64,000 bases of DNA from Kushneria sinocarnis. GTDB lineage: Bacteria > Pseudomonadota > Gammaproteobacteria > Pseudomonadales > Halomonadaceae. The position numbers and the translations under genes were made by a program. Below the pieces are notes generated by a model, which saw nothing but the letters and a program-made list of their open reading frames with translations, was not told where the DNA came from and did not search any database. The stretch lies in assembly GCF_003633775.1 (NCBI RefSeq), contig NZ_RBIN01000003.1, positions 186,001 through 250,000 of the forward strand. The letters are read 5' to 3'. Positions 1 through 64,000 of this stretch are shown here, piece after piece (positions within the stretch are counted from its first letter, which is position 1; each line of letters opens with the position of its first letter).

Positions 1-1
1 C

Positions 2-115
2 ACTGCATTCCGCTCTCGCATCGAAGCCACCCTCGTCAATGGGCAGCGGGTCTGGGATGGTCGACAGCTGAAGGGCGAGCCCGCCGGCCAGCGATTGACC
101 TACCGGCGCGCCTGA
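2..115 (+). CDS. C-terminal end of a dihydroorotase-like amidohydrolase (partial)
   Basis: The last 37 codons of a gene cut by the left edge, ending in TGA at 113-115. The tail reads as a beta-rich amidohydrolase end with a VNGQRVWDG stretch and a final GQRLTYRR, which resembles class I dihydroorotases. Dihydroorotase paralogues (PyrC2) are known members of zinc-starvation (Zur) regulons in pseudomonads, and the next genes are znuC, znuB and a hisI paralogue, so context supports this reading. The catalytic part lies outside the window, so the family call is tentative. Confidence 0.5.
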   Translation, partial: TAFRSRIEATLVNGQRVWDGRQLKGEPAGQRLTYRRA

Positions 116-151
116 TTTTCTTCAACAGGCCACAAACCACAAGGCATGAGC

Positions 152-170
152 GATGATGCCGGTCATCATC
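152..170. repeat. Perfect 7-bp inverted repeat in the znuC leader
   Basis: GATGATG, a 5-base spacer CCGGT, then CATCATC, ending 13 bases before the znuC start codon. It could be a small hairpin over the ribosome-binding region or an operator half-site pair. It does not resemble the AT-rich palindrome known for gammaproteobacterial Zur boxes, so its role is unknown. Confidence 0.4.
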
Positions 171-183
171 GACGGAGAGCAGC

Positions 184-909
184 ATGGAACCCGCCATAGA
201 TCTGGAGCATGTCGGTCTCACCCTGGAGGGTCAGTCGATTCTCGAGGATGTCTCGCTGCGCGTGCCTCATCAGCAATTCCTGGGGCTGATCGGCCCCAAT
301 GGCGGCGGCAAGAGCACCCTGCTGAGAATGATGCTGGGGCTGATGCGCCCTGATAGCGGTCGAATCCGCATGCTGGGGCGCTCCCCGCGCCATGCGGCCC
401 GCTCGATCGGTTATGTGCCCCAGTTCACCCGCTTTACCCGCTCCTTTCCGATTTCGGTCGAGGATGTCGTGCTGATGGGTCGGCTCGGGAGCGGACGCTG
501 GTGGGGGCCGTGGCGGCGTCAGGACCGGCGCGCCATCGACGGCGTGTTTGAAACCCTGGCAATCGAGGCGCTGCGTCATCGGCGTATCGAGGGGCTCTCC
601 GGCGGCCAGATGCAGCGGGTGCTGATTGCACGAGCACTGGCCTGTCAGCCATCGATCCTGCTGCTGGATGAGCCGACGGCCAGCGTGGATACCGATGGTG
701 AACGCGCCCTCTTCGACCTGTTCGCGCATCTGCGCTGCGACACGACCATCGTGCTGATCTCCCACGATCTCGGCTTCATCAGTGACCACGTGGACCGCGT
801 GGTCTGTCTCAACCGTACCCTGATCGATCATGCCGCCGAACCCGTTACGGCCGATACCATCGCCCAGCTTTACGGTCAGCAGGTGCGCATGGTGCACCAT
901 CATCACTGA
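184..909 (+). CDS. znuC: Zinc ABC transporter ATP-binding protein ZnuC
   Basis: ATPase of the high-affinity zinc importer; it powers uptake of zinc bound by periplasmic ZnuA through the ZnuB channel. The 241-residue protein has a Walker A loop GPNGGGKST (residues 37-45), the ABC signature LSGGQMQR (138-145) and a Walker B/D-loop segment ILLLDEP (158-164). The C-terminus ends in four histidines, a plausible metal-sensing or metal-binding tail. The start ATG follows a GGAGAG ribosome site. znuB starts nine bases after its stop, so the two are co-transcribed. znuA is not in the window. A manganese or iron ABC ATPase is the alternative, but pairing with this permease and hisI favours zinc. Confidence 0.9.
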   Translation: MEPAIDLEHVGLTLEGQSILEDVSLRVPHQQFLGLIGPNGGGKSTLLRMMLGLMRPDSGRIRMLGRSPRHAARSIGYVPQFTRFTRSFPISVEDVVLMGRLGSGRWWGPWRRQDRRAIDGVFETLAIEALRHRRIEGLSGGQMQRVLIARALACQPSILLLDEPTASVDTDGERALFDLFAHLRCDTTIVLISHDLGFISDHVDRVVCLNRTLIDHAAEPVTADTIAQLYGQQVRMVHHHH

Positions 910-918
910 GTTTCCAGC

Positions 919-1779
919 ATGAATTTCATTGCCGCCCTGCTCGAGCAGCCCTTTCTGCAACAGGCCCTGCTGGTCGGCCTGCTGGCCGGCATGGCCAGTG
1001 GTCTGATCGGCCCTTACGTGGTAGTCAAGCGTATCGGCTACATGGCCGGAGGTATTGCGCATACGGTACTGGCCGGGATGGGCGTGGCGTTTTTCCTGGG
1101 AAGCTCCCCCATGGTGGGCGCCTTCATCTGTGCCATCATCGCGGCACTGCTGATCGGTTGCATCAGCCTCAGTGGCATTGACCAGGAGGATACCCTGATC
1201 AGTGCCTTCTGGGCGGTCGGCATGGCCGTGGGACTTTTGTTCATCAGCCAGACGCCGGGCTATCGTACGGATCTGATGAGTCTGCTGTTCGGTAACCTGA
1301 TGCTCTCGACCCGCACCATGGTGTTCGGTCTCGGTGGCATCGTTGCCGCGCTGGCAATCATTCTCGGGCTGATTCATCGGCCGCTGGTCGCGGTGATCTT
1401 TGACGAGGAGTTTACCCGGCTGCGGGGCGTCCCGACCCGGGCACTTTACCTGCTGCTGCTGTGTCTGGTCGCCGTTACCATCGTGGTGCTGCTGCAGGCG
1501 GTCGGGCTGATCATGGTCATCGCCCTGCTGACCCTGCCTGCCGCCCTTGCCGGTCATCATGTACGCTCACTGGTCGGCATGATGGTGATGGCCTCACTGA
1601 TGAGCATGCTCTTTATCGGTGCCGGGCTGGGGGTGGCATGGCAGGCCGACCTGCCCGCCGGTGCCACCATTGTGCTGCTGACCGGCATAGGCTATATCAT
1701 TTCGCTGACCGGTCATCGCCTGAACCGTCTGTTCAGGCGGCGACAGGCGGCATCCGGAACCGAGCGGAGTCATTCATGA
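919..1779 (+). CDS. znuB: Zinc ABC transporter permease ZnuB
   Basis: Inner-membrane permease of the zinc importer, 286 residues, usual length for the ABC-3 metal permease family. The sequence is almost wholly hydrophobic, with about eight membrane segments separated by short charged loops. Conserved features include GLIGPYVVVKR near the N-terminus (about residues 29-39) and a small-residue-rich GLIMVIALLTLPAALA helix (about 196-211) typical of this family. The stop codon overlaps the start of the hisI paralogue (ATGA at 1776-1779), which indicates translational coupling. The C-terminal tail is basic and polar and probably cytoplasmic. Confidence 0.9.
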   Translation: MNFIAALLEQPFLQQALLVGLLAGMASGLIGPYVVVKRIGYMAGGIAHTVLAGMGVAFFLGSSPMVGAFICAIIAALLIGCISLSGIDQEDTLISAFWAVGMAVGLLFISQTPGYRTDLMSLLFGNLMLSTRTMVFGLGGIVAALAIILGLIHRPLVAVIFDEEFTRLRGVPTRALYLLLLCLVAVTIVVLLQAVGLIMVIALLTLPAALAGHHVRSLVGMMVMASLMSMLFIGAGLGVAWQADLPAGATIVLLTGIGYIISLTGHRLNRLFRRRQAASGTERSHS

Positions 1780-2228
1780 GTCAGGCCAACGATACCTTCC
1801 GACAACTGGAAAAGGCCTCGCCGGGCACCCGGCAACCCCTGGACCGGCTGCTGGACGACATGACGTGGAACGAACAGGGGCTGATGCCCGCCATCGCCCA
1901 GCAGCACGACAGCGGCGAGGTGCTGATGATGGCATGGATGAATCGCGCCTCGCTGGAGGAGACGCTCGAGACCGGCCGGGTCTGCTACTGGTCGCGCTCA
2001 CGCAATCGCCCCTGGCGCAAGGGAGAGTCCTCGGGACAGCAGCAGCAGCTGATCGAAGCCCGGCTCGACTGTGATGGTGACACCCTGCTGCTGCTGGTGG
2101 ATCAGCTGGGAGCCGCCTGTCATACCGGTCGGCGCCACTGCTTCTATACCCGCCTGACCCGGGAACAGGGTGAGGTGATCAGTGCCCCGCTGGTGGATCC
2201 CGAGACGCTCTATGGCGCGTCGCAATAG
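1776..2228 (+). CDS. hisI: Phosphoribosyl-AMP cyclohydrolase, zinc-cluster paralogue (HisI2 type)
   Basis: Opens the purine ring of phosphoribosyl-AMP in the third step of histidine synthesis. The 150-residue protein carries the family's metal sites: D98-C99-D100-x-D102 (DCDGD), C115 in ACHTG and C122 in HCFYT. The start is set at the ATG overlapping the znuB stop by four bases; a longer reading upstream would lie wholly inside znuB. A hisI gene fused to a zinc-uptake operon rather than a his operon matches HisI2, a paralogue described in Zur regulons. All three metal-ligand cysteines are kept here, so the sequence gives no evidence that it works without zinc. It could also be the only hisI of the genome. 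Confidence 0.88.
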
Positions 2229-2268
2229 GTCGTTTGGTAACAGGCCGTTCGGATATGACGTCAAGCTG

Positions 2269-2517
2269 ATGCGGCGAGGCACCACGCTGCTCATGGTGGG
2301 TCTGCTGCGACTCTATCAGTATGGCATCAGCCCGTTGCTGGGCCCGCGCTGCCGCTTCTGGCCTTCATGCTCGCAGTATGCCATCGAGGCCCTGCAGACC
2401 CACGGTGTGCTGCGTGGCAGCTGGCTGGCGCTGCGCCGTATCATACGCTGCCATCCCTGGCACCCCGGTGGATTCGATCCGGTGCCGTCCTGCTGCAGGC
2501 AGCACCGTGACAAGTGA
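2269..2517 (+). CDS. yidD: Membrane protein insertion efficiency factor YidD
   Basis: Small protein thought to help YidC/Sec insert inner-membrane proteins. The 82-residue product shows the family core: an N-terminal amphipathic helix, [22 protein letters not shown] around residues 17-37, and [12 protein letters not shown] near residues 61-72, with three conserved cysteines. YidD is normally found between rnpA and yidC near the origin; here it follows hisI at 40 bases. The ATG at 2269 gives the usual length. An in-frame ATG at 2212 would add 19 residues and overlap hisI, and neither start has a strong ribosome site. Confidence 0.85.
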
Positions 2518-2532
2518 CCGTGCAACCCGGTG

Positions 2533-2943
2533 TCAGGCGTAATGCCTGGCCGTGGCATAGATGCGATCGAGCATTGCATGCAGCCCGTTGCTGCGGGTCG
2601 ATGAAAGGTGCTTGTCCAGCCCCAGCTCGGCCAGAAAATCGGGCGAGGTTTCGACGATCTCGCCGGGTGTGCGGTCATTGTAGATCCGCATCAGTACGGC
2701 GATCAGTCCCGAGACGATGGCGGCATCGGACGTGGCCTGAAAGTGCAGCTGCTCGCCCTGTGCTTCATGATGCATCCAGACCTTTGACTGACAGCCCTCG
2801 ATCCGGGTGTGCTCTGTCTTCAGTTCATCCGGAAATGCCGGCAGCTGGCGGCCCATGTCGATGATGTACTGATAGCGATCCATCCAGTTGTCGAACATGT
2901 TGAACTCGTCAACCAGTTCCGCTTGCGCTTGTTGCAGGCTCAT
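2533..2943 (-). CDS. sufE: Cysteine desulfuration protein SufE family
   Basis: Accepts persulfide sulfur from a cysteine desulfurase (SufS or CsdA) and passes it on for Fe-S cluster or tRNA sulfur chemistry. The protein has 136 residues, the family's normal size. The acceptor cysteine is C51 in RIEGCQSKVW, followed by the hydrophobic core and a C-terminal GLHAMLDRI helix. The start is fixed by an AGGAGG site five bases before the ATG. It lies 28 bases downstream of the recombinase gene on the same strand, so it may share its transcript. SufE and CsdE cannot be told apart from this sequence, and no sufS or csdA is nearby. Confidence 0.88.
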   Translation of the reverse strand: MSLQQAQAELVDEFNMFDNWMDRYQYIIDMGRQLPAFPDELKTEHTRIEGCQSKVWMHHEAQGEQLHFQATSDAAIVSGLIAVLMRIYNDRTPGEIVETSPDFLAELGLDKHLSSTRSNGLHAMLDRIYATARHYA

Positions 2944-2971
2944 TCTGCCTCCTGAATCGATGTCTCCCTGA

Positions 2972-4177
2972 TTATAACGTGCCATCGTCCGGCTCGTCGG
3001 CAGTGTTCGGCACTTTCGACGACAGGGTATGGCGCTGCATCTGGGCATGCCATTCGAGATCCTCTTCATGCAGATAGCGCGCGGTGGTCTCGAGTCGGGC
3101 ATGGCGCGCAGTGCTGGCCAGATAGCGCAGCTCGACGCCCTGCTGGGCCTGGTGGGTAATCGCCGTATGGCGCAGCCAGTGTGGCGTGGCCTGGCGCAGC
3201 TGTTCGGCCATGCGCTGGCGCCCGGCGGCCGGCAGGCCACTGTCTGCATCGCTTTCCAGCGCCCGGGCCGCCTGACTGAAGGCCCCCCTGATCAACCGAT
3301 AAAGCTGGTTGTCGGTAATGCCTCGCCGGCCATTGAGTGCTCGAATCAGGGGGGTGTCTTCTCCCGGTTGCGGCGTGCCTGACAGGCCCAGTGCTGATCG
3401 CCACTCGGTCAGCTCCCTGACCAGTGCCGGAGTTACCGGCACTCGACTGGTGCGCGCACCCTTGCCGGTCACCTGCCACCACCACTGCCCTTCCCGACAG
3501 AAGAAATCGTTCATCCGGGCCCGGGCCATTTCGCTGATGCGCGGTCCCAGCAGGTAGGCAAAGGCGAAGGTGAAGCGCAGGCGCGCCTGTTCAAAGCGCT
3601 GCCGCATGGTCTGCTCCGCCACGACTGTACTCAGATGCTGCCACAGCCACTGCCAGAGCGGCCGCTCCAGGTAGCGCTCCACCCGGCCATGACGATTGTC
3701 CATGCGCTGGCGTTTGTTACGCATCAGGCGAAAGGGGTTGTGGGTCAGCCAGCCGGCCTCGACCAGCCAGGCCATCATGCCCTGCAGGATGACCAGCGCC
3801 TGACGCCGGCTGGCCGCTGACAGGGGCTGACGAAACGGTCGCCAGGCGGGGCTCTGGCGCGGGCGTGGCGGGCCGACCCAGCGCTCCCGGGGCTGCGGGT
3901 CGGCGAGGAAGGCCTCGAAGTCATCGAGCTCGTCGCGACGCAGCTCATGCAGATGCCGGCCACGGCTGGCAAGCCACAGCAGCAGTCGTTCGCTCTCCTT
4001 GCGATAGTGGCGAAAGGTCTGCGGGCTGTGGCGATACTCGCCAAGCCACTGCGCCACCGCTTCGGCATCGCTGCCGGCCGCAATGAGCGCGTTACCGGGC
4101 GGCGATGCCGCCTCGCTCGGCTGACGCTCCAGGGCCTCTGTCAGTGTCACGAGTACTGTTTCGGTGTCACGCGTCAT
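2972..4177 (-). CDS. Tyrosine recombinase/integrase, orphan
   Basis: A 401-residue member of the phage-integrase/XerC superfamily that should cut and rejoin DNA through a 3'-phosphotyrosine. The N-terminal half (about residues 40-160) is the SAM-like core-binding domain. The catalytic domain keeps the full active site: R213 (LLGPRISEM), K239 (VTGKGART), H333 and R336 (HWLRH), H359 (ARHARLE) and the nucleophile Y368 (ARYLH). It is longer than XerC/XerD (about 300 residues) and differs in the loops, so it is not the chromosome-dimer enzyme. No prophage, insertion sequence or gene cassettes flank it. It is divergent from a KfrA-like gene and upstream of sufE. Target site and function are unknown. 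Confidence 0.85.
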   Translation of the reverse strand: MTRDTETVLVTLTEALERQPSEAASPPGNALIAAGSDAEAVAQWLGEYRHSPQTFRHYRKESERLLLWLASRGRHLHELRRDELDDFEAFLADPQPRERWVGPPRPRQSPAWRPFRQPLSAASRRQALVILQGMMAWLVEAGWLTHNPFRLMRNKRQRMDNRHGRVERYLERPLWQWLWQHLSTVVAEQTMRQRFEQARLRFTFAFAYLLGPRISEMARARMNDFFCREGQWWWQVTGKGARTSRVPVTPALVRELTEWRSALGLSGTPQPGEDTPLIRALNGRRGITDNQLYRLIRGAFSQAARALESDADSGLPAAGRQRMAEQLRQATPHWLRHTAITHQAQQGVELRYLASTARHARLETTARYLHEEDLEWHAQMQRHTLSSKVPNTADEPDDGTL

Positions 4178-4334
4178 GGCGCTGCTGCCCTGCCCTCTCG
4201 GTCACGCTTTCATGTGTCGGATTGAACCCGGCTCGTAGGCATCTATTTCCCGTCTCGCCACCCGGTTACGGCATGATCCCGTCTGAGACCGGAATATTCA
4301 AGATAAGCCGCGTAATCATGAATTTTTCGGCTAA

Positions 4335-4365
4335 TTGATAGTGTATCGTTATGTTTACGTAAAAT
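4335..4365 (+). promoter_or_regulatory. Candidate promoter for the kfrA-like gene
   Basis: In the AT-rich 298-base gap between the divergent recombinase and kfrA-like genes, TTGATA (4335-4340) and TAAAAT (4360-4365) are spaced by 19 bases. A palindrome TTTACGTAAA (4354-4363) overlaps the -10 region and is a plausible operator. KfrA proteins are known to repress their own promoters, which fits, but binding here is inference. Confidence 0.45.
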
Positions 4366-4475
4366 GTAATATTGGCAGCAGGGAAAATTCGCACTATGCT
4401 GCTTCAGTCCTCTCGGAGGAGTGACAGGGATCATTCAGGCTACGGAAAGTGGCCACAGGGAACGGCGGAGGCGTC

Positions 4476-5441
4476 ATGGCGCGTAATGGCGTGCAATACG
4501 AGGATGTTCAGCGAGCAATCGAAACGCTGATCCAGCGGGGAGACACCCCCAGCGTGCAACGCATACGTGAAGTGCTGGGAACCGGCAGCTTCACTACCAT
4601 CAGCGATCATCTGCGGGAGTGGCGTACCCGGCGCGAGGAGAATCGGGATGCCCCCCTGCCCCAGGCCATCCCGGAGCGGCTTCAGGATGCCCTCTATGGC
4701 CTCTGGCAACAGGCGCAGGAGGAGGCGCATGAAGCCCTTGCCTTCTACCGCCGCCAGGCGGACGAGGATATTCAGCAGGGTCAGGAAGAGATGCGCCTGG
4801 CTCAGCGTCGCGCCGAGGATGCCGAACAGCGCCTGCAGGCGCTGGGTGAGCGTTTTGATGCCAATGAGGCGCGGCTGGAAGAGAAGACCACCGCCCTGGC
4901 ACGCCAGGAGAGTGAGCTGACCCAGCTGCGTTCGCAGTGCGAGGAGCGTGATCAGCGTCTGTCAATGCGTGATGCCCAGATCGAGGCGCTCAGCGAAGAA
5001 CGCGAGCGACAGGAGCGGGAACATCAGCAGGCACTCGAGAAGGCAGAGCAGAACCACCGCAAGCGGCTGGCCCAGGAGGAGAGCCGCCACGAGACGGCGG
5101 AAAACCGTCTGATGCAGCTGCTGGACAGCGCTCGTCACGAAAAGCAGGAAGCCGACAAGCAGGCTCGCCGGCGCCAGGAGCAGCTCGAGGAGCGCATCGA
5201 AAAGATGACGGCCCAGGTCGAAGAGCAGCGTCGTGCCCTGCAGGAAGAAGAGCGCAAGAGCCGCGACCTCTCTGCCCAGATCAAGCAGTCCGAAAAGGCG
5301 TTGCAGGAGAGTCACGCTCGCGAAGAGCGCCTGAATGGCGAGGTGACCGAAAACGAGCAGGAAATGACGCGACTGCGCACGGAAATCCGGGTGCTGCAGG
5401 AGCGCCTCTCCCGTGCCCCGATGCCGCCCTTCGTGTACTAG
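4476..5441 (+). CDS. KfrA-like DNA-binding coiled-coil protein
   Basis: A 321-residue protein with an N-terminal KfrA_N-type helical DNA-binding domain (about residues 5-115, including TPSVQRIREVLGTGSFTTIS). A very long Glu/Gln/Arg-rich coiled coil follows, to about residue 310, with a short APMPPFVY tail. KfrA of IncP plasmids is an autorepressor forming filament-like structures linked to partition. The ATG at 4476 follows GGCGGAGG; an in-frame GTG at 4449 is possible but lacks a site. Here the gene is chromosomal, beside an orphan recombinase, with no parA or parB. A role in nucleoid organisation or in control of the recombinase is inference. Confidence 0.8.
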   Translation: MARNGVQYEDVQRAIETLIQRGDTPSVQRIREVLGTGSFTTISDHLREWRTRREENRDAPLPQAIPERLQDALYGLWQQAQEEAHEALAFYRRQADEDIQQGQEEMRLAQRRAEDAEQRLQALGERFDANEARLEEKTTALARQESELTQLRSQCEERDQRLSMRDAQIEALSEERERQEREHQQALEKAEQNHRKRLAQEESRHETAENRLMQLLDSARHEKQEADKQARRRQEQLEERIEKMTAQVEEQRRALQEEERKSRDLSAQIKQSEKALQESHAREERLNGEVTENEQEMTRLRTEIRVLQERLSRAPMPPFVY

Positions 5442-5492
5442 ATCCGGACCGGCACGGCCGGCTTCGGACAGCACAGGTCGTGATCGAAAAAG

Positions 5493-5529
5493 AAAAAGGG
5501 GCCGGCTCATGATGAGCCGGCCCCTTTTT
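5493..5529. terminator. Bidirectional intrinsic terminator between kfrA-like gene and nfuA
   Basis: A 13-bp G+C-rich stem (GGGGCCGGCTCAT pairing with ATGAGCCGGCCCC) flanked by five A on the left and five T on the right, so it can end transcription from both convergent genes. Confidence 0.93.
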
Positions 5530-5567
5530 CATGGTGGCCGCTACCCTGCCACCGGATCCCGCCCGAC

Positions 5568-6155
5568 TCAGTAGTAGGCGTTGGTCGTGTCGGTGTGGTC
5601 GGTCACATCCCGAATGGCCGTCAGCTCCGGGATCCGCTCGGTCAGGGTGCGCTCGACGCCCTGCTTGAGCGTGATATCCACGGCGGCACACCCCTGACAG
5701 CCGCCGCCGAACTGGAGCACGGCCACGTTGTCATCGGTCAGCTGAATCAGCCGGATTTCACCACCATGCGCGGCCAGCCCGGGGTTGATTTCACTGAACA
5801 GGATGTAGTTGACCCGATCCTCGAGTGGGCTGTCCTCGCTGACCTGCGGCATCTTGGCATTGGGCGCCTTGATGGTCAGCTGCCCGCCCATGCGGTCGGC
5901 ATTGAAGTCGACCACGGCTTCTTCGAGAAACGGGGCACTGTTCTGCTCGATATAGACGTTGAAGCGCGACAGCTCGATGACCTCGTCGGTGGCCTCTTCC
6001 TCGCCGGGGCGGCAGTAGGCCAGACAGGTTTCGGCATAGGGCGTGCCGGGCTGGGTAATGAATACCCTGACGCCGATTCCCTCGACGTCCTGCTTGGACA
6101 GCAGCTCGGCGAGATACTCCTGAGCGCTGTCGGTAATTTCAATGATCTGACTCAT
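5568..6155 (-). CDS. nfuA: Fe-S biogenesis carrier NfuA
   Basis: Carries and delivers 4Fe-4S clusters to apoproteins, notably under oxidative stress or iron limitation. The 195-residue protein has an N-terminal degenerate A-type domain (about residues 1-100) and a C-terminal Nfu domain with the cluster-binding pair C153 and C156 (GGCQGC), as in E. coli NfuA. The start MSQIIEIT is the family start; a longer reading upstream shows no homology. It shares an intrinsic terminator with the convergent kfrA-like gene and is divergent from metH. Confidence 0.95.
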
Positions 6156-6363
6156 TGCCGGCCTCGTGGAAAACGAAACTTTCCTCAATGGTAAGTCAAT
6201 CGCGTTAGCGGTACAAATCCCAGGTAATTCACTCGGGATATGAAAAAACCGCAACCCGGCTCGGTCCATCCCCGCAACAACATCTGCTAAAGTCTACGCT
6301 CGGTTGCGGATCCCCACCGGGGTACGCCCGATTGTCCCGAAACCGGAGGAGTTGCTGCTGCCC

Positions 6364-9300
6364 ATGAGTGTTGTCCCCGAATCGCTTTCGCAATCCCTGT
6401 CCCGGCGCATCCTGATCCTGGATGGCGGCATGGGTACCATGATTCAGAATCAGCGCTTTTCGGAAGCGGATTTCCGCGGCGAACGCTTCTCCGACTGGCA
6501 GACCGACCTTCAGGGCAACAATGACCTGCTGGTACTGACCCAGCCGGATGCCATCAGGCAGCTGCATCGGGAGTACCTCGAGGCGGGCGCCGACATCATC
6601 GAAACCAATACCTTCAACAGCACCCGGCTGTCGCAGTCCGACTATGCCATGGAGTCGCTGGTGCCCGAGCTCAATCGGGCGGCTGCCCGGCTGGCCCGCG
6701 ACATCTGCGACGAGGTGGCCGAAGAAACCGGGGTGGCGCGTTACGTGGCAGGGGTGCTGGGGCCAACCAGTCGCACGGCCTCGCTCTCGCCGGACGTCAA
6801 TGATCCCGCCAGGCGCAACATTACCTTCGATGAGCTGGTCGACAACTACCTCGAAGCGGCCGAAGCGCTGATCGAGGGCGGCAGTGACCTGATCCTGATC
6901 GAGACGATCTTCGATACGCTCAATGCCAAGGCGGCGATCTATGCGCTGGATGTGCTGTTCGAACGTCTCGGGCGCCGGATACCGCTGATGATCTCGGGGA
7001 CCATCACCGATGCCTCGGGCCGCACGCTCTCCGGGCAGACCACCGAAGCCTTCTGGAACTCGGTGCGCCATGCGCAGCCGCTCTCCGTGGGCCTCAACTG
7101 CGCGCTGGGCGCGGAAGACCTGCGCCCCTACCTGGCCGAACTCGGACGCTGTGCCGATACCTTCATCAGTGCCCACCCCAACGCCGGTCTGCCCAACGAG
7201 TTCGGCGAGTACGACCAGGATCCCGACGAGATGGCCGCTATCGTCCGCGAGTTCGGCGAAGGCGGTCTGGTCAATATCATGGGCGGGTGCTGCGGTACCA
7301 CGCCGGAGCACATTGCGGCCATCAGCAGGGCCATGTCGGGGCTGACACCGCGCGGGATTCCCGACATCGAACCGGCCTGCCGGCTCTCCGGGCTCGAGCC
7401 CTTCAATATCCGGCGTGACTCGCTGTTCGTCAATGTCGGGGAACGTACCAACGTCACCGGTTCGGCACGTTTCAAGCGACTGATCAAGGAAGAGGATTAC
7501 ACCACGGCGCTGGAAGTGGCCCTGGAGCAGGTCGAGAACGGTGCCCAGGTCATCGACATCAACATGGATGAGGGGATGCTCGACTCGCAGGAGGCGATGG
7601 TGCATTTTCTCAACCTGGTGGCCGGCGAGCCCGACATCTCGCGGGTACCGATCATGATCGACTCTTCCAAGTGGGAGATCGTCGAGGCCGGCCTCAAGTG
7701 CATCCAGGGAAAGGCCATCGTCAACTCGATCTCGCTCAAGGAGGGTGAAGAGCAGTTTCGCCACCAGGCCAACGAGTGCCGTCGGCACGGTGCCGCCATC
7801 GTGGTCATGGCCTTTGATGAGGAAGGCCAGGCGGATACCTTCGAGCGCAAGACCGAGATCAGCGAACGTGCCTACCGCCTGCTGGTCGACGATATCGGCT
7901 ATCCGGCCGAGGACATCATCTTCGATCCCAACATCTTCGCCATTGCGACCGGGATCGAGGAGCACAACAACTACGCCGTCGATTTTATCGAGGCCACCCG
8001 CTGGATCACGACCCAACTCCCCCACGCCATGGTCTCCGGTGGGGTGTCCAATGTCTCTTTCTCGTTTCGCGGCAACAATACGGTACGCGAGGCGATTCAC
8101 GCCGTCTTTCTCTACCACTCGGTGCACGCCGGACTGACCATGGGAATCGTCAATGCCGGGCAGCTGGCGGTCTATGATGATCTGCCGGAAGAGCTGCGCA
8201 ATGCGGTCGAGGATGTGGTGCTCAACCGCCGTGATGATGCGACCGAACGGCTGCTCGACATCGCCGAGCAGTACCGGGGCGATGGCAGCAGCGGATCGAA
8301 GAAGGAAGATCTCGAGTGGCGCAGCTGGGAGGTCGAAAAGCGCATCGAGCATGCGCTGGTCAAGGGCATTACCCAGTACATTACCGAGGATACCGAGGAA
8401 GCCCGACAGCGCGCCGAGCGCCCCATCGAGGTCATCGAGGGGCCGCTGATGGATGGCATGAACGTGGTGGGCGATCTCTTCGGTGACGGCAAGATGTTCC
8501 TGCCCCAGGTGGTCAAGTCGGCCCGCGTCATGAAACAGGCGGTGGCGCACCTGATTCCCTGGATCGAAGCCGAAAAGAGCGAGGAGACCCAGAGCAAGGG
8601 GCGAATCGTGCTGGCCACGGTCAAGGGCGATGTGCACGACATCGGCAAGAACATCGTTGGTGTGGTACTGCAGTGCAACAACTACGAGGTCATCGATCTC
8701 GGGGTCATGGTGCCCACCGAGAAGATTCTCGCCACCGCCCGCGAACAGAACGCCGATATCATCGGTCTCTCCGGGCTGATTACGCCTTCGCTGGATGAAA
8801 TGGTGGGTGTGGCGCAGGAGATGGAGCGTCAGGGGTTCGATGTGCCCCTGTTGATCGGCGGGGCCACGACTTCCAAGGCCCATACCGCGGTCAAGATCGA
8901 GCCGAACTACACGCATCCGGTGGTCTATGTCACGGATGCCTCCCGCGCGGTGGGGGTGGCCAGCCGGCTGCTGTCGGCCGGGCTGCGCGAGGCCTATGTG
9001 GCCGAGATTCGGGCCGACTACGACAAGGTGCGCGAACGGCACAGCAAGCGTCGCCCCAAGGCGGCCGACATGAGCTATGCCGAGGCCCGCGAGAAGGCCT
9101 TCGAAGGCGACTGGGACAATTACGTTCCGCCGCGACCGAACTTCACCGGACTCAGGGTGTTCGAAGACTATGATCTCGACGAGCTGGTCGAGCGCATCGA
9201 CTGGACGCCCTTTTTCATGACCTGGCAGCTCTCGGGCAAGTTTCCGAAGATTCTCGAGGATGACGTGGTCGGGGAGGCGGCACGCAATCTCTACCACGAT

Positions 9301-10065
9301 GCCCGAACGATGCTCGATCGGCTGGTGAACGAGCGACGCATCAATGCCCGGGGGGTCATCGGCTTCTGGCCGGCCAACACCGTCGATCAGGATACCATCG
9401 AGGTCTATGGCGATGACGAGCGTCGTGACGTGATCCATCGACTGCATCATGTCCGGCAGCAGAGCAGCAAGGGGCGCGATGGCGTCTGCTACAGCCTGGC
9501 GGATTTCGTGGCCCCGCTGGAGAGCCGGCGCGAGGACTGGATCGGTGCCTTTGCGGTCACCACCGGTCATGGCGCCGATGAGCTGGCTCGTGAATACGAG
9601 GCCGCCGGAGACGACTACAACGCCATCATGGTCAAGGCACTGGCCGATCGGCTGGCGGAGGCCTTTGCCGAGCGGCTCCATGAACGGGTGCGCAAGGAGT
9701 TCTGGGGGTATGCGCCCGAGGAAACGCTCGATAACGATGAGCTGATCGGTGAGAAGTATCAGGGTATCCGCCCGGCCCCCGGCTATCCGGCCTGCCCCGA
9801 TCATACCGAGAAGACTACCCTGTTCGAGATGCTGGATGCCGAACACAATGCCGGCCTGACGCTGACCGAGAATTTCGCCATGTGGCCGGCCGCCGCCGTC
9901 TCCGGCTGGTACTTCTCCCATCCCGGCTCGAAGTACTTTGCCACCGGTCGCATTTCCCGCGATCAGGTCGAGGCGCTCGCCGCGCGCAAGGGGATGTCCC
10001 TGGCGACCCTGGAGCGCTGGCTCTCCTCCAACCTGTCCTATGATCCGCAGGCCGAAACGGCCTGA
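6364..10065 (+). CDS. metH: Cobalamin-dependent methionine synthase MetH
   Basis: Transfers a methyl group from 5-methyltetrahydrofolate through cobalamin to homocysteine. At 1233 residues it has all four modules in order: the homocysteine domain (about 1-330) with zinc ligands C246 (GLNCALG), C309 and C310 (GGCCGTT); the pterin-binding barrel (about 350-610); the cap and B12 domain (about 640-880) with GDVHDIGKN and lower-axial ligand H758; and the AdoMet activation domain (about 890-1225) with [12 protein letters not shown]. The chosen ATG has a GGAGG site about 13 bases upstream, rather far. No riboswitch was seen in its leader. It is the likely main user of the B12 made by the cob genes at 53-64 kb. 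Confidence 0.98.
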
Positions 10066-10094
10066 CGGCCGGCAGGCTGGCACCCTTCATGAAG

Positions 10095-10118
10095 CCCGCC
10101 GACCTCAGGGTCGGCGGG
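10095..10118 (+). terminator. Hairpin downstream of metH
   Basis: A perfect 10-bp stem (CCCGCCGACC with GGTCGGCGGG) with a 4-base loop starts 29 bases after the metH stop. There is no T-run, so it may act as a weak or Rho-assisted terminator or as an mRNA-stabilising end. Confidence 0.6.
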
Positions 10119-10162
10119 CACTCCCGCAGGTGGCCGAAAATGGTGGCTGACCGGAGTGGGGC

Positions 10163-10759
10163 TCAGCCACTGCCCCGCTTCTGGTGCATCTCCCGATTGC
10201 GCTGCCGGGCGCGCTCCGACTTGCGCAGCATCACATAGGTAGCGCCAATGCTGCCGTGATGCGGCTGCGCACTGGTATAGGCCTGCACTTCATCGAACTG
10301 GGTCAGCCAGCGGGCCACATGCGATCGCACCACGTTGGAGTGGCTGTCATCGCTGCGGCCACGCCCGTGTACCACCATCACATTACGCAGCCCCTGCCGG
10401 TGAGACTCCCGGATGAAGCGAAAGAGTGCGCTGCGACACTCCCGCACCGGTCGGCGCTGCAGATGCAGACGTGACTCGATGGTGTATTCGCCGTGGCGCA
10501 ACCGTTCAATGACACCGGTCTGAATGCCGTCGCGACGAAACTCGATGGGATCATTGGGGGGCAGCAGTTCCACGAAATCATCGGAAAGAAAGTTGCTCTC
10601 CTCCTCGCCGTCCTGGGCACGGCTGCGGCGGGCCAGCTGAGCCTCGGTCGGCTGTTCGGGTCGGGATGATGAATGAGCCTTGTCATGTCCCTTGCGCAGT
10701 GGCACGACATCCGCCATGGCTTCGGAAAACAGCTGCTCGTCGTCGCGTTCGGCAGTCAT
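10163..10759 (-). CDS. Smr-domain protein (putative endonuclease)
   Basis: A 198-residue protein with a polar N-terminal half and a C-terminal Smr (MutS2-type) domain from about residue 90. Diagnostic pieces are RLHLQRR at the domain start (the LDLHG-type motif), VMVVHGRG (about residues 128-135) and a C-terminal GATYVMLRK strand. Stand-alone Smr proteins of this length (SmrA/YdaL type) nick or cleave DNA, and related ones act on RNA at stalled ribosomes. It converges on metH and lies 86 bases from the next gene on its strand. The biological substrate cannot be told from the sequence. Confidence 0.88.
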   Translation of the reverse strand: MTAERDDEQLFSEAMADVVPLRKGHDKAHSSSRPEQPTEAQLARRSRAQDGEEESNFLSDDFVELLPPNDPIEFRRDGIQTGVIERLRHGEYTIESRLHLQRRPVRECRSALFRFIRESHRQGLRNVMVVHGRGRSDDSHSNVVRSHVARWLTQFDEVQAYTSAQPHHGSIGATYVMLRKSERARQRNREMHQKRGSG

Positions 10760-10845
10760 TACAGCGCCTCCTCAACGAAACCCGGGATTCCGGGAGCTGT
10801 TATGCTTGTTGCCCCCTGACCATTATGCCCAATCCGGTGACCGTT

Positions 10846-12132
10846 TTACGACCGCTCGCGTTCGGTCAGCTTGGCGCGATTCGGGCGTCCGGCTTTCGGC
10901 GACATCCAGTGCTCGGGGTCATGTGCGCCGAACAGCTCGCCCAGCGGATGGTCGAGGATGGCCTTCCGGGATTCGCAAGCCTTTTTCAGCGCTCCATGCA
11001 CTTCCAGCAGCGGTTCGGGAGCCTGGTCATCATCGGGTACCGGATCAGGCATGCCAAGGTTGTACTCCCAGAGCGTCAGGGTGGAAAGCGAGTGCGCCAG
11101 CACCCAGTTGCCCTGCTCCGTGGGCGCCGCCCAGCCGGCCCTGGCAAAGATCGCCAGCAGCACTCGCGCTCTTCCTCCCAGCAGCCGGCGCAGAGTGGCA
11201 GCGCTGACGGCGCCCCGGCCCTCGCGATGCGCCCTGTCCAGAATCATCAAGACCCCCAGGCCCTGCCAGTACATCGGCCAGTGGCGCCATTCGGCACGCT
11301 GGGACTCTCCCAGCCAGGCGGCGACTTCGGCGCCCAGCAGTACAATGGCCCAGCAGAGATAGATCCAGAGCAGAAACAGCGGCACCGCTGCAAAGGCGCC
11401 GTAGATCACCTGATAGGATGGGAAGTTGGCGACATACAGTGAAAATCCCAGCTTGGCCAGCTCCAGCAGAGAGGAGACCAGCAGCGCCCCGCCGGCTGCA
11501 TGGCGCATGCGCACCCGATAGTTGGGTACTGCCATGTAGAGAAAGAGAAACGCCAGAAAGCTCAGTACCGGCGGGAGCAGATGCAGCAGAAAGTCGCCAC
11601 CGCCAAACCATGAAGCGGCATTGCTGACGAAGGTCAGTGAGGTCAGGTAGGAAGAGAGCACGAACCCCGTGCCTACCAGGATCGGGCCCAGTGTCAGTAC
11701 CGCCCAGTACAGCAGAAAGCTGGCAATCCCCTTGCGATTGTCCGGTACCTGCCAGATGTTGTTGAACGCCTTTTCCACCGTGATCATCATCAACAGCGAG
11801 GTTACGAACAGGAACAGCACCCCTACCACGGTCAGATTGCGTGCCTGGGTAGTGAAATTGTTCAGCGTTTCGAGCACAACCTCACCGGTGGCCGGCACAA
11901 ACTGCTGAAAGAGATACCCCTGCACCTTATCGCCGACGCCCCGGAATTCCGGAATGGCGGCCAGCATGGCGTAAAGCACGGTGGTCAGCGGGACCACGGC
12001 AAACAGCGTGGTATACGTCAGTGACGCCGCCGTCTTCTGTCCATCATGGCGGTTGAAACGCTCGATGAGCTTGCGCGTCACGGCAATCAGCCGGGTCAGG
12101 CGCGGTAACCCGGCAAGTTGTGGGATCTGCAT
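10846..12132 (-). CDS. YihY/virulence factor BrkB family inner-membrane protein
   Basis: A 428-residue membrane protein once annotated RNase BN. The N-terminal 290 residues hold about six membrane segments with family hallmarks: ASLTYTTLFAVVPL (about residues 37-50), an FNNIWQV motif after the third helix, and LLWIYLCWAIVLLGAEVAAWL in the last helix. A soluble C-terminal domain of about 130 residues follows, as in other long YihY proteins, with a basic tail. The ATG at 12132 places the first conserved helix at the usual distance. It is divergent from wrbA; this pairing is also found in Pseudomonas. Function is unknown, although a transport role has been proposed for the family. Confidence 0.88.
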   Translation of the reverse strand: MQIPQLAGLPRLTRLIAVTRKLIERFNRHDGQKTAASLTYTTLFAVVPLTTVLYAMLAAIPEFRGVGDKVQGYLFQQFVPATGEVVLETLNNFTTQARNLTVVGVLFLFVTSLLMMITVEKAFNNIWQVPDNRKGIASFLLYWAVLTLGPILVGTGFVLSSYLTSLTFVSNAASWFGGGDFLLHLLPPVLSFLAFLFLYMAVPNYRVRMRHAAGGALLVSSLLELAKLGFSLYVANFPSYQVIYGAFAAVPLFLLWIYLCWAIVLLGAEVAAWLGESQRAEWRHWPMYWQGLGVLMILDRAHREGRGAVSAATLRRLLGGRARVLLAIFARAGWAAPTEQGNWVLAHSLSTLTLWEYNLGMPDPVPDDDQAPEPLLEVHGALKKACESRKAILDHPLGELFGAHDPEHWMSPKAGRPNRAKLTERERS

Positions 12133-12144
12133 AAGCCACTCTAG

Positions 12145-12882
<738 letters not shown>

Positions 12883-12894
12883 AACGGCCATTTC

Positions 12895-13284
12895 ATGATC
12901 CCAACCATTCCGGTGCCTGGCATTCGACCCGCACTGCTGCGCATGGCCTGGCTGAGCTGGGGCACGCTGCTGCTGCTGGCGCTGGTACACGGCTGGATGC
13001 TGCATCACTCCCATCAGCTGCCTCTGCTGCCCATGCTGCTACGGTTGCTGCCGCTGCTGCTGATTGCGCCCGTGTTGCGTACCCGTAGAGCCAGGGGGTA
13101 TCTCTGGCTGACGTTCATCGGGATACTGGGAGCTGCACAGGGGCTGGTACTGTCGAGGCTGTTCTCCTGGTGGTGGCTGGCGGGCCCGGAAATACTGGCC
13201 GGCCTGTGGCTGACCGTGACGGCACTGCTGATTGTCCGGCAGCTTCATCGGCAAGACCTCGATGGCATCTTTCGCGAACGGTAG
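12895..13284 (+). CDS. DUF2069 small inner-membrane protein
   Basis: A 129-residue protein with four predicted membrane segments (roughly residues 18-35, 42-60, 68-88 and 95-113) and a short charged C-terminus. It matches the DUF2069 pattern in size and hydrophobic profile and sits directly behind wrbA, an arrangement seen in Pseudomonas. No catalytic motif can be recognised. A membrane partner for quinone or redox chemistry would be inference from context only. Confidence 0.75.
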   Translation: MIPTIPVPGIRPALLRMAWLSWGTLLLLALVHGWMLHHSHQLPLLPMLLRLLPLLLIAPVLRTRRARGYLWLTFIGILGAAQGLVLSRLFSWWWLAGPEILAGLWLTVTALLIVRQLHRQDLDGIFRER

Positions 13285-13365
13285 TATGAGACGATCGGGC
13301 ATCGACCATATCCATGACATCCGTGATGCAGATCATGCATCCCAAGCGAGCGAGGACAGGGCAAC

Positions 13366-14013
13366 ATGACCAGCGATATCGGCGACGTGCGTCGCGATTA
13401 TCAGGGTGAGACACTGGACCCCACCACGACTCCGGAGACGCCTTTCCCGCTGTTTTCCGAATGGCTCAATGCGGCGCTGGAGAGCGATGGCAATGATGGC
13501 AATGTCATGACGCTGGCCACAGCCGACAGCAGCGGCATGCCCCATGCGCGGATCGTGCTGCTGAAGGGCTTCGATGAAACAGGTTTTGTTTTCTACACCA
13601 GCTATCAGAGTCAGAAAGGCAGCGAACTGGCCAATATGCCGCATGCGGCGCTGGTCTTCTGGTGGAGTACCCAGCAGCGTCAGGTGCGTATCGAGGGAAG
13701 CGTCGAGCAGATCGGCGCCGAACAGTCCGACCGCTACTTTCATTCACGCCCCAGAGCCAGCCAGCTGGGGGCCTGGATCTCTCAGCAGAGTGTCGAAATT
13801 CCCGATCGCCAGTGGCTTGAAGATCGTCGCCTGCGCTTCGAGAAGGCCTATGATCACGGCGAAGTGGAGCGCCCGGCGCACTGGGGCGGCTATCGGATAC
13901 GGCCGGTCATGATCGAGTTCTGGCAGGGCCAGCCGAGCCGACTGCATGATCGGGTCCGCTACCGCTGGTTCGAGCGGGAACATCACTGGCAGAAGGTACG
14001 CCTCGCTCCCTGA
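13366..14013 (+). CDS. pdxH: Pyridoxamine 5'-phosphate oxidase
   Basis: FMN enzyme that oxidises pyridoxamine or pyridoxine phosphate to pyridoxal 5'-phosphate, the last step of vitamin B6 synthesis and salvage. The 215 residues match the family over their whole length. FMN- and substrate-contact segments include ARIVLLKGFDETGFVFYTSY (about residues 61-80), the RPRASQLGAW block (about 127-136) and the C-terminal LHDRVRYRW and VRLAP end. It lies 81 bases beyond the DUF2069 gene and shares a terminator with convergent proX. Confidence 0.97.
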   Translation: MTSDIGDVRRDYQGETLDPTTTPETPFPLFSEWLNAALESDGNDGNVMTLATADSSGMPHARIVLLKGFDETGFVFYTSYQSQKGSELANMPHAALVFWWSTQQRQVRIEGSVEQIGAEQSDRYFHSRPRASQLGAWISQQSVEIPDRQWLEDRRLRFEKAYDHGEVERPAHWGGYRIRPVMIEFWQGQPSRLHDRVRYRWFEREHHWQKVRLAP

Positions 14014-14026
14014 ACCTGCCGATATG

Positions 14027-14053
14027 AAAAAACCCGGCCATGCCGGGTTTTTC
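14027..14053. terminator. Bidirectional intrinsic terminator between pdxH and proX
   Basis: AAAAACCCGGC, a 3-base loop and GCCGGGTTTTT form a stem with A and T runs on both sides, serving both convergent genes. Confidence 0.93.
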
Positions 14054-14069
14054 ATGGCTACCTTCACTT

Positions 14070-14975
14070 TCAGCTGTTGCAGCCTTCGGTCCACTGACTG
14101 ACCACATCCTCGTGATTGCTGACCCACTGTCTGGCGTTCTCGTAGGGGTCGCTGCCATCTTCCCGATTCATGAGCATGACCTCGCCCATCTGGTCCGGGG
14201 TCCAGTGGAAGTTGTCGAGAATGCAGTAGGCACCCGGCATCTCTTTCTCGAGCCCCTGGCGTGCGATGGTGTCGATCTCTTCGGCGCCCCCGAAGACCCC
14301 TTCGGGATCATTCAGATATTTGAGATCATAGCGCGAGAACATCCAGTGGGGTGTCCAGCCGGTGACGACAATGGGCTCCTCGTTCTTGATGGCACTGTCC
14401 AGCGCAGCCGTCATGGTCGCCCCACTGCCGGAGGTCAGGGACATGTTCGAGAGACCATAGGTGTCGATGGCATCCTCGGTCTTGGACATGATGCCGGCGC
14501 CGGGATCGATACCGGTAATCTTGTCATTGAACTCGTCGGCGTGCTCTTCGAGATCGCTGATCATCGAGACATCATCCACGTATTCGGGGACCACCAGACC
14601 CAGTTTGGTGCCCTCCAGATTGGCACCGAGGTTGTCCAGCCGATCCTTGAGCTTGCTGTAGTAATCGGCATGGGTGGTCGGCAGCCAGGCCGAAACCATG
14701 GCGTCGGCATCCCCATAGGCCACGGCCTGCCACATTGCGGCGGCAGAAAGGGAGGAGATGTCGACGTTGTAGCCCTGCTGCTCGAGTACGGCGCGGACCA
14801 CATTGGTTGAGGCCACTTCCGAGGACCATTCCACATAGGCCAGGGTGATATCTCCCTTGTCACCCCCTTCCGAGGCCATGGCCGGCATGCCGGTCAGGCC
14901 GGCGCCGAGCACCATGCCGCCCAGGGCAGTGACCACGGCCTTGCGCAGTGTCGTGTTGCGTTCTTGTTGCATCAT
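14070..14975 (-). CDS. proX: Glycine betaine/proline-betaine ABC transporter substrate-binding protein
   Basis: Periplasmic protein that captures compatible solutes and delivers them to ProVW. The 301-residue precursor has a basic N-terminus and a hydrophobic stretch ending in PAMASEG, a signal peptide with likely cleavage after about residue 34. The mature part is an OpuAC-type binding domain with aromatic residues typical of a betaine cage (AYVEWSSE, VSAWLPTT, TGWTPHWMF) and a GIDPGAGIM motif. It is the last gene of proV-proW-proX, 126 bases after proW, a gap long enough for mRNA processing. Choline or carnitine binding cannot be excluded. Confidence 0.93.
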   Translation of the reverse strand: MMQQERNTTLRKAVVTALGGMVLGAGLTGMPAMASEGGDKGDITLAYVEWSSEVASTNVVRAVLEQQGYNVDISSLSAAAMWQAVAYGDADAMVSAWLPTTHADYYSKLKDRLDNLGANLEGTKLGLVVPEYVDDVSMISDLEEHADEFNDKITGIDPGAGIMSKTEDAIDTYGLSNMSLTSGSGATMTAALDSAIKNEEPIVVTGWTPHWMFSRYDLKYLNDPEGVFGGAEEIDTIARQGLEKEMPGAYCILDNFHWTPDQMGEVMLMNREDGSDPYENARQWVSNHEDVVSQWTEGCNS

Positions 14976-15101
14976 TGTGTTGTCCTCTCCTGCGTTACAG
15001 TTGTGTCATTGGCATGACACGCCCCGTGTTCCGGGAGCGCCCTTGGCGATGACCGACACCGCATGGCCCACCATCGGCGGAAACGGCCCGGCCTCGCCCG
15101 A

Positions 15102-15938
15102 TCACTCCGGCTTGCCGCGCAGCGTCTGGGTCAGACGGTCAAGCAGCATGGCCAGAATGACCACCGCAATACCGGCTTCGAAACCGGCACCCGGCTGGAG
15201 TCGCTGAATGGCCCGCCAGACTTCACTGCCCAGACCATTGGCGCCGATCATGGCGGCGATGACCACCATCGACAGTGCCAGCATGATGGTCTGGTTGATG
15301 CCGGCCATGATGGTCGGCAGTGAAAGCGGCAGCTGGAGTTTGACCAGCTTCTGGGACTTGGTTGCACCATAGGCATCCGCGGCTTCCATGAGCTCAACCG
15401 GTACCTGGCGAATGCCCAGCGTGGTGAAACGGATGGCAGGTGGCATCGAGAAGATGACCGTGGCAAAGATGGCCGAAACCGAGCCGATGCCGAAGAAGGG
15501 AATGGCGGGGATCAGATAGACAAAGGCCGGCATGGTCTGCATGAAATCAAGTACCGGCATGATGATGCGATAGAACCGCTCCGATAGCGCGGCCAGTATG
15601 CCCAGTGGCAGCGCAATGATGACGGCCACGAACGTGGCGATCACCACCAGGGTGAAGGATTCGATCATCGGATCCCACAGCCCGAGATTCCAGATCAGTC
15701 CCAGCCCGAGGATGGAGAACATGGCCAGCCGTACGCCTGCCAGTCGCCAGCTCAGCAGGGCAATGGCAATGATCAGCACCCAGGGTGGCAGCCACATGAG
15801 GCCATCGTTGAGGCTGCTGATGCCCGTCTGGGTCACGGTCGAAATGCCGCGGGTGATATTGGAGTAATGCCCGGTCAGGAAGTCGAGCCCGGCCTCGATC
15901 CAGTTGCCCAGCGGGATGGATGGAATCGTGAAGTTCAT
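15102..15938 (-). CDS. proW: Glycine betaine ABC transporter permease
   Basis: Membrane subunit of the betaine importer, 278 residues with about six or seven membrane segments. The ABC-permease coupling loop appears as ELMEAADAYGATKSQKLVKLQLPLSLP (in the region of residues 175-205), carrying the EAA-type motif. The start is the ATG overlapping the proV stop by four bases; an upstream extension would run inside proV. Other conserved pieces are TMPAFVYLIPAIPFFGIG and GANGLGSEVW. It works with ProV and ProX in osmoprotectant uptake, consistent with a salt-loving host. Confidence 0.94.
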   Translation of the reverse strand: MNFTIPSIPLGNWIEAGLDFLTGHYSNITRGISTVTQTGISSLNDGLMWLPPWVLIIAIALLSWRLAGVRLAMFSILGLGLIWNLGLWDPMIESFTLVVIATFVAVIIALPLGILAALSERFYRIIMPVLDFMQTMPAFVYLIPAIPFFGIGSVSAIFATVIFSMPPAIRFTTLGIRQVPVELMEAADAYGATKSQKLVKLQLPLSLPTIMAGINQTIMLALSMVVIAAMIGANGLGSEVWRAIQRLQPGAGFEAGIAVVILAMLLDRLTQTLRGKPE

Positions 15939-17200
15939 GCCTTTTCTCCCTGCTGGGGTGCATCGGGCTGCGGCTGACCGACGGATCCGCTCTCCTGCTG
16001 TGATGATGAGGTTTCGGCCAGCTCGGCCAGTACCGATCCCTTGACCACCACGCCCTGGAGGCACCCTGCCTCATCGACGACGGCGATCGGATAGCTGCGC
16101 TGCTGAAACATCGCAAACAGGTTGTGCAGGGGCTCATCGGGTGCTGTCCTGGGAGAGTCGGTCACGATCAGCTCATCGATGCTCTCCTGCCCCTGGCGTG
16201 CCGCCCGATCAACGGCCTCGGCTTCCACGATGCCCATCAGGCGTCGGTCACGATCAATCACGTAGATCGAATCGAGGCCGTTCTCCCGCATGCGGTGCAG
16301 GGCGGTTCTTGGCCCCTCCCCGAGTCGCACCGTGGCCCGTACCGGATGCATGGCCGAGGACGCTGTCAGCACGCGGGACATGTCGACGCCTTCGATGAAG
16401 CGGCGGACATAATCATTGGCAGGCTGGGTCAGGATATGTTCGGGCGTACCGATCTGCACGATCTCGCCATCCTTGAGCAGGATGATGCGATCCCCGATGC
16501 TCAGGGCCTCGTCCAGATCATGGGTGATGAAAATGGTGGTCTTGCGCATGCGATGCTGGAGCTGCAGCAGCTCCTGCTGCATGTCATTGCGGATCAGCGG
16601 GTCGAGTGCCGAGAAGGCCTCGTCCATGAGCAGGACACTGGCGTCATTGGCGAGTGCCCGGGCCAGCCCCACGCGCTGCAGCATGCCGCCGGAAAGCTGT
16701 CGGGGCATGGCCTGTTCCCAGCCTTCCAGACCGACCTGTTTGAGCGCCTCGATGGCCCGCTGCTGGCGTTCCGCCTTTTCGACGCCGCGAATTTCCAGTC
16801 CGAACTCGGCATTGCCCAGCACGGTTCGATGCGGGAACAGGGCAAAATTCTGGAAAACCATCGAGAAATGACGGCGCCGGCACTGCAGCAGCGCCTTGTC
16901 ATCCAGCTCGGGAATGTTTTCCCCATCGATGATGATCTGCCCTTCGGTCGGCTCGATCAGCCGGTTCAGACAACGGATCAGGGTCGATTTTCCCGATCCG
17001 GAAAGCCCCATGATGACCAGCAGCTCACCTTCGCGAACATCGAATTCGATATTGGAAAGGCCCAGTGTCTGACCGGTTTTTTCCCGGATTGCAGCGCGAT
17101 CAAGCCCCTGGTCACGAAGCTCGAGCGCCTTTTTGGGGTGGTGCCCGAAGACCTTGCTCAGCCCGCGCACCTGAATCTTGACGGAATTGGTGTCACTCAT
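15935..17200 (-). CDS. proV: Glycine betaine ABC transporter ATP-binding protein with CBS domains
   Basis: ATPase subunit of the betaine importer, 421 residues. The nucleotide domain has Walker A GLSGSGKST (about residues 64-72), the signature LSGGMLQR (about 175-182) and Walker B VLLMDEAFS. A C-terminal pair of CBS modules (about 290-395) is the region that senses ionic strength in OpuA-type relatives. A Ser/Gln-rich tail follows. The start MSDTNSVK fits the family; the upstream extension has no homology. It is the first gene of the operon and has a well-formed promoter about 130-155 bases upstream. Confidence 0.95.
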   Translation of the reverse strand: MSDTNSVKIQVRGLSKVFGHHPKKALELRDQGLDRAAIREKTGQTLGLSNIEFDVREGELLVIMGLSGSGKSTLIRCLNRLIEPTEGQIIIDGENIPELDDKALLQCRRRHFSMVFQNFALFPHRTVLGNAEFGLEIRGVEKAERQQRAIEALKQVGLEGWEQAMPRQLSGGMLQRVGLARALANDASVLLMDEAFSALDPLIRNDMQQELLQLQHRMRKTTIFITHDLDEALSIGDRIILLKDGEIVQIGTPEHILTQPANDYVRRFIEGVDMSRVLTASSAMHPVRATVRLGEGPRTALHRMRENGLDSIYVIDRDRRLMGIVEAEAVDRAARQGQESIDELIVTDSPRTAPDEPLHNLFAMFQQRSYPIAVVDEAGCLQGVVVKGSVLAELAETSSSQQESGSVGQPQPDAPQQGEKA

Positions 17201-17326
17201 GTGTTGTTCGATCCAGTCATCCCCTCGGGGTTGATGGTTACGACCGTGGCAGGGCATGGATCACACGGCGCGATACATAACGCATGCCTCTAGTCGTCTG
17301 TAATTCTTGATTATATTTCGTAATGG

Positions 17327-17355
17327 ATCATACGTTGTCATCTTCTGATGATCAA
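17327..17355 (-). promoter_or_regulatory. Promoter of the proVWX operon
   Basis: On the minus strand TTGATC (17355-17350) and TATGAT (17332-17327) are 17 bases apart, predicting a start near 17320, about 120 bases before proV. A second perfect -10 box TATAAT lies at 17315-17310 with only a weak -35, suggesting tandem promoters. The whole 17201-17419 gap is AT-rich compared with its surroundings. Confidence 0.65.
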
Positions 17356-17419
17356 CGATAACACAGCATTATGTTATGACACGTTAACGGAGCGCTGCTG
17401 GACGTGATCCTTCCAGGGC

Positions 17420-20158
17420 TCAGTCGCGCAGGTTCTCGAGCCGATGACGCTGCCAGTCACTGCGAGGCTCATTGAGCCTCAGCGAAAGCTCCAGCATCTG
17501 CTCTTCGGGAATCAGACGCACCCGGAACCCGAGCTTTTCGACCAGACGGCGCATGCCCCGGTTGTCAGCGCGCACCTCACCGACCATTTCCAGCGTGCCC
17601 ACGCTGCGACAGTAGTCGATCAGCTTTTTCATCAGCCGCTGGCCCAGCCCAACCCCCTGCAGGTCATCGCGAATGATGATGGCGAATTCGGTGCGAATGT
17701 TGTCGGGATCGTTCCATACCCGGCTGATGCCCAGCATATATTTCTCTCCCTGCGGGGCGTGATACTCCGCCAGGAAGGCCATCTGCCGGTCATAATTGAG
17801 CTGGGTCAGTTCGGCAAGCTCGCGCTCGCTCAGCGTCGCCTTGTGATGGAAGTAGCGGTAGCGGATACTCTGCTCGGAGAGATGGGTGTGAAATTCGCGA
17901 ATCAGATCGGCATCCTCGCCGCGGACCGGGCGCAGCGTGACCGGCCAGCCATTGGCCAGCACGACCTGCTCACGAAGCTCTTCGGGGTACGGCATGATGG
18001 CATGATGCGCCGGTTCGCCGAGATCCAGGGCAAAGTCGACAGCCAGCAGTTGCTCGCGATTGAGCAGCAGCGGATTGATTTCCAGACCGCGCAGCTCCGG
18101 CAGATCGGTACACATCTGGGACAGTCGGGTCAGCAGTATGGCCAGCCGTTCGAAGTCCCGCTCCGGTTCGGGAGAGTGCTCGCGGATCAGGGTGGCGGCA
18201 TGGGAAGAGTCGATCAGATGGTGGGCGAGGTTCATGTTCAGGGGTGGCAGGGCAATACAGCGATCACTCATGACATCGGCTCGATAGCCACCCAGTCCGA
18301 ACACGATCACCGGTCCGAAAACCGCATCCCGGGTGATGCCGACAGCCAGTTGGAGGGATTGCTTGCCGCGCTGCATCGGCTGCATGCAGTAGCTGTAGAT
18401 CCCTTCGCCGGGCATGGCAGCCTCGACCCGCTCCTTCAGTACCCGAATCCCTTCGGTGACAGCTTCGGGAGTATCAAGATCCTGCAGCAGATCCGGAGCC
18501 GGACGGTCCGGGCGTCGATCGGCACGGAAGGGCAGGCAGTTGCTGCGATGCACGGCCTTGAGTGCCACCGGGTGTTCGAGCTCGTAAAAGCGCCTTCTGC
18601 CCTCCTCGGCCGATTGCACATAGAGTGCGGGCGCCGTGGCAATCCCGTAGGCGCGCAGGGCCATGGCGGTCTCTTCATGGGTCAGGCGGTCCCGGCCACG
18701 CCGATGGGCATCATCGATCAGCTCATGACAGCGCTGTCGCACCATTTCTGAAGTATCGAACGCCAGCGCCGGTGGGGTCTGGTGCAGCAGTGACTGTACG
18801 CGCTGATACTCGATGTTCAGCATGAAGGCCCGCACGGCCTTTTCAGGAGAGACGTGGGTGGCCAGGCCCACGCGATGGCAGGCATCCCGTGCCGGGCGCG
18901 CGGTGGCCAGGCCCATCCAGCTGGTAAACAGGGTAACGGAGGTATGCCGCCAGAACTCGATGACGGCCTCGGCGAGTTCCACCGAAGGCGCCATGCGCGT
19001 CGGAGCGTGAATCAGTAGCACGGCATCCACCCCCTCATCGCCTGCCAGCAGTTCCAGGGCACGTACGAAACGCTGGGGTGTGGCATCGCTGCCCAGGTCA
19101 ATCGGATTGCGTCCCGGCAGGCTGTGATCCAGCCCTTCCGCCCCGAGCAGCCTGCGGGTAGTGTCGCTGAACTCGGCCACCTTGCCACCCTGTTCAAACA
19201 GTCGATCCAGCGCCAGCATCGCCGGCCCCAGCCCGTTGGACAGAATCGCCAGACGCGGTCCACGGGGGCGGGCCCGCGGCCGGCTGAGCACTTCGAGTGC
19301 CTCGAACAGTTCATCACTGTCCGACACCCGCACTACCCCGGCTCTTGCCAGCGCGGCATCGAAGACCCGGTCCCGGTGCTCGATGCCCGGGGTAGCCACC
19401 ATCGAAGCGGTCTCGGTCTGCGCCGTTCGGCCGCTCTTGATGGCCAGTACCAGCCGCCGGCGTGATGCTTCACGCAGCGCCGTCATGAAATGCATGGCGT
19501 CGAAGATATACTCGACATGAATGATCAGCGCCCGGGCACTGCCCTGATGATTATTGAGGTAATCGATCAGATCCGGCAGTCGCACATCGATGCTTTCGCC
19601 CAGCGTGACCAGATGGGAGAGCCCCAGTCCGCGACCCGCAGCCCAGTCGATCATGGCGCTGCCGAGCATGCCGGACTGGCCCAGATAAGCCACGCGCCCA
19701 TGTTCGAGTGCAGTCGTGGCGTAGGTGGCATTGAAACGCCGGGCCGGTACAGCCAGACCCCGACACTCCGGCCCCAGCACGCGTACTCCAGCCTGCAGGG
19801 CAGCCTTCAGCAGACGCGGATAGCACTCCGGGTCATCCTCGCGTGGCGGTCCGGAAAACACCATGGCGGCTCGGATGCCGTGCTCGCCCAGCTGCGTCAG
19901 AATGGACTCGACTGCATCGATGGGGGCGCAGACAATCGCCAGGTCCGGGGTCTCCGGCAGCTGATCGAAAAAGGCGTGTGAGACGATGCCTTCAGGCAGC
20001 GCTGCCGGTTCCAGCGCCACGGCATCCATGCGGCCGGTAAAGCCCGCCTCGACCAGGTTGCGGATGATGGTGATGGCAGTAGCGTCATCCCCGGCCACCG
20101 GACCGACCACGACCAGTGAACGAGGTTCGAAGAAGTAGCGCAGGAACCGGGTGCCCAT
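17420..20158 (-). CDS. Protein lysine acetyltransferase of the Pat/PatZ (YfiQ) type
   Basis: A 912-residue enzyme that matches E. coli PatZ closely along its length, expected to acetylate lysines of targets such as acetyl-CoA synthetase. Order of domains: CoA-binding Rossmann domain (about 8-130), succinyl-CoA-ligase-like domain (about 150-450), ATP-grasp-like domain (about 480-715) and a C-terminal GNAT acetyltransferase (about 735-895). The GNAT acetyl-CoA loop is visible in the LQGVGLGQRLMKKL segment. The acyl-CoA-ligase-like part is regulatory in known Pat proteins, not catalytic. Transcribed alone; its upstream neighbour is divergent. Confidence 0.9.
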   Translation of the reverse strand: MGTRFLRYFFEPRSLVVVGPVAGDDATAITIIRNLVEAGFTGRMDAVALEPAALPEGIVSHAFFDQLPETPDLAIVCAPIDAVESILTQLGEHGIRAAMVFSGPPREDDPECYPRLLKAALQAGVRVLGPECRGLAVPARRFNATYATTALEHGRVAYLGQSGMLGSAMIDWAAGRGLGLSHLVTLGESIDVRLPDLIDYLNNHQGSARALIIHVEYIFDAMHFMTALREASRRRLVLAIKSGRTAQTETASMVATPGIEHRDRVFDAALARAGVVRVSDSDELFEALEVLSRPRARPRGPRLAILSNGLGPAMLALDRLFEQGGKVAEFSDTTRRLLGAEGLDHSLPGRNPIDLGSDATPQRFVRALELLAGDEGVDAVLLIHAPTRMAPSVELAEAVIEFWRHTSVTLFTSWMGLATARPARDACHRVGLATHVSPEKAVRAFMLNIEYQRVQSLLHQTPPALAFDTSEMVRQRCHELIDDAHRRGRDRLTHEETAMALRAYGIATAPALYVQSAEEGRRRFYELEHPVALKAVHRSNCLPFRADRRPDRPAPDLLQDLDTPEAVTEGIRVLKERVEAAMPGEGIYSYCMQPMQRGKQSLQLAVGITRDAVFGPVIVFGLGGYRADVMSDRCIALPPLNMNLAHHLIDSSHAATLIREHSPEPERDFERLAILLTRLSQMCTDLPELRGLEINPLLLNREQLLAVDFALDLGEPAHHAIMPYPEELREQVVLANGWPVTLRPVRGEDADLIREFHTHLSEQSIRYRYFHHKATLSERELAELTQLNYDRQMAFLAEYHAPQGEKYMLGISRVWNDPDNIRTEFAIIIRDDLQGVGLGQRLMKKLIDYCRSVGTLEMVGEVRADNRGMRRLVEKLGFRVRLIPEEQMLELSLRLNEPRSDWQRHRLENLRD

Positions 20159-20299
20159 GCTCCCCTCCTACAGCGTTGAGCGGCATACTCTGCCAGTATG
20201 TCGGCATGAGCTGATGAGCACCACCCTGTTACGGCCCGTTCATACCGATCTGCCCCTGCATGCTGGTGCCGCCGGGGCATGGCGACGGAGGGAGAGAGC

Positions 20300-21247
20300 A
20301 TGATCACGTCCTGGATCAGTGACCGTCAGCATGTCCGGCACCACATGGGCGCCGGACATCCCGAGAGCCCGGAGCGCCTGGCCGCCATCGAGCAGCGCCT
20401 CAATGCCAGTGGCGTGCTCCATCATGCCGTACAGTTCGCGGCACGTCCGGCTACCGATGAACAGATCCTGCAGGTACATTCGGCGCAGTACTGGCAGCAG
20501 TTGTTGCATCAGACACCTGCCGAAGAGGGCGAGCTGACAGCCCTGACCTCGGATACCCTGCTGACTCCCTGGAGTGTCGAGGCTGCCCGCATGGCGGCGG
20601 GTGCAGCCATTCGCGGCATCGATCAGCTCTATCGCGGACAGGCCGACAATGTCTTCTGTGCCGTCCGTCCGCCCGGCCATCATGCCGAGCGCAGCGGCGC
20701 CATGGGGTTCTGCCTGATCAACAATGTTGCCATTGCCGCAGCCCATGCCCGTCTCGTCTACGGGGTCGAACGCATTGCCATCCTCGATTTCGATGTCCAT
20801 CAGTGCAACGGCACCATCGATATTTTCCGACACGACCCCGGGGTGCTGGTCTGCTCAAGCTTCCAGGAAGGTCTGTTCCCGCAGCGCTACCATCAGGCGC
20901 CCTCCGCGAACGTGATCAATACCCCGCTCGCGGAGGGCAGCAACGGTGATGCCCTGCTGGCCGCCATCGAGCGTGAATGGCTGCCGGCACTGGAGCGTCA
21001 TCGCCCGCAACTGATCTGCATCAGTGCCGGTTTCGATGCCCATCGCGATGATCCACTGGGAGGGCTGAGCCTGAGCGGCACGGATTTTCATCGGATATCG
21101 CGTCTGCTGGTCTCGCTGGCCGGCGAGTACAGTGAGGGGCGCCTGCTATCGGTACTGGAAGGCGGCTACGAGATGAATGCGCTGGCCGAAGGGGTCGAAG
21201 CCCATCTGGCGGCGCTGCTGGACATGCCATGGTCGCCTGCAAGCTGA
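20300..21247 (+). CDS. Histone deacetylase family amidohydrolase
   Basis: A 315-residue zinc-dependent amidohydrolase of the HDAC/AcuC/AphA superfamily, which removes acyl groups from lysine or polyamines. Active-site pieces in order: RPPGHHAE (H127, H128), zinc ligands D165 and H167 in DFDVHQCNGT, D246 in SAGFDAH, and Y290 in LEGGY. The usual HHGNGT after the zinc Asp reads HQCNGT here, a subfamily difference that keeps both zinc ligands. The ATG follows a GGAGGGAGAG site. It is divergent from the Pat-type acetyltransferase, so the two might write and erase acetylation; that link is inference. Confidence 0.9.
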   Translation: MITSWISDRQHVRHHMGAGHPESPERLAAIEQRLNASGVLHHAVQFAARPATDEQILQVHSAQYWQQLLHQTPAEEGELTALTSDTLLTPWSVEAARMAAGAAIRGIDQLYRGQADNVFCAVRPPGHHAERSGAMGFCLINNVAIAAAHARLVYGVERIAILDFDVHQCNGTIDIFRHDPGVLVCSSFQEGLFPQRYHQAPSANVINTPLAEGSNGDALLAAIEREWLPALERHRPQLICISAGFDAHRDDPLGGLSLSGTDFHRISRLLVSLAGEYSEGRLLSVLEGGYEMNALAEGVEAHLAALLDMPWSPAS

Positions 21248-21324
21248 ATGCCCCCGTCTCGGACGCTGGGCGACCTGACTCGAGTATGTCACGATGAAAG
21301 CATGTGTCCCTGATTGATAGCCTG

Positions 21325-21951
21325 ATGAGCGATAGCAATGAATCGGCCATGCCGCCGGGGCTGATGACCGATCCCGACGGTCTCGTGGAGCCCCTGCGCC
21401 TGGGTGAACGGCTGCGCGCCATTCGTCGCGCACAGCGCTGGACACTGGAAGACGTGCGCCAGCGTACCGGCGTTGCACGCTCTACCCTTTCCAAGATCGA
21501 AAATGATCAGCTCTCGCCCACCTTTACGGTGGTACAGAAGCTGATCAATGGGCTCGACATCGATCTTCCCCAGCTGCTGCGACAGCCGCCCCGACCACCG
21601 CAGCGCACGGGGCGGCGCGATCTGGATCGTGCCGGTCAGGGTCGTCTTCATCCTACGCCGACCTATGAACATGAACTGCTGGCCGGCCGGCTGGAACACA
21701 AGCACATGGTGCCCTTCAAGACCGTGGTGCGGGCTCGTGAAATCAGTGAGTTTACCGACTGGGTCCGCCACGGCGGCGAGGAATTCCTGCTGATTCTGGA
21801 AGGAGCCATTCTGCTCTATAGCGAGGCGCATGAAACGCTGCAGCTCGACTGCGGCGACAGCCTTTATTTCGACAGCAGCGTGGGGCACGCCAAGGTCTCG
21901 ATCAGTCCGCAGGATGCCGTCGTGCTTTCGGTCTGTACCGATGCCGACTGA
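21325..21951 (+). CDS. XRE-family regulator with C-terminal cupin domain
   Basis: A 208-residue transcription regulator. Residues about 25-80 form a helix-turn-helix domain (LGERLRAIRR, VRQRTGVARSTLSKIENDQLSPT). Residues about 125-205 form a small cupin barrel with GGEEFLLILEG and CGDSLYFDSSVGH motifs. Such proteins sense small metabolites and repress neighbouring uptake or catabolic genes. The ATG at 21325 is preferred; a GTG at 21304 would add seven residues, and neither has a strong ribosome site. It follows the HDAC-family gene by 77 bases and may control it. The ligand is unknown. Confidence 0.85.
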   Translation: MSDSNESAMPPGLMTDPDGLVEPLRLGERLRAIRRAQRWTLEDVRQRTGVARSTLSKIENDQLSPTFTVVQKLINGLDIDLPQLLRQPPRPPQRTGRRDLDRAGQGRLHPTPTYEHELLAGRLEHKHMVPFKTVVRAREISEFTDWVRHGGEEFLLILEGAILLYSEAHETLQLDCGDSLYFDSSVGHAKVSISPQDAVVLSVCTDAD

Positions 21952-22050
21952 TCCGGCTCATGGCAGGCCGGTCCGGCTTGCCAGCCGGCTCATTGGTGCC
22001 ACAATCCCGGACAGATTGCCGTATTCGGCTTCATCGCCACGGAGAAAGTC

Positions 22051-22377
22051 ATGCAACATCTTGATAACGCTACCCGCACCGAAATAGAAGCGGCGGCCTT
22101 CCGTCAGCTACTGGCTCATCTGGATGCCAACAAGGATGTGCAGAACATCGACCTGATGATCCTGGCTGACTTCTGTCGCAACTGCCTTTCCAAATGGCTG
22201 GTGGCAGCAGCCGGCGAGCGCGGTATCGAACTCGAATATGAAACGGCGCGCGAGTATGTCTACGGCATGCCCTATCAGCAGTGGAAGTCGCTCTATCAGC
22301 AGCCGCCTTCCGAGGAGCAGCTGGCGGCGCTGAAAGCCCGTCAGGAAAGCCACGAGGAAAGCGGAGCGCATCAATGA
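22051..22377 (+). CDS. DUF1244 family protein
   Basis: A 108-residue soluble protein of the DUF1244 family, with the conserved NIDLMILADFCRNCLSKW stretch (about residues 32-49) and the ETAREYVYGMPYQQWK block (about 64-79). The two cysteines of CRNC are a conserved pair and might bind a metal or form a disulfide. The ATG has a GGAG site ten bases upstream. Its TGA overlaps the moaB ATG by four bases, so the two are translationally coupled. No function is established that the sequence would show. Confidence 0.85.
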   Translation: MQHLDNATRTEIEAAAFRQLLAHLDANKDVQNIDLMILADFCRNCLSKWLVAAAGERGIELEYETAREYVYGMPYQQWKSLYQQPPSEEQLAALKARQESHEESGAHQ

Positions 22378-22907
22378 GCGCCATCGAGGAGGGGTTCATA
22401 CCACTGTCGGTGGCCGTATTGACCATCTCCGACACCCGCACCGTCGATACCGATCGTTCGGGCCGATTGCTGATCGATCGACTCGAAGGCGCAGGTCACC
22501 GGCTGGAAAAGCGCGAAATCATTCCTGACGATCCTTATCGCATTCGCGCCCGGGTCGCGGACTGGATCGCCGATCCGGCCGTCCAGGTCATTCTGACAAC
22601 CGGCGGTACCGGCTATACCGGGCGGGACTCGACGCCCGAGGCTGTCAGTGTCCTGTTCGATCGCCCCATCGAGGGTTTCGGCGAGCTGTTTCGCCAGCTC
22701 TCGCGCGAGGATGTAGGCAGTTCGACGGTTCAGAGCCGGGCGCTGGCCGGCATGGCCAACGGCACGGTCATCTTCTGTCTGCCCGGGTCGACCGGGGCCT
22801 GCCGCACCGGCTGGGAACGCATTCTCCACGAGCAGCTCGACTCCCGGCATCAGCCGTGCAATTTCGCCAATCTGGTCATCCCGGGGCGCGAACAGCATGG
22901 CAGCTGA
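22374..22907 (+). CDS. moaB: Molybdenum cofactor biosynthesis protein MoaB
   Basis: Adenylates molybdopterin (MogA-like step) before metal insertion. The 177-residue protein has the MoCF/MogA fold: VAVLTISDTRT near the N-terminus, the TTGGTGYTGRDSTPEA substrate loop (about residues 65-80) and the FCLPGSTGACRTGWE segment (about 135-149). The start overlaps the DUF1244 stop and its own stop overlaps moeA by 11 bases, which marks a tight DUF1244-moaB-moeA operon. Confidence 0.94.
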   Translation: MSAIEEGFIPLSVAVLTISDTRTVDTDRSGRLLIDRLEGAGHRLEKREIIPDDPYRIRARVADWIADPAVQVILTTGGTGYTGRDSTPEAVSVLFDRPIEGFGELFRQLSREDVGSSTVQSRALAGMANGTVIFCLPGSTGACRTGWERILHEQLDSRHQPCNFANLVIPGREQHGS

Positions 22908-24120
22908 AGCGAGACATGAAGGATTGCACGATCCGGCCACGGCCCTGACAGCGCTGCTGGATGGGGTGATGGCTCTGGAGAGTGAATCGGTAGCGCTGAC
23001 CCAGGCACACGGGCGTACCCTGGCCGATACGGTGACCGCACTGATGGATACCCCGCCGGCCGACAACAGTGCCATGGATGGCTATGCCATTCGAGCGGCC
23101 GATGCCGGACGCACCCTACCCGTCTCACAGCGCATTCCGGCCGGCCATGCGCCTGCGCCACTGGCTCCGGGGACCTGTGCCCGCATCTTCACTGGTGCAG
23201 TCATCCCCGAAGGGGCCGATAGCGTGGTGCGTCAGGAAGTGGTCGAGGAGAGCGCTGAAGGCGCCGCGATACCCGGGCCGGTGACGGCAGGCAACAGTGT
23301 GCGACGGCGCGGCCGGGAGATGCAGCGCGGGGCCACCCTGCTGGAAGCCGGCACACGCCTGAACGCAGCTGCCGTGGGCTTTCTGGCCAGCCAGGGGTAC
23401 GACCGGGTGGCGGTTCGACGGCGACCGCGGGTCTCGCTGCTGGTCACCGGTGACGAGCTGGTAGAACCCGGCAGGCCGCTCTCGCCGGGGCAGATCTACA
23501 ACTCCAACGCGCCGATGCTGGCCGCCCTGCTGTCCGAATTCGGGGCCGAGGTGGTGGCGAGCCGGCATGTGGCGGACAGCCTTGATGCCACCGTAGCCGC
23601 ACTGGCTGACGCCGCCGAGGGGTCGGATGTCGTGGTCACCAGTGGCGGCGTCTCGATCGGCGAAGAGGATCATGTACGCAATGCCCTGCAGCAGTTGGGC
23701 ACGCTCGATCTCTGGCGTCTGTCGATCAAGCCCGGCAAGCCGCTGGCCCTTGGGCGGATCAAACGGGGCAATGGTGGCGAAACCCGTTTCGTGGGTCTGG
23801 CCGGCAATCCGGTATCCAGCTATGTCGGGGCCTGGCTGTTTCTTCGCCCCCTGATGGGCGCCCTGCTGGCCCGGCCGGATCAGGCTGCGCTGCCGGCTCT
23901 GCGCGCGCGCGCGGGGTTCGAAACGAGCACCGAGCGGCGGGCCAACTACATGCGAGTCTCGCTGACGATCGAGGACGATCAGCTGGTGGCCCATGCCTTT
24001 GCCGACCAGGACTCCTCGGTGCTGCATTCCTGTGTTCAGGCTGATGGGCTGGCGGTGATTCCGGCCTGGCATGAGATCGCCCCGGGTGACATGATCGACG
24101 TCCTGCGCCTGCAGCCCTGA
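22897..24120 (+). CDS. moeA: Molybdopterin molybdenumtransferase MoeA
   Basis: Inserts molybdate into adenylated molybdopterin to give the active cofactor. The 407 residues show all MoeA parts: the PPADNSAMDGYA loop (about 50-61), IFTGAVIPEGADSVVRQE (about 98-115), the catalytic MoCF-like domain with TSGGVSIGEEDH (about 248-259) and KPGKPLALG, and the C-terminal beta-barrel domain from about 325. It overlaps moaB by 11 bases. No molybdoenzyme is encoded in the window, so the end user lies elsewhere. Confidence 0.96.
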   Translation: MAAEARHEGLHDPATALTALLDGVMALESESVALTQAHGRTLADTVTALMDTPPADNSAMDGYAIRAADAGRTLPVSQRIPAGHAPAPLAPGTCARIFTGAVIPEGADSVVRQEVVEESAEGAAIPGPVTAGNSVRRRGREMQRGATLLEAGTRLNAAAVGFLASQGYDRVAVRRRPRVSLLVTGDELVEPGRPLSPGQIYNSNAPMLAALLSEFGAEVVASRHVADSLDATVAALADAAEGSDVVVTSGGVSIGEEDHVRNALQQLGTLDLWRLSIKPGKPLALGRIKRGNGGETRFVGLAGNPVSSYVGAWLFLRPLMGALLARPDQAALPALRARAGFETSTERRANYMRVSLTIEDDQLVAHAFADQDSSVLHSCVQADGLAVIPAWHEIAPGDMIDVLRLQP

Positions 24121-24174
24121 GCCGGCAGGCCCGAGCCTGTTTCGAAACGGAATGAGCAGTTCACGGAGTGAACC

Positions 24175-24942
24175 ATGATGGCGGGAAGTCGGCGGCTGAT
24201 GACGCTTGGTATACTGGGCATGATGGCGGCTGTGCCCGCACTGGCTGAAGAAAATGCACCCCAGGTGCGGGAGTGGTCCTGGTCCGGCGACACCGGACCG
24301 GAGCACTGGTCAACCATCAACCCGAATTATGAAACCTGCGGTACCGGCAGCAACCAGTCGCCGGTCGATCTCGGAGACTCCCTGAAAGTGGCCGGGCTTG
24401 CTGCCCCCGAGATCAGTTATGACCAGCCACTGCTGGTGGTCAGACGGGAAAGCACCGGCCTGATGATCGAAGGGCCGGCGGATAATACGGTTACCCTGCA
24501 TGGCCATATCTATACGCTGGCGCGCATCGAGTTTCATGCCCCGGCTCAGCACAGCGTCGAGGGTGAGCGCGCTGCCATGGAGATCGATTTCATCCATACC
24601 GATGAAACCGAGCAGACCCTGGTCATGGCGGTGCTGGTCAGGGAGGGGGAAGCCTCGCAGGCCCTTGACCGGATCTGGAGTCGGGTGCCCGATGTCGATC
24701 GCTCGATGACTCTCAACGGGGAAATGCTGCCATCCCGGCTGCTGCCCCGGGAGCGAAATGGCTGGTCCTACAACGGTTCACTGACCACCCCACCGTGCAG
24801 CGAGGGGGTGCGCTGGTGGGTCATGAAATCGCCGATTCATGCTTCCCGGGCCCAGATCGAGCGCTATCGCCAGTGGTTTGACGTCGATACGGCTCGGCCG
24901 ACCCAGCCGCTCAACGCGCGTTACGTGCTTGAGCAGCAGTAG
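24175..24942 (+). CDS. Alpha-carbonic-anhydrase-like periplasmic protein with altered zinc ligands
   Basis: A 255-residue secreted protein with a signal peptide (cleavage likely after PALA, residue 24) and the alpha-carbonic anhydrase fold: WSWSGDTGPEHW, NQSPVDL (60-66) and YNGSLTTPPCSEGVRWWV (199-216). C55 and C208 match the family disulfide. The three zinc histidines are not all kept. The first of the HFH pair is E119 (RIEFH), the second is H121, and the third is D138 (MEIDFIH). The usual proton-shuttle position also lacks histidine. It may bind a different metal, or be an inactive relative like the animal carbonic-anhydrase-related proteins. It overlaps the convergent acpH end by 32 bases. 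Confidence 0.85.
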   Translation: MMAGSRRLMTLGILGMMAAVPALAEENAPQVREWSWSGDTGPEHWSTINPNYETCGTGSNQSPVDLGDSLKVAGLAAPEISYDQPLLVVRRESTGLMIEGPADNTVTLHGHIYTLARIEFHAPAQHSVEGERAAMEIDFIHTDETEQTLVMAVLVREGEASQALDRIWSRVPDVDRSMTLNGEMLPSRLLPRERNGWSYNGSLTTPPCSEGVRWWVMKSPIHASRAQIERYRQWFDVDTARPTQPLNARYVLEQQ

Positions 24943-25516
24943 TCACGCGGCATTCATCACGCAGGCTCAGCATATCCGGCCACAGGTCCCGAAAGGCAGC
25001 GGCCAGCGTGGCGCGATGGGCGCGAATCCAGGGCAGCAGCTGTGCCAGCCGATTGACGCCTGTCAGGCGCTCCCCCAGACCACTGATCGCCTGGCAGGTA
25101 AAATCGAAATCGGCATAGCTTGATAACCAGTCATGCCGGCGCAGCAGTGAAATGGTGGTCGCCACACGCGGCGGCACCTGCTGCTCCCCCTGTTCCAGCA
25201 CCCGATAGCTGCGTTCGATCAGAGCCCTGCCGGCGGGTTCGGCAAGACAGTCTTGTGCCAGAAAATGGTCCCACAGCAGATCAAAGGCGATGCCGGCCAC
25301 TCGCCGTTCCGGCCCCTCGATCCGGCGCCTGAGGGCAATCACGGTGGGATGATGGTCGATGGTGGCATCAACGCGCCGATGATGACGAATGCCCAGGGCA
25401 ATATCCTGCGGCCATTCGTACAAGCGACTGCCGCGCACCCCATCGGCGATCAGATTACCGAAGAGAAAGCCGTCACTGCCCGGCTCGGCCAGTACCGCAT
25501 GTGCCAGAAAATTCAT
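24911..25516 (-). CDS. acpH: Acyl carrier protein phosphodiesterase AcpH
   Basis: Removes the 4'-phosphopantetheine arm from acyl carrier protein. The 201-residue protein follows E. coli AcpH from the opening MNFLAH through GNLIADGVRG (about 23-32), IRHHRRVDATIDHHP (about 46-60), FDLLWDHFLAQ (about 80-90) and YADFDFTCQAISG. This is an all-helical HD-type metal site, with ligands among the H and D residues of those motifs. The chosen start is the conserved MNFLAH; an in-frame TTG 13 codons upstream is less likely. The last 32 bases overlap the convergent carbonic-anhydrase-like gene. Confidence 0.92.
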   Translation of the reverse strand: MNFLAHAVLAEPGSDGFLFGNLIADGVRGSRLYEWPQDIALGIRHHRRVDATIDHHPTVIALRRRIEGPERRVAGIAFDLLWDHFLAQDCLAEPAGRALIERSYRVLEQGEQQVPPRVATTISLLRRHDWLSSYADFDFTCQAISGLGERLTGVNRLAQLLPWIRAHRATLAAAFRDLWPDMLSLRDECRVTTAAQARNAR

Positions 25517-25558
25517 GGCCTGTTCCAGGAGTGCCGTATCGTCATGCCGCTTCAACCA

Positions 25559-25906
25559 TTATAGGCAGTTGGTCGGTTTCGGCAGTCCGGCCAGCCGTGC
25601 CACCACCCGTGCCGGACTCTCCGGAAACAGGGTCATCAGATAGACCGAGCGCCCCTGCTCCTCACCGAGTGACTGGCGCACCAGCTTGACCAGCGCTCGC
25701 ATGGCGGGAGCCATTTCATAGCGTTCATAGAACGCCCGCACCAGCTCGATGATGGCCCAGTGCCGCTCATCCAGTGTACGGCCTTCGTGCTCGGCCAGTA
25801 TCCGGGTAACCGCAGGCGTCCATTCGGCGGGATCGAGCAGATAGCCCTCTTCATCCAGCATGACGCAATGGTCCCCGATATCGAGCCGTCGATTGTCTTC
25901 CGTCAT
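25559..25906 (-). CDS. tusE: Sulfurtransferase TusE (DsrC family)
   Basis: Final relay protein of the Tus pathway that hands persulfide sulfur to MnmA for 2-thiouridine in tRNA. The 115-residue protein has the DsrC fold with GYLLDPAEWTP (about residues 21-31) and the penultimate active cysteine C114 in KPTNCL. The second C-terminal cysteine of true dissimilatory DsrC is absent, as expected for TusE. It is the last gene of tusD-tusC-tusB-tusE, three bases after tusB. Confidence 0.93.
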   Translation of the reverse strand: MTEDNRRLDIGDHCVMLDEEGYLLDPAEWTPAVTRILAEHEGRTLDERHWAIIELVRAFYERYEMAPAMRALVKLVRQSLGEEQGRSVYLMTLFPESPARVVARLAGLPKPTNCL

Positions 25907-25909
25907 CGG

Positions 25910-26230
25910 TCAGAACCAGCTGATAATGTGTCGGCAGCGTTCAGTCAGCGCAACGAACCCCTTCATGTCGACCCGCTGTACATCCTGTGCGATTTCAAGC
26001 AGGTGCAGGCCGCGCGCCCGGAGATCCTCCTCGAGCACATGCAGGCGTTCACCCAGCGCAATCAGGCGTTCGGGGGGATGGGCAAGGCTTGTGACCCCAT
26101 CCTCGATCAGCAGTACCTGATCATGCGCGCCCAGCGCACTCATCATATCTTCCCAGACCCGATGGCCATGAGTGGCGCGATTGAGCAGATGCAGACTGGC
26201 TTCGGCCGAAGGCGCGTGTTGCTCTGTCAT
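25910..26230 (-). CDS. tusB: Sulfurtransferase complex subunit TusB
   Basis: Subunit of the TusBCD heterohexamer that takes sulfur from TusA and passes it to TusE. The 106-residue DsrH-like protein shows SLHLLNRATH near the N-terminus, DQVLLIEDGV (about 37-46) and the short C-terminal ISWF typical of TusB. It has a slightly longer N-terminus than E. coli TusB (95 residues). It sits between tusC and tusE with short gaps. Confidence 0.88.
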   Translation of the reverse strand: MTEQHAPSAEASLHLLNRATHGHRVWEDMMSALGAHDQVLLIEDGVTSLAHPPERLIALGERLHVLEEDLRARGLHLLEIAQDVQRVDMKGFVALTERCRHIISWF

Positions 26231-26245
26231 GGACTCCCCGCTTGG

Positions 26246-26605
26246 CTAGAAATTCAGCACCAGATCACTCTGCGCGATCAATTCGGCCGGCTCCGCCGGC
26301 CCGGTGTCACAAGCCAGCTGCGAGCGGCGCAGGCCCAGATGTTCGAGTGACGCATCAGTCACGTGAAGCTGCTCGATATCATACATCGGCAGCACGTCGA
26401 TCATGGCGCCGGTACCCTTCTGGCCGAGCGGCCCACTCTGCTGGGCAGGCAGCAGCGCCAGCACGCCCTCGCCCATGAACAGCAGCGAGATGGATTGCCC
26501 CAGTGCCGCGCCGACCAGCGCCGTCTCCAGGGCCTCACGGACCCAGCTCGAGCCGGTCGGCGAATGGCGAATGATGATCAGAAGCCGCTGTACATTTTCA
26601 CTCAT
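26246..26605 (-). CDS. tusC: Sulfurtransferase complex subunit TusC
   Basis: Second subunit of the TusBCD sulfur-relay complex. The 119-residue DsrF-like protein begins with LLIIIRHSPTGSSWVREALETAL (in the region of residues 8-30), has the QSISLLFMGEGV strand-loop, and ends in SDLVLNF, as is typical. It is spaced 12 bases from tusD upstream and 15 bases from tusB downstream on the same strand. Confidence 0.9.
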   Translation of the reverse strand: MSENVQRLLIIIRHSPTGSSWVREALETALVGAALGQSISLLFMGEGVLALLPAQQSGPLGQKGTGAMIDVLPMYDIEQLHVTDASLEHLGLRRSQLACDTGPAEPAELIAQSDLVLNF

Positions 26606-26617
26606 CGGAATCCACCT

Positions 26618-27010
26618 TCAGGGCGCAAAGGTCAGCAGCCGGTCATGGGTCAGGCCGGCCTCGATCAGCTGTCCCAGTCCGGTCAGTTCGAACGGCGCTT
26701 CAAGCGTATGAGCCTCCCGCTCATGGCGCTGCGCTTCGCGCTGATCCAGCAGGCCTCGCCTGAGTCCCGAGGCGACGCAGACCAGCAGCTGTGTCTGCTG
26801 CTGGTCATGCAGTTCACACCAGCGCTCGAGCAGGTGTGGCTCATCGCGCGGAGGGGTCATCAGCCGGGATGCATTATAGACCCCATCGTGATAGAAAAAG
26901 ACCGTCCCCACCCGATGGCCACGCGCCGGCAGTGCCATGGCAAAGCGTAACGCAGAATGGGCGGCCTGTTGGCTGTAGGGGGCCCCCATCACCAGCAAGG
27001 CGTAATTCAT
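26618..27010 (-). CDS. tusD: Sulfurtransferase complex subunit TusD
   Basis: Catalytic subunit of TusBCD, carrying the persulfide on a conserved cysteine. The 130-residue DsrE-like protein has YALLVMGAPYS at the N-terminus, VFFYHDGVYNA (about 38-48) and the active cysteine in LLVCVASGLRRG (about residue 78). The start MNYALLVM is the family start; eight upstream in-frame residues lack support. It is the first gene of the tus operon, behind a hairpin that separates it from yccA. Confidence 0.92.
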   Translation of the reverse strand: MNYALLVMGAPYSQQAAHSALRFAMALPARGHRVGTVFFYHDGVYNASRLMTPPRDEPHLLERWCELHDQQQTQLLVCVASGLRRGLLDQREAQRHEREAHTLEAPFELTGLGQLIEAGLTHDRLLTFAP

Positions 27011-27033
27011 CGGTAACGGCATCTCCTCATGCA

Positions 27034-27065
27034 ATGGCCCCGCATCCTTGCAGATGCGGGGCCAT
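27034..27065 (-). terminator. Hairpin between yccA and tusD
   Basis: A perfect 13-bp stem (ATGGCCCCGCATC with GATGCGGGGCCAT) and a 6-base loop, 35 bases after the yccA stop. There is no clear T-run on either side. It probably ends or attenuates yccA transcripts before the tus operon. Confidence 0.7.
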
Positions 27066-27099
27066 CAGGTTACTCCGTTCGGCGCTTCCATGCAGCAGA

Positions 27100-27765
27100 T
27101 CAGTCGTCGGACATGATCCCGAGAATCGACAACAGGCTGACGAAGAGGTTGTAGATCGCCACATACAGTGAAATGGTCGCGAGAATATAGTTGGTCTCAC
27201 CACCATTCACGATACGGCTGGTTTCGAACAGGATCATTGCCGAGGCAAACAGCACGAAACCGGCCGAGACGGCCAGCGCCAGGGCAGTGATCTGGAAAAT
27301 CATCGCAGCGACCATGGCCAGGATCAGCACGATGGCGCCGGCCATGATGAAATTGCCGAGGAAACTGAAATCCTTGCGCGTTACCAGCGCGACAGCGGAG
27401 AGCCCCACGAAGGTCAGCCCGGTCATGCCCAGTGCCATGCCGACGATCTGCCCGCCATTGGGCAGGGAAAGGTAGAGATTGAGCATCGGCCCGAGCGTAA
27501 AGCCCATGAAGGCCGTAAAGGCGAAGATGGCTGCCAGCCCGGCAGCGGAATCCTTGCACTTGTGGACCAGAAACATCAGCCCATAGGCGCCGATCAGGAA
27601 GATGAAGATATTCATCTGTCCGACACCCATCGCCATGGCGGTCCATGCCGACGCTGCCGAAACGAGCAGCGTCATCGACAGCAGCATGTAGGTATTGCGC
27701 AATACCTTGTTATTCGACAGCGAACCGGTATTCGTCTGCGAAATATCGTAGGTTCTGTTGGCCAT
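27100..27765 (-). CDS. yccA: BAX inhibitor-1/YccA family membrane protein
   Basis: Inner-membrane protein with seven membrane segments, 221 residues, like E. coli YccA, a modulator of the FtsH protease. The N-terminus (MANRTYDISQTNTGSLSNNK) is polar and cytoplasmic. Helices follow from about residue 25 to the C-terminal LSILGIMSDD, with the family NGGETNYILATISLYVAIYNLF region near the end. The start has an AGGAGAG site. Gene order yccA then tusDCBE resembles E. coli, where yccA lies beside tusE. Confidence 0.92.
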   Translation of the reverse strand: MANRTYDISQTNTGSLSNNKVLRNTYMLLSMTLLVSAASAWTAMAMGVGQMNIFIFLIGAYGLMFLVHKCKDSAAGLAAIFAFTAFMGFTLGPMLNLYLSLPNGGQIVGMALGMTGLTFVGLSAVALVTRKDFSFLGNFIMAGAIVLILAMVAAMIFQITALALAVSAGFVLFASAMILFETSRIVNGGETNYILATISLYVAIYNLFVSLLSILGIMSDD

Positions 27766-27849
27766 TCTGGCTCTCTCCTGGGTACCCTGGTTCAGGCATT
27801 GGCGGAACACAGCATGCCCGCTTCGTTACGGACTCTGCAAGGAGCCGGC

Positions 27850-27877
27850 TTGACGGGACGCGGGTGGCTGGTATGAT
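27850..27877 (+). promoter_or_regulatory. Promoter of tRNA-Ser
   Basis: TTGACG (27850-27855) and TATGAT (27872-27877) are 16 bases apart, placing a transcription start about ten bases before the tRNA. This is one of the best sigma-70 matches in the window. Confidence 0.8.
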
Positions 27878-27892
27878 TGCTCGCCGTGAGCC

Positions 27893-27982
27893 GGAGGGAT
27901 GGCAGAGTGGTCAATTGCACCGGTCTTGAAAACCGGCAGGGGTTAACGCCCCTCCAGGGTTCGAATCCCTGTCCCTCCGCCA
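27893..27982 (+). tRNA. tRNA-Ser (anticodon UGA)
   Basis: A 90-base class II tRNA. Acceptor stem GGAGGGA pairs with TCCCTCC, followed by discriminator G and an encoded CCA. The anticodon loop CTTGAAA between CCGGT and ACCGG gives UGA. A long variable arm (GGGGTTAACGCCCC) and the T-loop GTTCGAAT are all visible. It reads UCA and UCG serine codons. Confidence 0.97.
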
Positions 27983-28021
27983 CCTGCTCTTCTTTCTCCC
28001 CATCGCCCGCCTGGCCGATGG

Positions 28022-28045
28022 GGTTGCAGCCGGCAACCGTTTCTT
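28022..28045 (+). terminator. Likely terminator of tRNA-Ser
   Basis: A 6-bp stem GGTTGC/GCAACC with a 5-base loop is followed by GTTTCTT, 40 bases after the tRNA end. Confidence 0.55.
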
Positions 28046-28338
28046 GCCGTGCCCTGCCATCCTTCTGCACCTCAAGCTGATTGATTTCACGCCTTCGGTC
28101 AACATGACATCAAGCTGCACCTAAGCTTGGCGATGTGGGCAATGGCCATTGCCGTCATGCTCATCAAGGAACCCCATGCTGACACTGGCATGCCGTTCTG
28201 CTCCGAAAGATGTATTTCCAGTTCCTGTCATCTGCCTGACACTCCGGAGTCATCTGCTTAAAAGCCTACAGTCACTGTAAAGGACATACTGATGCTGAGT
28301 AGGCAGTTCCATTGCGCAGGGTTCAGGGAGCTGCAGAC
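28046..28338. other. Intergenic stretch with a 13-base palindrome
   Basis: No convincing gene was found. The perfect palindrome TACAGTCACTGTA (28267-28279) lies about 60 bases before the small membrane gene at 28339, where an operator would be expected. A 34-codon reading from ATG at 28176 has a ribosome-like AAGGAA but no other support. Confidence 0.4.
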
Positions 28339-28443
28339 ATGATGTATCTGGCGGGTTATCTTCTTACAGTGTCCTTCATGGGTGTGTTCGTGCTGGGAGC
28401 ACTCAAGGTGAGATCGGGAAGCGGCCATTACATGGAGGAGTAG
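28339..28443 (+). CDS. Small single-span membrane protein, 34 residues
   Basis: ATG at 28339 follows CAGGGAG at a good distance. The peptide is MMYLAGYLLTVSFMGVF, continuing VLGALKV and a short charged tail ending HYMEE. Residues 3-23 form one clear membrane helix. A strong terminator hairpin starts 25 bases after the stop. Ribosome site, helix and terminator together make a real small gene likely. No family is recognised. Confidence 0.55.
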   Translation: MMYLAGYLLTVSFMGVFVLGALKVRSGSGHYMEE

Positions 28444-28468
28444 GCTCACCTGCTCCAATCGGTTGCTG

Positions 28469-28501
28469 CAGGGGCCCGCTTTTGCTGATAGCGGGCCCCT
28501 G
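28469..28501. terminator. Strong hairpin between two convergent small genes
   Basis: A perfect 12-bp stem (CAGGGGCCCGCT with AGCGGGCCCCTG) and a 9-base loop. It lacks a long T-run but lies between the ends of the 34-residue membrane gene and the zinc-ribbon gene, so it may serve both. Confidence 0.7.
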
Positions 28502-28522
28502 CCGTGATGAGCCAGCCACTGT

Positions 28523-28738
28523 TCAGCCGGCCACGATCTCGGTGTGACCACAGTTCCAGCAATGCCACTCATGACCATCCGCAGTGCGCGAAACGCAATC
28601 GTCCCAGCGGCAGGCCGGACAGCGCAGGGTGGCATCAAAGATGTCCTCGCAGCGGACGGCGTGGTAGTGGTCCGTGCTGACGAACGACGCTTCAGCTGTC
28701 GGCCGCGGCGGGAGGCGGGCTACACCATGCTCGGCCAC
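28523..28738 (-). CDS. Small zinc-ribbon-like protein
   Basis: A 71-residue reading whose C-terminal part has two cysteine pairs, CPAC (about residues 40-43) and CWNC (about 59-62), set in a WHCWNCGHTEIVAG context typical of zinc ribbons. The N-terminal 30 residues show no motif. The start shown is a GTG without a clear ribosome site, so the true start may differ. It is convergent with the small membrane gene. Function is unknown; nucleic-acid or protein binding would be guesswork. Confidence 0.5.
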   Translation of the reverse strand: MAEHGVARLPPRPTAEASFVSTDHYHAVRCEDIFDATLRCPACRWDDCVSRTADGHEWHCWNCGHTEIVAG

Positions 28739-29066
28739 GGCGCGGTCGTGGCCGGGTCTGGCGATGGTGTTTTCGCCCTGAAGAGTGATGTGACAAACGG
28801 AGTGGTCGGCTTGTTTTATATTTCAGACTGATACGTTAATAGTACTCAGCGATACACTGGCGACTTCCTGATAACTGATTTTGACATCAGCGAAGTCTTC
28901 CGGGTAACCCCGGCACCTTATATCAGAATATTTAGATAATATGAAATTTTTCCGGGTCCTGTTCCTGTTTCCGGGGTGCCCCGAACCGGCTCGCGACCCA
29001 TGAGCATTGCAGGCCGATCGCGTCTTGCCTAACCTTCGGATGACCATTCGAGTCAGGGGATAGATC
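28739..29066. other. Gene-free AT-rich stretch with promoter-like boxes
   Basis: A drop in G+C is visible at about 28800-28960. TTGACA (28880-28885) and GATAAT (28935-28940) look like promoter elements but are not paired at a standard spacing. The region probably holds the control signals for the gene at 29067. No protein with support is seen on either strand. Confidence 0.4.
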
Positions 29067-29300
29067 ATGACAGGTGATAAAGGACGCGGCTTCACCCGTG
29101 GCAACATGAATCGCGAAGGCTTCCATGAGGAAGGTCGAATGTTCAGTCCCGGCGATCGCCCCGGACATGCCGGTGAGTTTCAGGAGTGTGATTCACAGGG
29201 TAATCTGCTTGATCAGGAACATCGTATCCAGCTCGACAGTGATGATGAGTCCCTTCCCGACACCTGGCACAAGAACAATCTCTGGAAGATGATGAACTGA
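29067..29300 (+). CDS. Hypothetical hydrophilic 77-residue protein
   Basis: A soluble, strongly charged protein with Gly/Arg-rich residues in the first half (TGDKGRGFTRGNMNREGF), an acidic stretch QLDSDDESLPDTW and a KNNLWKMMN end. The ATG follows CAGGGGAT. A hairpin lies 30 bases downstream. Low-complexity hydrophilic proteins of this type often belong to stress responses, but no family is recognised. Confidence 0.55.
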   Translation: MTGDKGRGFTRGNMNREGFHEEGRMFSPGDRPGHAGEFQECDSQGNLLDQEHRIQLDSDDESLPDTWHKNNLWKMMN

Positions 29301-29330
29301 CTTCTGGCAAGGCAACCTGTACTTTTTCCG

Positions 29331-29354
29331 CGCCTCCGGCATATGCCGGAGGCG
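29331..29354. terminator. Hairpin downstream of the 77-residue gene
   Basis: A perfect 10-bp stem CGCCTCCGGC/GCCGGAGGCG with an ATAT loop and no T-run. It lies 32 bases before the start of the next gene. Confidence 0.6.
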
Positions 29355-29385
29355 TCATATCGGGCCCCATCACGGAAGGAAACCA

Positions 29386-29853
29386 ATGCGCCCCGCCCTG
29401 ATGATTTCAGCCATGAGTCTGGCTCTGTTGAGCGGTTGTGCCGGCCTGGAGCATGACACCACGCATACTCCCTACGCCGAGCAGCCCCCCGTACAGGCCC
29501 GTGCCAGTGGCACGCTGAACTGTAACGACTGCCCTGCCCGGCCGGTAGAGCTGACGCTCTATTCGGCCACCCGCTTCGATCCCGAAAGCTTTCGGCTGAC
29601 CCTGGCCGGTGCCGATGGCACTTCGGCCACCAATGCCGACTTCCAGCCTGCCAGTGGCAGTGTGTTTCGTATCAGTGGCGGACAGCAATATCCCGATCAA
29701 CAGCTGCTGATGCTGGTGGAGCCCATCAATCAGCAGGTCATGATGCTGCTGCCCATGCAGGATCAGCGCTACCGGGTGCTGCGCTACAGGGGGCAATCCG
29801 TCACGGGCTCGTCGATGCTGACCCCCGTACAGGCGCGATCGGCCACACGCTAG
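29386..29853 (+). CDS. Putative lipoprotein, 155 residues
   Basis: The N-terminus MRPALMISAMSLALLSGCAG is a lipoprotein signal with lipobox LLSGC, so C18 should be lipidated. The mature part holds a second cysteine pair (LNCNDCPARPVELTLYSA) and a beta-rich body of about 100 residues ending in MLTPVQARSATR. Residue D is absent at the position after C18, which favours outer-membrane sorting. A GGAAGGAAAC site precedes the ATG. No family is recognised with confidence. Confidence 0.75.
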   Translation: MRPALMISAMSLALLSGCAGLEHDTTHTPYAEQPPVQARASGTLNCNDCPARPVELTLYSATRFDPESFRLTLAGADGTSATNADFQPASGSVFRISGGQQYPDQQLLMLVEPINQQVMMLLPMQDQRYRVLRYRGQSVTGSSMLTPVQARSATR

Positions 29854-29901
29854 ACGCCGATTCTCGTCCGGTCACTTCACGCCGACAGCTGCATGGCCGT
29901 T

Positions 29902-31611
29902 TCAGCCATGCAGCCTGAGTCCGACACGCAGCACCCGGTTGCCCTCCACTTCCTGAACAATCCAGTGAATGCCGTGCCAGTCGATGTCATCGCCCACTAC
30001 CGGATTACCGCCCACCCGTCTCGAAACGAACTCACCCAGCGTATGATCACGCTCGCCGGCTGACAGGGTCAGACCGTAGGCATCGGCGATATCCGCCATT
30101 GTGGCGCTGCCGTCGAGTGAAAAGGCGCCGTAGAAATCACGCTCCCGCTTGAGCTCGGCTTCGCCGTTGAATAGACGGTTGAGCGCAGGCAGATCGGCTG
30201 TTCTGCCGATCATGCAGGCAATGTCTCCGGCCTGGGGGCGCGTGCTGCCCTTGGGGTGAATCATGGTATGACCGCGAAACAGGGCAGCCATGGTGGAGCC
30301 CGAAGGGAAGCGCAGCATGCGCAGGGGGGTATTTTCCACCCGGTGGCTATCGATCCGATAGACAAACATCTCATAGTCGTCCTCGGGCAGAATGCCCAGC
30401 AGCCGACGTCTTGCCGGTGCCACCCCGGGAGGAAGTATGACCTTCAGTCGTCGTGCAACGGGTCCCAGCGTGGTTCCCTGCAGCATCAGTGAAATCAGCA
30501 CCACAAAGAAGGCAATATTGAAATAGAGTGAGGCGTTCGAAACCCCGGCGATTACCGGGAAGATGGCCAGCACGATAGGCACCGCACCACGCAATCCCAC
30601 CCAGGCAATGAAGAACAGTTCACGCCAGCGAAAACCGAAAAAGGGTCTCAGGCAGGCCAGTACGGCCAGCGGGCGAGCCACGAAAATCAGCGTCAGGGCC
30701 ACCAGGATGCCCGGCACGGCATAATCGATCATCTCACTGGGGGTAACCAGCAATCCCAGCGTCAGAAACAGGCCGATCTGGCTGAGCCAGGCAAGCCCGT
30801 CATGTACCGGCAGGATGAACTCCAGATGCCGGCCGCGGGTGTTGCCGATCATCAGCCCGGCAAGATAAATGGCCAGAAAGCCACTTCCGCCCATCAGGTT
30901 GGTCACCGAAAACAGCACGAATCCCATGGCGGCCGTCAGCAGTGAATAGAGCCCGGGGGCGAGATCCAGCCACTTGAGCAGTCGCGCCAGCAGCAGCCCC
31001 CCTCCGATGCCGACCAGCAGTCCGACACCGAACTGGCCGACGAACAGCCAGAGGCTGTCGACCACACCCCTGCCGGTGCCGGTCAGCAGCTCTGACAGCA
31101 ACAGGGTCAGGAAAATCGCCATCGGGTCATTGGTGCCTGATTCGATCTCAAGCGTGGCGCCTACACGTTCGTTGAGATGAATGCCCTGGCGACCCAGCAT
31201 GGAAAAGACGGCGGCAGCATCGGTGGAGCCCACGATGGCACCGACCAGCAGTCCCTGCAGCAGGCTGAGATCGAAGGCCCACATCGCAATCAGACCAGTC
31301 AGGCCACTGGTGATGAACACCCCGAGCGTGGCCAATGACAGCGCCGGTCGAAGCCCGACCCGGAAGGTTTTCATGCGTGTGCGCAACCCCCCGTCGAGCA
31401 GGATCATGGCCAGAGCCATCTGTCCGATCAGATAGGCCTGCGAGTAATCCTGGAAATCGATGCCGCCTATACCATCGACACCGGCCAGCATGCCGATGCC
31501 CAGAAACAGGGGAAGCAGGGGCATGCCCATCCTGGCCGAGAGCCGGCTGGCCAGAATGCTCAGCGTCAGCAGTAGTCCACCGATCAGGAAAAGGCCGTTG
31601 AAATCACTCAC
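29902..31611 (-). CDS. K+/H+ antiporter of the NhaP2/CvrA family
   Basis: A 569-residue cation:proton antiporter (CPA1 family) with about 12 membrane segments in the first 390 residues. The ion-binding region appears as GSTDAAAVFSML and ESGTNDPMAIFLT (about residues 128-170). Two soluble C-terminal modules follow: a TrkA-C-like domain (about 400-485) and a CorC/HlyC-type transporter-associated domain (about 490-569), the architecture of NhaP2/CvrA. The start codon is GTG. Such proteins expel excess potassium or sodium at the expense of the proton gradient, fitting a salt-adapted host. Confidence 0.92.
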   Translation of the reverse strand: MSDFNGLFLIGGLLLTLSILASRLSARMGMPLLPLFLGIGMLAGVDGIGGIDFQDYSQAYLIGQMALAMILLDGGLRTRMKTFRVGLRPALSLATLGVFITSGLTGLIAMWAFDLSLLQGLLVGAIVGSTDAAAVFSMLGRQGIHLNERVGATLEIESGTNDPMAIFLTLLLSELLTGTGRGVVDSLWLFVGQFGVGLLVGIGGGLLLARLLKWLDLAPGLYSLLTAAMGFVLFSVTNLMGGSGFLAIYLAGLMIGNTRGRHLEFILPVHDGLAWLSQIGLFLTLGLLVTPSEMIDYAVPGILVALTLIFVARPLAVLACLRPFFGFRWRELFFIAWVGLRGAVPIVLAIFPVIAGVSNASLYFNIAFFVVLISLMLQGTTLGPVARRLKVILPPGVAPARRRLLGILPEDDYEMFVYRIDSHRVENTPLRMLRFPSGSTMAALFRGHTMIHPKGSTRPQAGDIACMIGRTADLPALNRLFNGEAELKRERDFYGAFSLDGSATMADIADAYGLTLSAGERDHTLGEFVSRRVGGNPVVGDDIDWHGIHWIVQEVEGNRVLRVGLRLHG

Positions 31612-31648
31612 GTATCAGTCTTTACCCCTCTGGATGGTTGACTGCCAA

Positions 31649-32506
31649 TCATTGAGCCACCCGATGATCCAGCCAGTCAGGCTGATCGCGCATCACCGGC
31701 CATGACATCGGCCCCAGCACCTCAAGACACCACAGCACCGCTCGGTAATGCAGGCGTTGCCGGCTGATGCGGGGAACCGCCCCATGACACCGATAGGCCC
31801 TGCAGAAACGCTGACGCAACGTCTCGTCATCCAGCAACAGTTCCAGCAATGCCCAGTCAAACTCGATGGGAGCGACCACCAGGGCTTCCCAGTCACTCCA
31901 GAAACCGTCAGTGGCGCTTTCGAGATACTGATCGGCACGCAGGTCCGGCAGGCACCATACTGCCCGGTCAGGTAGCGCAACGGGTTCATCGGCCAGTTCG
32001 TGCATGGCCCGTGCATCCGACTGTCGCAGAAAGTTGCATACCCTGTCCGGCCATGCGGCCAGCTCGTGGCGTCCGGATAACGGGTGCCCGAACCAGTTGG
32101 CGGTCTCGCGGTGCAACAGGCCCACCTGGTGCCCGAGCCGTTCGGCAAACTGTCCCGTCCAGCTTGCCTGCTCGGCCTGTCGCCATGGCAGACTCCAGAT
32201 CGGCGAGTGCTGCAGGCGCGCCAGAAAGGTCATGGGCATCGGCATCAGGGGTAGATCGGGCGGCAGCATGCCGGCCACCATGGGCAGTGTCTCGGCATGC
32301 GCCCAGCGATCAAACCCGAACAGCTGCCGGATACCCCGCCAGAAAGGGGATGTCACGTCGGTACGCGCCAGCTTGATCAGCTCCGGCGCTACGCCATCGC
32401 TTTTCCAGCACCAGTTGGAAGCATCTTCCCAGTCCAGTGACAGGGGATTCAGCTGCCGACCCAGCAGCATGGCAAGACGTCTGGTCAGCTCTTCATCGGG
32501 GAGCAT
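31649..32506 (-). CDS. Kinase-like (APH fold) protein of unknown function
   Basis: A 285-residue protein, tryptophan-rich. The C-terminal half resembles aminoglycoside-phosphotransferase-like kinases. CLPDLRADQYL (about residues 184-194) sits where these enzymes have HGDLRxxN, and FWSDWEALVVAPIEFDWALL (about 201-220) sits where they have a DWE metal motif. The catalytic-loop histidine is replaced, and no glycine-rich ATP loop is obvious in the N-terminal half. It may be a degenerate kinase. It lies immediately divergent from the TPP riboswitch-thi operon, which hints at, but does not prove, a link to thiamine salvage. Confidence 0.5.
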   Translation of the reverse strand: MLPDEELTRRLAMLLGRQLNPLSLDWEDASNWCWKSDGVAPELIKLARTDVTSPFWRGIRQLFGFDRWAHAETLPMVAGMLPPDLPLMPMPMTFLARLQHSPIWSLPWRQAEQASWTGQFAERLGHQVGLLHRETANWFGHPLSGRHELAAWPDRVCNFLRQSDARAMHELADEPVALPDRAVWCLPDLRADQYLESATDGFWSDWEALVVAPIEFDWALLELLLDDETLRQRFCRAYRCHGAVPRISRQRLHYRAVLWCLEVLGPMSWPVMRDQPDWLDHRVAQ

Positions 32507-32620
32507 GCGCAGCTTCCAAACTCACCGGATGGCTCTCTTCGTTTCGTTCGCTCGGTCATTAACATTACATGACTGGAAGCGCTGGGCGAAACGCTGCATG
32601 ACATATACACTGCAGATTGT

Positions 32621-32739
32621 CTGGATGGGGGTGCCCTGCGATATACGCATATCAATGGGCTGAGAGTGGCAACACAACCCCTGGGTCCTGCAATGGACTC
32701 GCTACCTGATCCGGTTAATACCGGCGGAGGGAATTCCGG
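32621..32739 (+). promoter_or_regulatory. TPP (Thi-box) riboswitch
   Basis: The aptamer's conserved pieces are in order: GGGGTGCC (about 32627-32634), GGGCTGAGA (32657-32665), ACCTGATCCGGTTAATACCGG (about 32704-32724, here with minor variants) and CGGAGGGAA (32725-32733). The closing stem CTGGA/TCCGG joins 32621-32625 to 32735-32739. A small hairpin GTGCC-GA-GGCAC (32743-32754) follows before the thiZ ribosome site. It should shut down the thi transport operon when thiamine pyrophosphate is high, probably at translation initiation. Confidence 0.95.
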
Positions 32740-32782
32740 ACCGTGCCGAGGCACGCCCTTCGCCTCGACATGGAGATTGTCG

Positions 32783-33568
32783 ATGCCATCTACCCGGGCT
32801 GTTGCGGTTGATCCCCCGACCGTGCGGCTGGATGACGTCCACCTTGCCTATGATGATTCACCGCTGTTCGAGCAGCTCGAGCTGACCCTGCCCGCCGGCA
32901 GCTGGACCTGTCTGCTGGGGCGCAGTGGGTGTGGCAAGAGCACACTGCTGCGCCTGATTGCCGGTCTGGCAACCGGCGGCGAGTCGCGCTTCACGCTGAG
33001 TACCGATGACCAGTCTCCCCTGCGGCATCGCATTGCCTGGATGGCGCAGCAGGATCTGCTGCTGCCGTGGAGCCGGGTCATTGATAATGTCACCCTGGGC
33101 AGTCGATTGCGCGGCCAGACGACCGACCGGGAGCGTGCACACGAGCTGCTTGCTGCCGTGGGGCTGACACATGCCGCCCAGCGCCGGCCCGAGGCGCTTT
33201 CCGGTGGGCAGCGCTCGCGTATTGCCCTGGCGCGTACCCTTTATGAGGGCGCCAGTGTCGTATTGATGGATGAGCCCTTTGCTTCCCTGGATGCCATTAC
33301 CCGACTGGAGCTACACGAGCTTGCCGCACGGCTGCTGGCCGGTCGCACGGTCATCATGGTCACCCATGATCCCGCCGAAGCCCTGCGTCTGGCGGATCGT
33401 CTGCTGGTCATGCACGGCCTGCCGGCGACCCTGTCGCTGCACGAGGCACCGTCCGGCACGCCTCCGCGGGATATCCATGATGCCGAACTGATCACTCATC
33501 AGCGTCAGCTGCTCGACCTGCTCAACGAGCAGACGGCTCCCACCGACATCGCCGTTGGGCAGCAATGA
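32783..33568 (+). CDS. thiZ: Thiamine-precursor (pyrimidine) ABC transporter ATP-binding protein
   Basis: ATPase of a TPP-controlled importer for hydroxymethylpyrimidine or a related thiamine precursor. The 261-residue protein has Walker A GRSGCGKST (about residues 47-55), a Q-loop AWMAQQDLLLPWS, the signature LSGGQRSR (about 137-144) and VVLMDEPF (about 157-164). It belongs to the SsuB/TauB/ThiZ branch. The ATG at 32783 is used because earlier in-frame starts would be inside the riboswitch; GGAGA lies ten bases before it. It overlaps the permease start by four bases. Confidence 0.88.
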   Translation: MPSTRAVAVDPPTVRLDDVHLAYDDSPLFEQLELTLPAGSWTCLLGRSGCGKSTLLRLIAGLATGGESRFTLSTDDQSPLRHRIAWMAQQDLLLPWSRVIDNVTLGSRLRGQTTDRERAHELLAAVGLTHAAQRRPEALSGGQRSRIALARTLYEGASVVLMDEPFASLDAITRLELHELAARLLAGRTVIMVTHDPAEALRLADRLLVMHGLPATLSLHEAPSGTPPRDIHDAELITHQRQLLDLLNEQTAPTDIAVGQQ

Positions 33569-34341
33569 AGATCATGCAACGACTGACTGCAATGACGCCC
33601 GCCCTGCTGGGGATCGGACTGTTGCTGGCAGGCTGGCAGGGGGTGGTACTGCTGTTCGATCCGCCGCGCTATATCCTGCCCGGCCCCGCTCGGGTAGCGC
33701 TGGTTCTCTGGTCGCATCATTCGCTGCTGCTTCATCATGGACTGATCACACTGCTGGAGATCCTTGGCGGATTTGTGCTAGGGGTATCGCTGGGCGTGCT
33801 GACGGCCCTGGCCCTCTCCGTCTTTCCGACCCTAAGGCGCACCCTGCTGCCACTGCTGCTGGTGACCCAGGCGATTCCGGTCTTCGCCCTGGCCCCGATC
33901 CTGATGCTCTGGTTCGGCTATGGCATGCTGTCCAAGATCATCATGGCCATGCTGATCATCTACTTTCCCGTGGCTTCAACCAGCTACGACGGATTGCGCC
34001 AGACCCCGCCGGGCTGGCTGGAGCTCGCCACCACCATGGGGGCCACGCCCTTCAGGCGGCTCTGGTTCATTCGCATTCCGGCCGCCCTGCCCTCCTTCGC
34101 TTCGGGATTGCGCATGGCGGCCACGGCGGCGCCGATCGGAGCAGTGATCGGCGAATGGGTCGGTTCCAGTGCAGGGCTGGGCTATCTCATGCTCCAGGCC
34201 AACGGGCGCATGCAGACGGATCTGATGTTTGCTGCCCTGGTGGTGCTGGTGGCGTTTGCCGTGACCCTTTATTTCCTTGTCGACGGACTGTGTCGCCAGC
34301 TGCTGCCCTGGCAGCCGGACCGTCGCCATAACGATGATTGA
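33565..34341 (+). CDS. thiX: Thiamine-precursor ABC transporter permease
   Basis: Membrane subunit of the importer, 258 residues with about six membrane segments. The coupling-loop motif of ABC permeases is seen in LELATTMGATPFRRLWFIRIPAALP (in the region of residues 152-176). Other family pieces are QAIPVFALAPILMLWFGYG and the GEWVGSSAGLGYLM stretch. It starts within the thiZ stop (ATGA) and is followed after 18 bases by the binding protein. Assignment to ThiX rests on the riboswitch and on the NMT1-like binding protein. Confidence 0.88.
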   Translation: MKIMQRLTAMTPALLGIGLLLAGWQGVVLLFDPPRYILPGPARVALVLWSHHSLLLHHGLITLLEILGGFVLGVSLGVLTALALSVFPTLRRTLLPLLLVTQAIPVFALAPILMLWFGYGMLSKIIMAMLIIYFPVASTSYDGLRQTPPGWLELATTMGATPFRRLWFIRIPAALPSFASGLRMAATAAPIGAVIGEWVGSSAGLGYLMLQANGRMQTDLMFAALVVLVAFAVTLYFLVDGLCRQLLPWQPDRRHNDD

Positions 34342-34359
34342 TCAATCCGGAGAATTGCC

Positions 34360-35436
34360 ATGAATCAGTGGTTTTCCCCTTTCATGAGTCGACGCCGTTT
34401 CACCCAGCTGCTGGGACTCTCGCTGCTGGCGCCCGAGGTCTGGGCAGGTACCCAGCCGGACAGCGGCCAAGGTTCATCTGATGCCGGTGGCAACCCGTCC
34501 ACCGCTGATGACAATGCCCTGTCGCCACCGCCCCTGGACAAGATGAGTGTCATGCTGGACTGGTACGTCAATCCCAGTCACGGCCCGCTGATCGTCGCCG
34601 CCCGGAAGGGCTTGTTCAAGGAGTATGGTCTTGATGTGGAACTCTCCACTCCTGCCGATCCCAGCGCACCCCCCAAGCTAGTGGCCGCCGGGCGCAGCGA
34701 TCTGGCCGTCAGTTATCAGCCCCAGCTGCATCTGCAGGTGGATCAGGGGCTGCCACTGCGCCGGGTCGGCACTCTGATCGGTACGCCGCTGAATATCGTG
34801 ATGACACGCGCCGACAGCGGGATCGAACAACTTTCCGACCTCAAGGGTAAAAGGATCGGCTATTCGGTCGGCGGCGTCGAGGAAGTGCTGCTGGAGGCCA
34901 TGCTCAATCATGCTGACCTGACCCGGGAGGATGTGGAGCTGGTCAACGTCAACTTTTCCCTGACGCCTGCCTTGATCAGCGGTCGTGTCGATGCCGTAAC
35001 GGGTGCCTTTCGCAACTTCGAACCTGCCCAGATGGCACAGGAGGGCGTCAAGGGGCATCCCTTCTATATCGAGGAAGAGGGTGTTCCCATCTATGATGAG
35101 CTGATTCTGGTCGCCAACGGTAATTCGCTGCCGGAGCAGCGCGATCGGATTTCCCGCTTCCTCAAGGCCGTGGAATTCGCCACCATGTGGATCATCAACC
35201 ATCCTGAAGAGAGCTGGGAAGTCTTCCGATCGTGGGATGCCTCGCTCGATAACGAGGTCAATCGGCAGGCCTGGCGGGCCAGTCTGCCACGCTTTGCACT
35301 GCGACCTGCTGCCGTTGACGTTCGACGCTACCAGGAGTTCGGCCAGTTCCTGCAGGAGCGCGGCGCGATTGAACAGACGGCGTCACTCGATCAGCTTACG
35401 GTGGATGTCAACCGCACACCCGCCGAACAGGAGTGA
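34360..35436 (+). CDS. thiY: Thiamine-precursor ABC transporter substrate-binding protein (NMT1/THI5-like)
   Basis: Binds the pyrimidine precursor in the periplasm. The 358-residue precursor has an N-terminal SRRRFTQLLGL motif followed by a hydrophobic stretch, which resembles a Tat-type signal. A low-complexity Ser/Gly/Asp linker (about 33-58) comes next, then the NMT1/THI5-like domain beginning VMLDWYVNPSHGPLIVA (about 64-80). SDLAVSYQP and the GVEEVLLEAML segment are typical of ThiY-type proteins. It ends the riboswitch-led operon. The exact ligand (HMP, formylaminopyrimidine or other) cannot be read from the sequence. Confidence 0.9.
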   Translation: MNQWFSPFMSRRRFTQLLGLSLLAPEVWAGTQPDSGQGSSDAGGNPSTADDNALSPPPLDKMSVMLDWYVNPSHGPLIVAARKGLFKEYGLDVELSTPADPSAPPKLVAAGRSDLAVSYQPQLHLQVDQGLPLRRVGTLIGTPLNIVMTRADSGIEQLSDLKGKRIGYSVGGVEEVLLEAMLNHADLTREDVELVNVNFSLTPALISGRVDAVTGAFRNFEPAQMAQEGVKGHPFYIEEEGVPIYDELILVANGNSLPEQRDRISRFLKAVEFATMWIINHPEESWEVFRSWDASLDNEVNRQAWRASLPRFALRPAAVDVRRYQEFGQFLQERGAIEQTASLDQLTVDVNRTPAEQE

Positions 35437-35703
35437 GCGCGGCCGCCTCCGGGCAGCCGGTCCGGGGCAGCCAGCTTGTCTGCTGCCCCCGCGTCTTCTA
35501 TGGTCTGCAGATCATACGGGGCATGAGATCAGCGAGACCGTCGCCCTGTCTTCCCCATGCTGGCCTGCATGCCTGGAGTGCGGGATATGGCAGCAGTAAG
35601 CCGGCAACCTGCGCGGATGTACGCATTCCTTATTATTCTACTCAACTTTTATGTGTTATTTTCTACTCTGGTTCGTGAATAACCCGAGAGTCGCGAGAGC
35701 CAC

Positions 35704-36162
35704 ATGAATCTAACGCCCCATCACGAACATTTCGAACGTGTTCGTCAGGACCATCAGCGCGAGCTGGTCGAGGATTATGTGGAAGAGATTGCTCATCTGC
35801 ATCGCCACCTGGGTGAAGCACGTGCCAGTGATCTGGCCGAACGTTTCGGCGTCAGCCCCGCGGCCGTCTCCAAGGTCGTCTCTCGGCTCAAGCGGGATGG
35901 ACTGGTCAATGCGCGCCCTTATCGGGGCATTTTCCTGACCGAGTCGGGAGAAGAGCTCGCTCAGAAGGTCGCTTCACGCCATCGGGTGGTGCTCGATACC
36001 CTGGTGGCGCTGGGCGTGCCTGATGCCGTGGCACGCGCCGATTCCGAAGGCATCGAGCACCACTGCAGCGATGAGACCGTAGCTGCCATGCACCGTTTCC
36101 TGCAGGAAAATCCCGAGCTGGCGGCTCGCGCCCGAGGCAATCGTGAAACCTCTGACCGCTGA
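35704..36162 (+). CDS. mntR: Manganese-dependent transcriptional regulator MntR
   Basis: DtxR-family repressor that senses Mn(II). The 152-residue protein matches E. coli MntR closely: DHQRELVEDYVEEIAHL (about 17-33), a winged helix with ARASDLAERFGVSPAAVSKVVSRL (about 41-64), and the metal-site region DAVARADSEGIEHHCSDET (about 106-124) with conserved E, H and H. The gap before it (35437-35703) is AT-rich near 35630-35690 and should hold its promoter. No mntH or mntP lies next to it, so its targets are elsewhere. Confidence 0.93.
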   Translation: MNLTPHHEHFERVRQDHQRELVEDYVEEIAHLHRHLGEARASDLAERFGVSPAAVSKVVSRLKRDGLVNARPYRGIFLTESGEELAQKVASRHRVVLDTLVALGVPDAVARADSEGIEHHCSDETVAAMHRFLQENPELAARARGNRETSDR

Positions 36163-36259
36163 ACCGGCGCCGGCATGACGGGGCATGCCCCCGGCCATCC
36201 GGTGAGATGCATGGCCGGATGAGCCCGAATCTCCTGCGTACCGAAGTCGCTTTCGTCTG

Positions 36260-37672
36260 ATGTCATCTGCTTCTGCCTCTCCTCATCTGCCGCTGGCTGA
36301 TACGCCCCTGATCTTCCTCGATCTGGAGACCACCGGCACGCGCGCCACTCGCGATCGCATTACCGAGATTGCAGCCCTCAAGGTGCTGGATGGTGAAGTG
36401 GTGGATCGGTTCGTTACCCTGGTGGACCCCGGTGTGCTGATTCCGCAGGCCATCACCGGCCTGACAGGCATCAGTGATGAAACCGTGCAGGGTCAGCCGG
36501 CCTTCGAGACCATTGCCGATGAGTTCCGCCACTGGGCCGAGGGCGGCATTCTGGTGGCGCACAATGCCCGCTTCGATATCAGCTTTCTGCGTAACGAGTA
36601 CCGTCGTCTCGGAGGCCGCTTTCATGCCCGGGTCATCTGTACACTCCGGCTTTCGCGTCAGCTGGAGCCCGGCTTTCATCACTATGGACTTGATGACCTG
36701 ATTGCCCGTCATGGGCTCTCCTGTTCGGCACGCCATCGTGCCCGGGGAGACGCCGAGGCCCTGCTGACACTCTGGCAGCACTGGAGTCGCCATCATCAGA
36801 CCGAAAGGATCGAGTCACTGGCACTTGCCCAGGAACGGAACAGCAGCCTGCCAGCCCATCTCGATCCCAATCTGCTTGATGAACTGCCCACCCGTCCGGG
36901 CGTCTACCTGTTCTATGGCCAGGACCGCATGCCGCTTTATATCGGCAAGAGCATCAATCTGCGCTCACGGGTACTGAGTCATTTCAACAGTGATCATCGT
37001 AATGACCGTGAAATGAAAATCATGCGTCAGCTCCATCATCTTGATTGGCATGAGACCTCAGGTGATCTGGGGGCGCAACTGCTCGAGTCGCACCTGGTCA
37101 AGCAGCTGTCTCCGATCTACAACCGGAAGCTTCGGCGTCAGTCCTCGCTGAAGACCTGGTGGTGGCGTACGGCTGCCGAGCGCCCCGAGCTGGCAGGGGC
37201 CGAAGCGCTCGGCCAGGCCAGTGACGGTACAGCATTCGGCATGTTTCGATCCCGTGGTGAGGCCACCAAGGCACTGCGGCAGATTGCCGAAGAGCATGGC
37301 CTCTGCCCCCGGGTGCTCGGTCTCGAAAGTGGTCGGGGGCGATGCTTTGCACATCAGCTCGGGCGCTGCAGCGGCGCCTGTTGCGGTGAGGAATCCATCG
37401 AGGTGCACTCCGAGAGAGCGCTGGCCGCCCTGGAGGGGCTGCGCGTCCGACACTGGCCCTGGCCCGGACGAGTGGCTTTTCGCGAGCATGATGACCAGGG
37501 CGTGCCGACCTATCATCTGGTGGACCAGTGGTGCTACCTGGGCAGCTTCAGCCATCTCATGGAGGCCCCGGAAAGTGGCACCCCCGTGAGCTTCGACGCT
37601 GATACCTATCGGATACTGCGCCGTTTCATGCCCGAATATGCCGACAGTGACGACATCATTGCTCTGGATTGA
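36260..37672 (+). CDS. DnaQ-like exonuclease fused to a UvrC-type GIY-YIG nuclease
   Basis: A 470-residue two-nuclease fusion. Residues about 15-180 form a DEDDh 3'-5' exonuclease, with D21 and E23 in FLDLETTG, the HNARFDISFL motif (about 97-106) and a final HRARGDAEALL. Residues about 208-300 form a GIY-YIG domain: RPGVYLF, then LYIGKSINLRSRV, as in UvrC and Cho. The rest resembles the Cho/UvrC linker with a cysteine-rich patch (GRCFAHQLGRCSGACCG). Such fusions are known in gammaproteobacteria, and a repair role as in Cho incision is likely. Transcribed alone, converging on the hydrolase gene by a five-base gap. Confidence 0.9.
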   Translation: MSSASASPHLPLADTPLIFLDLETTGTRATRDRITEIAALKVLDGEVVDRFVTLVDPGVLIPQAITGLTGISDETVQGQPAFETIADEFRHWAEGGILVAHNARFDISFLRNEYRRLGGRFHARVICTLRLSRQLEPGFHHYGLDDLIARHGLSCSARHRARGDAEALLTLWQHWSRHHQTERIESLALAQERNSSLPAHLDPNLLDELPTRPGVYLFYGQDRMPLYIGKSINLRSRVLSHFNSDHRNDREMKIMRQLHHLDWHETSGDLGAQLLESHLVKQLSPIYNRKLRRQSSLKTWWWRTAAERPELAGAEALGQASDGTAFGMFRSRGEATKALRQIAEEHGLCPRVLGLESGRGRCFAHQLGRCSGACCGEESIEVHSERALAALEGLRVRHWPWPGRVAFREHDDQGVPTYHLVDQWCYLGSFSHLMEAPESGTPVSFDADTYRILRRFMPEYADSDDIIALD

Positions 37673-37677
37673 GCGGC

Positions 37678-38457
37678 CTACCCGGCGGTTTTCAGGAACC
37701 GGTCCACGGCCTGGCGAAAGGCTTCGGGCTGCTCGGCATGCAGCCAGTGCCCGGCACCGTTCAGGGTTTCGATACTCGCATGGGGCAGTACTGCCATGAT
37801 GGCCTCATGGGTGCTGTCCGGTACGTAATCGGACCGATCGCCACGAAGCACCAGAGCGGGGCCCGGATAAGGTGCCTCTCCTGCCGGCGCTGCTGCCAGG
37901 GCAGCATAGTCGGCTTCAATCTGTTCCAGCCCTACTCGCCAGCCCAGCACCCCCCATTCGTCACGCACCAGATTGGTGGAGAGGAACTGGCGGATGGCGG
38001 GCGTCCCGATGGCGGTCGTCATGGCCTCATCGGCTTCGCGGCGCGACTCGGGCTGGGCATCTTCAGCGGCATGCATGGCCCTGAAGATGTCATCGTGACC
38101 GTGTTCATAGGCCACCGGCGCGATGTCGGCCACGATCAGGCCGGCAATTCGATCTGCCTGCTGGCGCGCCAGCGTCATGGCCAGCTTGCCCCCTATGGAG
38201 TGCCCCAGCAGGAAACACTCCCTGATATCCAGCTGATCCAGCACGGCCAGTACATCCTGCGCCATGGCATCGTAGCTCATGCCTTCCGCATGAGGAGAGC
38301 GTCCATGGTTGCGCAGATCCATGGCAATGACCCGATACTGCTCCTGCCAGACCCGAATGTGGGAGCGCCAGTTGTCCAGGCTTCCGAACAGACCATGGAG
38401 AATCACCAGTATCGGTCCATCGCCACCTGTATCCGTATGATGCAACTCAAGCGTCAT
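37678..38457 (-). CDS. Alpha/beta-fold hydrolase (YbfF-like esterase)
   Basis: A 259-residue esterase of the YbfF type. The oxyanion strand ILHGLFGSLDNW (about 19-30) precedes MDLRNHGRS (about 46-54). The nucleophile S87 sits in LGHSIGGK, and the catalytic histidine in GAGHWLHAEQP near residue 240. The start at 38457 gives the usual length; an upstream extension of about 50 residues has no homology. The physiological substrate is unknown; YbfF enzymes cleave short acyl esters and acyl-CoA in vitro. Confidence 0.88.
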   Translation of the reverse strand: MTLELHHTDTGGDGPILVILHGLFGSLDNWRSHIRVWQEQYRVIAMDLRNHGRSPHAEGMSYDAMAQDVLAVLDQLDIRECFLLGHSIGGKLAMTLARQQADRIAGLIVADIAPVAYEHGHDDIFRAMHAAEDAQPESRREADEAMTTAIGTPAIRQFLSTNLVRDEWGVLGWRVGLEQIEADYAALAAAPAGEAPYPGPALVLRGDRSDYVPDSTHEAIMAVLPHASIETLNGAGHWLHAEQPEAFRQAVDRFLKTAG

Positions 38458-38729
38458 GCCGTACTCCACTCCTGTCCTCTTGCGGGCACCGGTACTGCCA
38501 GAGTGTAACACCCCTGCTGGCACTCGACCTGCAGGCAGTGCCCAGCCTGTCCTGACACCCGCCCGGGCGAAGCGTTGGGCGAAGGCGAACAATCGCCTGA
38601 AAATGTGCTTCACAGCACCGTTGAAAGAGCGTTAATTCAGCTTATGGACAACCATTTTTGGTTTATTGATCATTCGGTGAACAACGGGTGTCGATACGGT
38701 CGCCCCGATCTTTCCCGAAAGGAGTCTTC

Positions 38730-39044
38730 ATGAGCGCATGCACCACGTCACCGATGGCTGAGGCAGGGTGCGAGATGGTTATCGAGTCCGCTTCATTGCT
38801 CAAGGCCATGGCCAATGAGAATCGACTGCGCATTCTCTGTCTGCTGCGCAAGGGTGAGATGTCGGTTACCGAGCTCAACACCCAACTCGATCTCAGTCAG
38901 TCGGCACTCTCACAGCATCTGGCAGTACTGCGACGGGAAGAGCTGGTCAATACCCGCCGCGCTTCCCAGACCATCTATTATTCGCTGCGTGGCGAGCAGG
39001 CAGTGGCGGTCATCGATACGCTGGTCGGACTGCGTCGCTCCTGA
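38730..39044 (+). CDS. ArsR/SmtB-family transcriptional regulator
   Basis: A 104-residue winged-helix repressor: SLLKAMANENRLRILCLLRKGEMSV (about residues 22-46), recognition helix QSALSQHLAVLRREELV (about 58-74) and wing RRASQTIYYSL. The cysteine in RILCLL (C37) matches the first redox cysteine of the BigR/SqrR/HlyU persulfide sensors. The second, near the C-terminus in those proteins, is missing here (the end reads TLVGLRRS), so persulfide sensing is uncertain. An AAAGGAG site precedes the ATG. No metal-efflux or sulfide-oxidation gene adjoins it. Confidence 0.88.
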   Translation: MSACTTSPMAEAGCEMVIESASLLKAMANENRLRILCLLRKGEMSVTELNTQLDLSQSALSQHLAVLRREELVNTRRASQTIYYSLRGEQAVAVIDTLVGLRRS

Positions 39045-39099
39045 CCCCGACTACCGATATCGGGAATCAGGCACCGGTGTCGATTTCACCGGCCATTGA

Positions 39100-40137
39100 T
39101 TATTGGCGATCCCAGCGGGATGCCGTGACTCGCTCTATGGCCCGATCGACGCCACGCTCGATGGCACTGCCTGCCGTTTGCCCCAGTCGCTGCATGACAG
39201 AACGCTTCGACCTGAGCGACACTTCCAGAATGCGAAGTTCATCGCCGTGGCTCTGAAGCCATGCTTCGCTGGTATTGACCTCATCGATCAGTCCGGTTTC
39301 GAGCGCCTGGGTGCCGAACCAGATATCACCATCGGCGACCTGTTCGATATCGAGGGCCGGGCGATGCTCGCTGACCCATGACTTGAACAGGTCATGGGTT
39401 TCCCGGAGATCCTCGAGGAACCTGGCCCTGCCCTCTTCGGTGTTTTCGCCCAGTACGGTCAGGGTGCGCTTGTAACGGCCGGCAGTCAGTACATCCACAT
39501 CGATATCGTTGCGTTTCAGCAGGCGGTGAACATTGGGCACCTGTGCCACCACGCCGATGGAACCGATCACGGCGAAGGGTGCGGCTATCAGATGATCGGC
39601 ACAGCAGGCCATCATGTAGCCACCACTGGCAGCGACCCGATCGACACAGATGGTCAGCCCGAGTCCGGCCTCTCTCAGACGATCAAGCTGGGCACTGGCC
39701 AGACCGTAGGAATGCACCAGCCCTCCACCGGATTCCAGGCGGATCATCACCTCATCACCGCTTTCGGCTGCCAGCAGAATGGCGGAAATCTCTTCGGTCA
39801 GGGAGGGAATGCGTGATGCCTTGAGATCACCGTGAAAATCCAGCACCCAGAGCGTGTTACGCTGATCGTTACTGCGATCACGCCGCTCGCGGCGTACCTG
39901 CTTGCGCCGCTGCTTCTGTCGACGGAGTCGCTGAGCACGGGAAAGACGTGCATCCTCGAGCGTTTCACGATGGCGACGCAGATGTGCCCGGCGGTCACGG
40001 ACCTGCAGGTTCGTACCCTGTCGAGCGCCCCCATGGCTACGGGCTCGAACGATGATTGCCGCAATGGCGGCTATTGCCACGACCAGGGTAGCGACTTCAG
40101 CCAGAAACATTCCATATTCGTACAACCAGTCGCCCAC
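39100..40137 (-). CDS. sohB: SohB-type inner-membrane serine peptidase
   Basis: A signal-peptide-peptidase-A-like protease (S49 family), 345 residues. One N-terminal membrane helix (about 10-31) is followed by a very basic coiled segment (about 33-92) and the periplasmic protease domain. The catalytic dyad is S171 in VAASGGYMM and K223 in AGRYKRTLT. The SESGGGxV oxyanion strand appears as RLESGGGLVHSYG. It matches E. coli SohB in size and layout. Transcribed alone. Confidence 0.92.
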   Translation of the reverse strand: MGDWLYEYGMFLAEVATLVVAIAAIAAIIVRARSHGGARQGTNLQVRDRRAHLRRHRETLEDARLSRAQRLRRQKQRRKQVRRERRDRSNDQRNTLWVLDFHGDLKASRIPSLTEEISAILLAAESGDEVMIRLESGGGLVHSYGLASAQLDRLREAGLGLTICVDRVAASGGYMMACCADHLIAAPFAVIGSIGVVAQVPNVHRLLKRNDIDVDVLTAGRYKRTLTVLGENTEEGRARFLEDLRETHDLFKSWVSEHRPALDIEQVADGDIWFGTQALETGLIDEVNTSEAWLQSHGDELRILEVSLRSKRSVMQRLGQTAGSAIERGVDRAIERVTASRWDRQ

Positions 40138-40259
40138 GATATATCCTCATGATGTATGCAATATGTGAATAAGGCCCGAGCCCGGCTGTGCCGCCCCGGT
40201 TTCAGCGGGTATCCCGCCTCGAGTCTCGATCATCCGGAACCAGCCACGTACCTTTCATC

Positions 40260-40598
40260 ATGTACGACAGCCAGCACCTGATTTCCGAACTCGGCGCCCG
40301 CTTCGACAGCACCAGTGCACATGGCCTTCATGCAGTGCTCCAGCTGGAGCTGGATGAGGGTGACATCTGGCACATGGTGATCGATGACGGACAACTCGAC
40401 TTCATCCGCGGCCGAAACGAGTCGCCGGCTGCCGTCCTGTTTGCCAGCTCGGAAACGGTGGTGCAACTGATCCGTCATGAACTGAGCGGTATCCAGGCCA
40501 TCATGTCAGGCCGGGTACGGGTCAGGGGCGACATCATGCTGGTGGCCCGGCTTTCCCGTCTGTTCGACAAGCCGGGCAATGGAAGGGACCCGGGCTAG
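40260..40598 (+). CDS. SCP2 sterol-binding domain protein
   Basis: A 112-residue small protein consisting of one SCP2-like lipid-binding fold. A beta sheet runs from AVLQLELDEGDIWHMVIDDGQLDF, and a helical end carries the typical SGIQAIMSGRVRVRGDIMLVARLSRLF arrangement (about 77-104). The ATG at 40260 is preferred; a longer reading upstream has no support. Related single-domain proteins (UbiT, UbiJ) help ubiquinone synthesis, but the sequence does not tell which role applies. Its stop overlaps the convergent nudC stop by four bases. Confidence 0.8.
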   Translation: MYDSQHLISELGARFDSTSAHGLHAVLQLELDEGDIWHMVIDDGQLDFIRGRNESPAAVLFASSETVVQLIRHELSGIQAIMSGRVRVRGDIMLVARLSRLFDKPGNGRDPG

Positions 40599-41374
40599 CC
40601 CTGAAAGCCTGCCGTACTGTGCAGGAAATTATCGATCAGATGGCGAGAGATCGAATAGGAAGGTGGCAGGCCGGGCAGCTGCTCCGGCAGAAACCAGTCC
40701 GCAGCCTCGATCTCCACGCCATCGATCTCAAGCTCGCGGCTGGAGGCTTCCGCATAATAGCCCATCATGAAGGAGTGCGGCATCGGCCATGACTGACTGC
40801 GAAAGTAGCTGATGCGTCCGACGCACACACCCACCTCTTCGAATACCTCACGCCGCACCGCCTCTTCGGCCGATTCACCCGGCTCGATGAAGCCGGCCAG
40901 CGTACTGAAGCGACCCGAAGGAAACCGTGGGCTGCGTGCCAACAGCAGCTCCCGGCCGTGGGTCACCAGGGTGATGATACAGGGGGAAATGCGGGGATAG
41001 CTGCGATGCCCGCACTCCGGGCATTCCATGGCAAATTCGCCCCGACGGCGTTTCATGGCGGTCCCGCAGCGTCCGCAGAAACGGTGATCGCGGGCCCAGC
41101 GAGCCACCTGCAGTGCTGTCGACACCAGCGCAAAGGAAGGCTCGTCCAGCCGACCCAGCCAGTCACGCGCCGGTGGCCACGATTCACTGCCCTGCTCGAC
41201 AACTACCGCCACCGGTACCTGATGCCAGTAGCCCAGTGCAATGGCCCCCTCCGGCCAACGTCCGGGTGACTGGAGAACACCATTGCGGCCGTTGTCGGCA
41301 ATGCCCTGCTCATTGATACGAACCAGATAACCCTGCCGACAGTCGGTCAGGGATGCGATTTCACGAGTCAGCAT
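40595..41374 (-). CDS. nudC: NADH pyrophosphatase / RNA NAD-decapping enzyme NudC
   Basis: Nudix hydrolase that cleaves NAD(H) to NMN(H) and AMP and removes NAD caps from RNA. The 259-residue protein has a zinc ribbon CGRCG...CPECG (about residues 99-121) and a Nudix box starting GFIEPGESAEEAVRREVFEE (about 157-176). The NudC-specific SQSWPMPHS motif (about 193-201) follows. The start MLTREIAS is used; dnaQ ends two bases upstream, so the pair is probably co-transcribed. Confidence 0.95.
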   Translation of the reverse strand: MLTREIASLTDCRQGYLVRINEQGIADNGRNGVLQSPGRWPEGAIALGYWHQVPVAVVVEQGSESWPPARDWLGRLDEPSFALVSTALQVARWARDHRFCGRCGTAMKRRRGEFAMECPECGHRSYPRISPCIITLVTHGRELLLARSPRFPSGRFSTLAGFIEPGESAEEAVRREVFEEVGVCVGRISYFRSQSWPMPHSFMMGYYAEASSRELEIDGVEIEAADWFLPEQLPGLPPSYSISRHLIDNFLHSTAGFQG

Positions 41375-41376
41375 GA

Positions 41377-42111
41377 TCAGGAGCCCAGCTGGTCCCAGAG
41401 GCATTCTTCTCCATCTTCACGCAGTCGTGCCAGTGCCTGCTGATGAGCCTGCCATTCATCATCACCTGGCTTTACCACCTTCAGCGATGGGCGATCGCTT
41501 GCCAGCCGGCTGATCCCGCTGACCCCCGTGGCACTCTGCTGTTCACGGGAGTTCCGCGTGCCCAGTACCAGCGACGTCTGGCCACCGGTCATCGCCAGAT
41601 AGACATCCGCCAGGATTTCAGCATCCAGCAGGGCGCCGTGCAGCTCACGACGACCATTGTCGATATCGTAACGCTTGCACAGTGCGTCCAGCGAGTTGCG
41701 CTGTCCCGGATGGCGTTCCCGCGCCAGTTTCAGGGTGTCCAGAATACTGCAGTTTTCGGCTACCGGGCCCAGGGCCGGTTGACTGCGTTCGGCGCTGAGC
41801 CAGACCAGCTCCTGGTCGATGAAGCCGACATCGAAAGGTGCGTTGTGAATCACCAGTTCGGCGCCGTCGATGAACGCCCAGAATTCATCCGCGATCTCGG
41901 CGAAGACCGGTTCATCGGCAACCCGCTCGTTGGTAATGCCGTGCACCCCGACAGCCTCGGCATCGATGGCTCGTTGGGGATTGATGTACTGGTGATAGTG
42001 ACGCCCGGTCAGACGCCGGTTGATCAGCTCGACCCCCCCGATTTCGATCAGACGATGACCATCCCTTACCTCGATCCCGGTGGTTTCGGTATCAAGCACG
42101 ATCTGTCTCAT
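41377..42111 (-). CDS. dnaQ: DNA polymerase III epsilon subunit
   Basis: Proofreading 3'-5' exonuclease of the replicative polymerase. The 244 residues carry ExoI (LDTETTG, residues 6-12), ExoII (HNAPFDVGFID, about 98-108) and ExoIII (HGALLDAEILADVY, about 158-171). A C-terminal tail that should bind the alpha subunit follows. It belongs to the conserved block mltD-gloB-methyltransferase-rnhA-dnaQ known from Pseudomonas. It lies 27 bases after rnhA on the same strand. Confidence 0.96.
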   Translation of the reverse strand: MRQIVLDTETTGIEVRDGHRLIEIGGVELINRRLTGRHYHQYINPQRAIDAEAVGVHGITNERVADEPVFAEIADEFWAFIDGAELVIHNAPFDVGFIDQELVWLSAERSQPALGPVAENCSILDTLKLARERHPGQRNSLDALCKRYDIDNGRRELHGALLDAEILADVYLAMTGGQTSLVLGTRNSREQQSATGVSGISRLASDRPSLKVVKPGDDEWQAHQQALARLREDGEECLWDQLGS

Positions 42112-42138
42112 GGACTTGTCTTCTCCTTGAAAAGGGAT

Positions 42139-42603
42139 TCAGGAAGCGGATTCGGCCGCAAGCGTATCCATCGCCTCATTGGCAAGACGGTCTGCCTGCT
42201 CGTTACCTTCATGACCGCTGTGCCCTTTCACCCAGTGCCATTCGATGCTGTGTCGCTGCGTCTGTGCCAGCAGGGCCTGCCAGAGCTCGGCATTCTTGAC
42301 AGGCTTGCGGGCGGCCGTTTTCCAGCCATTTCTGATCCAGCCGTGAATCCAACGGGTAATACCGTTGCGCAGGTATTCCGAGTCTGTCCACAGAGCGACC
42401 CGACAGGGGCGGCTGAGAGCCTCCAGCGCCCGGATGGCAGCGGTCAGCTCCATGCGATTGTTGGTGGTATAAGGCTCATGGCCACTGAGCAGCCGTTCAT
42501 GTTCCCCGTAATGCAATACGGCTCCCCAGCCCCCGATACCGGGATTGCCGCGACAGCCGCCATCGGTGTAGATCACGACTTCGGGGGTAGTATCCTTGCT
42601 CAA
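42139..42603 (-). CDS. rnhA: Ribonuclease HI
   Basis: Degrades RNA in RNA-DNA hybrids, acting on R-loops and primers. The 154-residue protein has the catalytic acids in [11 protein letters not shown] (about residues 11-21), MELTAAI (about 50-56), WTDSEY (about 71-76) and NEQADRLAN (about 134-142). The basic handle region ([21 protein letters not shown]) is present as in E. coli. Its start overlaps the methyltransferase stop by four bases. Confidence 0.97.
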
Positions 42604-43433
42604 GAGTGCTCCCGTCTGACATGAGATATGAATTCTTTTGCCCGTCTGTCACGGGGATAACAATGTCGCTCATCATTGCAGGGCTGCCGGGCTGCAGATA
42701 CGCCTCCGTGAAGCGAGCCCCCCGGCACCAGCAACCGCGGGGTGAAACGTGGTCTGACTGGTGTTACCCGCTGAATGCGCCGTTTGGCCCGGATCACGAA
42801 GCTCTGGCCGAGCGGCAGGTTCCAGCGTCGGCCCAGCGCTTCCATGGCATCATGCGGCAAGGAGGCCGAGGGGGGAGCAAAACCGCAGTAATCGATGTGT
42901 TCGATTTCGAAATCGACAAAGGTCAGCCAGTCACGCAGCCTCGAGACGCTGCGCCAGACGCCTCCCATGGGCCAACTGCCATATCGGCGAGCCAGCCAGT
43001 GACGGGCACAGGCACTGCCATACGGATGCCAGCCGATGATCAGCAGACGGCCGTTGTGATCGGTCACCCTGGCGGCTTCACGCAATAGATGGTGGGGCTC
43101 CGGAACCATCTCCAGAAGATGGTGGATCAGAACCAGTTCCATGCTTTCATCGGCAAGCGGAATGGCATCCGGAGCACAGACAAGCGTTGAGGCGTGCCGC
43201 ACATCCTCGTGACGCGGTGCCCATTCCATGACATGCCCTACCGCTGAGAGATCAAGCAGTGAGCCACCGGCTGTCATCTCGAGTCCGTGACGTCCGGCAA
43301 GATTTTCCAGTACAGGACCCAGGCAGGCACGTTCGGCACGTACCAGTGCCTGGCCCGATGGTGACCCCAGATACTGCCTGGCGGCCCGTAGACGTTCGAC
43401 CAGCCGGACTGCGTCACACTGCTGATTTGACAT
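42600..43433 (-). CDS. Class I SAM-dependent methyltransferase
   Basis: A 277-residue protein with a methyltransferase type 11-like core. The usual glycine-rich motif I is altered ([13 protein letters not shown]), while motif II/III features such as [29 protein letters not shown] (in the region of residues 92-121) and [12 protein letters not shown] are clear. The C-terminal 80 residues are basic. It occupies the position of a conserved methyltransferase between gloB and rnhA in Pseudomonas. It is divergent from gloB and overlaps rnhA. The substrate is unknown. Confidence 0.85.
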
Positions 43434-43578
43434 ATCGAACTCATCCCAGCAAGGTTATCGCACCTTGCGCCGACGCCCGTCCCAGAGCCGCTGAAACGGG
43501 ATTGACCATCTCAGGGTCGAGGGCGTGCCAGTGCGGCATATCACTTTTCCGAACCTGCAAGCGACTCTCGAGGGTGCC

Positions 43579-44346
43579 ATGTTGACCGTCAAGCCGTTAC
43601 CTGCATTCAAGGATAATTATATCTGGGTGCTTCAGCAGGATAATACCCCCGGTATCGTGGTGGTTGATCCCGGTGATGCAGAACCGGTCATCGAACGAGT
43701 CGAGCAACAGGGACTGACCGTTGCCACCATCCTGATCACCCATCATCACCCCGATCATACCGGTGGCCTGAAGGAGCTGGTGGAACGTTACTCGCCACGT
43801 GTTATCGGCCCCGACAACTCGCGCATCGAAGGCATCACTGAAACCGTGGGAGAAGGGGATACCTTCCGCCTGCTCGGGCGACAGTTCGAGGTCATGGAGA
43901 CACCCGGGCATACGCTCGATCACATTACCTTCCTGACCCCCGGCACGCCACCACTGCTGTTTTGCGGTGACACCCTCTTCTGCGGGGGATGCGGCCGACT
44001 GTTCGAAGGTGAGCCGAACGACATGTTCAGGGCGCTGTCACGTTTTGCGGAACTCAGTGATGACACGCTTGTCTTCGGGGCACACGAATACACACTGGCC
44101 AATCTGAAATTCGCCCAGGCGGCCGAGCCCGAGAACGAGACCCGTGATGCCCTGCTTGAAGAGTGCCAGAAGGCTCGCTCCATGGATCGTCCCACGCTAC
44201 CGAGCAATATCGGACGCGAAAAGGCGGTCAACCCCTTCATGAGGGTAGCTGAACCCGGAGTGCGCAAGGCCGCCCAGCAACAGGGCGATGCCAGTGATGA
44301 GCTCAGCACGTTCGCGACCCTGCGTGCCTGGAAGGACAGTTTCTGA
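43579..44346 (+). CDS. gloB: Hydroxyacylglutathione hydrolase (glyoxalase II)
   Basis: Splits S-lactoylglutathione to lactate and glutathione, the second step of methylglyoxal removal. The 255-residue metallo-beta-lactamase-fold protein has the dinuclear site THHHPDH (H55, H57, D59, H60), the PGHTLDH segment (about 112-118) and the FCGDTLFCGGCGRLFEG stretch (about 135-151) typical of GloB. The C-terminal helical domain carries the LPSNIGREKAVNPFMR glutathione-binding region. The start at 43579 follows an AGGG site. Confidence 0.96.
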   Translation: MLTVKPLPAFKDNYIWVLQQDNTPGIVVVDPGDAEPVIERVEQQGLTVATILITHHHPDHTGGLKELVERYSPRVIGPDNSRIEGITETVGEGDTFRLLGRQFEVMETPGHTLDHITFLTPGTPPLLFCGDTLFCGGCGRLFEGEPNDMFRALSRFAELSDDTLVFGAHEYTLANLKFAQAAEPENETRDALLEECQKARSMDRPTLPSNIGREKAVNPFMRVAEPGVRKAAQQQGDASDELSTFATLRAWKDSF

Positions 44347-44536
44347 TCTCGAGCAGGCTACAGCCTGATGGCTGTTCATCCTGAGCACGCGTTCAGGCTG
44401 CTGTCGCATGCTCCGATGGACAGCGCCTCCTTGTGGAAAACAAGCAGTACGTTCGGCCGACATGGCGAGCGGCTGATTTATCGGATATGGCCGCCGTTGC
44501 AGGCTTCATTGCGCCCCCTGGAAGGACGTTGATTTC

Positions 44537-45856
44537 ATGCCGCCCGAAAACAGTTCCCGGCCCCGAAGACGGGGTGCCGGTCTTGTTGCATTGACACTCT
44601 CCAGCCTCGTTCTTGCCCATCAGGCCCCGGCTTCCATGGAAACCGCCGACCCCACGGCCGGGACTCGGGACAGTACGAGCTTTTACAGCGCCCTGGCCCT
44701 GGATGCCCGATCCGAGGACTCCCTCTGGCAGCAGCTGCGAAGCGGTTTCACGCTTACCCATGAAACGGACAATCCCCGTGTTCGGAAATGGCTGGAGTGG
44801 TATGAGGCGCACCCTTCCTTTCTGACCGAAGCCAACACCAATGCCCGGCACTGGCTTGCCTGGGTAACGCAGCGAGTGAAGGCGCGCGGCATGCCGGCCG
44901 AGCTTGCCCTGTTACCCTTTGTCGAAAGCGCTTACGACCCGAGTGCTCACAACCCGGCCGGTTCGGCCGGCATGTGGCAGTTCATGCCAAAGACCGGGGC
45001 CGCCATGGGGCTGGCCCGCACGGGAAGCTATGATGGGCGTCTGAACGTGATCGCGGCCACGGATGCGGCACTCAGCTATCTGAATCAGCAGGCCCAGCGC
45101 TGGTACGACGGTGACTGGAAGCTGGCTCTGGCCGCCTACAATGCCGGCCCCGGCACCGTTAATGGTGCCATTCGGGAGGCGGAACGCCATCATCGGCCAA
45201 CGGACTACTGGCATCTGGATCTGCCAACCGAAACCATGAACTATGTGCCTCAGCTGATGGCCCTGTCGGCTATCGTCTCCGACCCCGAGCGCTACGGTAT
45301 AACGCTTCCCGATGTACCTGCCCGGCCCGAGTTTGCCCAGGTCAATACCAATGGCCAGATCAACCTTTCCCGGGCAGCACAGCTGGCGGATATTTCCGAG
45401 CAGCGCCTGAGGGCACTCAATCCCGCCTATAAGCGCGAGCTGACCCGTCCCGAGGGCAATCCTCCCCTGCTGATCCCGGCCGATCGTGTGGATACCTTCA
45501 GGCAACGGCTGGCACAGCTGACCCCCTCGGAACGGCTGGGATGGCATGAATATCGCGTCAGCTCGGGGGATACCCTGTCAGCCATTGCAGCGCGCCATGA
45601 CAGCAGCGTGGGCCAGCTCAAGAGCCACAATCGCATGAGCAGCACTCGTCTTCAGGTGGGCCAGACGCTGATGGTGCCCGGCAAACCGTCCACCGGGCCG
45701 CAGGCTCCCCGTGAACGCACGATCCAGGTGCGTGAAGGAGAGAGCCTCTGGTCCATTGCCCAGCGCCATGATGTCGGAGTCGCCAGGCTGGCGCGCTGGA
45801 ATGATCTCAGGCCGGATGCGACCCTGAAGCCGGGCCAGCAGCTTACCCTTTATTGA
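44537..45856 (+). CDS. mltD: Membrane-bound lytic murein transglycosylase D
   Basis: Cleaves peptidoglycan with formation of anhydro-muramic ends. The 439-residue protein has an N-terminal basic-hydrophobic export signal (about 8-33) but no clear lipobox, unlike E. coli MltD. The SLT domain (about 105-260) has catalytic E130 in LPFVESAYDP, then AGSAGMWQFMP and AYNAGPG. Two LysM peptidoglycan-binding repeats follow, about 337-380 (YRVSSGDTLSAIAARH) and about 395-438 (IQVREGESLWSIAQRH). It lies downstream of gloB, the conserved order. Confidence 0.93.
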   Translation: MPPENSSRPRRRGAGLVALTLSSLVLAHQAPASMETADPTAGTRDSTSFYSALALDARSEDSLWQQLRSGFTLTHETDNPRVRKWLEWYEAHPSFLTEANTNARHWLAWVTQRVKARGMPAELALLPFVESAYDPSAHNPAGSAGMWQFMPKTGAAMGLARTGSYDGRLNVIAATDAALSYLNQQAQRWYDGDWKLALAAYNAGPGTVNGAIREAERHHRPTDYWHLDLPTETMNYVPQLMALSAIVSDPERYGITLPDVPARPEFAQVNTNGQINLSRAAQLADISEQRLRALNPAYKRELTRPEGNPPLLIPADRVDTFRQRLAQLTPSERLGWHEYRVSSGDTLSAIAARHDSSVGQLKSHNRMSSTRLQVGQTLMVPGKPSTGPQAPRERTIQVREGESLWSIAQRHDVGVARLARWNDLRPDATLKPGQQLTLY

Positions 45857-45875
45857 TCATTACAGCGGAGCCTTC

Positions 45876-47645
45876 ATGACCCAGACCTGGATTCCCGGCA
45901 AGGACGAAGCGCTGGAAGCCTCGATCGATAGGCTGCATCACTGTGTCAGTGAACTCGGTTTTCATATCGAGGAAGGACGCTGGCTCAACCCTGCCCCTCA
46001 TGTCTGGTCGGTGCACATTCGCGATCGGGAGTGTCCTCAGGTCTTTGCCAATGGCAAGGGCAGTACTCATCAGGCCGCTCTCGCCAGCGCTTATGGAGAA
46101 CTGCTCGAGCGTCTGTCCACGCGTTACCTGTGGGCAGATTTTTATCTGACGCCGGTGCTGAAACGCTTCGGTTTCATCCACCAGAGCGATGAGATCTGGT
46201 TCGATACCAGTCAGCGTGACGAGCATGCTTGGCCCGAGGCGCTACTGGATGACCATACGCTGAATCATTTTGATCCCGAGCGGGAGCTGACCCTCGGGGA
46301 GCTGCAGGATCTCAACGGCGGTGACAGCGGCCATGGCGTATGTGCACTGCCCTACTCCCGGATCAGTGATGGCAGGCAGGTCCTGATCCCGGTCAATATC
46401 ATCGGCAACCTGTTTGTTTCCAATGGCATGTCGGCCGGGAACAATCGGGATGAAGCTCTGGTTCAGGGGCTTTCGGAAATATTCGAGCGTGGTATCAAGA
46501 ATCGTATCATCAGCGATGCCATTACCCTGCCCGAAGTACCGGCCAGCGTGCTTGAACGCTATCCCGGGATTCAGGCCGGCATGTCGGCGCTTGAAGCTGC
46601 CGGGTTTACACTCAGGGCGCTGGATGGATCACTGGGTGGTCGTTATCCGGTAATGTGTATCGTGCTCCAGAACCCGGCTGATGGCGGGGTCTATGCGTCA
46701 TTCGGTGCCCACCCCCGTTTCGGCGTGGCACTGGAGCGTGCCATGACCGAGCTGCTCCAGGGGCGTGCCCTGGACGAGCTGGAAGGCTTCCCGGCGCCCA
46801 CGACGGATATGGACCTTGTCAATGAGCCCTATAACCTGGAGCTGCATTTCATTGACTCAAGTGGTTATGTCAGCTGGGCGCTGCTCGGGGATCGGCCCGA
46901 TGTGGCATTTCATGACTGGGACGACCCGCGGGATAACGCCGCAACAAAGCAGGCGCTGATCGACCTTCTGGCCGAGGATGGTCACGAGGTTTACGTTGCC
47001 GAGCACACGGCACTTGGTGCCTATGCCTGTCGTATCCTCGTGCCGGGCTTTTCGGAGGTTTATCCCGCCGATGAGCTCAAATGGCACAACAACAATCAGG
47101 CGTTGTCTCATCGTGCCACGCTGTTCAACCTGCCCAGTGCCGGGCATCATGCATGGCAGCAGCTGCTTGAAACCCTGGAGCATCATGGGGTCAACGAGCA
47201 GCTCAGGGTGCTTGAGTGGGCCGGTATCGTGGGTGATCCGGGCACATCCTGGGCGCGCCTGAGGATCGGTGAACTCAAGCTGTGGCTGATGCTGGCACTG
47301 GAAGATACCGAGGGTGCAATGGCCCAGCTCTCCATGATTCTGGGTTCCGGTCACCTGTCACTTGATGAACGTACCCGGCTGCGTGCTCTGGAAGATGTCC
47401 TGTCACTGCTCAACGCCGATGCGGATCTCGAAGAGTTTCGCCGCGCTCTCAACGTCTACCATGGCGAAGCGCTGGTGGAAGAAGCCGAAGAGCTGGCGCA
47501 GGCACAGGTGCTCTTCCCTTCATTGCCCGCACTCGATCCCCGGTCTCCGACCGTCGCCCACGGTCGTCTGCTGGAGGCCTATGAAAAGGTCCTGCATGGT
47601 CAGCGCTGGTCCGGCCGGATACACCCGGCCGGGCGACCCTCATGA
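45876..47645 (+). CDS. ycaO: YcaO protein (ribosomal S12 methylthiotransferase accessory type)
   Basis: A 589-residue protein matching E. coli YcaO (586 residues) over its length. The YcaO ATP-binding fold occupies about residues 55-400, with GKGSTHQAALASAYGELLERLSTRY near residues 49-73 and SEIFERGIKNRI (about 205-216). The C-terminal 150 residues form a helical TPR-like domain. YcaO enzymes use ATP to activate amide backbones. E. coli YcaO supports RimO modification of ribosomal protein S12. No peptide precursor gene of an azole or thioamide natural-product cluster is nearby, so a housekeeping role is favoured. It overlaps the convergent amidase gene by six bases. Confidence 0.94.
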   Translation: MTQTWIPGKDEALEASIDRLHHCVSELGFHIEEGRWLNPAPHVWSVHIRDRECPQVFANGKGSTHQAALASAYGELLERLSTRYLWADFYLTPVLKRFGFIHQSDEIWFDTSQRDEHAWPEALLDDHTLNHFDPERELTLGELQDLNGGDSGHGVCALPYSRISDGRQVLIPVNIIGNLFVSNGMSAGNNRDEALVQGLSEIFERGIKNRIISDAITLPEVPASVLERYPGIQAGMSALEAAGFTLRALDGSLGGRYPVMCIVLQNPADGGVYASFGAHPRFGVALERAMTELLQGRALDELEGFPAPTTDMDLVNEPYNLELHFIDSSGYVSWALLGDRPDVAFHDWDDPRDNAATKQALIDLLAEDGHEVYVAEHTALGAYACRILVPGFSEVYPADELKWHNNNQALSHRATLFNLPSAGHHAWQQLLETLEHHGVNEQLRVLEWAGIVGDPGTSWARLRIGELKLWLMLALEDTEGAMAQLSMILGSGHLSLDERTRLRALEDVLSLLNADADLEEFRRALNVYHGEALVEEAEELAQAQVLFPSLPALDPRSPTVAHGRLLEAYEKVLHGQRWSGRIHPAGRPS

Positions 47646-48446
47646 CGACCAGCCCTGCTCGGGTGGATGCTGCAGCGAAAAACGATCGGCATCACGCCAG
47701 GCCGGAAAGCGTTCGCGATAACCCTGCAGTCCTTCCAGCCCGATGGTGCCGGTACGCACGAAGGGCACACTCTGTGGCTCATCGATCAGGGCCTCGCCGG
47801 TATAATCCAGCAGCATGGAATCCCCGCTGTAGTGCTGCCCCCTGGCGTCTTCCCCGGTACGATTCACTCCGATCACATAAGCCTGGTTCTCGATTGCCCG
47901 CGCTTGTAACAGGGTTCGCCACGCATTTCTTCTGGCGGAAGGCCAGTTGGCAACACACAGCAGTACATCATATTCATTATCGACATTGCGCTGCCATACC
48001 GGGAAACGCAGGTCATAACAGACACCAAGGAGGATGCGGAAACCGGCCAGCTCAATGACACGGCGCTGCTGCCCCGCGCCGTAACGCTCCTGCTCACCCG
48101 CCATGCGAAACAGATGCCACTTGTCATACCAGTCCAGCGAGCCATCCGGGCAGGCCCAGACAAGGCGATTGAAACAGCGTCCCTGATCCAGGATGGGCAG
48201 GCTCCCGGTGACCACGGCGCCACTGCGTTCGGCCAGACCACGCATCCATTGCACGGCATGACTCTCTGCCATGCTTTCGGCCAGATCCGGCATGTGCGAG
48301 GCAAAGCCGGTGGCAAACATTTCCGGCAGAACAATCAGATCAGTGGCGTGCACGTCACGCAACCACTCATCCAGCATGGTGCAATTGGCTCTGATACTGT
48401 CCCCACGCGGATCCGCCTGCACCAGCGTGATTCTCATTTCGCTCAT
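47640..48446 (-). CDS. Nitrilase-family omega-amidase (YafV type)
   Basis: A carbon-nitrogen hydrolase of 268 residues. The catalytic triad is visible: E42 in LPEMF, K109 in YDKWHLF and C143 in GVCYDLRFP. The size and motifs match E. coli YafV, an omega-amidase that hydrolyses alpha-ketoglutaramate, a dead-end product of glutamine transamination or methionine salvage. The KWHLF/CYDLRFP pairing separates it from the NAD synthetase and NitFhit branches. Transcribed alone, opposite to ycaO. Confidence 0.92.
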   Translation of the reverse strand: MSEMRITLVQADPRGDSIRANCTMLDEWLRDVHATDLIVLPEMFATGFASHMPDLAESMAESHAVQWMRGLAERSGAVVTGSLPILDQGRCFNRLVWACPDGSLDWYDKWHLFRMAGEQERYGAGQQRRVIELAGFRILLGVCYDLRFPVWQRNVDNEYDVLLCVANWPSARRNAWRTLLQARAIENQAYVIGVNRTGEDARGQHYSGDSMLLDYTGEALIDEPQSVPFVRTGTIGLEGLQGYRERFPAWRDADRFSLQHPPEQGWSS

Positions 48447-48664
48447 GGCCAGCTCCTTGTATACCCTGTACGGCCGGCGAGACGCCCTTCTACCGCGCTG
48501 TATCGCTCGCCGACCTCAGCATAGAGCATTGCCCGACCCCATGATATGACAACAGCAGTGGCCTTGCGGGGCGGGCGGCAAAAATGCCAGTAATGCGCAA
48601 AGCAGCCAGGCAGGATTTGACGGTATGTCATACCCTTGGGGAAGCTATCAGGGAGGATAACATC

Positions 48665-48790
48665 ATGGACATGAACCAGCTGGCCGTACTTGGCATCATC
48701 GCACTGGGGGCACTGGCCTATACGGGTGTAAAGCGCGTTATTCGCATGCGTGAAATGGGCTCCCCCGTCGACACGGAAGGAGAAGGCTGA
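48665..48790 (+). CDS. Small membrane protein, 41 residues
   Basis: A GGGAGGAT ribosome site stands eight bases before ATG 48665. The peptide begins MDMNQLAVLGIIALGALAYT, one membrane helix (about residues 5-20), followed by a basic VKRVIRMRE segment and an acidic tail (DTEGEG). The positive-inside rule puts the C-terminus in the cytoplasm. A second ATG two codons downstream is equally usable. No family is recognised. Confidence 0.6.
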   Translation: MDMNQLAVLGIIALGALAYTGVKRVIRMREMGSPVDTEGEG

Positions 48791-48958
48791 TTTTTCTCCT
48801 GCGTACTCACTGCAATGGCTCTTGAGATCCGTTCAGGGATGATCGATGGTGCCCCACTCTTCGGGGCATCGGGAGACGCAGGTGCAAAAAACGAAAGGTG
48901 CAATGACAGGGAAAGGATGATCAACTGATTCGGGCCGGAGATGGTCCGAATCGCCGTT

Positions 48959-49168
48959 TCAGGCAGGCGGGGTATACACCTGGCCAATATACCATGCACC
49001 AGCAGCGGCCATGATCATGATGACAATGCCGAGCAGGCAGAATGTATTGGCCCAGGGTCGCTGTCTCTTGCGTTTGACTATGCCGGCAACAATAAGCGCC
49101 ATGCCGACTGATATGGTAATGGGCGAAAATGTTGCGAACCACAGCACCATATTCTCGAAACCCGACAT
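48959..49168 (-). CDS. Small two-span membrane protein, 69 residues
   Basis: Two membrane helices are clear, about residues 8-28 (WFATFSPITISVGMALIVAG) and about 43-63 (FCLLGIVIMIMAAAGAWYIG), joined by a very basic loop KRKRQRPWA. The ATG at 49168 follows GGAAGAG. The layout resembles small hairpin membrane proteins of unknown role. It converges with the 41-residue membrane gene. Confidence 0.6.
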   Translation of the reverse strand: MSGFENMVLWFATFSPITISVGMALIVAGIVKRKRQRPWANTFCLLGIVIMIMAAAGAWYIGQVYTPPA

Positions 49169-49463
49169 GTGCTGCTCACTCTTCCAGCGTCTGGCATGAA
49201 AATTTACACGCCTCGACCGGTTGTGTTTCAACCGGCCAGCATGCCTGTTCCAGATGCAGCATAGCAGCTTGCCCAGATGGCAAAAACCCACACCGCTGAT
49301 GAGATCCCTTTTCGGGATTCGATTCAGCGTGATGTTGCCCTGGTCGAACGTTTCAAGAGCATGTCGACTTCTTCAATGATCGTTTTATCCCGTTCCAGCT
49401 GAAAAATCCGGCACGGCAGCATATTTTCAGCATCTGACGCATTCGCCTTGTCGGGGTCAACCG
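49169..49463. other. Intergenic stretch without recognised gene
   Basis: It holds the upstream region of the two-span membrane gene and the 3' flank of the ATP-grasp gene. No supported reading frame, hairpin with T-run or repeat was seen. Confidence 0.5.
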
Positions 49464-50384
49464 TTATACGGCATCTTCAAAAAGTTTCCCCCAGGCTCGG
49501 TCATGCGCTGGCGTTTTGAAATGCATCATCCCCTCTCCCGGAGTAAACGAGATATCCTTGAAGCGGATCTGATTCTCTCCGATGTAAAAGTCAATTCGTG
49601 CAAAACCGAAACCTTCGGAAAGTCCGGCTGCGGCTTCAAGCGCATCATCCAGCATTGCAGGGCGCTGTCGATGAATACCCGAGGTAAAACGACTTTCGAT
49701 TACTTCAATCGACTGCCAATCAGTGTCGTAATAGTCATGAAACGAGCCGGTTGCTCCTCTGTGTACAGCCTCGATATAAATGCGCGGCCCTGCCCCGTTA
49801 CCGTGAAAGCAATAGAATCTGTATTCCTGCGCAGGCTCATCCATTGACTCCTGCGGTAATTGCTCGAAAATCAGCTGAGGATCGATTTTCTGGTAGTAGC
49901 GTATCCGCTCGAACAGATGAAAATCCGTGGCCAGCCACTTCTGACCCAGTAGATTCAGTAAATTGACAGGATAATCGGATTTATCCTCCACACACAGCTC
50001 GGCATTACTACCGTGGCTGGCCTTCATCAGGAAACGGTGCGGCAGCGCATGGTATTGTTCCCGATCAAGGACCTTGCAGATGAGATAACATTCCGGCAGA
50101 AACTGTTTCCCTATTTTTCTTCCGACATGCGCTCTGGCCTGCACCCTATCGGACAGGGCGGTAAAATCGGCATTGGGCATGATACGCCGTCGACATATCT
50201 TTTCATTGAAGGCGACAGGCTGTTTCAGATCGGGGAATTTGCCGAACTCCCTCCTGTAGGCCAGGCCTATATAACGAGCATCGGAAAGATGACGAACAGC
50301 AGCACTCCTGAAGCGCCCCATCAGATTGCTCAATAAAGGAGGTTTGGCTTCTGCCAACGGCATAATCGCTGTAGTATCCGCCAT
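49464..50384 (-). CDS. TupA-like ATP-grasp protein
   Basis: A 306-residue protein with the pattern of the ATP-grasp TupA-like family, named after a teichuronopeptide synthesis gene. PVAFNEKICRRR (about residues 56-67), LMKASHGSN (about 118-126), a RYYQKIDPQLIFEQLP segment (about 158-173) and the metal-end RIDFYIGENQIRFKDISFTPG (about 263-283) are visible. Such proteins join an amino acid or peptide to a sugar or polymer during envelope synthesis. The ATG at 50384 follows AGGGAAG. No glycosyltransferase neighbours exist, so it is an orphan; base composition is lower in G+C than the flanking housekeeping genes, hinting at transfer. Confidence 0.8.
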   Translation of the reverse strand: MADTTAIMPLAEAKPPLLSNLMGRFRSAAVRHLSDARYIGLAYRREFGKFPDLKQPVAFNEKICRRRIMPNADFTALSDRVQARAHVGRKIGKQFLPECYLICKVLDREQYHALPHRFLMKASHGSNAELCVEDKSDYPVNLLNLLGQKWLATDFHLFERIRYYQKIDPQLIFEQLPQESMDEPAQEYRFYCFHGNGAGPRIYIEAVHRGATGSFHDYYDTDWQSIEVIESRFTSGIHRQRPAMLDDALEAAAGLSEGFGFARIDFYIGENQIRFKDISFTPGEGMMHFKTPAHDRAWGKLFEDAV

Positions 50385-50862
50385 TCGAACTTCCCTGTAT
50401 TCGATAAGAAATATCAACGGTGAACAATCTTTCATTACCTAATGTGACACAAGGTAAATGGACTATATATGCCGAATCGCTGATCGACTGCTCGCATGGC
50501 AAAATCCGCATCGTCAGCAGGACGATGCCGGCTGCCTGAGGGAGGCCGGCTCAATACCCGGGCCCTGTCGATGGGTCCGGGCCTTACCGGGCACCGGTGA
50601 AACCTGCACTGTACCGAAGGAGTAGTTCCCCCCGATGCAAATATATCAGCCTGCTGATTTTGCTTCGGTTTTACAGTCGATGTGATGTAAGCAGTGACTC
50701 ATGCCGGGGCAGTGCATGGGGCCATGGTTGCGTGCAGTGCGGATTTTCAGTACGGTTGCGCCAACTTGAGCTAAAACGCCCCACCTCTCAGGCTGGGGCG
50801 TTTTTCGTTGTTGAACAGCGCAGTTTCAAGAAACAAATGATGAAATACGTCAGGAGTTCGGG
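50385..50862. other. Gene-free stretch with several hairpins
   Basis: No convincing protein is encoded. Hairpins are seen at 50527-50550 (GCCGGC arms), 50557-50581 (CCCGGGCCC/GGGTCCGGG) and the terminator-like 50773-50805. A reading from 50597 to 50866 exists but has no ribosome site and an unlikely composition. Confidence 0.45.
50773..50805 (+). terminator. Orphan intrinsic terminator
   Basis: AAAACGCCCCA and TGGGGCGTTTT form an 11-bp stem with a 10-base loop, followed by further T. It is a first-class terminator in both directions. No gene with support ends just before it on the plus strand, so it may close a small RNA. Confidence 0.85.
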
Positions 50863-51117
50863 ATGATAAGACTGGAAAGAAACATTGTCGATCTGGCAAA
50901 GGACCATCTTCAGCGTCTGGAAAATCAGATTACTGCGGATAAGGACGAACAGGATATTTCAGATGCCAGAACAGCTTTTTCACAGCTTGCCACCCTGGCT
51001 GAACTAACAAGACAGAATGACACCGGCATGTCCGATGAATGTATTGGCATACTTGAAGAAATCGAGCGGCGTGCCAATGCTGTAGCTACAAGGCTACCCG
51101 GTATCATCGAGCGCTAA
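50863..51117 (+). CDS. Hypothetical helical 84-residue protein
   Basis: An AGGAG site lies six bases before the ATG. The protein is acidic and almost entirely helical by pattern, with heptad-like leucines in VDLAKDHLQRLENQI and IGILEEIERRANAVATRLPGII. One cysteine (C59) is present. It lies directly after the orphan terminator, so it needs its own promoter in the short gap 50806-50850. No family is recognised. Confidence 0.6.
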   Translation: MIRLERNIVDLAKDHLQRLENQITADKDEQDISDARTAFSQLATLAELTRQNDTGMSDECIGILEEIERRANAVATRLPGIIER

Positions 51118-51309
51118 TTCGACAAGGGCAAGCCGAAAACAACACCCGTGGTGCCTGGCAACTCAGGCACCTCTTCCCTTTATCCTGCCCAAGGCCCGAC
51201 GTAGTCATAATGCACCAATTTTCGGTCGCGGTCGCTTCAGCTCTGATGAAGACTGTGTTTCAGCACTGTCTTATGCGTTTCACGACCCTGACGGGGGGCG
51301 GTCCTGCTT

Positions 51310-51501
51310 TTATCCGTTGCTGATTCTTTTTTCAACAATAACACTGCCATCAAAACTGACACGGTAGGTAGAAGAACCCTGCTTCCCATGAAAAGTGGTC
51401 TGATCATGGTCCGATGTCCTGGCGAAGGTCGCATGATCGGTTTCAATGGGTACTCCTCTGGCAGGGCCCCGCATCTGTTTCGCATAGTAGCGAACTTCCA
51501 T
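51310..51501 (-). CDS. Hypothetical 63-residue protein
   Basis: ATG at 51501 follows AAAGGTGAGAG. The protein is polar, with a beta-like C-terminal STYRVSFDGSVIVEKRISNG that reads like true coding sequence. An overlapping reading at 51237-51485 in another frame is less convincing. No family is recognised and the flanks hold no clear partner. Confidence 0.45.
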   Translation of the reverse strand: MEVRYYAKQMRGPARGVPIETDHATFARTSDHDQTTFHGKQGSSTYRVSFDGSVIVEKRISNG

Positions 51502-51853
51502 ATCAGCTCTCACCTTTCGCAATTGAGTTGCCCGCCGACCAGCGGTATAACACAATTTAACCATTTGTTACCCCTGCCAAAGCCAAGGAAAGGCGCTGCT
51601 GAAAGCCGTTTTCATCAGGATTGGCTTACCAGATATGCCATCCGAAAAGCCTGACAAAAGAGCATCGTTTCGGTTCGGGGGTGAAACTATCGGCAAGCCC
51701 CTACTGCTCAAGCGGTTTCGGCGTGCTACATGCAACCGAGAGTTGCATATCCCACGTGGCGAATGATGGGCAGGCCTCGAACGAGGAGAAATGATTCGGC
51801 AGTATATATGCCCGGCCTGAGGGGCTTTTGCTGTCCGGTCGCAGTCGGGCATG
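51502..51853. other. Gene-free stretch with a run of three plus-strand hairpins
   Basis: ATGCAAC-CGAGA-GTTGCAT (51729-51747), CCTCG-AA-CGAGG (about 51775-51786) and GCCC...GGGC followed by TTTT (about 51810-51829) occur within 100 bases. No protein with support was seen. A structured small RNA on the plus strand is possible but unproven. Confidence 0.4.
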
Positions 51854-51889
51854 AAAAAAGCCACCTGAATGCCATGCATTCAGGTGGCT
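51854..51889 (-). terminator. Intrinsic terminator of tRNA-Pro
   Basis: A perfect 13-bp stem (AGCCACCTGAATG/CATTCAGGTGGCT) with a 5-base loop, followed on the minus strand by a run of six T, starting 17 bases after the tRNA 3' end. Confidence 0.92.
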
Positions 51890-51905
51890 GATTTCGCTTT
51901 CTTCT

Positions 51906-51982
51906 TGGTCGGGGCGACTGGATTCGAACCAGCGACCTCAACAACCCCATTGTTGCGCGCTACCAAGCTGCGCTACGCCCCG
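51906..51982 (-). tRNA. tRNA-Pro (anticodon GGG)
   Basis: A 77-base tRNA. Acceptor CGGGGCG pairs with CGCCCCG, followed by discriminator A and encoded CCA. The D-arm GCGCAGCTTGGTAGCGC is typical of proline tRNAs. The anticodon arm CAACA-ATGGGGT-TGTTG gives anticodon GGG, and the T-loop is GTTCGAAT. It reads CCC and CCU. Confidence 0.96.
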
Positions 51983-52068
51983 TCAGCAATGTTCCGATCC
52001 AACTTCCGTGGAACGAGGCGTATCCTACAATACGGTCTTGCAGAATGAAAGGGGCATGAAAAAATTCT

Positions 52069-52731
52069 TCAGGCCGAACCAGTTACAACCTGATCCATCG
52101 AATCGCTCAATCTTTCAACGATCAGACGATTGGACAGAAAGACACCAATGTCAATATAGCGCACATTACCCAGCATTCGGGGACGCTCTACCGGCGTATG
52201 ACCGACCACGACCCCGGTAATGTTGTGTACCGGCGTGGTATCACCAGCCTGAATCCGCTGACGTGACCAGACCAGCGCCTGACGATCACACTGCTCGATG
52301 GCGGCCCAGTCTTCGGGAGGTTCGGCATGCACGATACCAGCCTTGCGGCCATCCGATAGTGCCACTTCCATCGCCCAGGGCATCTGCATCATGCATTCAG
52401 CCAGTGTCGTGCGCAGCGCCACCCGGTCATGCTCCTTTGACCATGCCCCACCGTTGTGCAGCCACATCCCCCACTCGTTTTCGAACAGCGCCCTCTTGGC
52501 CATGAGTTCGTGGTTACCACGCACGGCGAAGAACCACGGCTCCAGTACCAGCTGCAGACATTCGAGCGAACGCGGCCCGCGATCAATCAGATCACCGACG
52601 CAGAACAGACGATCGGATTGACGGTTGAAACCAATATGCTCAAGGGTCGTCATGAGTACATCGTAATGGCCATGGATATCACCCACGACATAATCATCGC
52701 CGATGCGATTCTGCCCGAATCGCTCGATCAT
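52069..52731 (-). CDS. PP1-like serine/threonine metallophosphatase (PrpA/PrpB type)
   Basis: A 220-residue calcineurin-like phosphoesterase of the bacteriophage-lambda/PrpA branch. Metal-site motifs in order: GDIHGHYDVL (about residues 17-26), VGDLIDRGP (about 46-54), GNHELM (about 72-77), and VVGHTPVERP (about 183-192) with the late histidine. The start MIERFGQN follows AAGGGAG. E. coli relatives respond to protein misfolding and dephosphorylate proteins, but the targets here are unknown. The gene ends 87 bases before the tRNA-Pro on the same strand. Confidence 0.9.
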   Translation of the reverse strand: MIERFGQNRIGDDYVVGDIHGHYDVLMTTLEHIGFNRQSDRLFCVGDLIDRGPRSLECLQLVLEPWFFAVRGNHELMAKRALFENEWGMWLHNGGAWSKEHDRVALRTTLAECMMQMPWAMEVALSDGRKAGIVHAEPPEDWAAIEQCDRQALVWSRQRIQAGDTTPVHNITGVVVGHTPVERPRMLGNVRYIDIGVFLSNRLIVERLSDSMDQVVTGSA

Positions 52732-53019
52732 CAGTGCAACTCCCTTCTCAACGAAGTTATCGATAACATCCTTCTGACCTGTTCGGATCAATACCAGTGA
52801 CGCGTTTACGCCAGGGAATGGCCAATCCGCAAGGGACCGAGACGGCAATTGTACGGAGTTTCAATCCCGATACGCCCTTCGAGCTGGCTACCGGAGGCAG
52901 CATCAGGATGGGCAGGAAAGCCGATACTCAAGAGTCTGAAACGTTACCCTTGATCACTCGGCAGGCAACCTGCCTGCCATCACGTACCGGGGCCTCGTAA
53001 AGCCCCGGTATCGGGCAGC
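52732..53019. other. Intergenic stretch with a terminal hairpin
   Basis: No supported gene. The perfect stem TACCGGGGC/GCCCCGGTA (52985-53010) lies ten bases after the lipoprotein stop on the minus strand. It probably acts as its transcription end despite the lack of a T-run. Confidence 0.55.
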
Positions 53020-53535
53020 TTACCAGCTGATGGCGCTGCGAAGATCATCGGGTGCCGGAACGCGACGGGCAAAAGCCTGTCCGTTTGCGGATTCCGGATC
53101 ATAGGGATTGCTGGAAGCTATGTAGGCCGCCAGGATGCGATCCCCCTTGCGTGCCATGACCGGCGGCAGCGGCCTGGATTGTGACTTCAGCTGTTCCCAC
53201 TGCTGCTGGGTATAGACTGCCAGCGCAGTCAGCGGCTGCGGAGCACCGTCCGATTCGTAGTTCTTGTAGTGAAACATGGCAACGTTCTCGGCCGGCAGGG
53301 TTTGCCCCATCCACTGGGCACTATCCTGCTCGATGACGTTGGTATCCCACTGCTCGGGGTAGGTCAGCGTATACCCCTCGGACGTATTGCGGTACTGCTG
53401 ATGCTGCGGCGCCGTCATGGCAGCCGAGGCATTATCACCTTGCGTGGACTGATTGCTGTCGCTGGCGCAACCGCTCAGAGCCAGAATCGAACCAACGGCG
53501 AGTATCATTCCCGATCGCAATGGCCTTCCCTGCAT
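53020..53535 (-). CDS. Putative lipoprotein, 171 residues
   Basis: The N-terminus MQGRPLRSGMILAVGSILAL leads to lipobox LSGC, so lipidation is expected at about C23. The residue after it is Ala, not Asp, which favours outer-membrane sorting. After a Gln/Ser/Asn-rich linker comes a globular part beginning GYTLTYPEQWDTN (about 55-67), which resembles small PsbP/DUF1795-like modules that recognise secreted cargo. The ATG has an AAGGAGAAG site. No partner gene adjoins it and the function is unknown. Confidence 0.72.
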   Translation of the reverse strand: MQGRPLRSGMILAVGSILALSGCASDSNQSTQGDNASAAMTAPQHQQYRNTSEGYTLTYPEQWDTNVIEQDSAQWMGQTLPAENVAMFHYKNYESDGAPQPLTALAVYTQQQWEQLKSQSRPLPPVMARKGDRILAAYIASSNPYDPESANGQAFARRVPAPDDLRSAISW

Positions 53536-53640
53536 GATTACTTCTCCTTGATGCACTGGAGTCGAATATTCACCCATGTATCCTAGTCAATGTCAGCCCA
53601 TTCTGCCCATTATGAAAAAAGCTCGGATGTCAGCGGCATA

Positions 53641-54297
53641 TCATTCGGTAGGTGTCGGCCAGCCGTTTTCACCGATCAGTGTTTCTAGGGAGCGTCGCTC
53701 ATCCCACCCTTCATGCGCCAGCATCGGACCCTCATAGAAGGCTTCGACATGCCCCAGGCAGAGAATGGCGATCGGCTCCGCAGCGGCAGGCATGGCAAGC
53801 CTTTCTGCCACTGCTTCGGGATCGAATATGGAAACCCAGCCCATGCCGATGCCCTCTGCCCGCGCGGCAAGCCAGAGATTCTGGATCGCGCAGCTGGCCG
53901 AAGCCAGGTCCATGCGTGGCATGGTTCGTCGTCCGAATACATACGCCTGGCGCTGTTCGGTCAGTGCGACGACCCACAGCTCCGGACACTCCCGCATCCC
54001 CTCGACCTTGAGCCGGAGAAACTCGTTTGAACGCTCGCCCAGCGCCTCGGCAGTCCGCTGTCGTTCCTCTTCAACCAGTTCCGCCAGATCATGGCGCATG
54101 ATGTCATCCGTGATACGGATGAAACGCCAGGGCTGCATGTAACCCACACTGGGCGCAGCATGAGCGGCTTCCAGCAGCCGCTGCATGATCTCGGAAGCGA
54201 TCGGTTCGGGCAGAAAATGACGCATGTCGCGCCGCTCCCTGATGGCGCGATAGAGAGCGGCGCGCTCTTCGTCACTGTAACGATGCGAAGCAGTCAT
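53641..54297 (-). CDS. bluB: 5,6-dimethylbenzimidazole synthase BluB
   Basis: Nitroreductase-fold enzyme that breaks down FMNH2 with oxygen to 5,6-dimethylbenzimidazole, the lower ligand of B12. The 218 residues show FMN-contact blocks RERRDMRHFLPEPI (about 20-33) and APSVGYMQPWRFIR (about 48-61), plus the BluB-specific CAIQNLWLAARAEGIGMGWVSIFDP (about 134-158). Being oxygen-dependent, it marks an aerobic lifestyle. It is the last gene of the minus-strand cob run and overlaps the stop-start of cobD by four bases. Confidence 0.93.
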   Translation of the reverse strand: MTASHRYSDEERAALYRAIRERRDMRHFLPEPIASEIMQRLLEAAHAAPSVGYMQPWRFIRITDDIMRHDLAELVEEERQRTAEALGERSNEFLRLKVEGMRECPELWVVALTEQRQAYVFGRRTMPRMDLASASCAIQNLWLAARAEGIGMGWVSIFDPEAVAERLAMPAAAEPIAILCLGHVEAFYEGPMLAHEGWDERRSLETLIGENGWPTPTE

Positions 54298-55385
54298 GGT
54301 CGGGTCAGCTCCAGAGCGTTGAACAGTCGCTGTCGGGCAGGCGTATCCTCCTCACGCAACAGCCCGAAGCGCAGGCAGCCACGCTGTTCATCAAGCGGCC
54401 ACAGGCGCACGAGTACTTTCTGCGATCTCAATGCCTCCTGGCGTGCCACGGCCTGATCCAGGGATAACGTGATGGTCACGAAAAGCGGAGTCACTGCCAG
54501 GGCCTGAATCGGATCCGGCTCGAAGGCCTGCTGCAACAGCCTTGCATATGCCTTGCTCCAGCGCTCAAGCCTCGAACGCATGCCCTGCTGCCATTCACCA
54601 TCGGCCAGGGCTCGTGCACCGATCCTTTGGGCCAGCGCCCCTACATGCCAGGGGCCACCTCTTGCTTTCAGTTCAGCCATCATGGCGCCCCGCCCCAGCA
54701 CTGCGCCCAGGCGCAGGCCGGGCAGCCCGAAAAACTTGCCGAACGAGCGTAATACCATCGCATTGTCAGGCAGCTGACCGGTCATCGACAATTCGGGCTC
54801 GGCATCGGCAAAGGCCTCATCAATGATCAGCGTGATCCCGGCTTCAGCCAGTCGCCCCGCGACCCTTCGCAGGACGTCAGGTGAGTAACGGTCGCCGGTG
54901 GGGTTATTGGGATTGATTACCACCACGGCGCGTAGTTCGCTGTCAGCGGCGAGTTCATCAACCACCTCTTCCAGCGCGTCGGCCGGATAACCCACACAGG
55001 CATGCCCCTTGCGATGCCAGCACCAGCCATGTTCCCGATAACCAATGATCGGCAGGGCCACCCGGCCGGGCGGAAAGCAGTGCGGCAACTGCTCGATGGC
55101 CCACTGGGAGCCGGGAACCATCATCGGTTCGACGACCTCGCGATCCGCCCCGGCCTGCTCGCTCAGATAGTACTGCCGGGCTGCGGCCAGCAGGGGCTCT
55201 TCTTCGTCAGGCAGTGTTCGAAGCGCCTCGAGATCCTCGGCTCTGCAGGGATAATGCCAGGGATTGACACCGGTGGACAGATCAAGCCAGCCGCCGGACT
55301 GTTCGCTTGCACGAGGTCGACTGCCGCCATGTCTCGGCGGCCCTTCCCCGAAGGTCAGCGGTATAATGCGAAAAACGTTCGACAT
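54294..55385 (-). CDS. cobD: L-threonine-O-3-phosphate decarboxylase (CobD/CobC)
   Basis: PLP enzyme making (R)-1-amino-2-propanol phosphate, the linker that joins the corrin ring to the nucleotide loop. The 363-residue aminotransferase-fold protein has VVINPNNPTGDRYS (about 157-170), a TLIIDEAFAD segment and the PLP lysine in LRSFGKFFGLPGLRLG (about 217-232). It is named CobD in Salmonella usage and CobC in Pseudomonas usage. It starts three bases after the cbiB stop. Confidence 0.92.
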   Translation of the reverse strand: MSNVFRIIPLTFGEGPPRHGGSRPRASEQSGGWLDLSTGVNPWHYPCRAEDLEALRTLPDEEEPLLAAARQYYLSEQAGADREVVEPMMVPGSQWAIEQLPHCFPPGRVALPIIGYREHGWCWHRKGHACVGYPADALEEVVDELAADSELRAVVVINPNNPTGDRYSPDVLRRVAGRLAEAGITLIIDEAFADAEPELSMTGQLPDNAMVLRSFGKFFGLPGLRLGAVLGRGAMMAELKARGGPWHVGALAQRIGARALADGEWQQGMRSRLERWSKAYARLLQQAFEPDPIQALAVTPLFVTITLSLDQAVARQEALRSQKVLVRLWPLDEQRGCLRFGLLREEDTPARQRLFNALELTRP

Positions 55386-55388
55386 GAG

Positions 55389-56324
55389 TCAGCTCATGAC
55401 TTTTAGCAGGAGCAGCACGAGGCACCATAGCACCACCGCGCGATTGATCAGCCGGCAGGCCAGGTCGAGTGTCCGTGCATTTGGTGCACCTCCGGCACCC
55501 AGCACCGGTCGCGCCTGCCAGTGTCCGTGGTAGCGCCCCGGCCCACCGAGCCTGACATCAAGAGCACCTGCTCCGGCCGCCATGACCGGCCCGGCGTTGG
55601 GACTCTTCCACTGCCTACCCTGCTGACGCCAGCAGCTCAGGGCCTGGCGCACCCGCTGCGGATGCAGTGCACAAAGCGCATAGCTCAGTGCACACAGGCG
55701 TGCCGGAAAAAAGTTCATGACATCGTCGGCACGCGCCGCGAGTCGGCCGAACTCATTATAGCGCTTGCTGCGATAACCCCACATGGCGTCCAGGGTGTTC
55801 ACGATACGATAGCCTACAACCCCGGGTATGCCTGCCACGGCGAACCAGAACAGGGTTGCGAAGACAGCGTCACTGCCATTTTCCAGTACGGATTCGGTCG
55901 CAGCCAGAGCAATACCGCGCTCATCCAGCGTTTTTGTCTCCCGGCTGACAATCATTGCCAGCTGCTCTCTGGCCGTTGTCAGATCACCAGTGTGGAGCGG
56001 CTTTGCCACTCGGCGGGCATGCAGCAGCAGGCTCTGCCAGCCCAGTGCCATATAAAGCACCAGTGCCTGAACCACGACTGCCAGCCAGTCGGCAGTCATG
56101 GATAACAGCAGGGTCGTCAGCCCGGCCAGAGTCATGCCGGGCACCATGACCGCAAGCCAGGCAAGGCTGCCTCTGAACAGGTTCGAGTGGCGCTCCGACT
56201 GTTGTGTGTGGAGCCTGTCTTCAATAATGCTGATATATCGACCGAGCCCGATCAGAGGATGCCATCGTCCTGGCTCTCCCAGTATTCTGTCCAAGGTCAG
56301 TGCAGCGGTGATTGATATAATCAT
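55389..56324 (-). CDS. cbiB: Adenosylcobinamide-phosphate synthase CbiB
   Basis: Membrane enzyme that attaches aminopropanol (phosphate) to adenosylcobyric acid. The 311-residue protein begins with [24 protein letters not shown] (in the region of residues 7-30), carrying the family's DxxxGDP-like start. It has four or five membrane segments and the [32 protein letters not shown] region (about 128-160, here SRETKTLD). It lies between cobC and cobD on the minus strand, with 25- and 3-base gaps. The Pseudomonas name is CobD. Confidence 0.94.
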
Positions 56325-56349
56325 TAAGGGTAGATAACGGTATAATATT

Positions 56350-57027
56350 TCAATACGAATTCAGGCTCGGCAGCGTCATGGAGGCCCCGGGGACTCCCAG
56401 AAACAGCAGCTGCGCCAGCGGTGCTTCCCCGGGCAGCAGCTCCACGCGCAGGCGCATCACGCCTGAATGCGCCACTTCAAGCCGATGCAGATGCATCGCT
56501 TGTCGAGTCTCCATTTTCAGAGCTTTGGCCAACCAGGTCTTGATCACGCCACCATGGGTGACTATCAGCTGATGCTGAACCGGAGCAGCCAGACAGTGCT
56601 GCCAGGCCCGTTCGACTCGGGTCTCGAAGGCATCGAGCGGTTCACCACCGGGTGGCGCGGCCCGAGCCGGGTCGCGCCAGAAGGCGGCCAGAGCTTCCGG
56701 CTCCCGGTCGGCCAGCTCCCTGAGTGACCTGCCCTCCCACTCACCGAAGTGCATTTCCATGAGATCGTCATCGATCCTGCACTCGAGCCCCCACTGCTCG
56801 GCCAGTTCGACCGCAACCGAGCGACAGCGCGTCAAGGGAGACGAAAGCAGCCGATCCGGTTTGGGCAATCGAGCGCCACTGGCGTGCATGGCGGCCCTGC
56901 CATCGCAGGTCAGCTCGACATCCTGCTGTCCACGCAGGCCCCGGGCCCCTTCGCACTCACCGTGGCGCAGGCAATCAATGATCAGTGAGCGATAGCCGCT
57001 CGAAGCGACGGAGTCGTGAGAGGTCAT
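56350..57027 (-). CDS. cobC: Alpha-ribazole phosphatase-like histidine phosphatase (CobC)
   Basis: Removes the phosphate from alpha-ribazole phosphate or from the B12 5'-phosphate. The 225-residue protein is a phosphoglycerate-mutase-like histidine phosphatase: the nucleophile histidine lies in CLRHGECEG (about 20-28), SSPLTRCRS follows (about 61-69), and EMHFGEWEG and [11 protein letters not shown] supply the other site residues. Its ATG overlaps the cobU stop by four bases. The general phosphatase fold is certain; the B12 role rests on its place inside the cob run. Confidence 0.88.
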
Positions 57028-57551
57028 GAGGAGCACGCCCCCTTGAGGCACTGGGGCAAACCGGCGGTAACCCACCAGACACGCGAGGCACGGGCGGCCA
57101 GCGCCTGGTGCAACCGCCCCGCTTCATCGACAAAACGCCGGGACAGCGGCTCGAGCGGCGTAATCCCCTGCCCGACCTCATTGCTGACCAGCAATATGCG
57201 ACCCGCCGGCGGTGACTCCAGCAGTTCCAGCAGCCGCAAAAGCTCACTCTCCCAGGCCTCCGCCTCTTCGGCCAGCAGCGCATTGGTAAGCCAGAGCGTG
57301 AGACAGTCCACCAATATCAGTCCATTCGGTTCATCAAGCTGTGACAGCGTTTCGGCCAGAGCCAGAGGGCTCTCCTGTAATCGCCAGTGCGCCGGGCGGC
57401 GCGCGCGATGCGTTTCAATCCGCTCGCGCATCTCTTCGTCAAGCGCTCTGGCAGTGGCCACATAGGTCACCACGCCCTCGTGATCCAGCGCGAGTCGCTC
57501 GGCAAAGGCGCTCTTGCCACTACGCGCCCCTCCCAGAATCAATTCCAGCAT
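57024..57551 (-). CDS. cobU: Adenosylcobinamide kinase/guanylyltransferase CobU
   Basis: Phosphorylates adenosylcobinamide and adds GMP to give adenosylcobinamide-GDP. The 175-residue P-loop protein has GGARSGKS (residues 7-14), VTYVATA (about 28-34), the RIETHRARRP guanylylation region (about 43-52, with the conserved histidine) and VDCLTLWLTN (about 80-89). LVSNEVGQGITPLEPLSRRF is also present. It lies 11 bases after cobS on the same strand. Confidence 0.95.
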   Translation of the reverse strand: MLELILGGARSGKSAFAERLALDHEGVVTYVATARALDEEMRERIETHRARRPAHWRLQESPLALAETLSQLDEPNGLILVDCLTLWLTNALLAEEAEAWESELLRLLELLESPPAGRILLVSNEVGQGITPLEPLSRRFVDEAGRLHQALAARASRVWWVTAGLPQCLKGACSS

Positions 57552-57562
57552 GAAGATGTCAC

Positions 57563-58354
57563 TCAGCCTTGTCCGAACCAGGCAATCGAGACTGCCAATA
57601 TCAGCAATTCACCGAACTGCTGAGCAGCCCCCAGCGTATCGCCGGTGTATCCCCCCAGCCGTTTCATCAACCATAACCGCATCAGCCAGCCGAGCAGCAC
57701 CAGGGTCAGCAGTAACACCATCACCAGCGTCAGCGGTAGCAATAATCCGGCCACGATCAGCACCGTGGCCAGCATAACGGTACGGTCCGCATTCGACTGG
57801 TAACCGGTCAGTGATTCAATGCGGCTGCTGTCCTGAGCATCCTGACGCCGATATGGCAGGCATCCCATCAATCCGCCGGCCAGAGCTCGACTCAGGCAGT
57901 GACTGACAATCAGTAAGATAACGGTATAATCAGTACTGCTCAAAAGCGTGAATCGGGCCAGCAGCACCAACCCCAGGCCGAGCACCCCATAGCTGCCGAC
58001 CCGACTGTCCTTCATGATGGAAAGCCGCTGTTCGATGCTCCAGCCGCCACCAAAACCATCCAGCGTATCCGCCAGCCCATCCTCGTGCAGGGCCCCGGTC
58101 AGCAGGGTCGTCAGCGCCATTGCCACGACCACTGCAACGGGCGGCTGCCAGAACTGCATCCCCAGGAGGTAACCGAGCGCTGCGATGCCCCCCACCAGCA
58201 CCCCCGTCAGCGGGAACCAGCGCTGGCAGGCACTCAGGCTTTCCTGGTCGAAAGGCGTGGCAGCCGGCACCGGCAGTCGCGTCATGAAAGCCAGCGCCGT
58301 CAGCATCAACCACCCCTGACGGCGCCAGCCCTGCGGTTGCTCAACCGCCATCAC
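57563..58354 (-). CDS. cobS: Adenosylcobinamide-GDP ribazoletransferase CobS
   Basis: Membrane enzyme that joins adenosylcobinamide-GDP with alpha-ribazole, completing the nucleotide loop. The 263-residue protein has the active motif GALHEDGLADTLDGFGGG (about residues 87-104) and the RLSIMKDSRVGSYG motif (about 109-122). Several membrane helices run to the C-terminus. Its start overlaps the cobT stop by four bases. Confidence 0.95.
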   Translation of the reverse strand: MMAVEQPQGWRRQGWLMLTALAFMTRLPVPAATPFDQESLSACQRWFPLTGVLVGGIAALGYLLGMQFWQPPVAVVVAMALTTLLTGALHEDGLADTLDGFGGGWSIEQRLSIMKDSRVGSYGVLGLGLVLLARFTLLSSTDYTVILLIVSHCLSRALAGGLMGCLPYRRQDAQDSSRIESLTGYQSNADRTVMLATVLIVAGLLLPLTLVMVLLLTLVLLGWLMRLWLMKRLGGYTGDTLGAAQQFGELLILAVSIAWFGQG

Positions 58355-59403
58355 ACCACCACGCCGGCCTGTTCGAAACTGGCCATATCGTTGTAGAACC
58401 CCAAGGCCGAACGCAGCAGTGGCAGTGCCAGAGCGGCACCGGCGCCCTCGCCCATGCGCAGCTCCAGTGACAGCAGCGGCTGCGCCTGCAGGTATTCCAG
58501 CAGCGCGGCATGTCCCTGCTCGCCTGAGCAGTGTGCAAATATCAGATAGTGCCGGGCTGCCGGCTCGATCCGACAGGCCACCAGCGCTGCTACCGTGGTA
58601 ATGAAACCATCCACCAGCACCCCCATGCCTCGTTCGGCAGCGGCCAGCACGGCACCGGTCATGCCGACAATCTCGAACCCGCCCAGCGCCGCCAGAGCAC
58701 GCCTCGGGTCACCGGAAGCATCGGCGTGCAGTTGCAGCGCCAAGCGCACGATCTCCTGCTTGTGGAGCAGCGCCTTGTCATCGATCCCGCTGCCGCGACC
58801 AATGCACGCCTGCACTGGCAATCCGGTCAGCGCTGCCATCAGTGCCGAGGCCGATGTGGTATTGCCAATGCCCATTTCACCCAGCCCGATCAGGTTGCAC
58901 CCCGCATCATTGAGATCACTGACCAGCTGGCGGGCATTGGCCATTCCCCGGGCTACCGCCGAGTCGGGCATTGCCGCCTCCCGATGGAGAGGGGCCGTAC
59001 CGGCACCGAGGCGATGATCGATCAGCATCGGATGCGTCGGTAGAGGTTCGAGCATGCCGCAATCCACGACCCGCAGTGCCATGTCTGACTGTCTGCAGAA
59101 GGCATTGATGGAGGCGCCCCCCTCCAGAAAGTTACGCACCATCTGTCCGGTCACGGCACTGCCGGCAATCGACACCCCTTCACCGGCCACGCCATGGTCA
59201 CCGGCAAAAACCAGCATGGTGGGCTGTTGCAACTGCGGGCGCTCGTTGCCATACAGGCGGGCCAGCTGCAGGGCCAGGGCTTCCAGCCGCCCCAGGGCGC
59301 CGGGGGGTTTGGTGCGCGAGTCAATACGGGCACGAATGACCTCATCCCGGTCATGGGCGGGTTCGGCGATCGAAAAATGCGGCATTGCAACTGCATCGGT
59401 CAT
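58351..59403 (-). CDS. cobT: Nicotinate-nucleotide:dimethylbenzimidazole phosphoribosyltransferase CobT
   Basis: Activates 5,6-dimethylbenzimidazole to alpha-ribazole phosphate. The 350-residue protein has SRTKPPGALGRLEALA (about 29-44), FAGDHGVAGEGVS (about 66-78), GLGEMGIGNTTSASAL (about 173-188) and the C-terminal HCSGEQGH (about 306-313) that holds the catalytic-base glutamate region. It is the first gene of the minus-strand run cobT-cobS-cobU-cobC-cbiB-cobD-bluB. Its upstream gap contains a cobalamin riboswitch, but that element reads on the other strand. Confidence 0.96.
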   Translation of the reverse strand: MTDAVAMPHFSIAEPAHDRDEVIRARIDSRTKPPGALGRLEALALQLARLYGNERPQLQQPTMLVFAGDHGVAGEGVSIAGSAVTGQMVRNFLEGGASINAFCRQSDMALRVVDCGMLEPLPTHPMLIDHRLGAGTAPLHREAAMPDSAVARGMANARQLVSDLNDAGCNLIGLGEMGIGNTTSASALMAALTGLPVQACIGRGSGIDDKALLHKQEIVRLALQLHADASGDPRRALAALGGFEIVGMTGAVLAAAERGMGVLVDGFITTVAALVACRIEPAARHYLIFAHCSGEQGHAALLEYLQAQPLLSLELRMGEGAGAALALPLLRSALGFYNDMASFEQAGVVV

Positions 59404-59544
59404 GAAGAGCAGAACATCCTCTTGAGCGGAAAATCATCATGCCCGGGGTCAGGCAACCGAACACCATCATGCCATGAAACGCCTCGTCCGGGCTCGCCGA
59501 TGGCCGTTTGACTCCCCCCGGGTTCGATTCTACGATGGCCCGAC

Positions 59545-59744
59545 CCGTCAGGGTGCCCCCGCACCACGCTTGTGCCGGGGATAATCGGGAAAGTGATGCA
59601 ACTTCACTGCTGTCCCCGCAACGGTGATCGAGTCGGAGACGAGGCATCGGTTCGATGCAGCCACTGAAACCCGCGGTTTCGGGAAGGCTCGTTTCAACAT
59701 GGCCACCGGCCATCACTCGTCAGCCCGGAGACCGGCCCTGACGG
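59545..59744 (+). promoter_or_regulatory. Cobalamin (B12) riboswitch
   Basis: The closing stem is a perfect 9-bp CCGTCAGGG/CCCTGACGG (59545-59553 with 59736-59744). Inside it are the conserved core pieces GGGAAAGTGATGCAACTTCACTGCTGTCCCCGC (59587-59619 region), GCCACTGAAACCCGC (about 59661-59675) and the B12 box CAGCCCGGAGACCGGCC (about 59720-59736). It reads toward the chelatase-cobO-cbiA operon, whose first ATG is 122 bases downstream, and should repress it when adenosylcobalamin is abundant. The expression platform was not resolved. Confidence 0.95.
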
Positions 59745-59865
59745 CATGCCGGGCGGCTGCGTCACACCATAGGCGCATCGCCTCATCCGGACCGTCCTGA
59801 AGAACCCATCAGACCTCTTCTCCGACGCTTCGGCAACGTACGGGTCGATACGCAGGGCATCAACC

Positions 59866-61728
59866 ATGTTTCCATTTACCGCCGTTGTGGGCCACGACCG
59901 GCTCAAGACCGCGCTCATCCTGGCCACACTGGACCCGCGTCTGGGTGGCGTGCTGATCAGCGGGCCCCGCGGCACCGCCAAATCCACGCTGGCCCGAGGC
60001 CTTGCCGAGCTGCTGCCGGAGCAGGATGCCCGGCTGGTCACCCTGCCGCTGGGGACCAGCGAGGAACAGCTGATCGGCACGCTGGATCTAGAACAGGCGC
60101 TGGGCAACGGCAGCCTGGCCTTCCAGCCCGGCCTGCTGCATCGTGCCCATCACGGCGCGCTCTACATTGACGAAGTCAATCTGCTCCCCGACACGCTGGT
60201 CGATCAGCTGCTCGATGTTGCTGCCAGTGGCATCAACCGGATCGAACGAGACGGCATCAGTCATGAGCATCCGGCGGACTTCCTGCTGATCGGCACCATG
60301 AATCCCGAGGAAGGCGAGCTCCGCCCTCAGCTGACCGATCGCTTCGGGCTCTTCATGATGCTGGATGATACCTTCGATGCCGAGCAGCGCATGACCATCG
60401 TCGAGCGCCGCCTCGCCTATGACCGCAATCCCGACGCCTTTCGAGCCGAATGGCAGCCCCGCCAGCAGGCGCTTCGCACACGGCTTGACGAGGCTCGTTC
60501 CCGTCTGCCGACCGTGCAGCTGCCGGCCATGCTGGCCCGGGAAATTGCCGAACGCTGTATGCAGGCCGGCGTGGAGGGCGTGCGTGCCGATCTCTGCTGG
60601 CAGCGCGCCGCGCTGGCACATGCGGCCTGGCAGCAGCGCAGCATGGTCGAGCAATCGGATCTCGACGCAGTCCAGGCGCTGGTACTCGATCATCGCCGGA
60701 CACGCCCGCCCGAGTCCTCGGCTTCCAACCCGCCCGATGAGGGCTCCTCCACGCATTCAGCAGGCGGCGCCCCGGAGCGTCAGCGACCGACGGTCGAGCG
60801 ACCCGATCTGGACCAGCAACAGAGTCGGAACACCGACGCCTCCGGCGCTGACCATCCGCAGGAGCATCAGGCGCAGGCACCCTCGCAGGGCGATGATTCC
60901 GGCCACGCCGGTGACCATGGCAGGCTCGAGGCTCCCGCCACGCCCACTCGCGTTGCCATGGCGGAAATACAGTGGCCTTCAGCGCCCCGCCGGACAGCAC
61001 CACACCACGCAGGCAAACCACCTGCCGCGGATCGGCACGGTGCCCATGCCGGCCCGAGCGCGACTCGGCACGGGGTCGAGACGCCACGGTGCAGCTCTTT
61101 TGACAGGCCTCGCATTCACTGGCCACGCACGCTCATGAGTGCCGTTCGTCGGCAGCGCCCGCTGTCCGAGAGCCTTCATCATCATCCGCCCCGGACGAAC
61201 TCGAGTACGCTGCAGTGCCTGCTGGTCGACACTTCCGCTTCCGGCATCGATGCTCACGGGGCCACGCCGATCATCGCGGTACTGCAATCACTGCTCGAGC
61301 GTGCCTACCGATCGCGACACGAGGTCATGGTGCTGGGATTCGGCGGCAATGGCTGTCACTGGCTGCTCGAGCCCCAGCGCGCACCACGCAACCCGTCTCC
61401 CTTGCTGTCACGGCTGCATTTCGGCGGAGGCACGCCCCTGCGCGAAGCACTGGCAACGGCACAGCAGAGACTGGCACGGATGGCGCAGCGTTCGCCGGCA
61501 CGCCACCTTCAGAGCTGGCTGATTACCGACGGCCGCTCGCGCGACACCATTGACGCACTGGCCTGGCCCGGTCAGCTGACCGTGCTGGATACCGAACAGG
61601 CCCGGGTGCCGCTGGGCCACTGCCGCCATATCGCTGCCACCCTGAAGGCCGAATACATCACCACCCGGGCGCTGTCAGCCGGCAGCGCCACTAACGCCTT
61701 TATCCCATCCTCGGAGCGCCATCCATGA
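59866..61728 (+). CDS. Fused AAA+/VWA chelatase subunit (ChlI-ChlD type) of cobalamin synthesis
   Basis: A 620-residue protein joining a magnesium-chelatase ChlI-like AAA+ ATPase to a ChlD-like integrin domain. Walker A is GPRGTAKST (residues 33-41), Walker B LYIDEVNLLP (about 101-110), and an arginine-finger region TMNPEEGELRPQLTDRFG (about 145-162). A Pro/Gln/His-rich linker spans about 285-420, and the VWA domain has MIDAS DTSAS (about 454-458) with a later GGGTPL. It is expected to energise cobalt insertion by CobN, whose gene is not in the window. First gene after the B12 riboswitch; overlaps cobO by four bases. Confidence 0.88.
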   Translation: MFPFTAVVGHDRLKTALILATLDPRLGGVLISGPRGTAKSTLARGLAELLPEQDARLVTLPLGTSEEQLIGTLDLEQALGNGSLAFQPGLLHRAHHGALYIDEVNLLPDTLVDQLLDVAASGINRIERDGISHEHPADFLLIGTMNPEEGELRPQLTDRFGLFMMLDDTFDAEQRMTIVERRLAYDRNPDAFRAEWQPRQQALRTRLDEARSRLPTVQLPAMLAREIAERCMQAGVEGVRADLCWQRAALAHAAWQQRSMVEQSDLDAVQALVLDHRRTRPPESSASNPPDEGSSTHSAGGAPERQRPTVERPDLDQQQSRNTDASGADHPQEHQAQAPSQGDDSGHAGDHGRLEAPATPTRVAMAEIQWPSAPRRTAPHHAGKPPAADRHGAHAGPSATRHGVETPRCSSFDRPRIHWPRTLMSAVRRQRPLSESLHHHPPRTNSSTLQCLLVDTSASGIDAHGATPIIAVLQSLLERAYRSRHEVMVLGFGGNGCHWLLEPQRAPRNPSPLLSRLHFGGGTPLREALATAQQRLARMAQRSPARHLQSWLITDGRSRDTIDALAWPGQLTVLDTEQARVPLGHCRHIAATLKAEYITTRALSAGSATNAFIPSSERHP

Positions 61729-62333
61729 GCCAGCCATCAGACGAGTCGGCGCGTCATCAACGACGCATGGCGCGCAAGAAACAGGTGGTCGATGAGCGCA
61801 TCGCCGCTGCCAGCGAAGAGCGTGGCGTACTGATCCTGATGAAGGGCAATGGCAAGGGCAAGAGCAGCTCCGGCTTCGGTACCATGGCTCGCGCACTGGG
61901 TCACGGGCAGCGCTGCGGGGTCATCCAGTTCATCAAGGGGCGCCGCGAAACCGGCGAGTATCGCTTTTTCCGGGAGCATGAACAGGTCGATTTCCATGTC
62001 ATGGGCCACGGCTTCAGCTGGGAGACCCGTGACCTGGAACAGGACCGTGCCGCCGCCGGGCAGGCGTGGCAACTCGCCGAGCAGCTGCTGAGCGATGCGC
62101 GCTACGACTTCCTGCTCTTCGATGAACTCTCCTACATGCTCAAGTACGGCCATCTCGAAGCAGAGCGCGTTGCCTACGCCATCGCCGAACGGCCGCGCCA
62201 TCAGAACGTGATCGTGACCGGGCGCACCATGGCGCGTGAACTGCAGGCGATCGCCGATACCATCAGCGTCATCCACGATGAACAGCACGCCTTTCGCCTT
62301 GGCGTAAAGGCCCAGGCCGGCATCGAATACTGA
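61725..62333 (+). CDS. cobO: Cob(I)yrinic acid a,c-diamide adenosyltransferase
   Basis: Transfers adenosyl from ATP to the reduced cobalt (CobO/BtuR/CobA family). The 202-residue protein has the P-loop GNGKGKSSS (residues 41-49), VIQFIKGRRETGE (about 66-78), GHGFSWETRD (about 94-103) and DELSYMLKYG (about 133-142). A short basic N-terminal arm as in other BtuR proteins is present. It is coupled to the chelatase gene by ATGA overlap and followed by cbiA after 23 bases. Confidence 0.96.
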   Translation: MSQPSDESARHQRRMARKKQVVDERIAAASEERGVLILMKGNGKGKSSSGFGTMARALGHGQRCGVIQFIKGRRETGEYRFFREHEQVDFHVMGHGFSWETRDLEQDRAAAGQAWQLAEQLLSDARYDFLLFDELSYMLKYGHLEAERVAYAIAERPRHQNVIVTGRTMARELQAIADTISVIHDEQHAFRLGVKAQAGIEY

Positions 62334-62356
62334 AACTGCCGGACAGGGAGAGCGTC

Positions 62357-63733
62357 ATGACAGCTTTGCATACTGAAACGCGTCACTGCCCGGCCCTGCT
62401 GGTGGGCGCCATGGCCTCCGGTCAGGGCAAGACCACGGTCACGGCTGCACTGGCGCGCTACCATCGCCGTCAGGGGCGACAGGTCGCGGTATTCAAGACC
62501 GGGCCGGACTACCTTGATCCGCAGATCCTGGCAATGGCCGCCGAATCGCCGGTAGAGCCGCTCGATCTCTGGATGGCCGGTGAGGCCTGGTGTCGTCAGC
62601 AGCTTTATCAGGCCGCCGGCTGGGCCGATCTGATTCTGATCGAAGGCGCCATGGGGCTGTTTGACGGAACACCGTCCAGCGGCGATCTGGCAGCCCGTTT
62701 CGGTATCCCGGTCACCTGTGTCCTCAACGCCCGCGGCATGGCACAGACCGCTTCTGCCATCGCCCTGGGACTGGCACGCTATCGTGACGACATTCGCTTT
62801 CACGGCCTGATCGCCAACGCCGTCGGCAGCGAGCGCCATCGTCAGCTGATCGCCGACAGCCTGCCGGCCGACATCCCCCTGCTCGCGACCCTGCCCCGCC
62901 GCAATGAACTGGCTCTGCCCTCGCGCCATCTCGGCCTGATCCAGACCGGCGAAACGCCTGAGCGCGATGCCGAGCTGTGCCGTCAGCTGGATGCTGCCGC
63001 AGACACCCTGACCGACAGTCCCCTGATCGAACTGCCGCCAGCGGTTGGCTTTACACCCGGCGAAACGGAGATTCCCGAACCGGCGCTTGCCGGGCGTCGC
63101 ATCGCCATTGCCCGGGATGCCGCCTTTACCTTCCACTACGCCGCCAATCTGCGACTGCTCGAAGCGATGGGCGCAGAACTGCAGTTCTTTTCACCGCTGG
63201 CCGATGCCGCCCTGCCCGACGGGAGCGATGCCATCTGGCTCCCCGGCGGCTACCCGGAACTGCACGCCGCCGAACTGGCGGCCAATCGCACCATGATCGA
63301 TTCGCTGCACGCCGCCTGGCAGCGTGGGCTGCCCATGCTGGCCGAGTGCGGGGGCATGCTTTATCTCCAGCAATACCTGACCGATCTCGATGGCGCCACG
63401 CACACCATGGCCGGACTGCTGCCGGGCCGTGGCGAGATGCGCACCAAACGTGGCTGTCAGGGCATGCAGAGCGCGCCCCTGCCGGAGGGCACCCTGCGCG
63501 GTCACGCTCACCACCATGCCCGTAGCCATGACACACTGGCTCCACTCGCCCACGGCATTCGTTCGAGTCATACCGCGCCCGGCGAGGCGATCTATCGACA
63601 CGGGTCACTCACCGCCAGCTTCCTGCATCTGTTTTTTCCGTCGAATCCGAACGCCCTGGCGCAGCTGCTGACTTCGATCCAGTCCCCGACGGAACACGCC
63701 CGAACCGGGGAGCTTCATGGGACGACACCGTGA
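62357..63733 (+). CDS. cbiA: Cobyrinic acid a,c-diamide synthase (CobB/CbiA)
   Basis: ATP-dependent, glutamine-using amidation of the a and c side chains of the corrin ring. The 458-residue protein has an N-terminal dethiobiotin-synthetase-like domain with P-loop MASGQGKTT (about residues 18-26), TGPDYLDP (about 50-57) and EGAMGLFDG (about 96-104). A C-terminal triad glutaminase follows, with nucleophile C331 in LAECGGMLYL. A GGGAGAG site precedes the ATG. In aerobic naming it is cobB, acting on hydrogenobyrinate; anaerobic CbiA acts on cobyrinate, and the sequence alone does not separate them. The next gene starts within its stop. Confidence 0.94.
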   Translation: MTALHTETRHCPALLVGAMASGQGKTTVTAALARYHRRQGRQVAVFKTGPDYLDPQILAMAAESPVEPLDLWMAGEAWCRQQLYQAAGWADLILIEGAMGLFDGTPSSGDLAARFGIPVTCVLNARGMAQTASAIALGLARYRDDIRFHGLIANAVGSERHRQLIADSLPADIPLLATLPRRNELALPSRHLGLIQTGETPERDAELCRQLDAAADTLTDSPLIELPPAVGFTPGETEIPEPALAGRRIAIARDAAFTFHYAANLRLLEAMGAELQFFSPLADAALPDGSDAIWLPGGYPELHAAELAANRTMIDSLHAAWQRGLPMLAECGGMLYLQQYLTDLDGATHTMAGLLPGRGEMRTKRGCQGMQSAPLPEGTLRGHAHHHARSHDTLAPLAHGIRSSHTAPGEAIYRHGSLTASFLHLFFPSNPNALAQLLTSIQSPTEHARTGELHGTTP

Positions 63734-64000
63734 CGGCAGTACTCGGCATGGGCTGCCGACGCGGCTGCACGGTCGAAGCGCTCGAATCGCTGATGCTGGC
63801 CTGCCTGGCGCGCCATGGCTGGCCCGTGGCGAGAGTGGCGGCACTGGCCACGCTGAACGACAAGTGTCGCGAACCCGGTCTGCGGCAGCTGGCAGCCCGC
63901 TACCGCTGGCCGCTGCTGGGATTCGAACGCGAGCAGCTCGACAGCTGGCGTCAGGCCATCAGTCGGCCGAGTACGGCAGCCGCCAGACACATGGCCGTGA
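63730..64000 (+). CDS. CobE/CbiG C-terminal-like cobalamin protein (partial)
   Basis: The first 90 codons of a gene cut by the right edge, starting with GTG inside the cbiA stop (GTGA). The product opens AVLGMGCRRGCTVEALESLM and continues with LATLNDKCREPGLRQLAARY and PLLGFEREQL. This matches the CobE/CbiG C-terminal family (GxGCRRG, K...EPGL...LA). CobE acts around the ring-contraction steps in the aerobic pathway. It could be a stand-alone cobE or the front of a fusion; the missing end would decide. Confidence 0.78.
   Translation, partial: MTAVLGMGCRRGCTVEALESLMLACLARHGWPVARVAALATLNDKCREPGLRQLAARYRWPLLGFEREQLDSWRQAISRPSTAAARHMAV

Follow-up and report, generated by a model that had tools for sequence, protein, structure and literature searches.

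An alpha-carbonic anhydrase relative from a halomonad bacterium with glutamate and aspartate at two zinc-ligand positions

We describe a bacterial relative of the alpha-carbonic anhydrases (CAs) in which two of the three zinc-binding histidines are replaced by acidic residues. Its gene lies at 24175..24942 of the window, the 64,000-nucleotide stretch of Kushneria sinocarnis DNA analysed here, on the plus strand, as do all features below unless stated otherwise. In the encoded protein of 255 amino acids, Glu119, His121 and Asp138 stand at the positions of the zinc ligands His94, His96 and His119 of human CA II. The position labels are those of human CA II; the columns themselves were placed by alignment. 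Inactive relatives of alpha-carbonic anhydrases, whose zinc triad is a textbook invariant, have mostly been described from animals, plants and viruses. On balance, the sequence favours reading the protein as a bacterial carbonic anhydrase-related protein (CARP) that would be inactive as a zinc enzyme and repurposed, with a more acidic pocket. Neither the alpha-CA fold nor the existence of inactive relatives is new in itself. Three things appear to be new: an E-H-D site, a bacterial lineage whose orthologues at the same locus are intact, and the repeated occurrence of such changes. Among the matches listed for titles and abstract starts of the open-licence PMC literature, none described a bacterial alpha-CA that lacks zinc histidines; this is weak evidence that none has been published.

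Protein identity and the altered active site

Profile and fold both place the protein in the alpha-carbonic anhydrase superfamily by homology. The open reading frame matched the Pfam profile Carb_anhydrase (PF00194) with an E value of 2.6e-30 and a score of 106.3 bits, the cut-off being 27, and its best sequence relative in the PDB was 4c3t (phmmer, E 7.5e-50), the nearest structures being bacterial alpha-carbonic anhydrases. An AlphaFold model built from six sequences, with a mean pLDDT of only 63.2, also found 4c3t as its best Foldseek match (E 1.8e-19), and the best 50 rows were all carbonic anhydrases or dioscorin. The ten-residue blocks of the model containing Glu119, His121 and Asp138 had mean pLDDT values of 89, 70 and 83, and residues 204-210, which contain the TTPPC segment, lay below 50. 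No family was matched in an NCBIfam search of the protein. By eye, a Shine-Dalgarno-like GGAG precedes the ATG, and residues 1-24 (24175..24246) form a probable signal peptide that appears to end in PALA; the protein is probably exported to the periplasm. Cys55 (24337..24339) and Cys208, both present in all 14 of the non-canonical rows described below, are presumed to form a disulfide, a pairing that we assume for this protein.

The preliminary description of this DNA had reported that Glu119, His121 and Asp138 replace the three zinc histidines, and the replacement is real. The codons read in the DNA are GAG for Glu119 (24529..24531), CAT for the retained ligand His121 (24535..24537) and GAT for Asp138 (24586..24588). 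When the window protein was aligned with 36 relatives, columns 112-142 were free of gaps in all 37 rows. Glu119 and Asp138 therefore occupy histidine columns, and no neighbouring histidine can substitute for them; a register error with nearby histidines as the ligands is ruled out. The same columns are all-histidine in 168 of 182 near-full-length rows (HHH rows).

Three further changes go beyond the preliminary description. Arg117 (24523..24525) stands at the Gln92 column, which is Gln in 163/168 HHH rows and Arg in the window and loci L002 and L003. Thr94 (24454..24456) replaces the proton shuttle His64, a histidine in 158/168 HHH rows, and Gln125 (24547..24549) replaces Glu106, which is Glu in all 168. 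Retained are the equivalents of Leu198, of Thr199-Thr200 (Thr204-Thr205, 24784..24789, read in the DNA and aligned), of Trp209 and of the second-shell Glu117 (Glu136, codon GAG, 24580..24582), together with both cysteines. The protein thus lacks the histidine triad at 94, 96 and 119 that marks a catalytic alpha-carbonic anhydrase, and of the Glu106-Thr199 gate only the Thr is kept. That it is unlike catalytic alpha-class enzymes, as first proposed, is borne out. As an alpha-CA homologue without one or more zinc histidines, it falls within the definition of a CARP.

Fifty columns reach 85% conservation or more in the 162 canonical rows, and the window departs from consensus at 13 of them. Nine of these departures fall among 16 active-site columns and four among the 34 columns elsewhere (hypergeometric p 0.0016), a p value that is only indicative, as the 16-column set was hand-picked with the changes already in view and having the triad was the criterion for a canonical row. 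Departures are also frequent in some HHH rows, with 20 in L100, 16 in L094 and 12 in L097 over the same 50 columns, so many of them are not peculiar to triad-less rows.

Zinc-hydroxide catalysis requires the triad, and Glu106 and His64 assist it. Loss of carbonic anhydrase function is for this reason the likeliest outcome to expect of such a sequence. An excerpt of Nett et al. (PMC10700139) likewise states that triad changes abolish zinc binding and CA activity. A weakened zinc-dependent carbonic anhydrase, in which Glu119, His121 and Asp138 hold zinc at low affinity, would fit the intact equivalents of Thr199, Thr200, Trp209 and Glu117, and the PDB contains a zinc-binding CA II with one ligand changed (1cvc, by its brief entry description). 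This explanation is improbable given that two ligands and the Gln92, Glu106 and His64 equivalents have all changed, and that Glu106 is invariant wherever the triad is kept (168/168 rows, out of the full 182).

Locus, relatives and selection

Directly upstream of the CA gene, on the same strand and separated from it by a 54-base gap, lies moeA (22897..24120, profile match). This is preceded by a gene matching MoCF_biosynth (22281..22907), syntenic in relatives, which we take to be moaB. An acyl carrier protein phosphodiesterase gene (ACP_PD, 24911..25516, minus strand) is convergent with the CA gene and overlaps its end. The 54-base gap suggests co-transcription with moeA, and a scan between the two genes found no promoter-like site and no terminator-like site on the plus strand. 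A search of 20000-30000 against Rfam returned a tRNA and nothing else.

The closest relative, from a genome of the same genus (G002), is 78% identical and carries the same E-H-D site. The protein of Phytohalomonas tamaricis (G018), a member of the Halomonadaceae according to NCBI, is 56% identical and has E-H-Q. In all three genomes moaB, moeA and the CA gene follow one another on the same strand, with the CA gene facing the gene for ACP phosphodiesterase and a tus-like cluster of DsrC/DsrH/DsrE. A three-row profile matched 35 of 275 family genomes at E 1e-10, and only these three had the altered E-H-D/Q site; the other 32 had H-H-H in 31 cases and D-H-H in one. This last protein (L045 in G030, 2398-3207, minus strand) also has Val at the Thr200 column, and the open reading frame beside it resembles, we believe, a glutaminase. 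The remaining eight genomes in the window's genus gave no alpha-CA match, also at E 0.001, and in them the ACP phosphodiesterase directly follows moeA, without an intervening CA match. An alpha-CA with the H-H-H triad intact follows moaB-moeA in six genomes belonging to a sister genus (g7).

Wider searches did not enlarge the clade. Of 390 order genomes searched with a profile, 13 had a match at E 1e-50, and among these only the window's own row exceeded 202 bits and the 10 newly obtained loci were all HHH; one of the 13 matched places (G1144) was left out of the ligand reading. In genome_contigs, scanned both times with a handful of short peptide patterns, the single protein found no relative and the alignment only P. 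tamaricis. In viral_contigs the single protein again found none, and a wider alignment gave 11 loci, eight of them readable and HHH and three partial. Matches in phage (7 records) and plasmids (193 records) all lay below 60% identity. The seven phage records (six Listeria, one Enterococcus) contain an unannotated alpha-CA-like stretch, with 26-28% identity in the five hits listed (H11-H15). Homologues with E-x-H plus D, which the preliminary description had suggested seeking, do exist in the form of the G002 protein; no broad clade of E-H-D proteins was found, the altered site being seen among the 275 family genomes only in the window, G002 and, as E-H-Q, P. tamaricis.

In a quick maximum-likelihood tree of prokaryote rows only, calculated with the three ligand columns removed, the E-H-D/E-H-Q clade had an SH-aLRT support of 100 and was joined to the six g7 HHH orthologues at 99, so that the window is nested among HHH orthologues of the Halomonadaceae. 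Since the gene is moeA-adjacent both in the three altered genomes and in the six sister-genus genomes with an intact triad, an active-type enzyme appears to have been remodelled in place. The most parsimonious history has an active-type ancestor at this locus, remodelled in the common ancestor of the window and Phytohalomonas and later lost from most of the genus. A site rebuilt in place, with intact sister-genus orthologues beside moeA, makes the steps of such a conversion orderable and testable.

The CA genes of the window and G002 differ with pN 0.125 and pS 0.627, corresponding to dN 0.137, dS 1.359 and dN/dS of about 0.10 (Nei-Gojobori), a rough ratio as dS is near saturation, though the gap between pN and pS is clear; against P. 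tamaricis dS is saturated. For moeA the same pair of genomes gave dN/dS 0.084. The codons at the Glu and Asp ligand columns differ synonymously between the two genomes (GAG/GAA and GAT/GAC). Decay or sequencing error is ruled out by the second genome, the synonymous codon changes and dN/dS, and these results support an alpha-CA relative that is under purifying selection and still maintained. The proposal that this is not simple decay is supported by purifying selection, by the retained core residues and by related genomes that share the state at a conserved locus. A late-stage relic, drifting toward the loss already seen in most of the genus, would account for the absence of the gene from 8/10 genus genomes, where moeA directly faces ACP_PD, and for the loss of several catalytic residues. 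We regard this as very improbable: the frame is intact, dN/dS is near that of moeA, the cysteines and core residues are kept, and the same Glu and Asp occur in two genomes whose proteins are 22% apart. The absence from eight of ten genomes indicates that any function of the protein is dispensable, a point against the CARP reading.

Triad loss among other bacterial relatives

The frequency of such changes was estimated with PF00194 in samples of 369 class genomes (83 with a match) and 398 phylum genomes (62 with a match). Class and phylum rows were combined with 35 family and two order rows into the set of 182, of which 180 are different and each has at least 170 of 226 columns filled. Class-sample fragments from G564 (two), G584 C89 and G296 C3 were left out, and 15 partial segments were excluded (seven H-H-H, one Q-R-Q, one with His119 only, one with Gln119 only and five without the columns). 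The 14 rows lacking the triad read E-H-D (two), E-H-Q, A-H-Q, D-H-Q, K-H-Q, Q-H-Q, R-H-Q, E-R-Q, R-L-Q, R-I-Q, N-H-H, D-H-H and E-H-H, with E-H-D confined to the window and G002. His94 is replaced in all 14, His96 in three and His119 in 11, by Gln in nine rows and by Asp only in the window and G002. Other active-site changes accompany these replacements: Gln92 is replaced in 13/14 non-canonical vs 5/168 HHH rows, and His64 in 11/14 vs 10/168. The tree calls for at least seven changes between the triad and triad-less states, three of them forced by starred branches, with some non-canonical rows on long branches whose placement is unsure. Bacteria have apparently lost the zinc triad several times independently, and the 14 of 182 rows suggest that such losses recur in Pseudomonadota. 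Triad-less proteins of this kind are probably annotated automatically as carbonic anhydrases and may not be.

Several of these relatives have features of their own. In one gammaproteobacterial genus, L090/L215 (G346) and L108/L216 (G588) have D-H-Q and A-H-Q and face a similar open reading frame; another, which we take to be MutY-like, lies some kilobases away. The pair makes up a further lineage without the canonical site. L098 and L099 (G365, G494) combine Arg94 with Leu or Ile at 96, Gln119 and Glu92, the order of Glu and Arg being opposite to that of the window. Six scattered triad-less proteins of the phylum sample (L200, L203, L205, L208, L206 and L176) have Gln at the third ligand column in four cases. 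L147 (G360 C1:1013700-1014500) is alpha-CA-like with Q-R-Q in two open frames and may be a broken gene. Opposite charges at 92/94 were found in five of the 14 non-canonical rows, as R/E in the window clade and as E/R in L098 and L099; with so few cases, a general Arg92/Glu94 ion-pair rule was dropped.

Proposed function and comparison with known systems

In the CARP reading, the catalytic centre of an exported zinc-dependent alpha-CA, encoded just downstream of moaB-moeA, would have been lost before the window lineage and Phytohalomonas separated, as tree and locus support. In their common ancestor Gln92 would have become Arg and His94 Glu, with the His64 loop altered. His119 would then have changed to Gln in one branch and to Asp in the other, the Asp branch also changing Glu106 to Gln, in an order that we infer. 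Without the zinc triad, CO2 hydration by the zinc-hydroxide route would be lost. Arg117 may form an ion pair with Glu119, two positions further along the same strand, on the former zinc wall; the pair would replace the zinc-side packing. The acidic cleft (Thr204-Thr205, Trp214, His121, Glu136, Asp138 and Glu92) could bind a small, probably cationic ligand or a periplasmic partner. Because a cleft without Zn2+ becomes acidic (Glu92, Glu119, Glu136, Asp138), a cationic ligand or a metal would be likelier than the anions bound by canonical enzymes.

The window's genome also encodes two beta-carbonic anhydrases, L056 (G000 C3:178597-179058) and L057 (G000 C1:78235-78687), one of which lies about 7 kb upstream of the window, and these could cover CO2 hydration. 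Together with the replaced zinc ligands and second-shell residues, the dN/dS ratio, the clade at the moeA locus and the recurrent loss of the triad, they support the CARP reading. The preliminary description had raised the option of a binding or structural relative, and it is now favoured by the fact that the equivalents of Glu106, His64 and Gln92 are gone and that the replacements in other triad-less bacterial proteins vary greatly. What weakens the CARP reading is that Glu, His and Asp can all bind metal and that no non-ligand residue stands at these columns in the window or G002; pure silencing need not leave only ligand-type residues.

If the site has instead been re-metallated, Glu119, His121 and Asp138, perhaps with Glu136, would bind Mn, Fe, Zn or Ca as a 2-carboxylate/1-histidine centre, and the protein would be a new metalloenzyme or metal-binding protein. 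Three possible ligands do lie exactly at the ligand columns, and although the Glu and Asp codons both differ synonymously in G002, the two residues are the same there as in the window. PDB 1cvc, going by its short description, is a crystal structure of human CA II with a His2Asp zinc site. Several observations make this reading rather unlikely. The third position is Gln in P. tamaricis, and Gln is a poor ligand for hard metals. Arg117 adjoining Glu119 may neutralise it, the proton-handling Glu106 and His64 equivalents are gone, and other triad-less bacterial relatives have Ala, Lys, Arg, Leu or Ile at ligand columns. It is accordingly with some doubt that we consider a natural conversion of a 3-His zinc site into a 2-carboxylate/1-histidine centre, perhaps with a second shell of Glu136 and Arg117, for a harder metal or for zinc-independent periplasmic chemistry. 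If true, the conversion would count among several independent events in which bacteria repurposed the alpha-CA fold.

The window protein resembles the bacterial alpha-carbonic anhydrases of Thermovibrio (4c3t), Sulfurihydrogenibium (4x5s) and Neisseria (1kop) in sequence, predicted fold, cysteines and the TTPPC segment, and differs from them in that two zinc ligands have been replaced, as have Gln92, Glu106 and the proton-shuttle residue. Like animal CARPs VIII, X and XI, it is an alpha-CA homologue without the full set of zinc histidines. The Gln at position 119 in P. tamaricis presumably resembles that of CARP X. Unlike the animal proteins, it is bacterial, nested among bacterial orthologues and probably periplasmic, and it has Glu94 with Arg92 and Asp119. 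An excerpt of PMC2873310 describes animal CARPs as alpha-CA homologues that lack one or more zinc histidines and are hence inactive. For CA VIII, changing Arg116, which we read as the 94 position, to His is reported to restore activity (PMC7215520, in part), and an interaction with the receptor IP3R1 is mentioned in an excerpt of PMC13253706.

A precedent for altered chemistry comes from plants. PtCAL-1 and PtCAL-2 of Lycopodium alkaloid biosynthesis are described, in the same excerpt of PMC10700139, as secreted alpha-CA-fold proteins in which two or three of the zinc histidines have given way to other residues. They act in alkaloid scaffold formation and lose no activity with a zinc chelator, and the authors there leave the cofactor open. 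The window protein shares with them the alpha-CA fold, the replaced zinc histidines and probable secretion, and the plant proteins differ from it in having known substrates, the alkaloids. With this precedent, new chemistry is a realistic possibility. Finally, the window protein is like the engineered CA II variants 1cvc (His2Asp-Zn) and 1h9n (H119N), as summarised in their PDB entries, in having another residue at a zinc-ligand position. Those variants carry single laboratory substitutions, whereas the window protein has two natural ones together with changes in the second shell.
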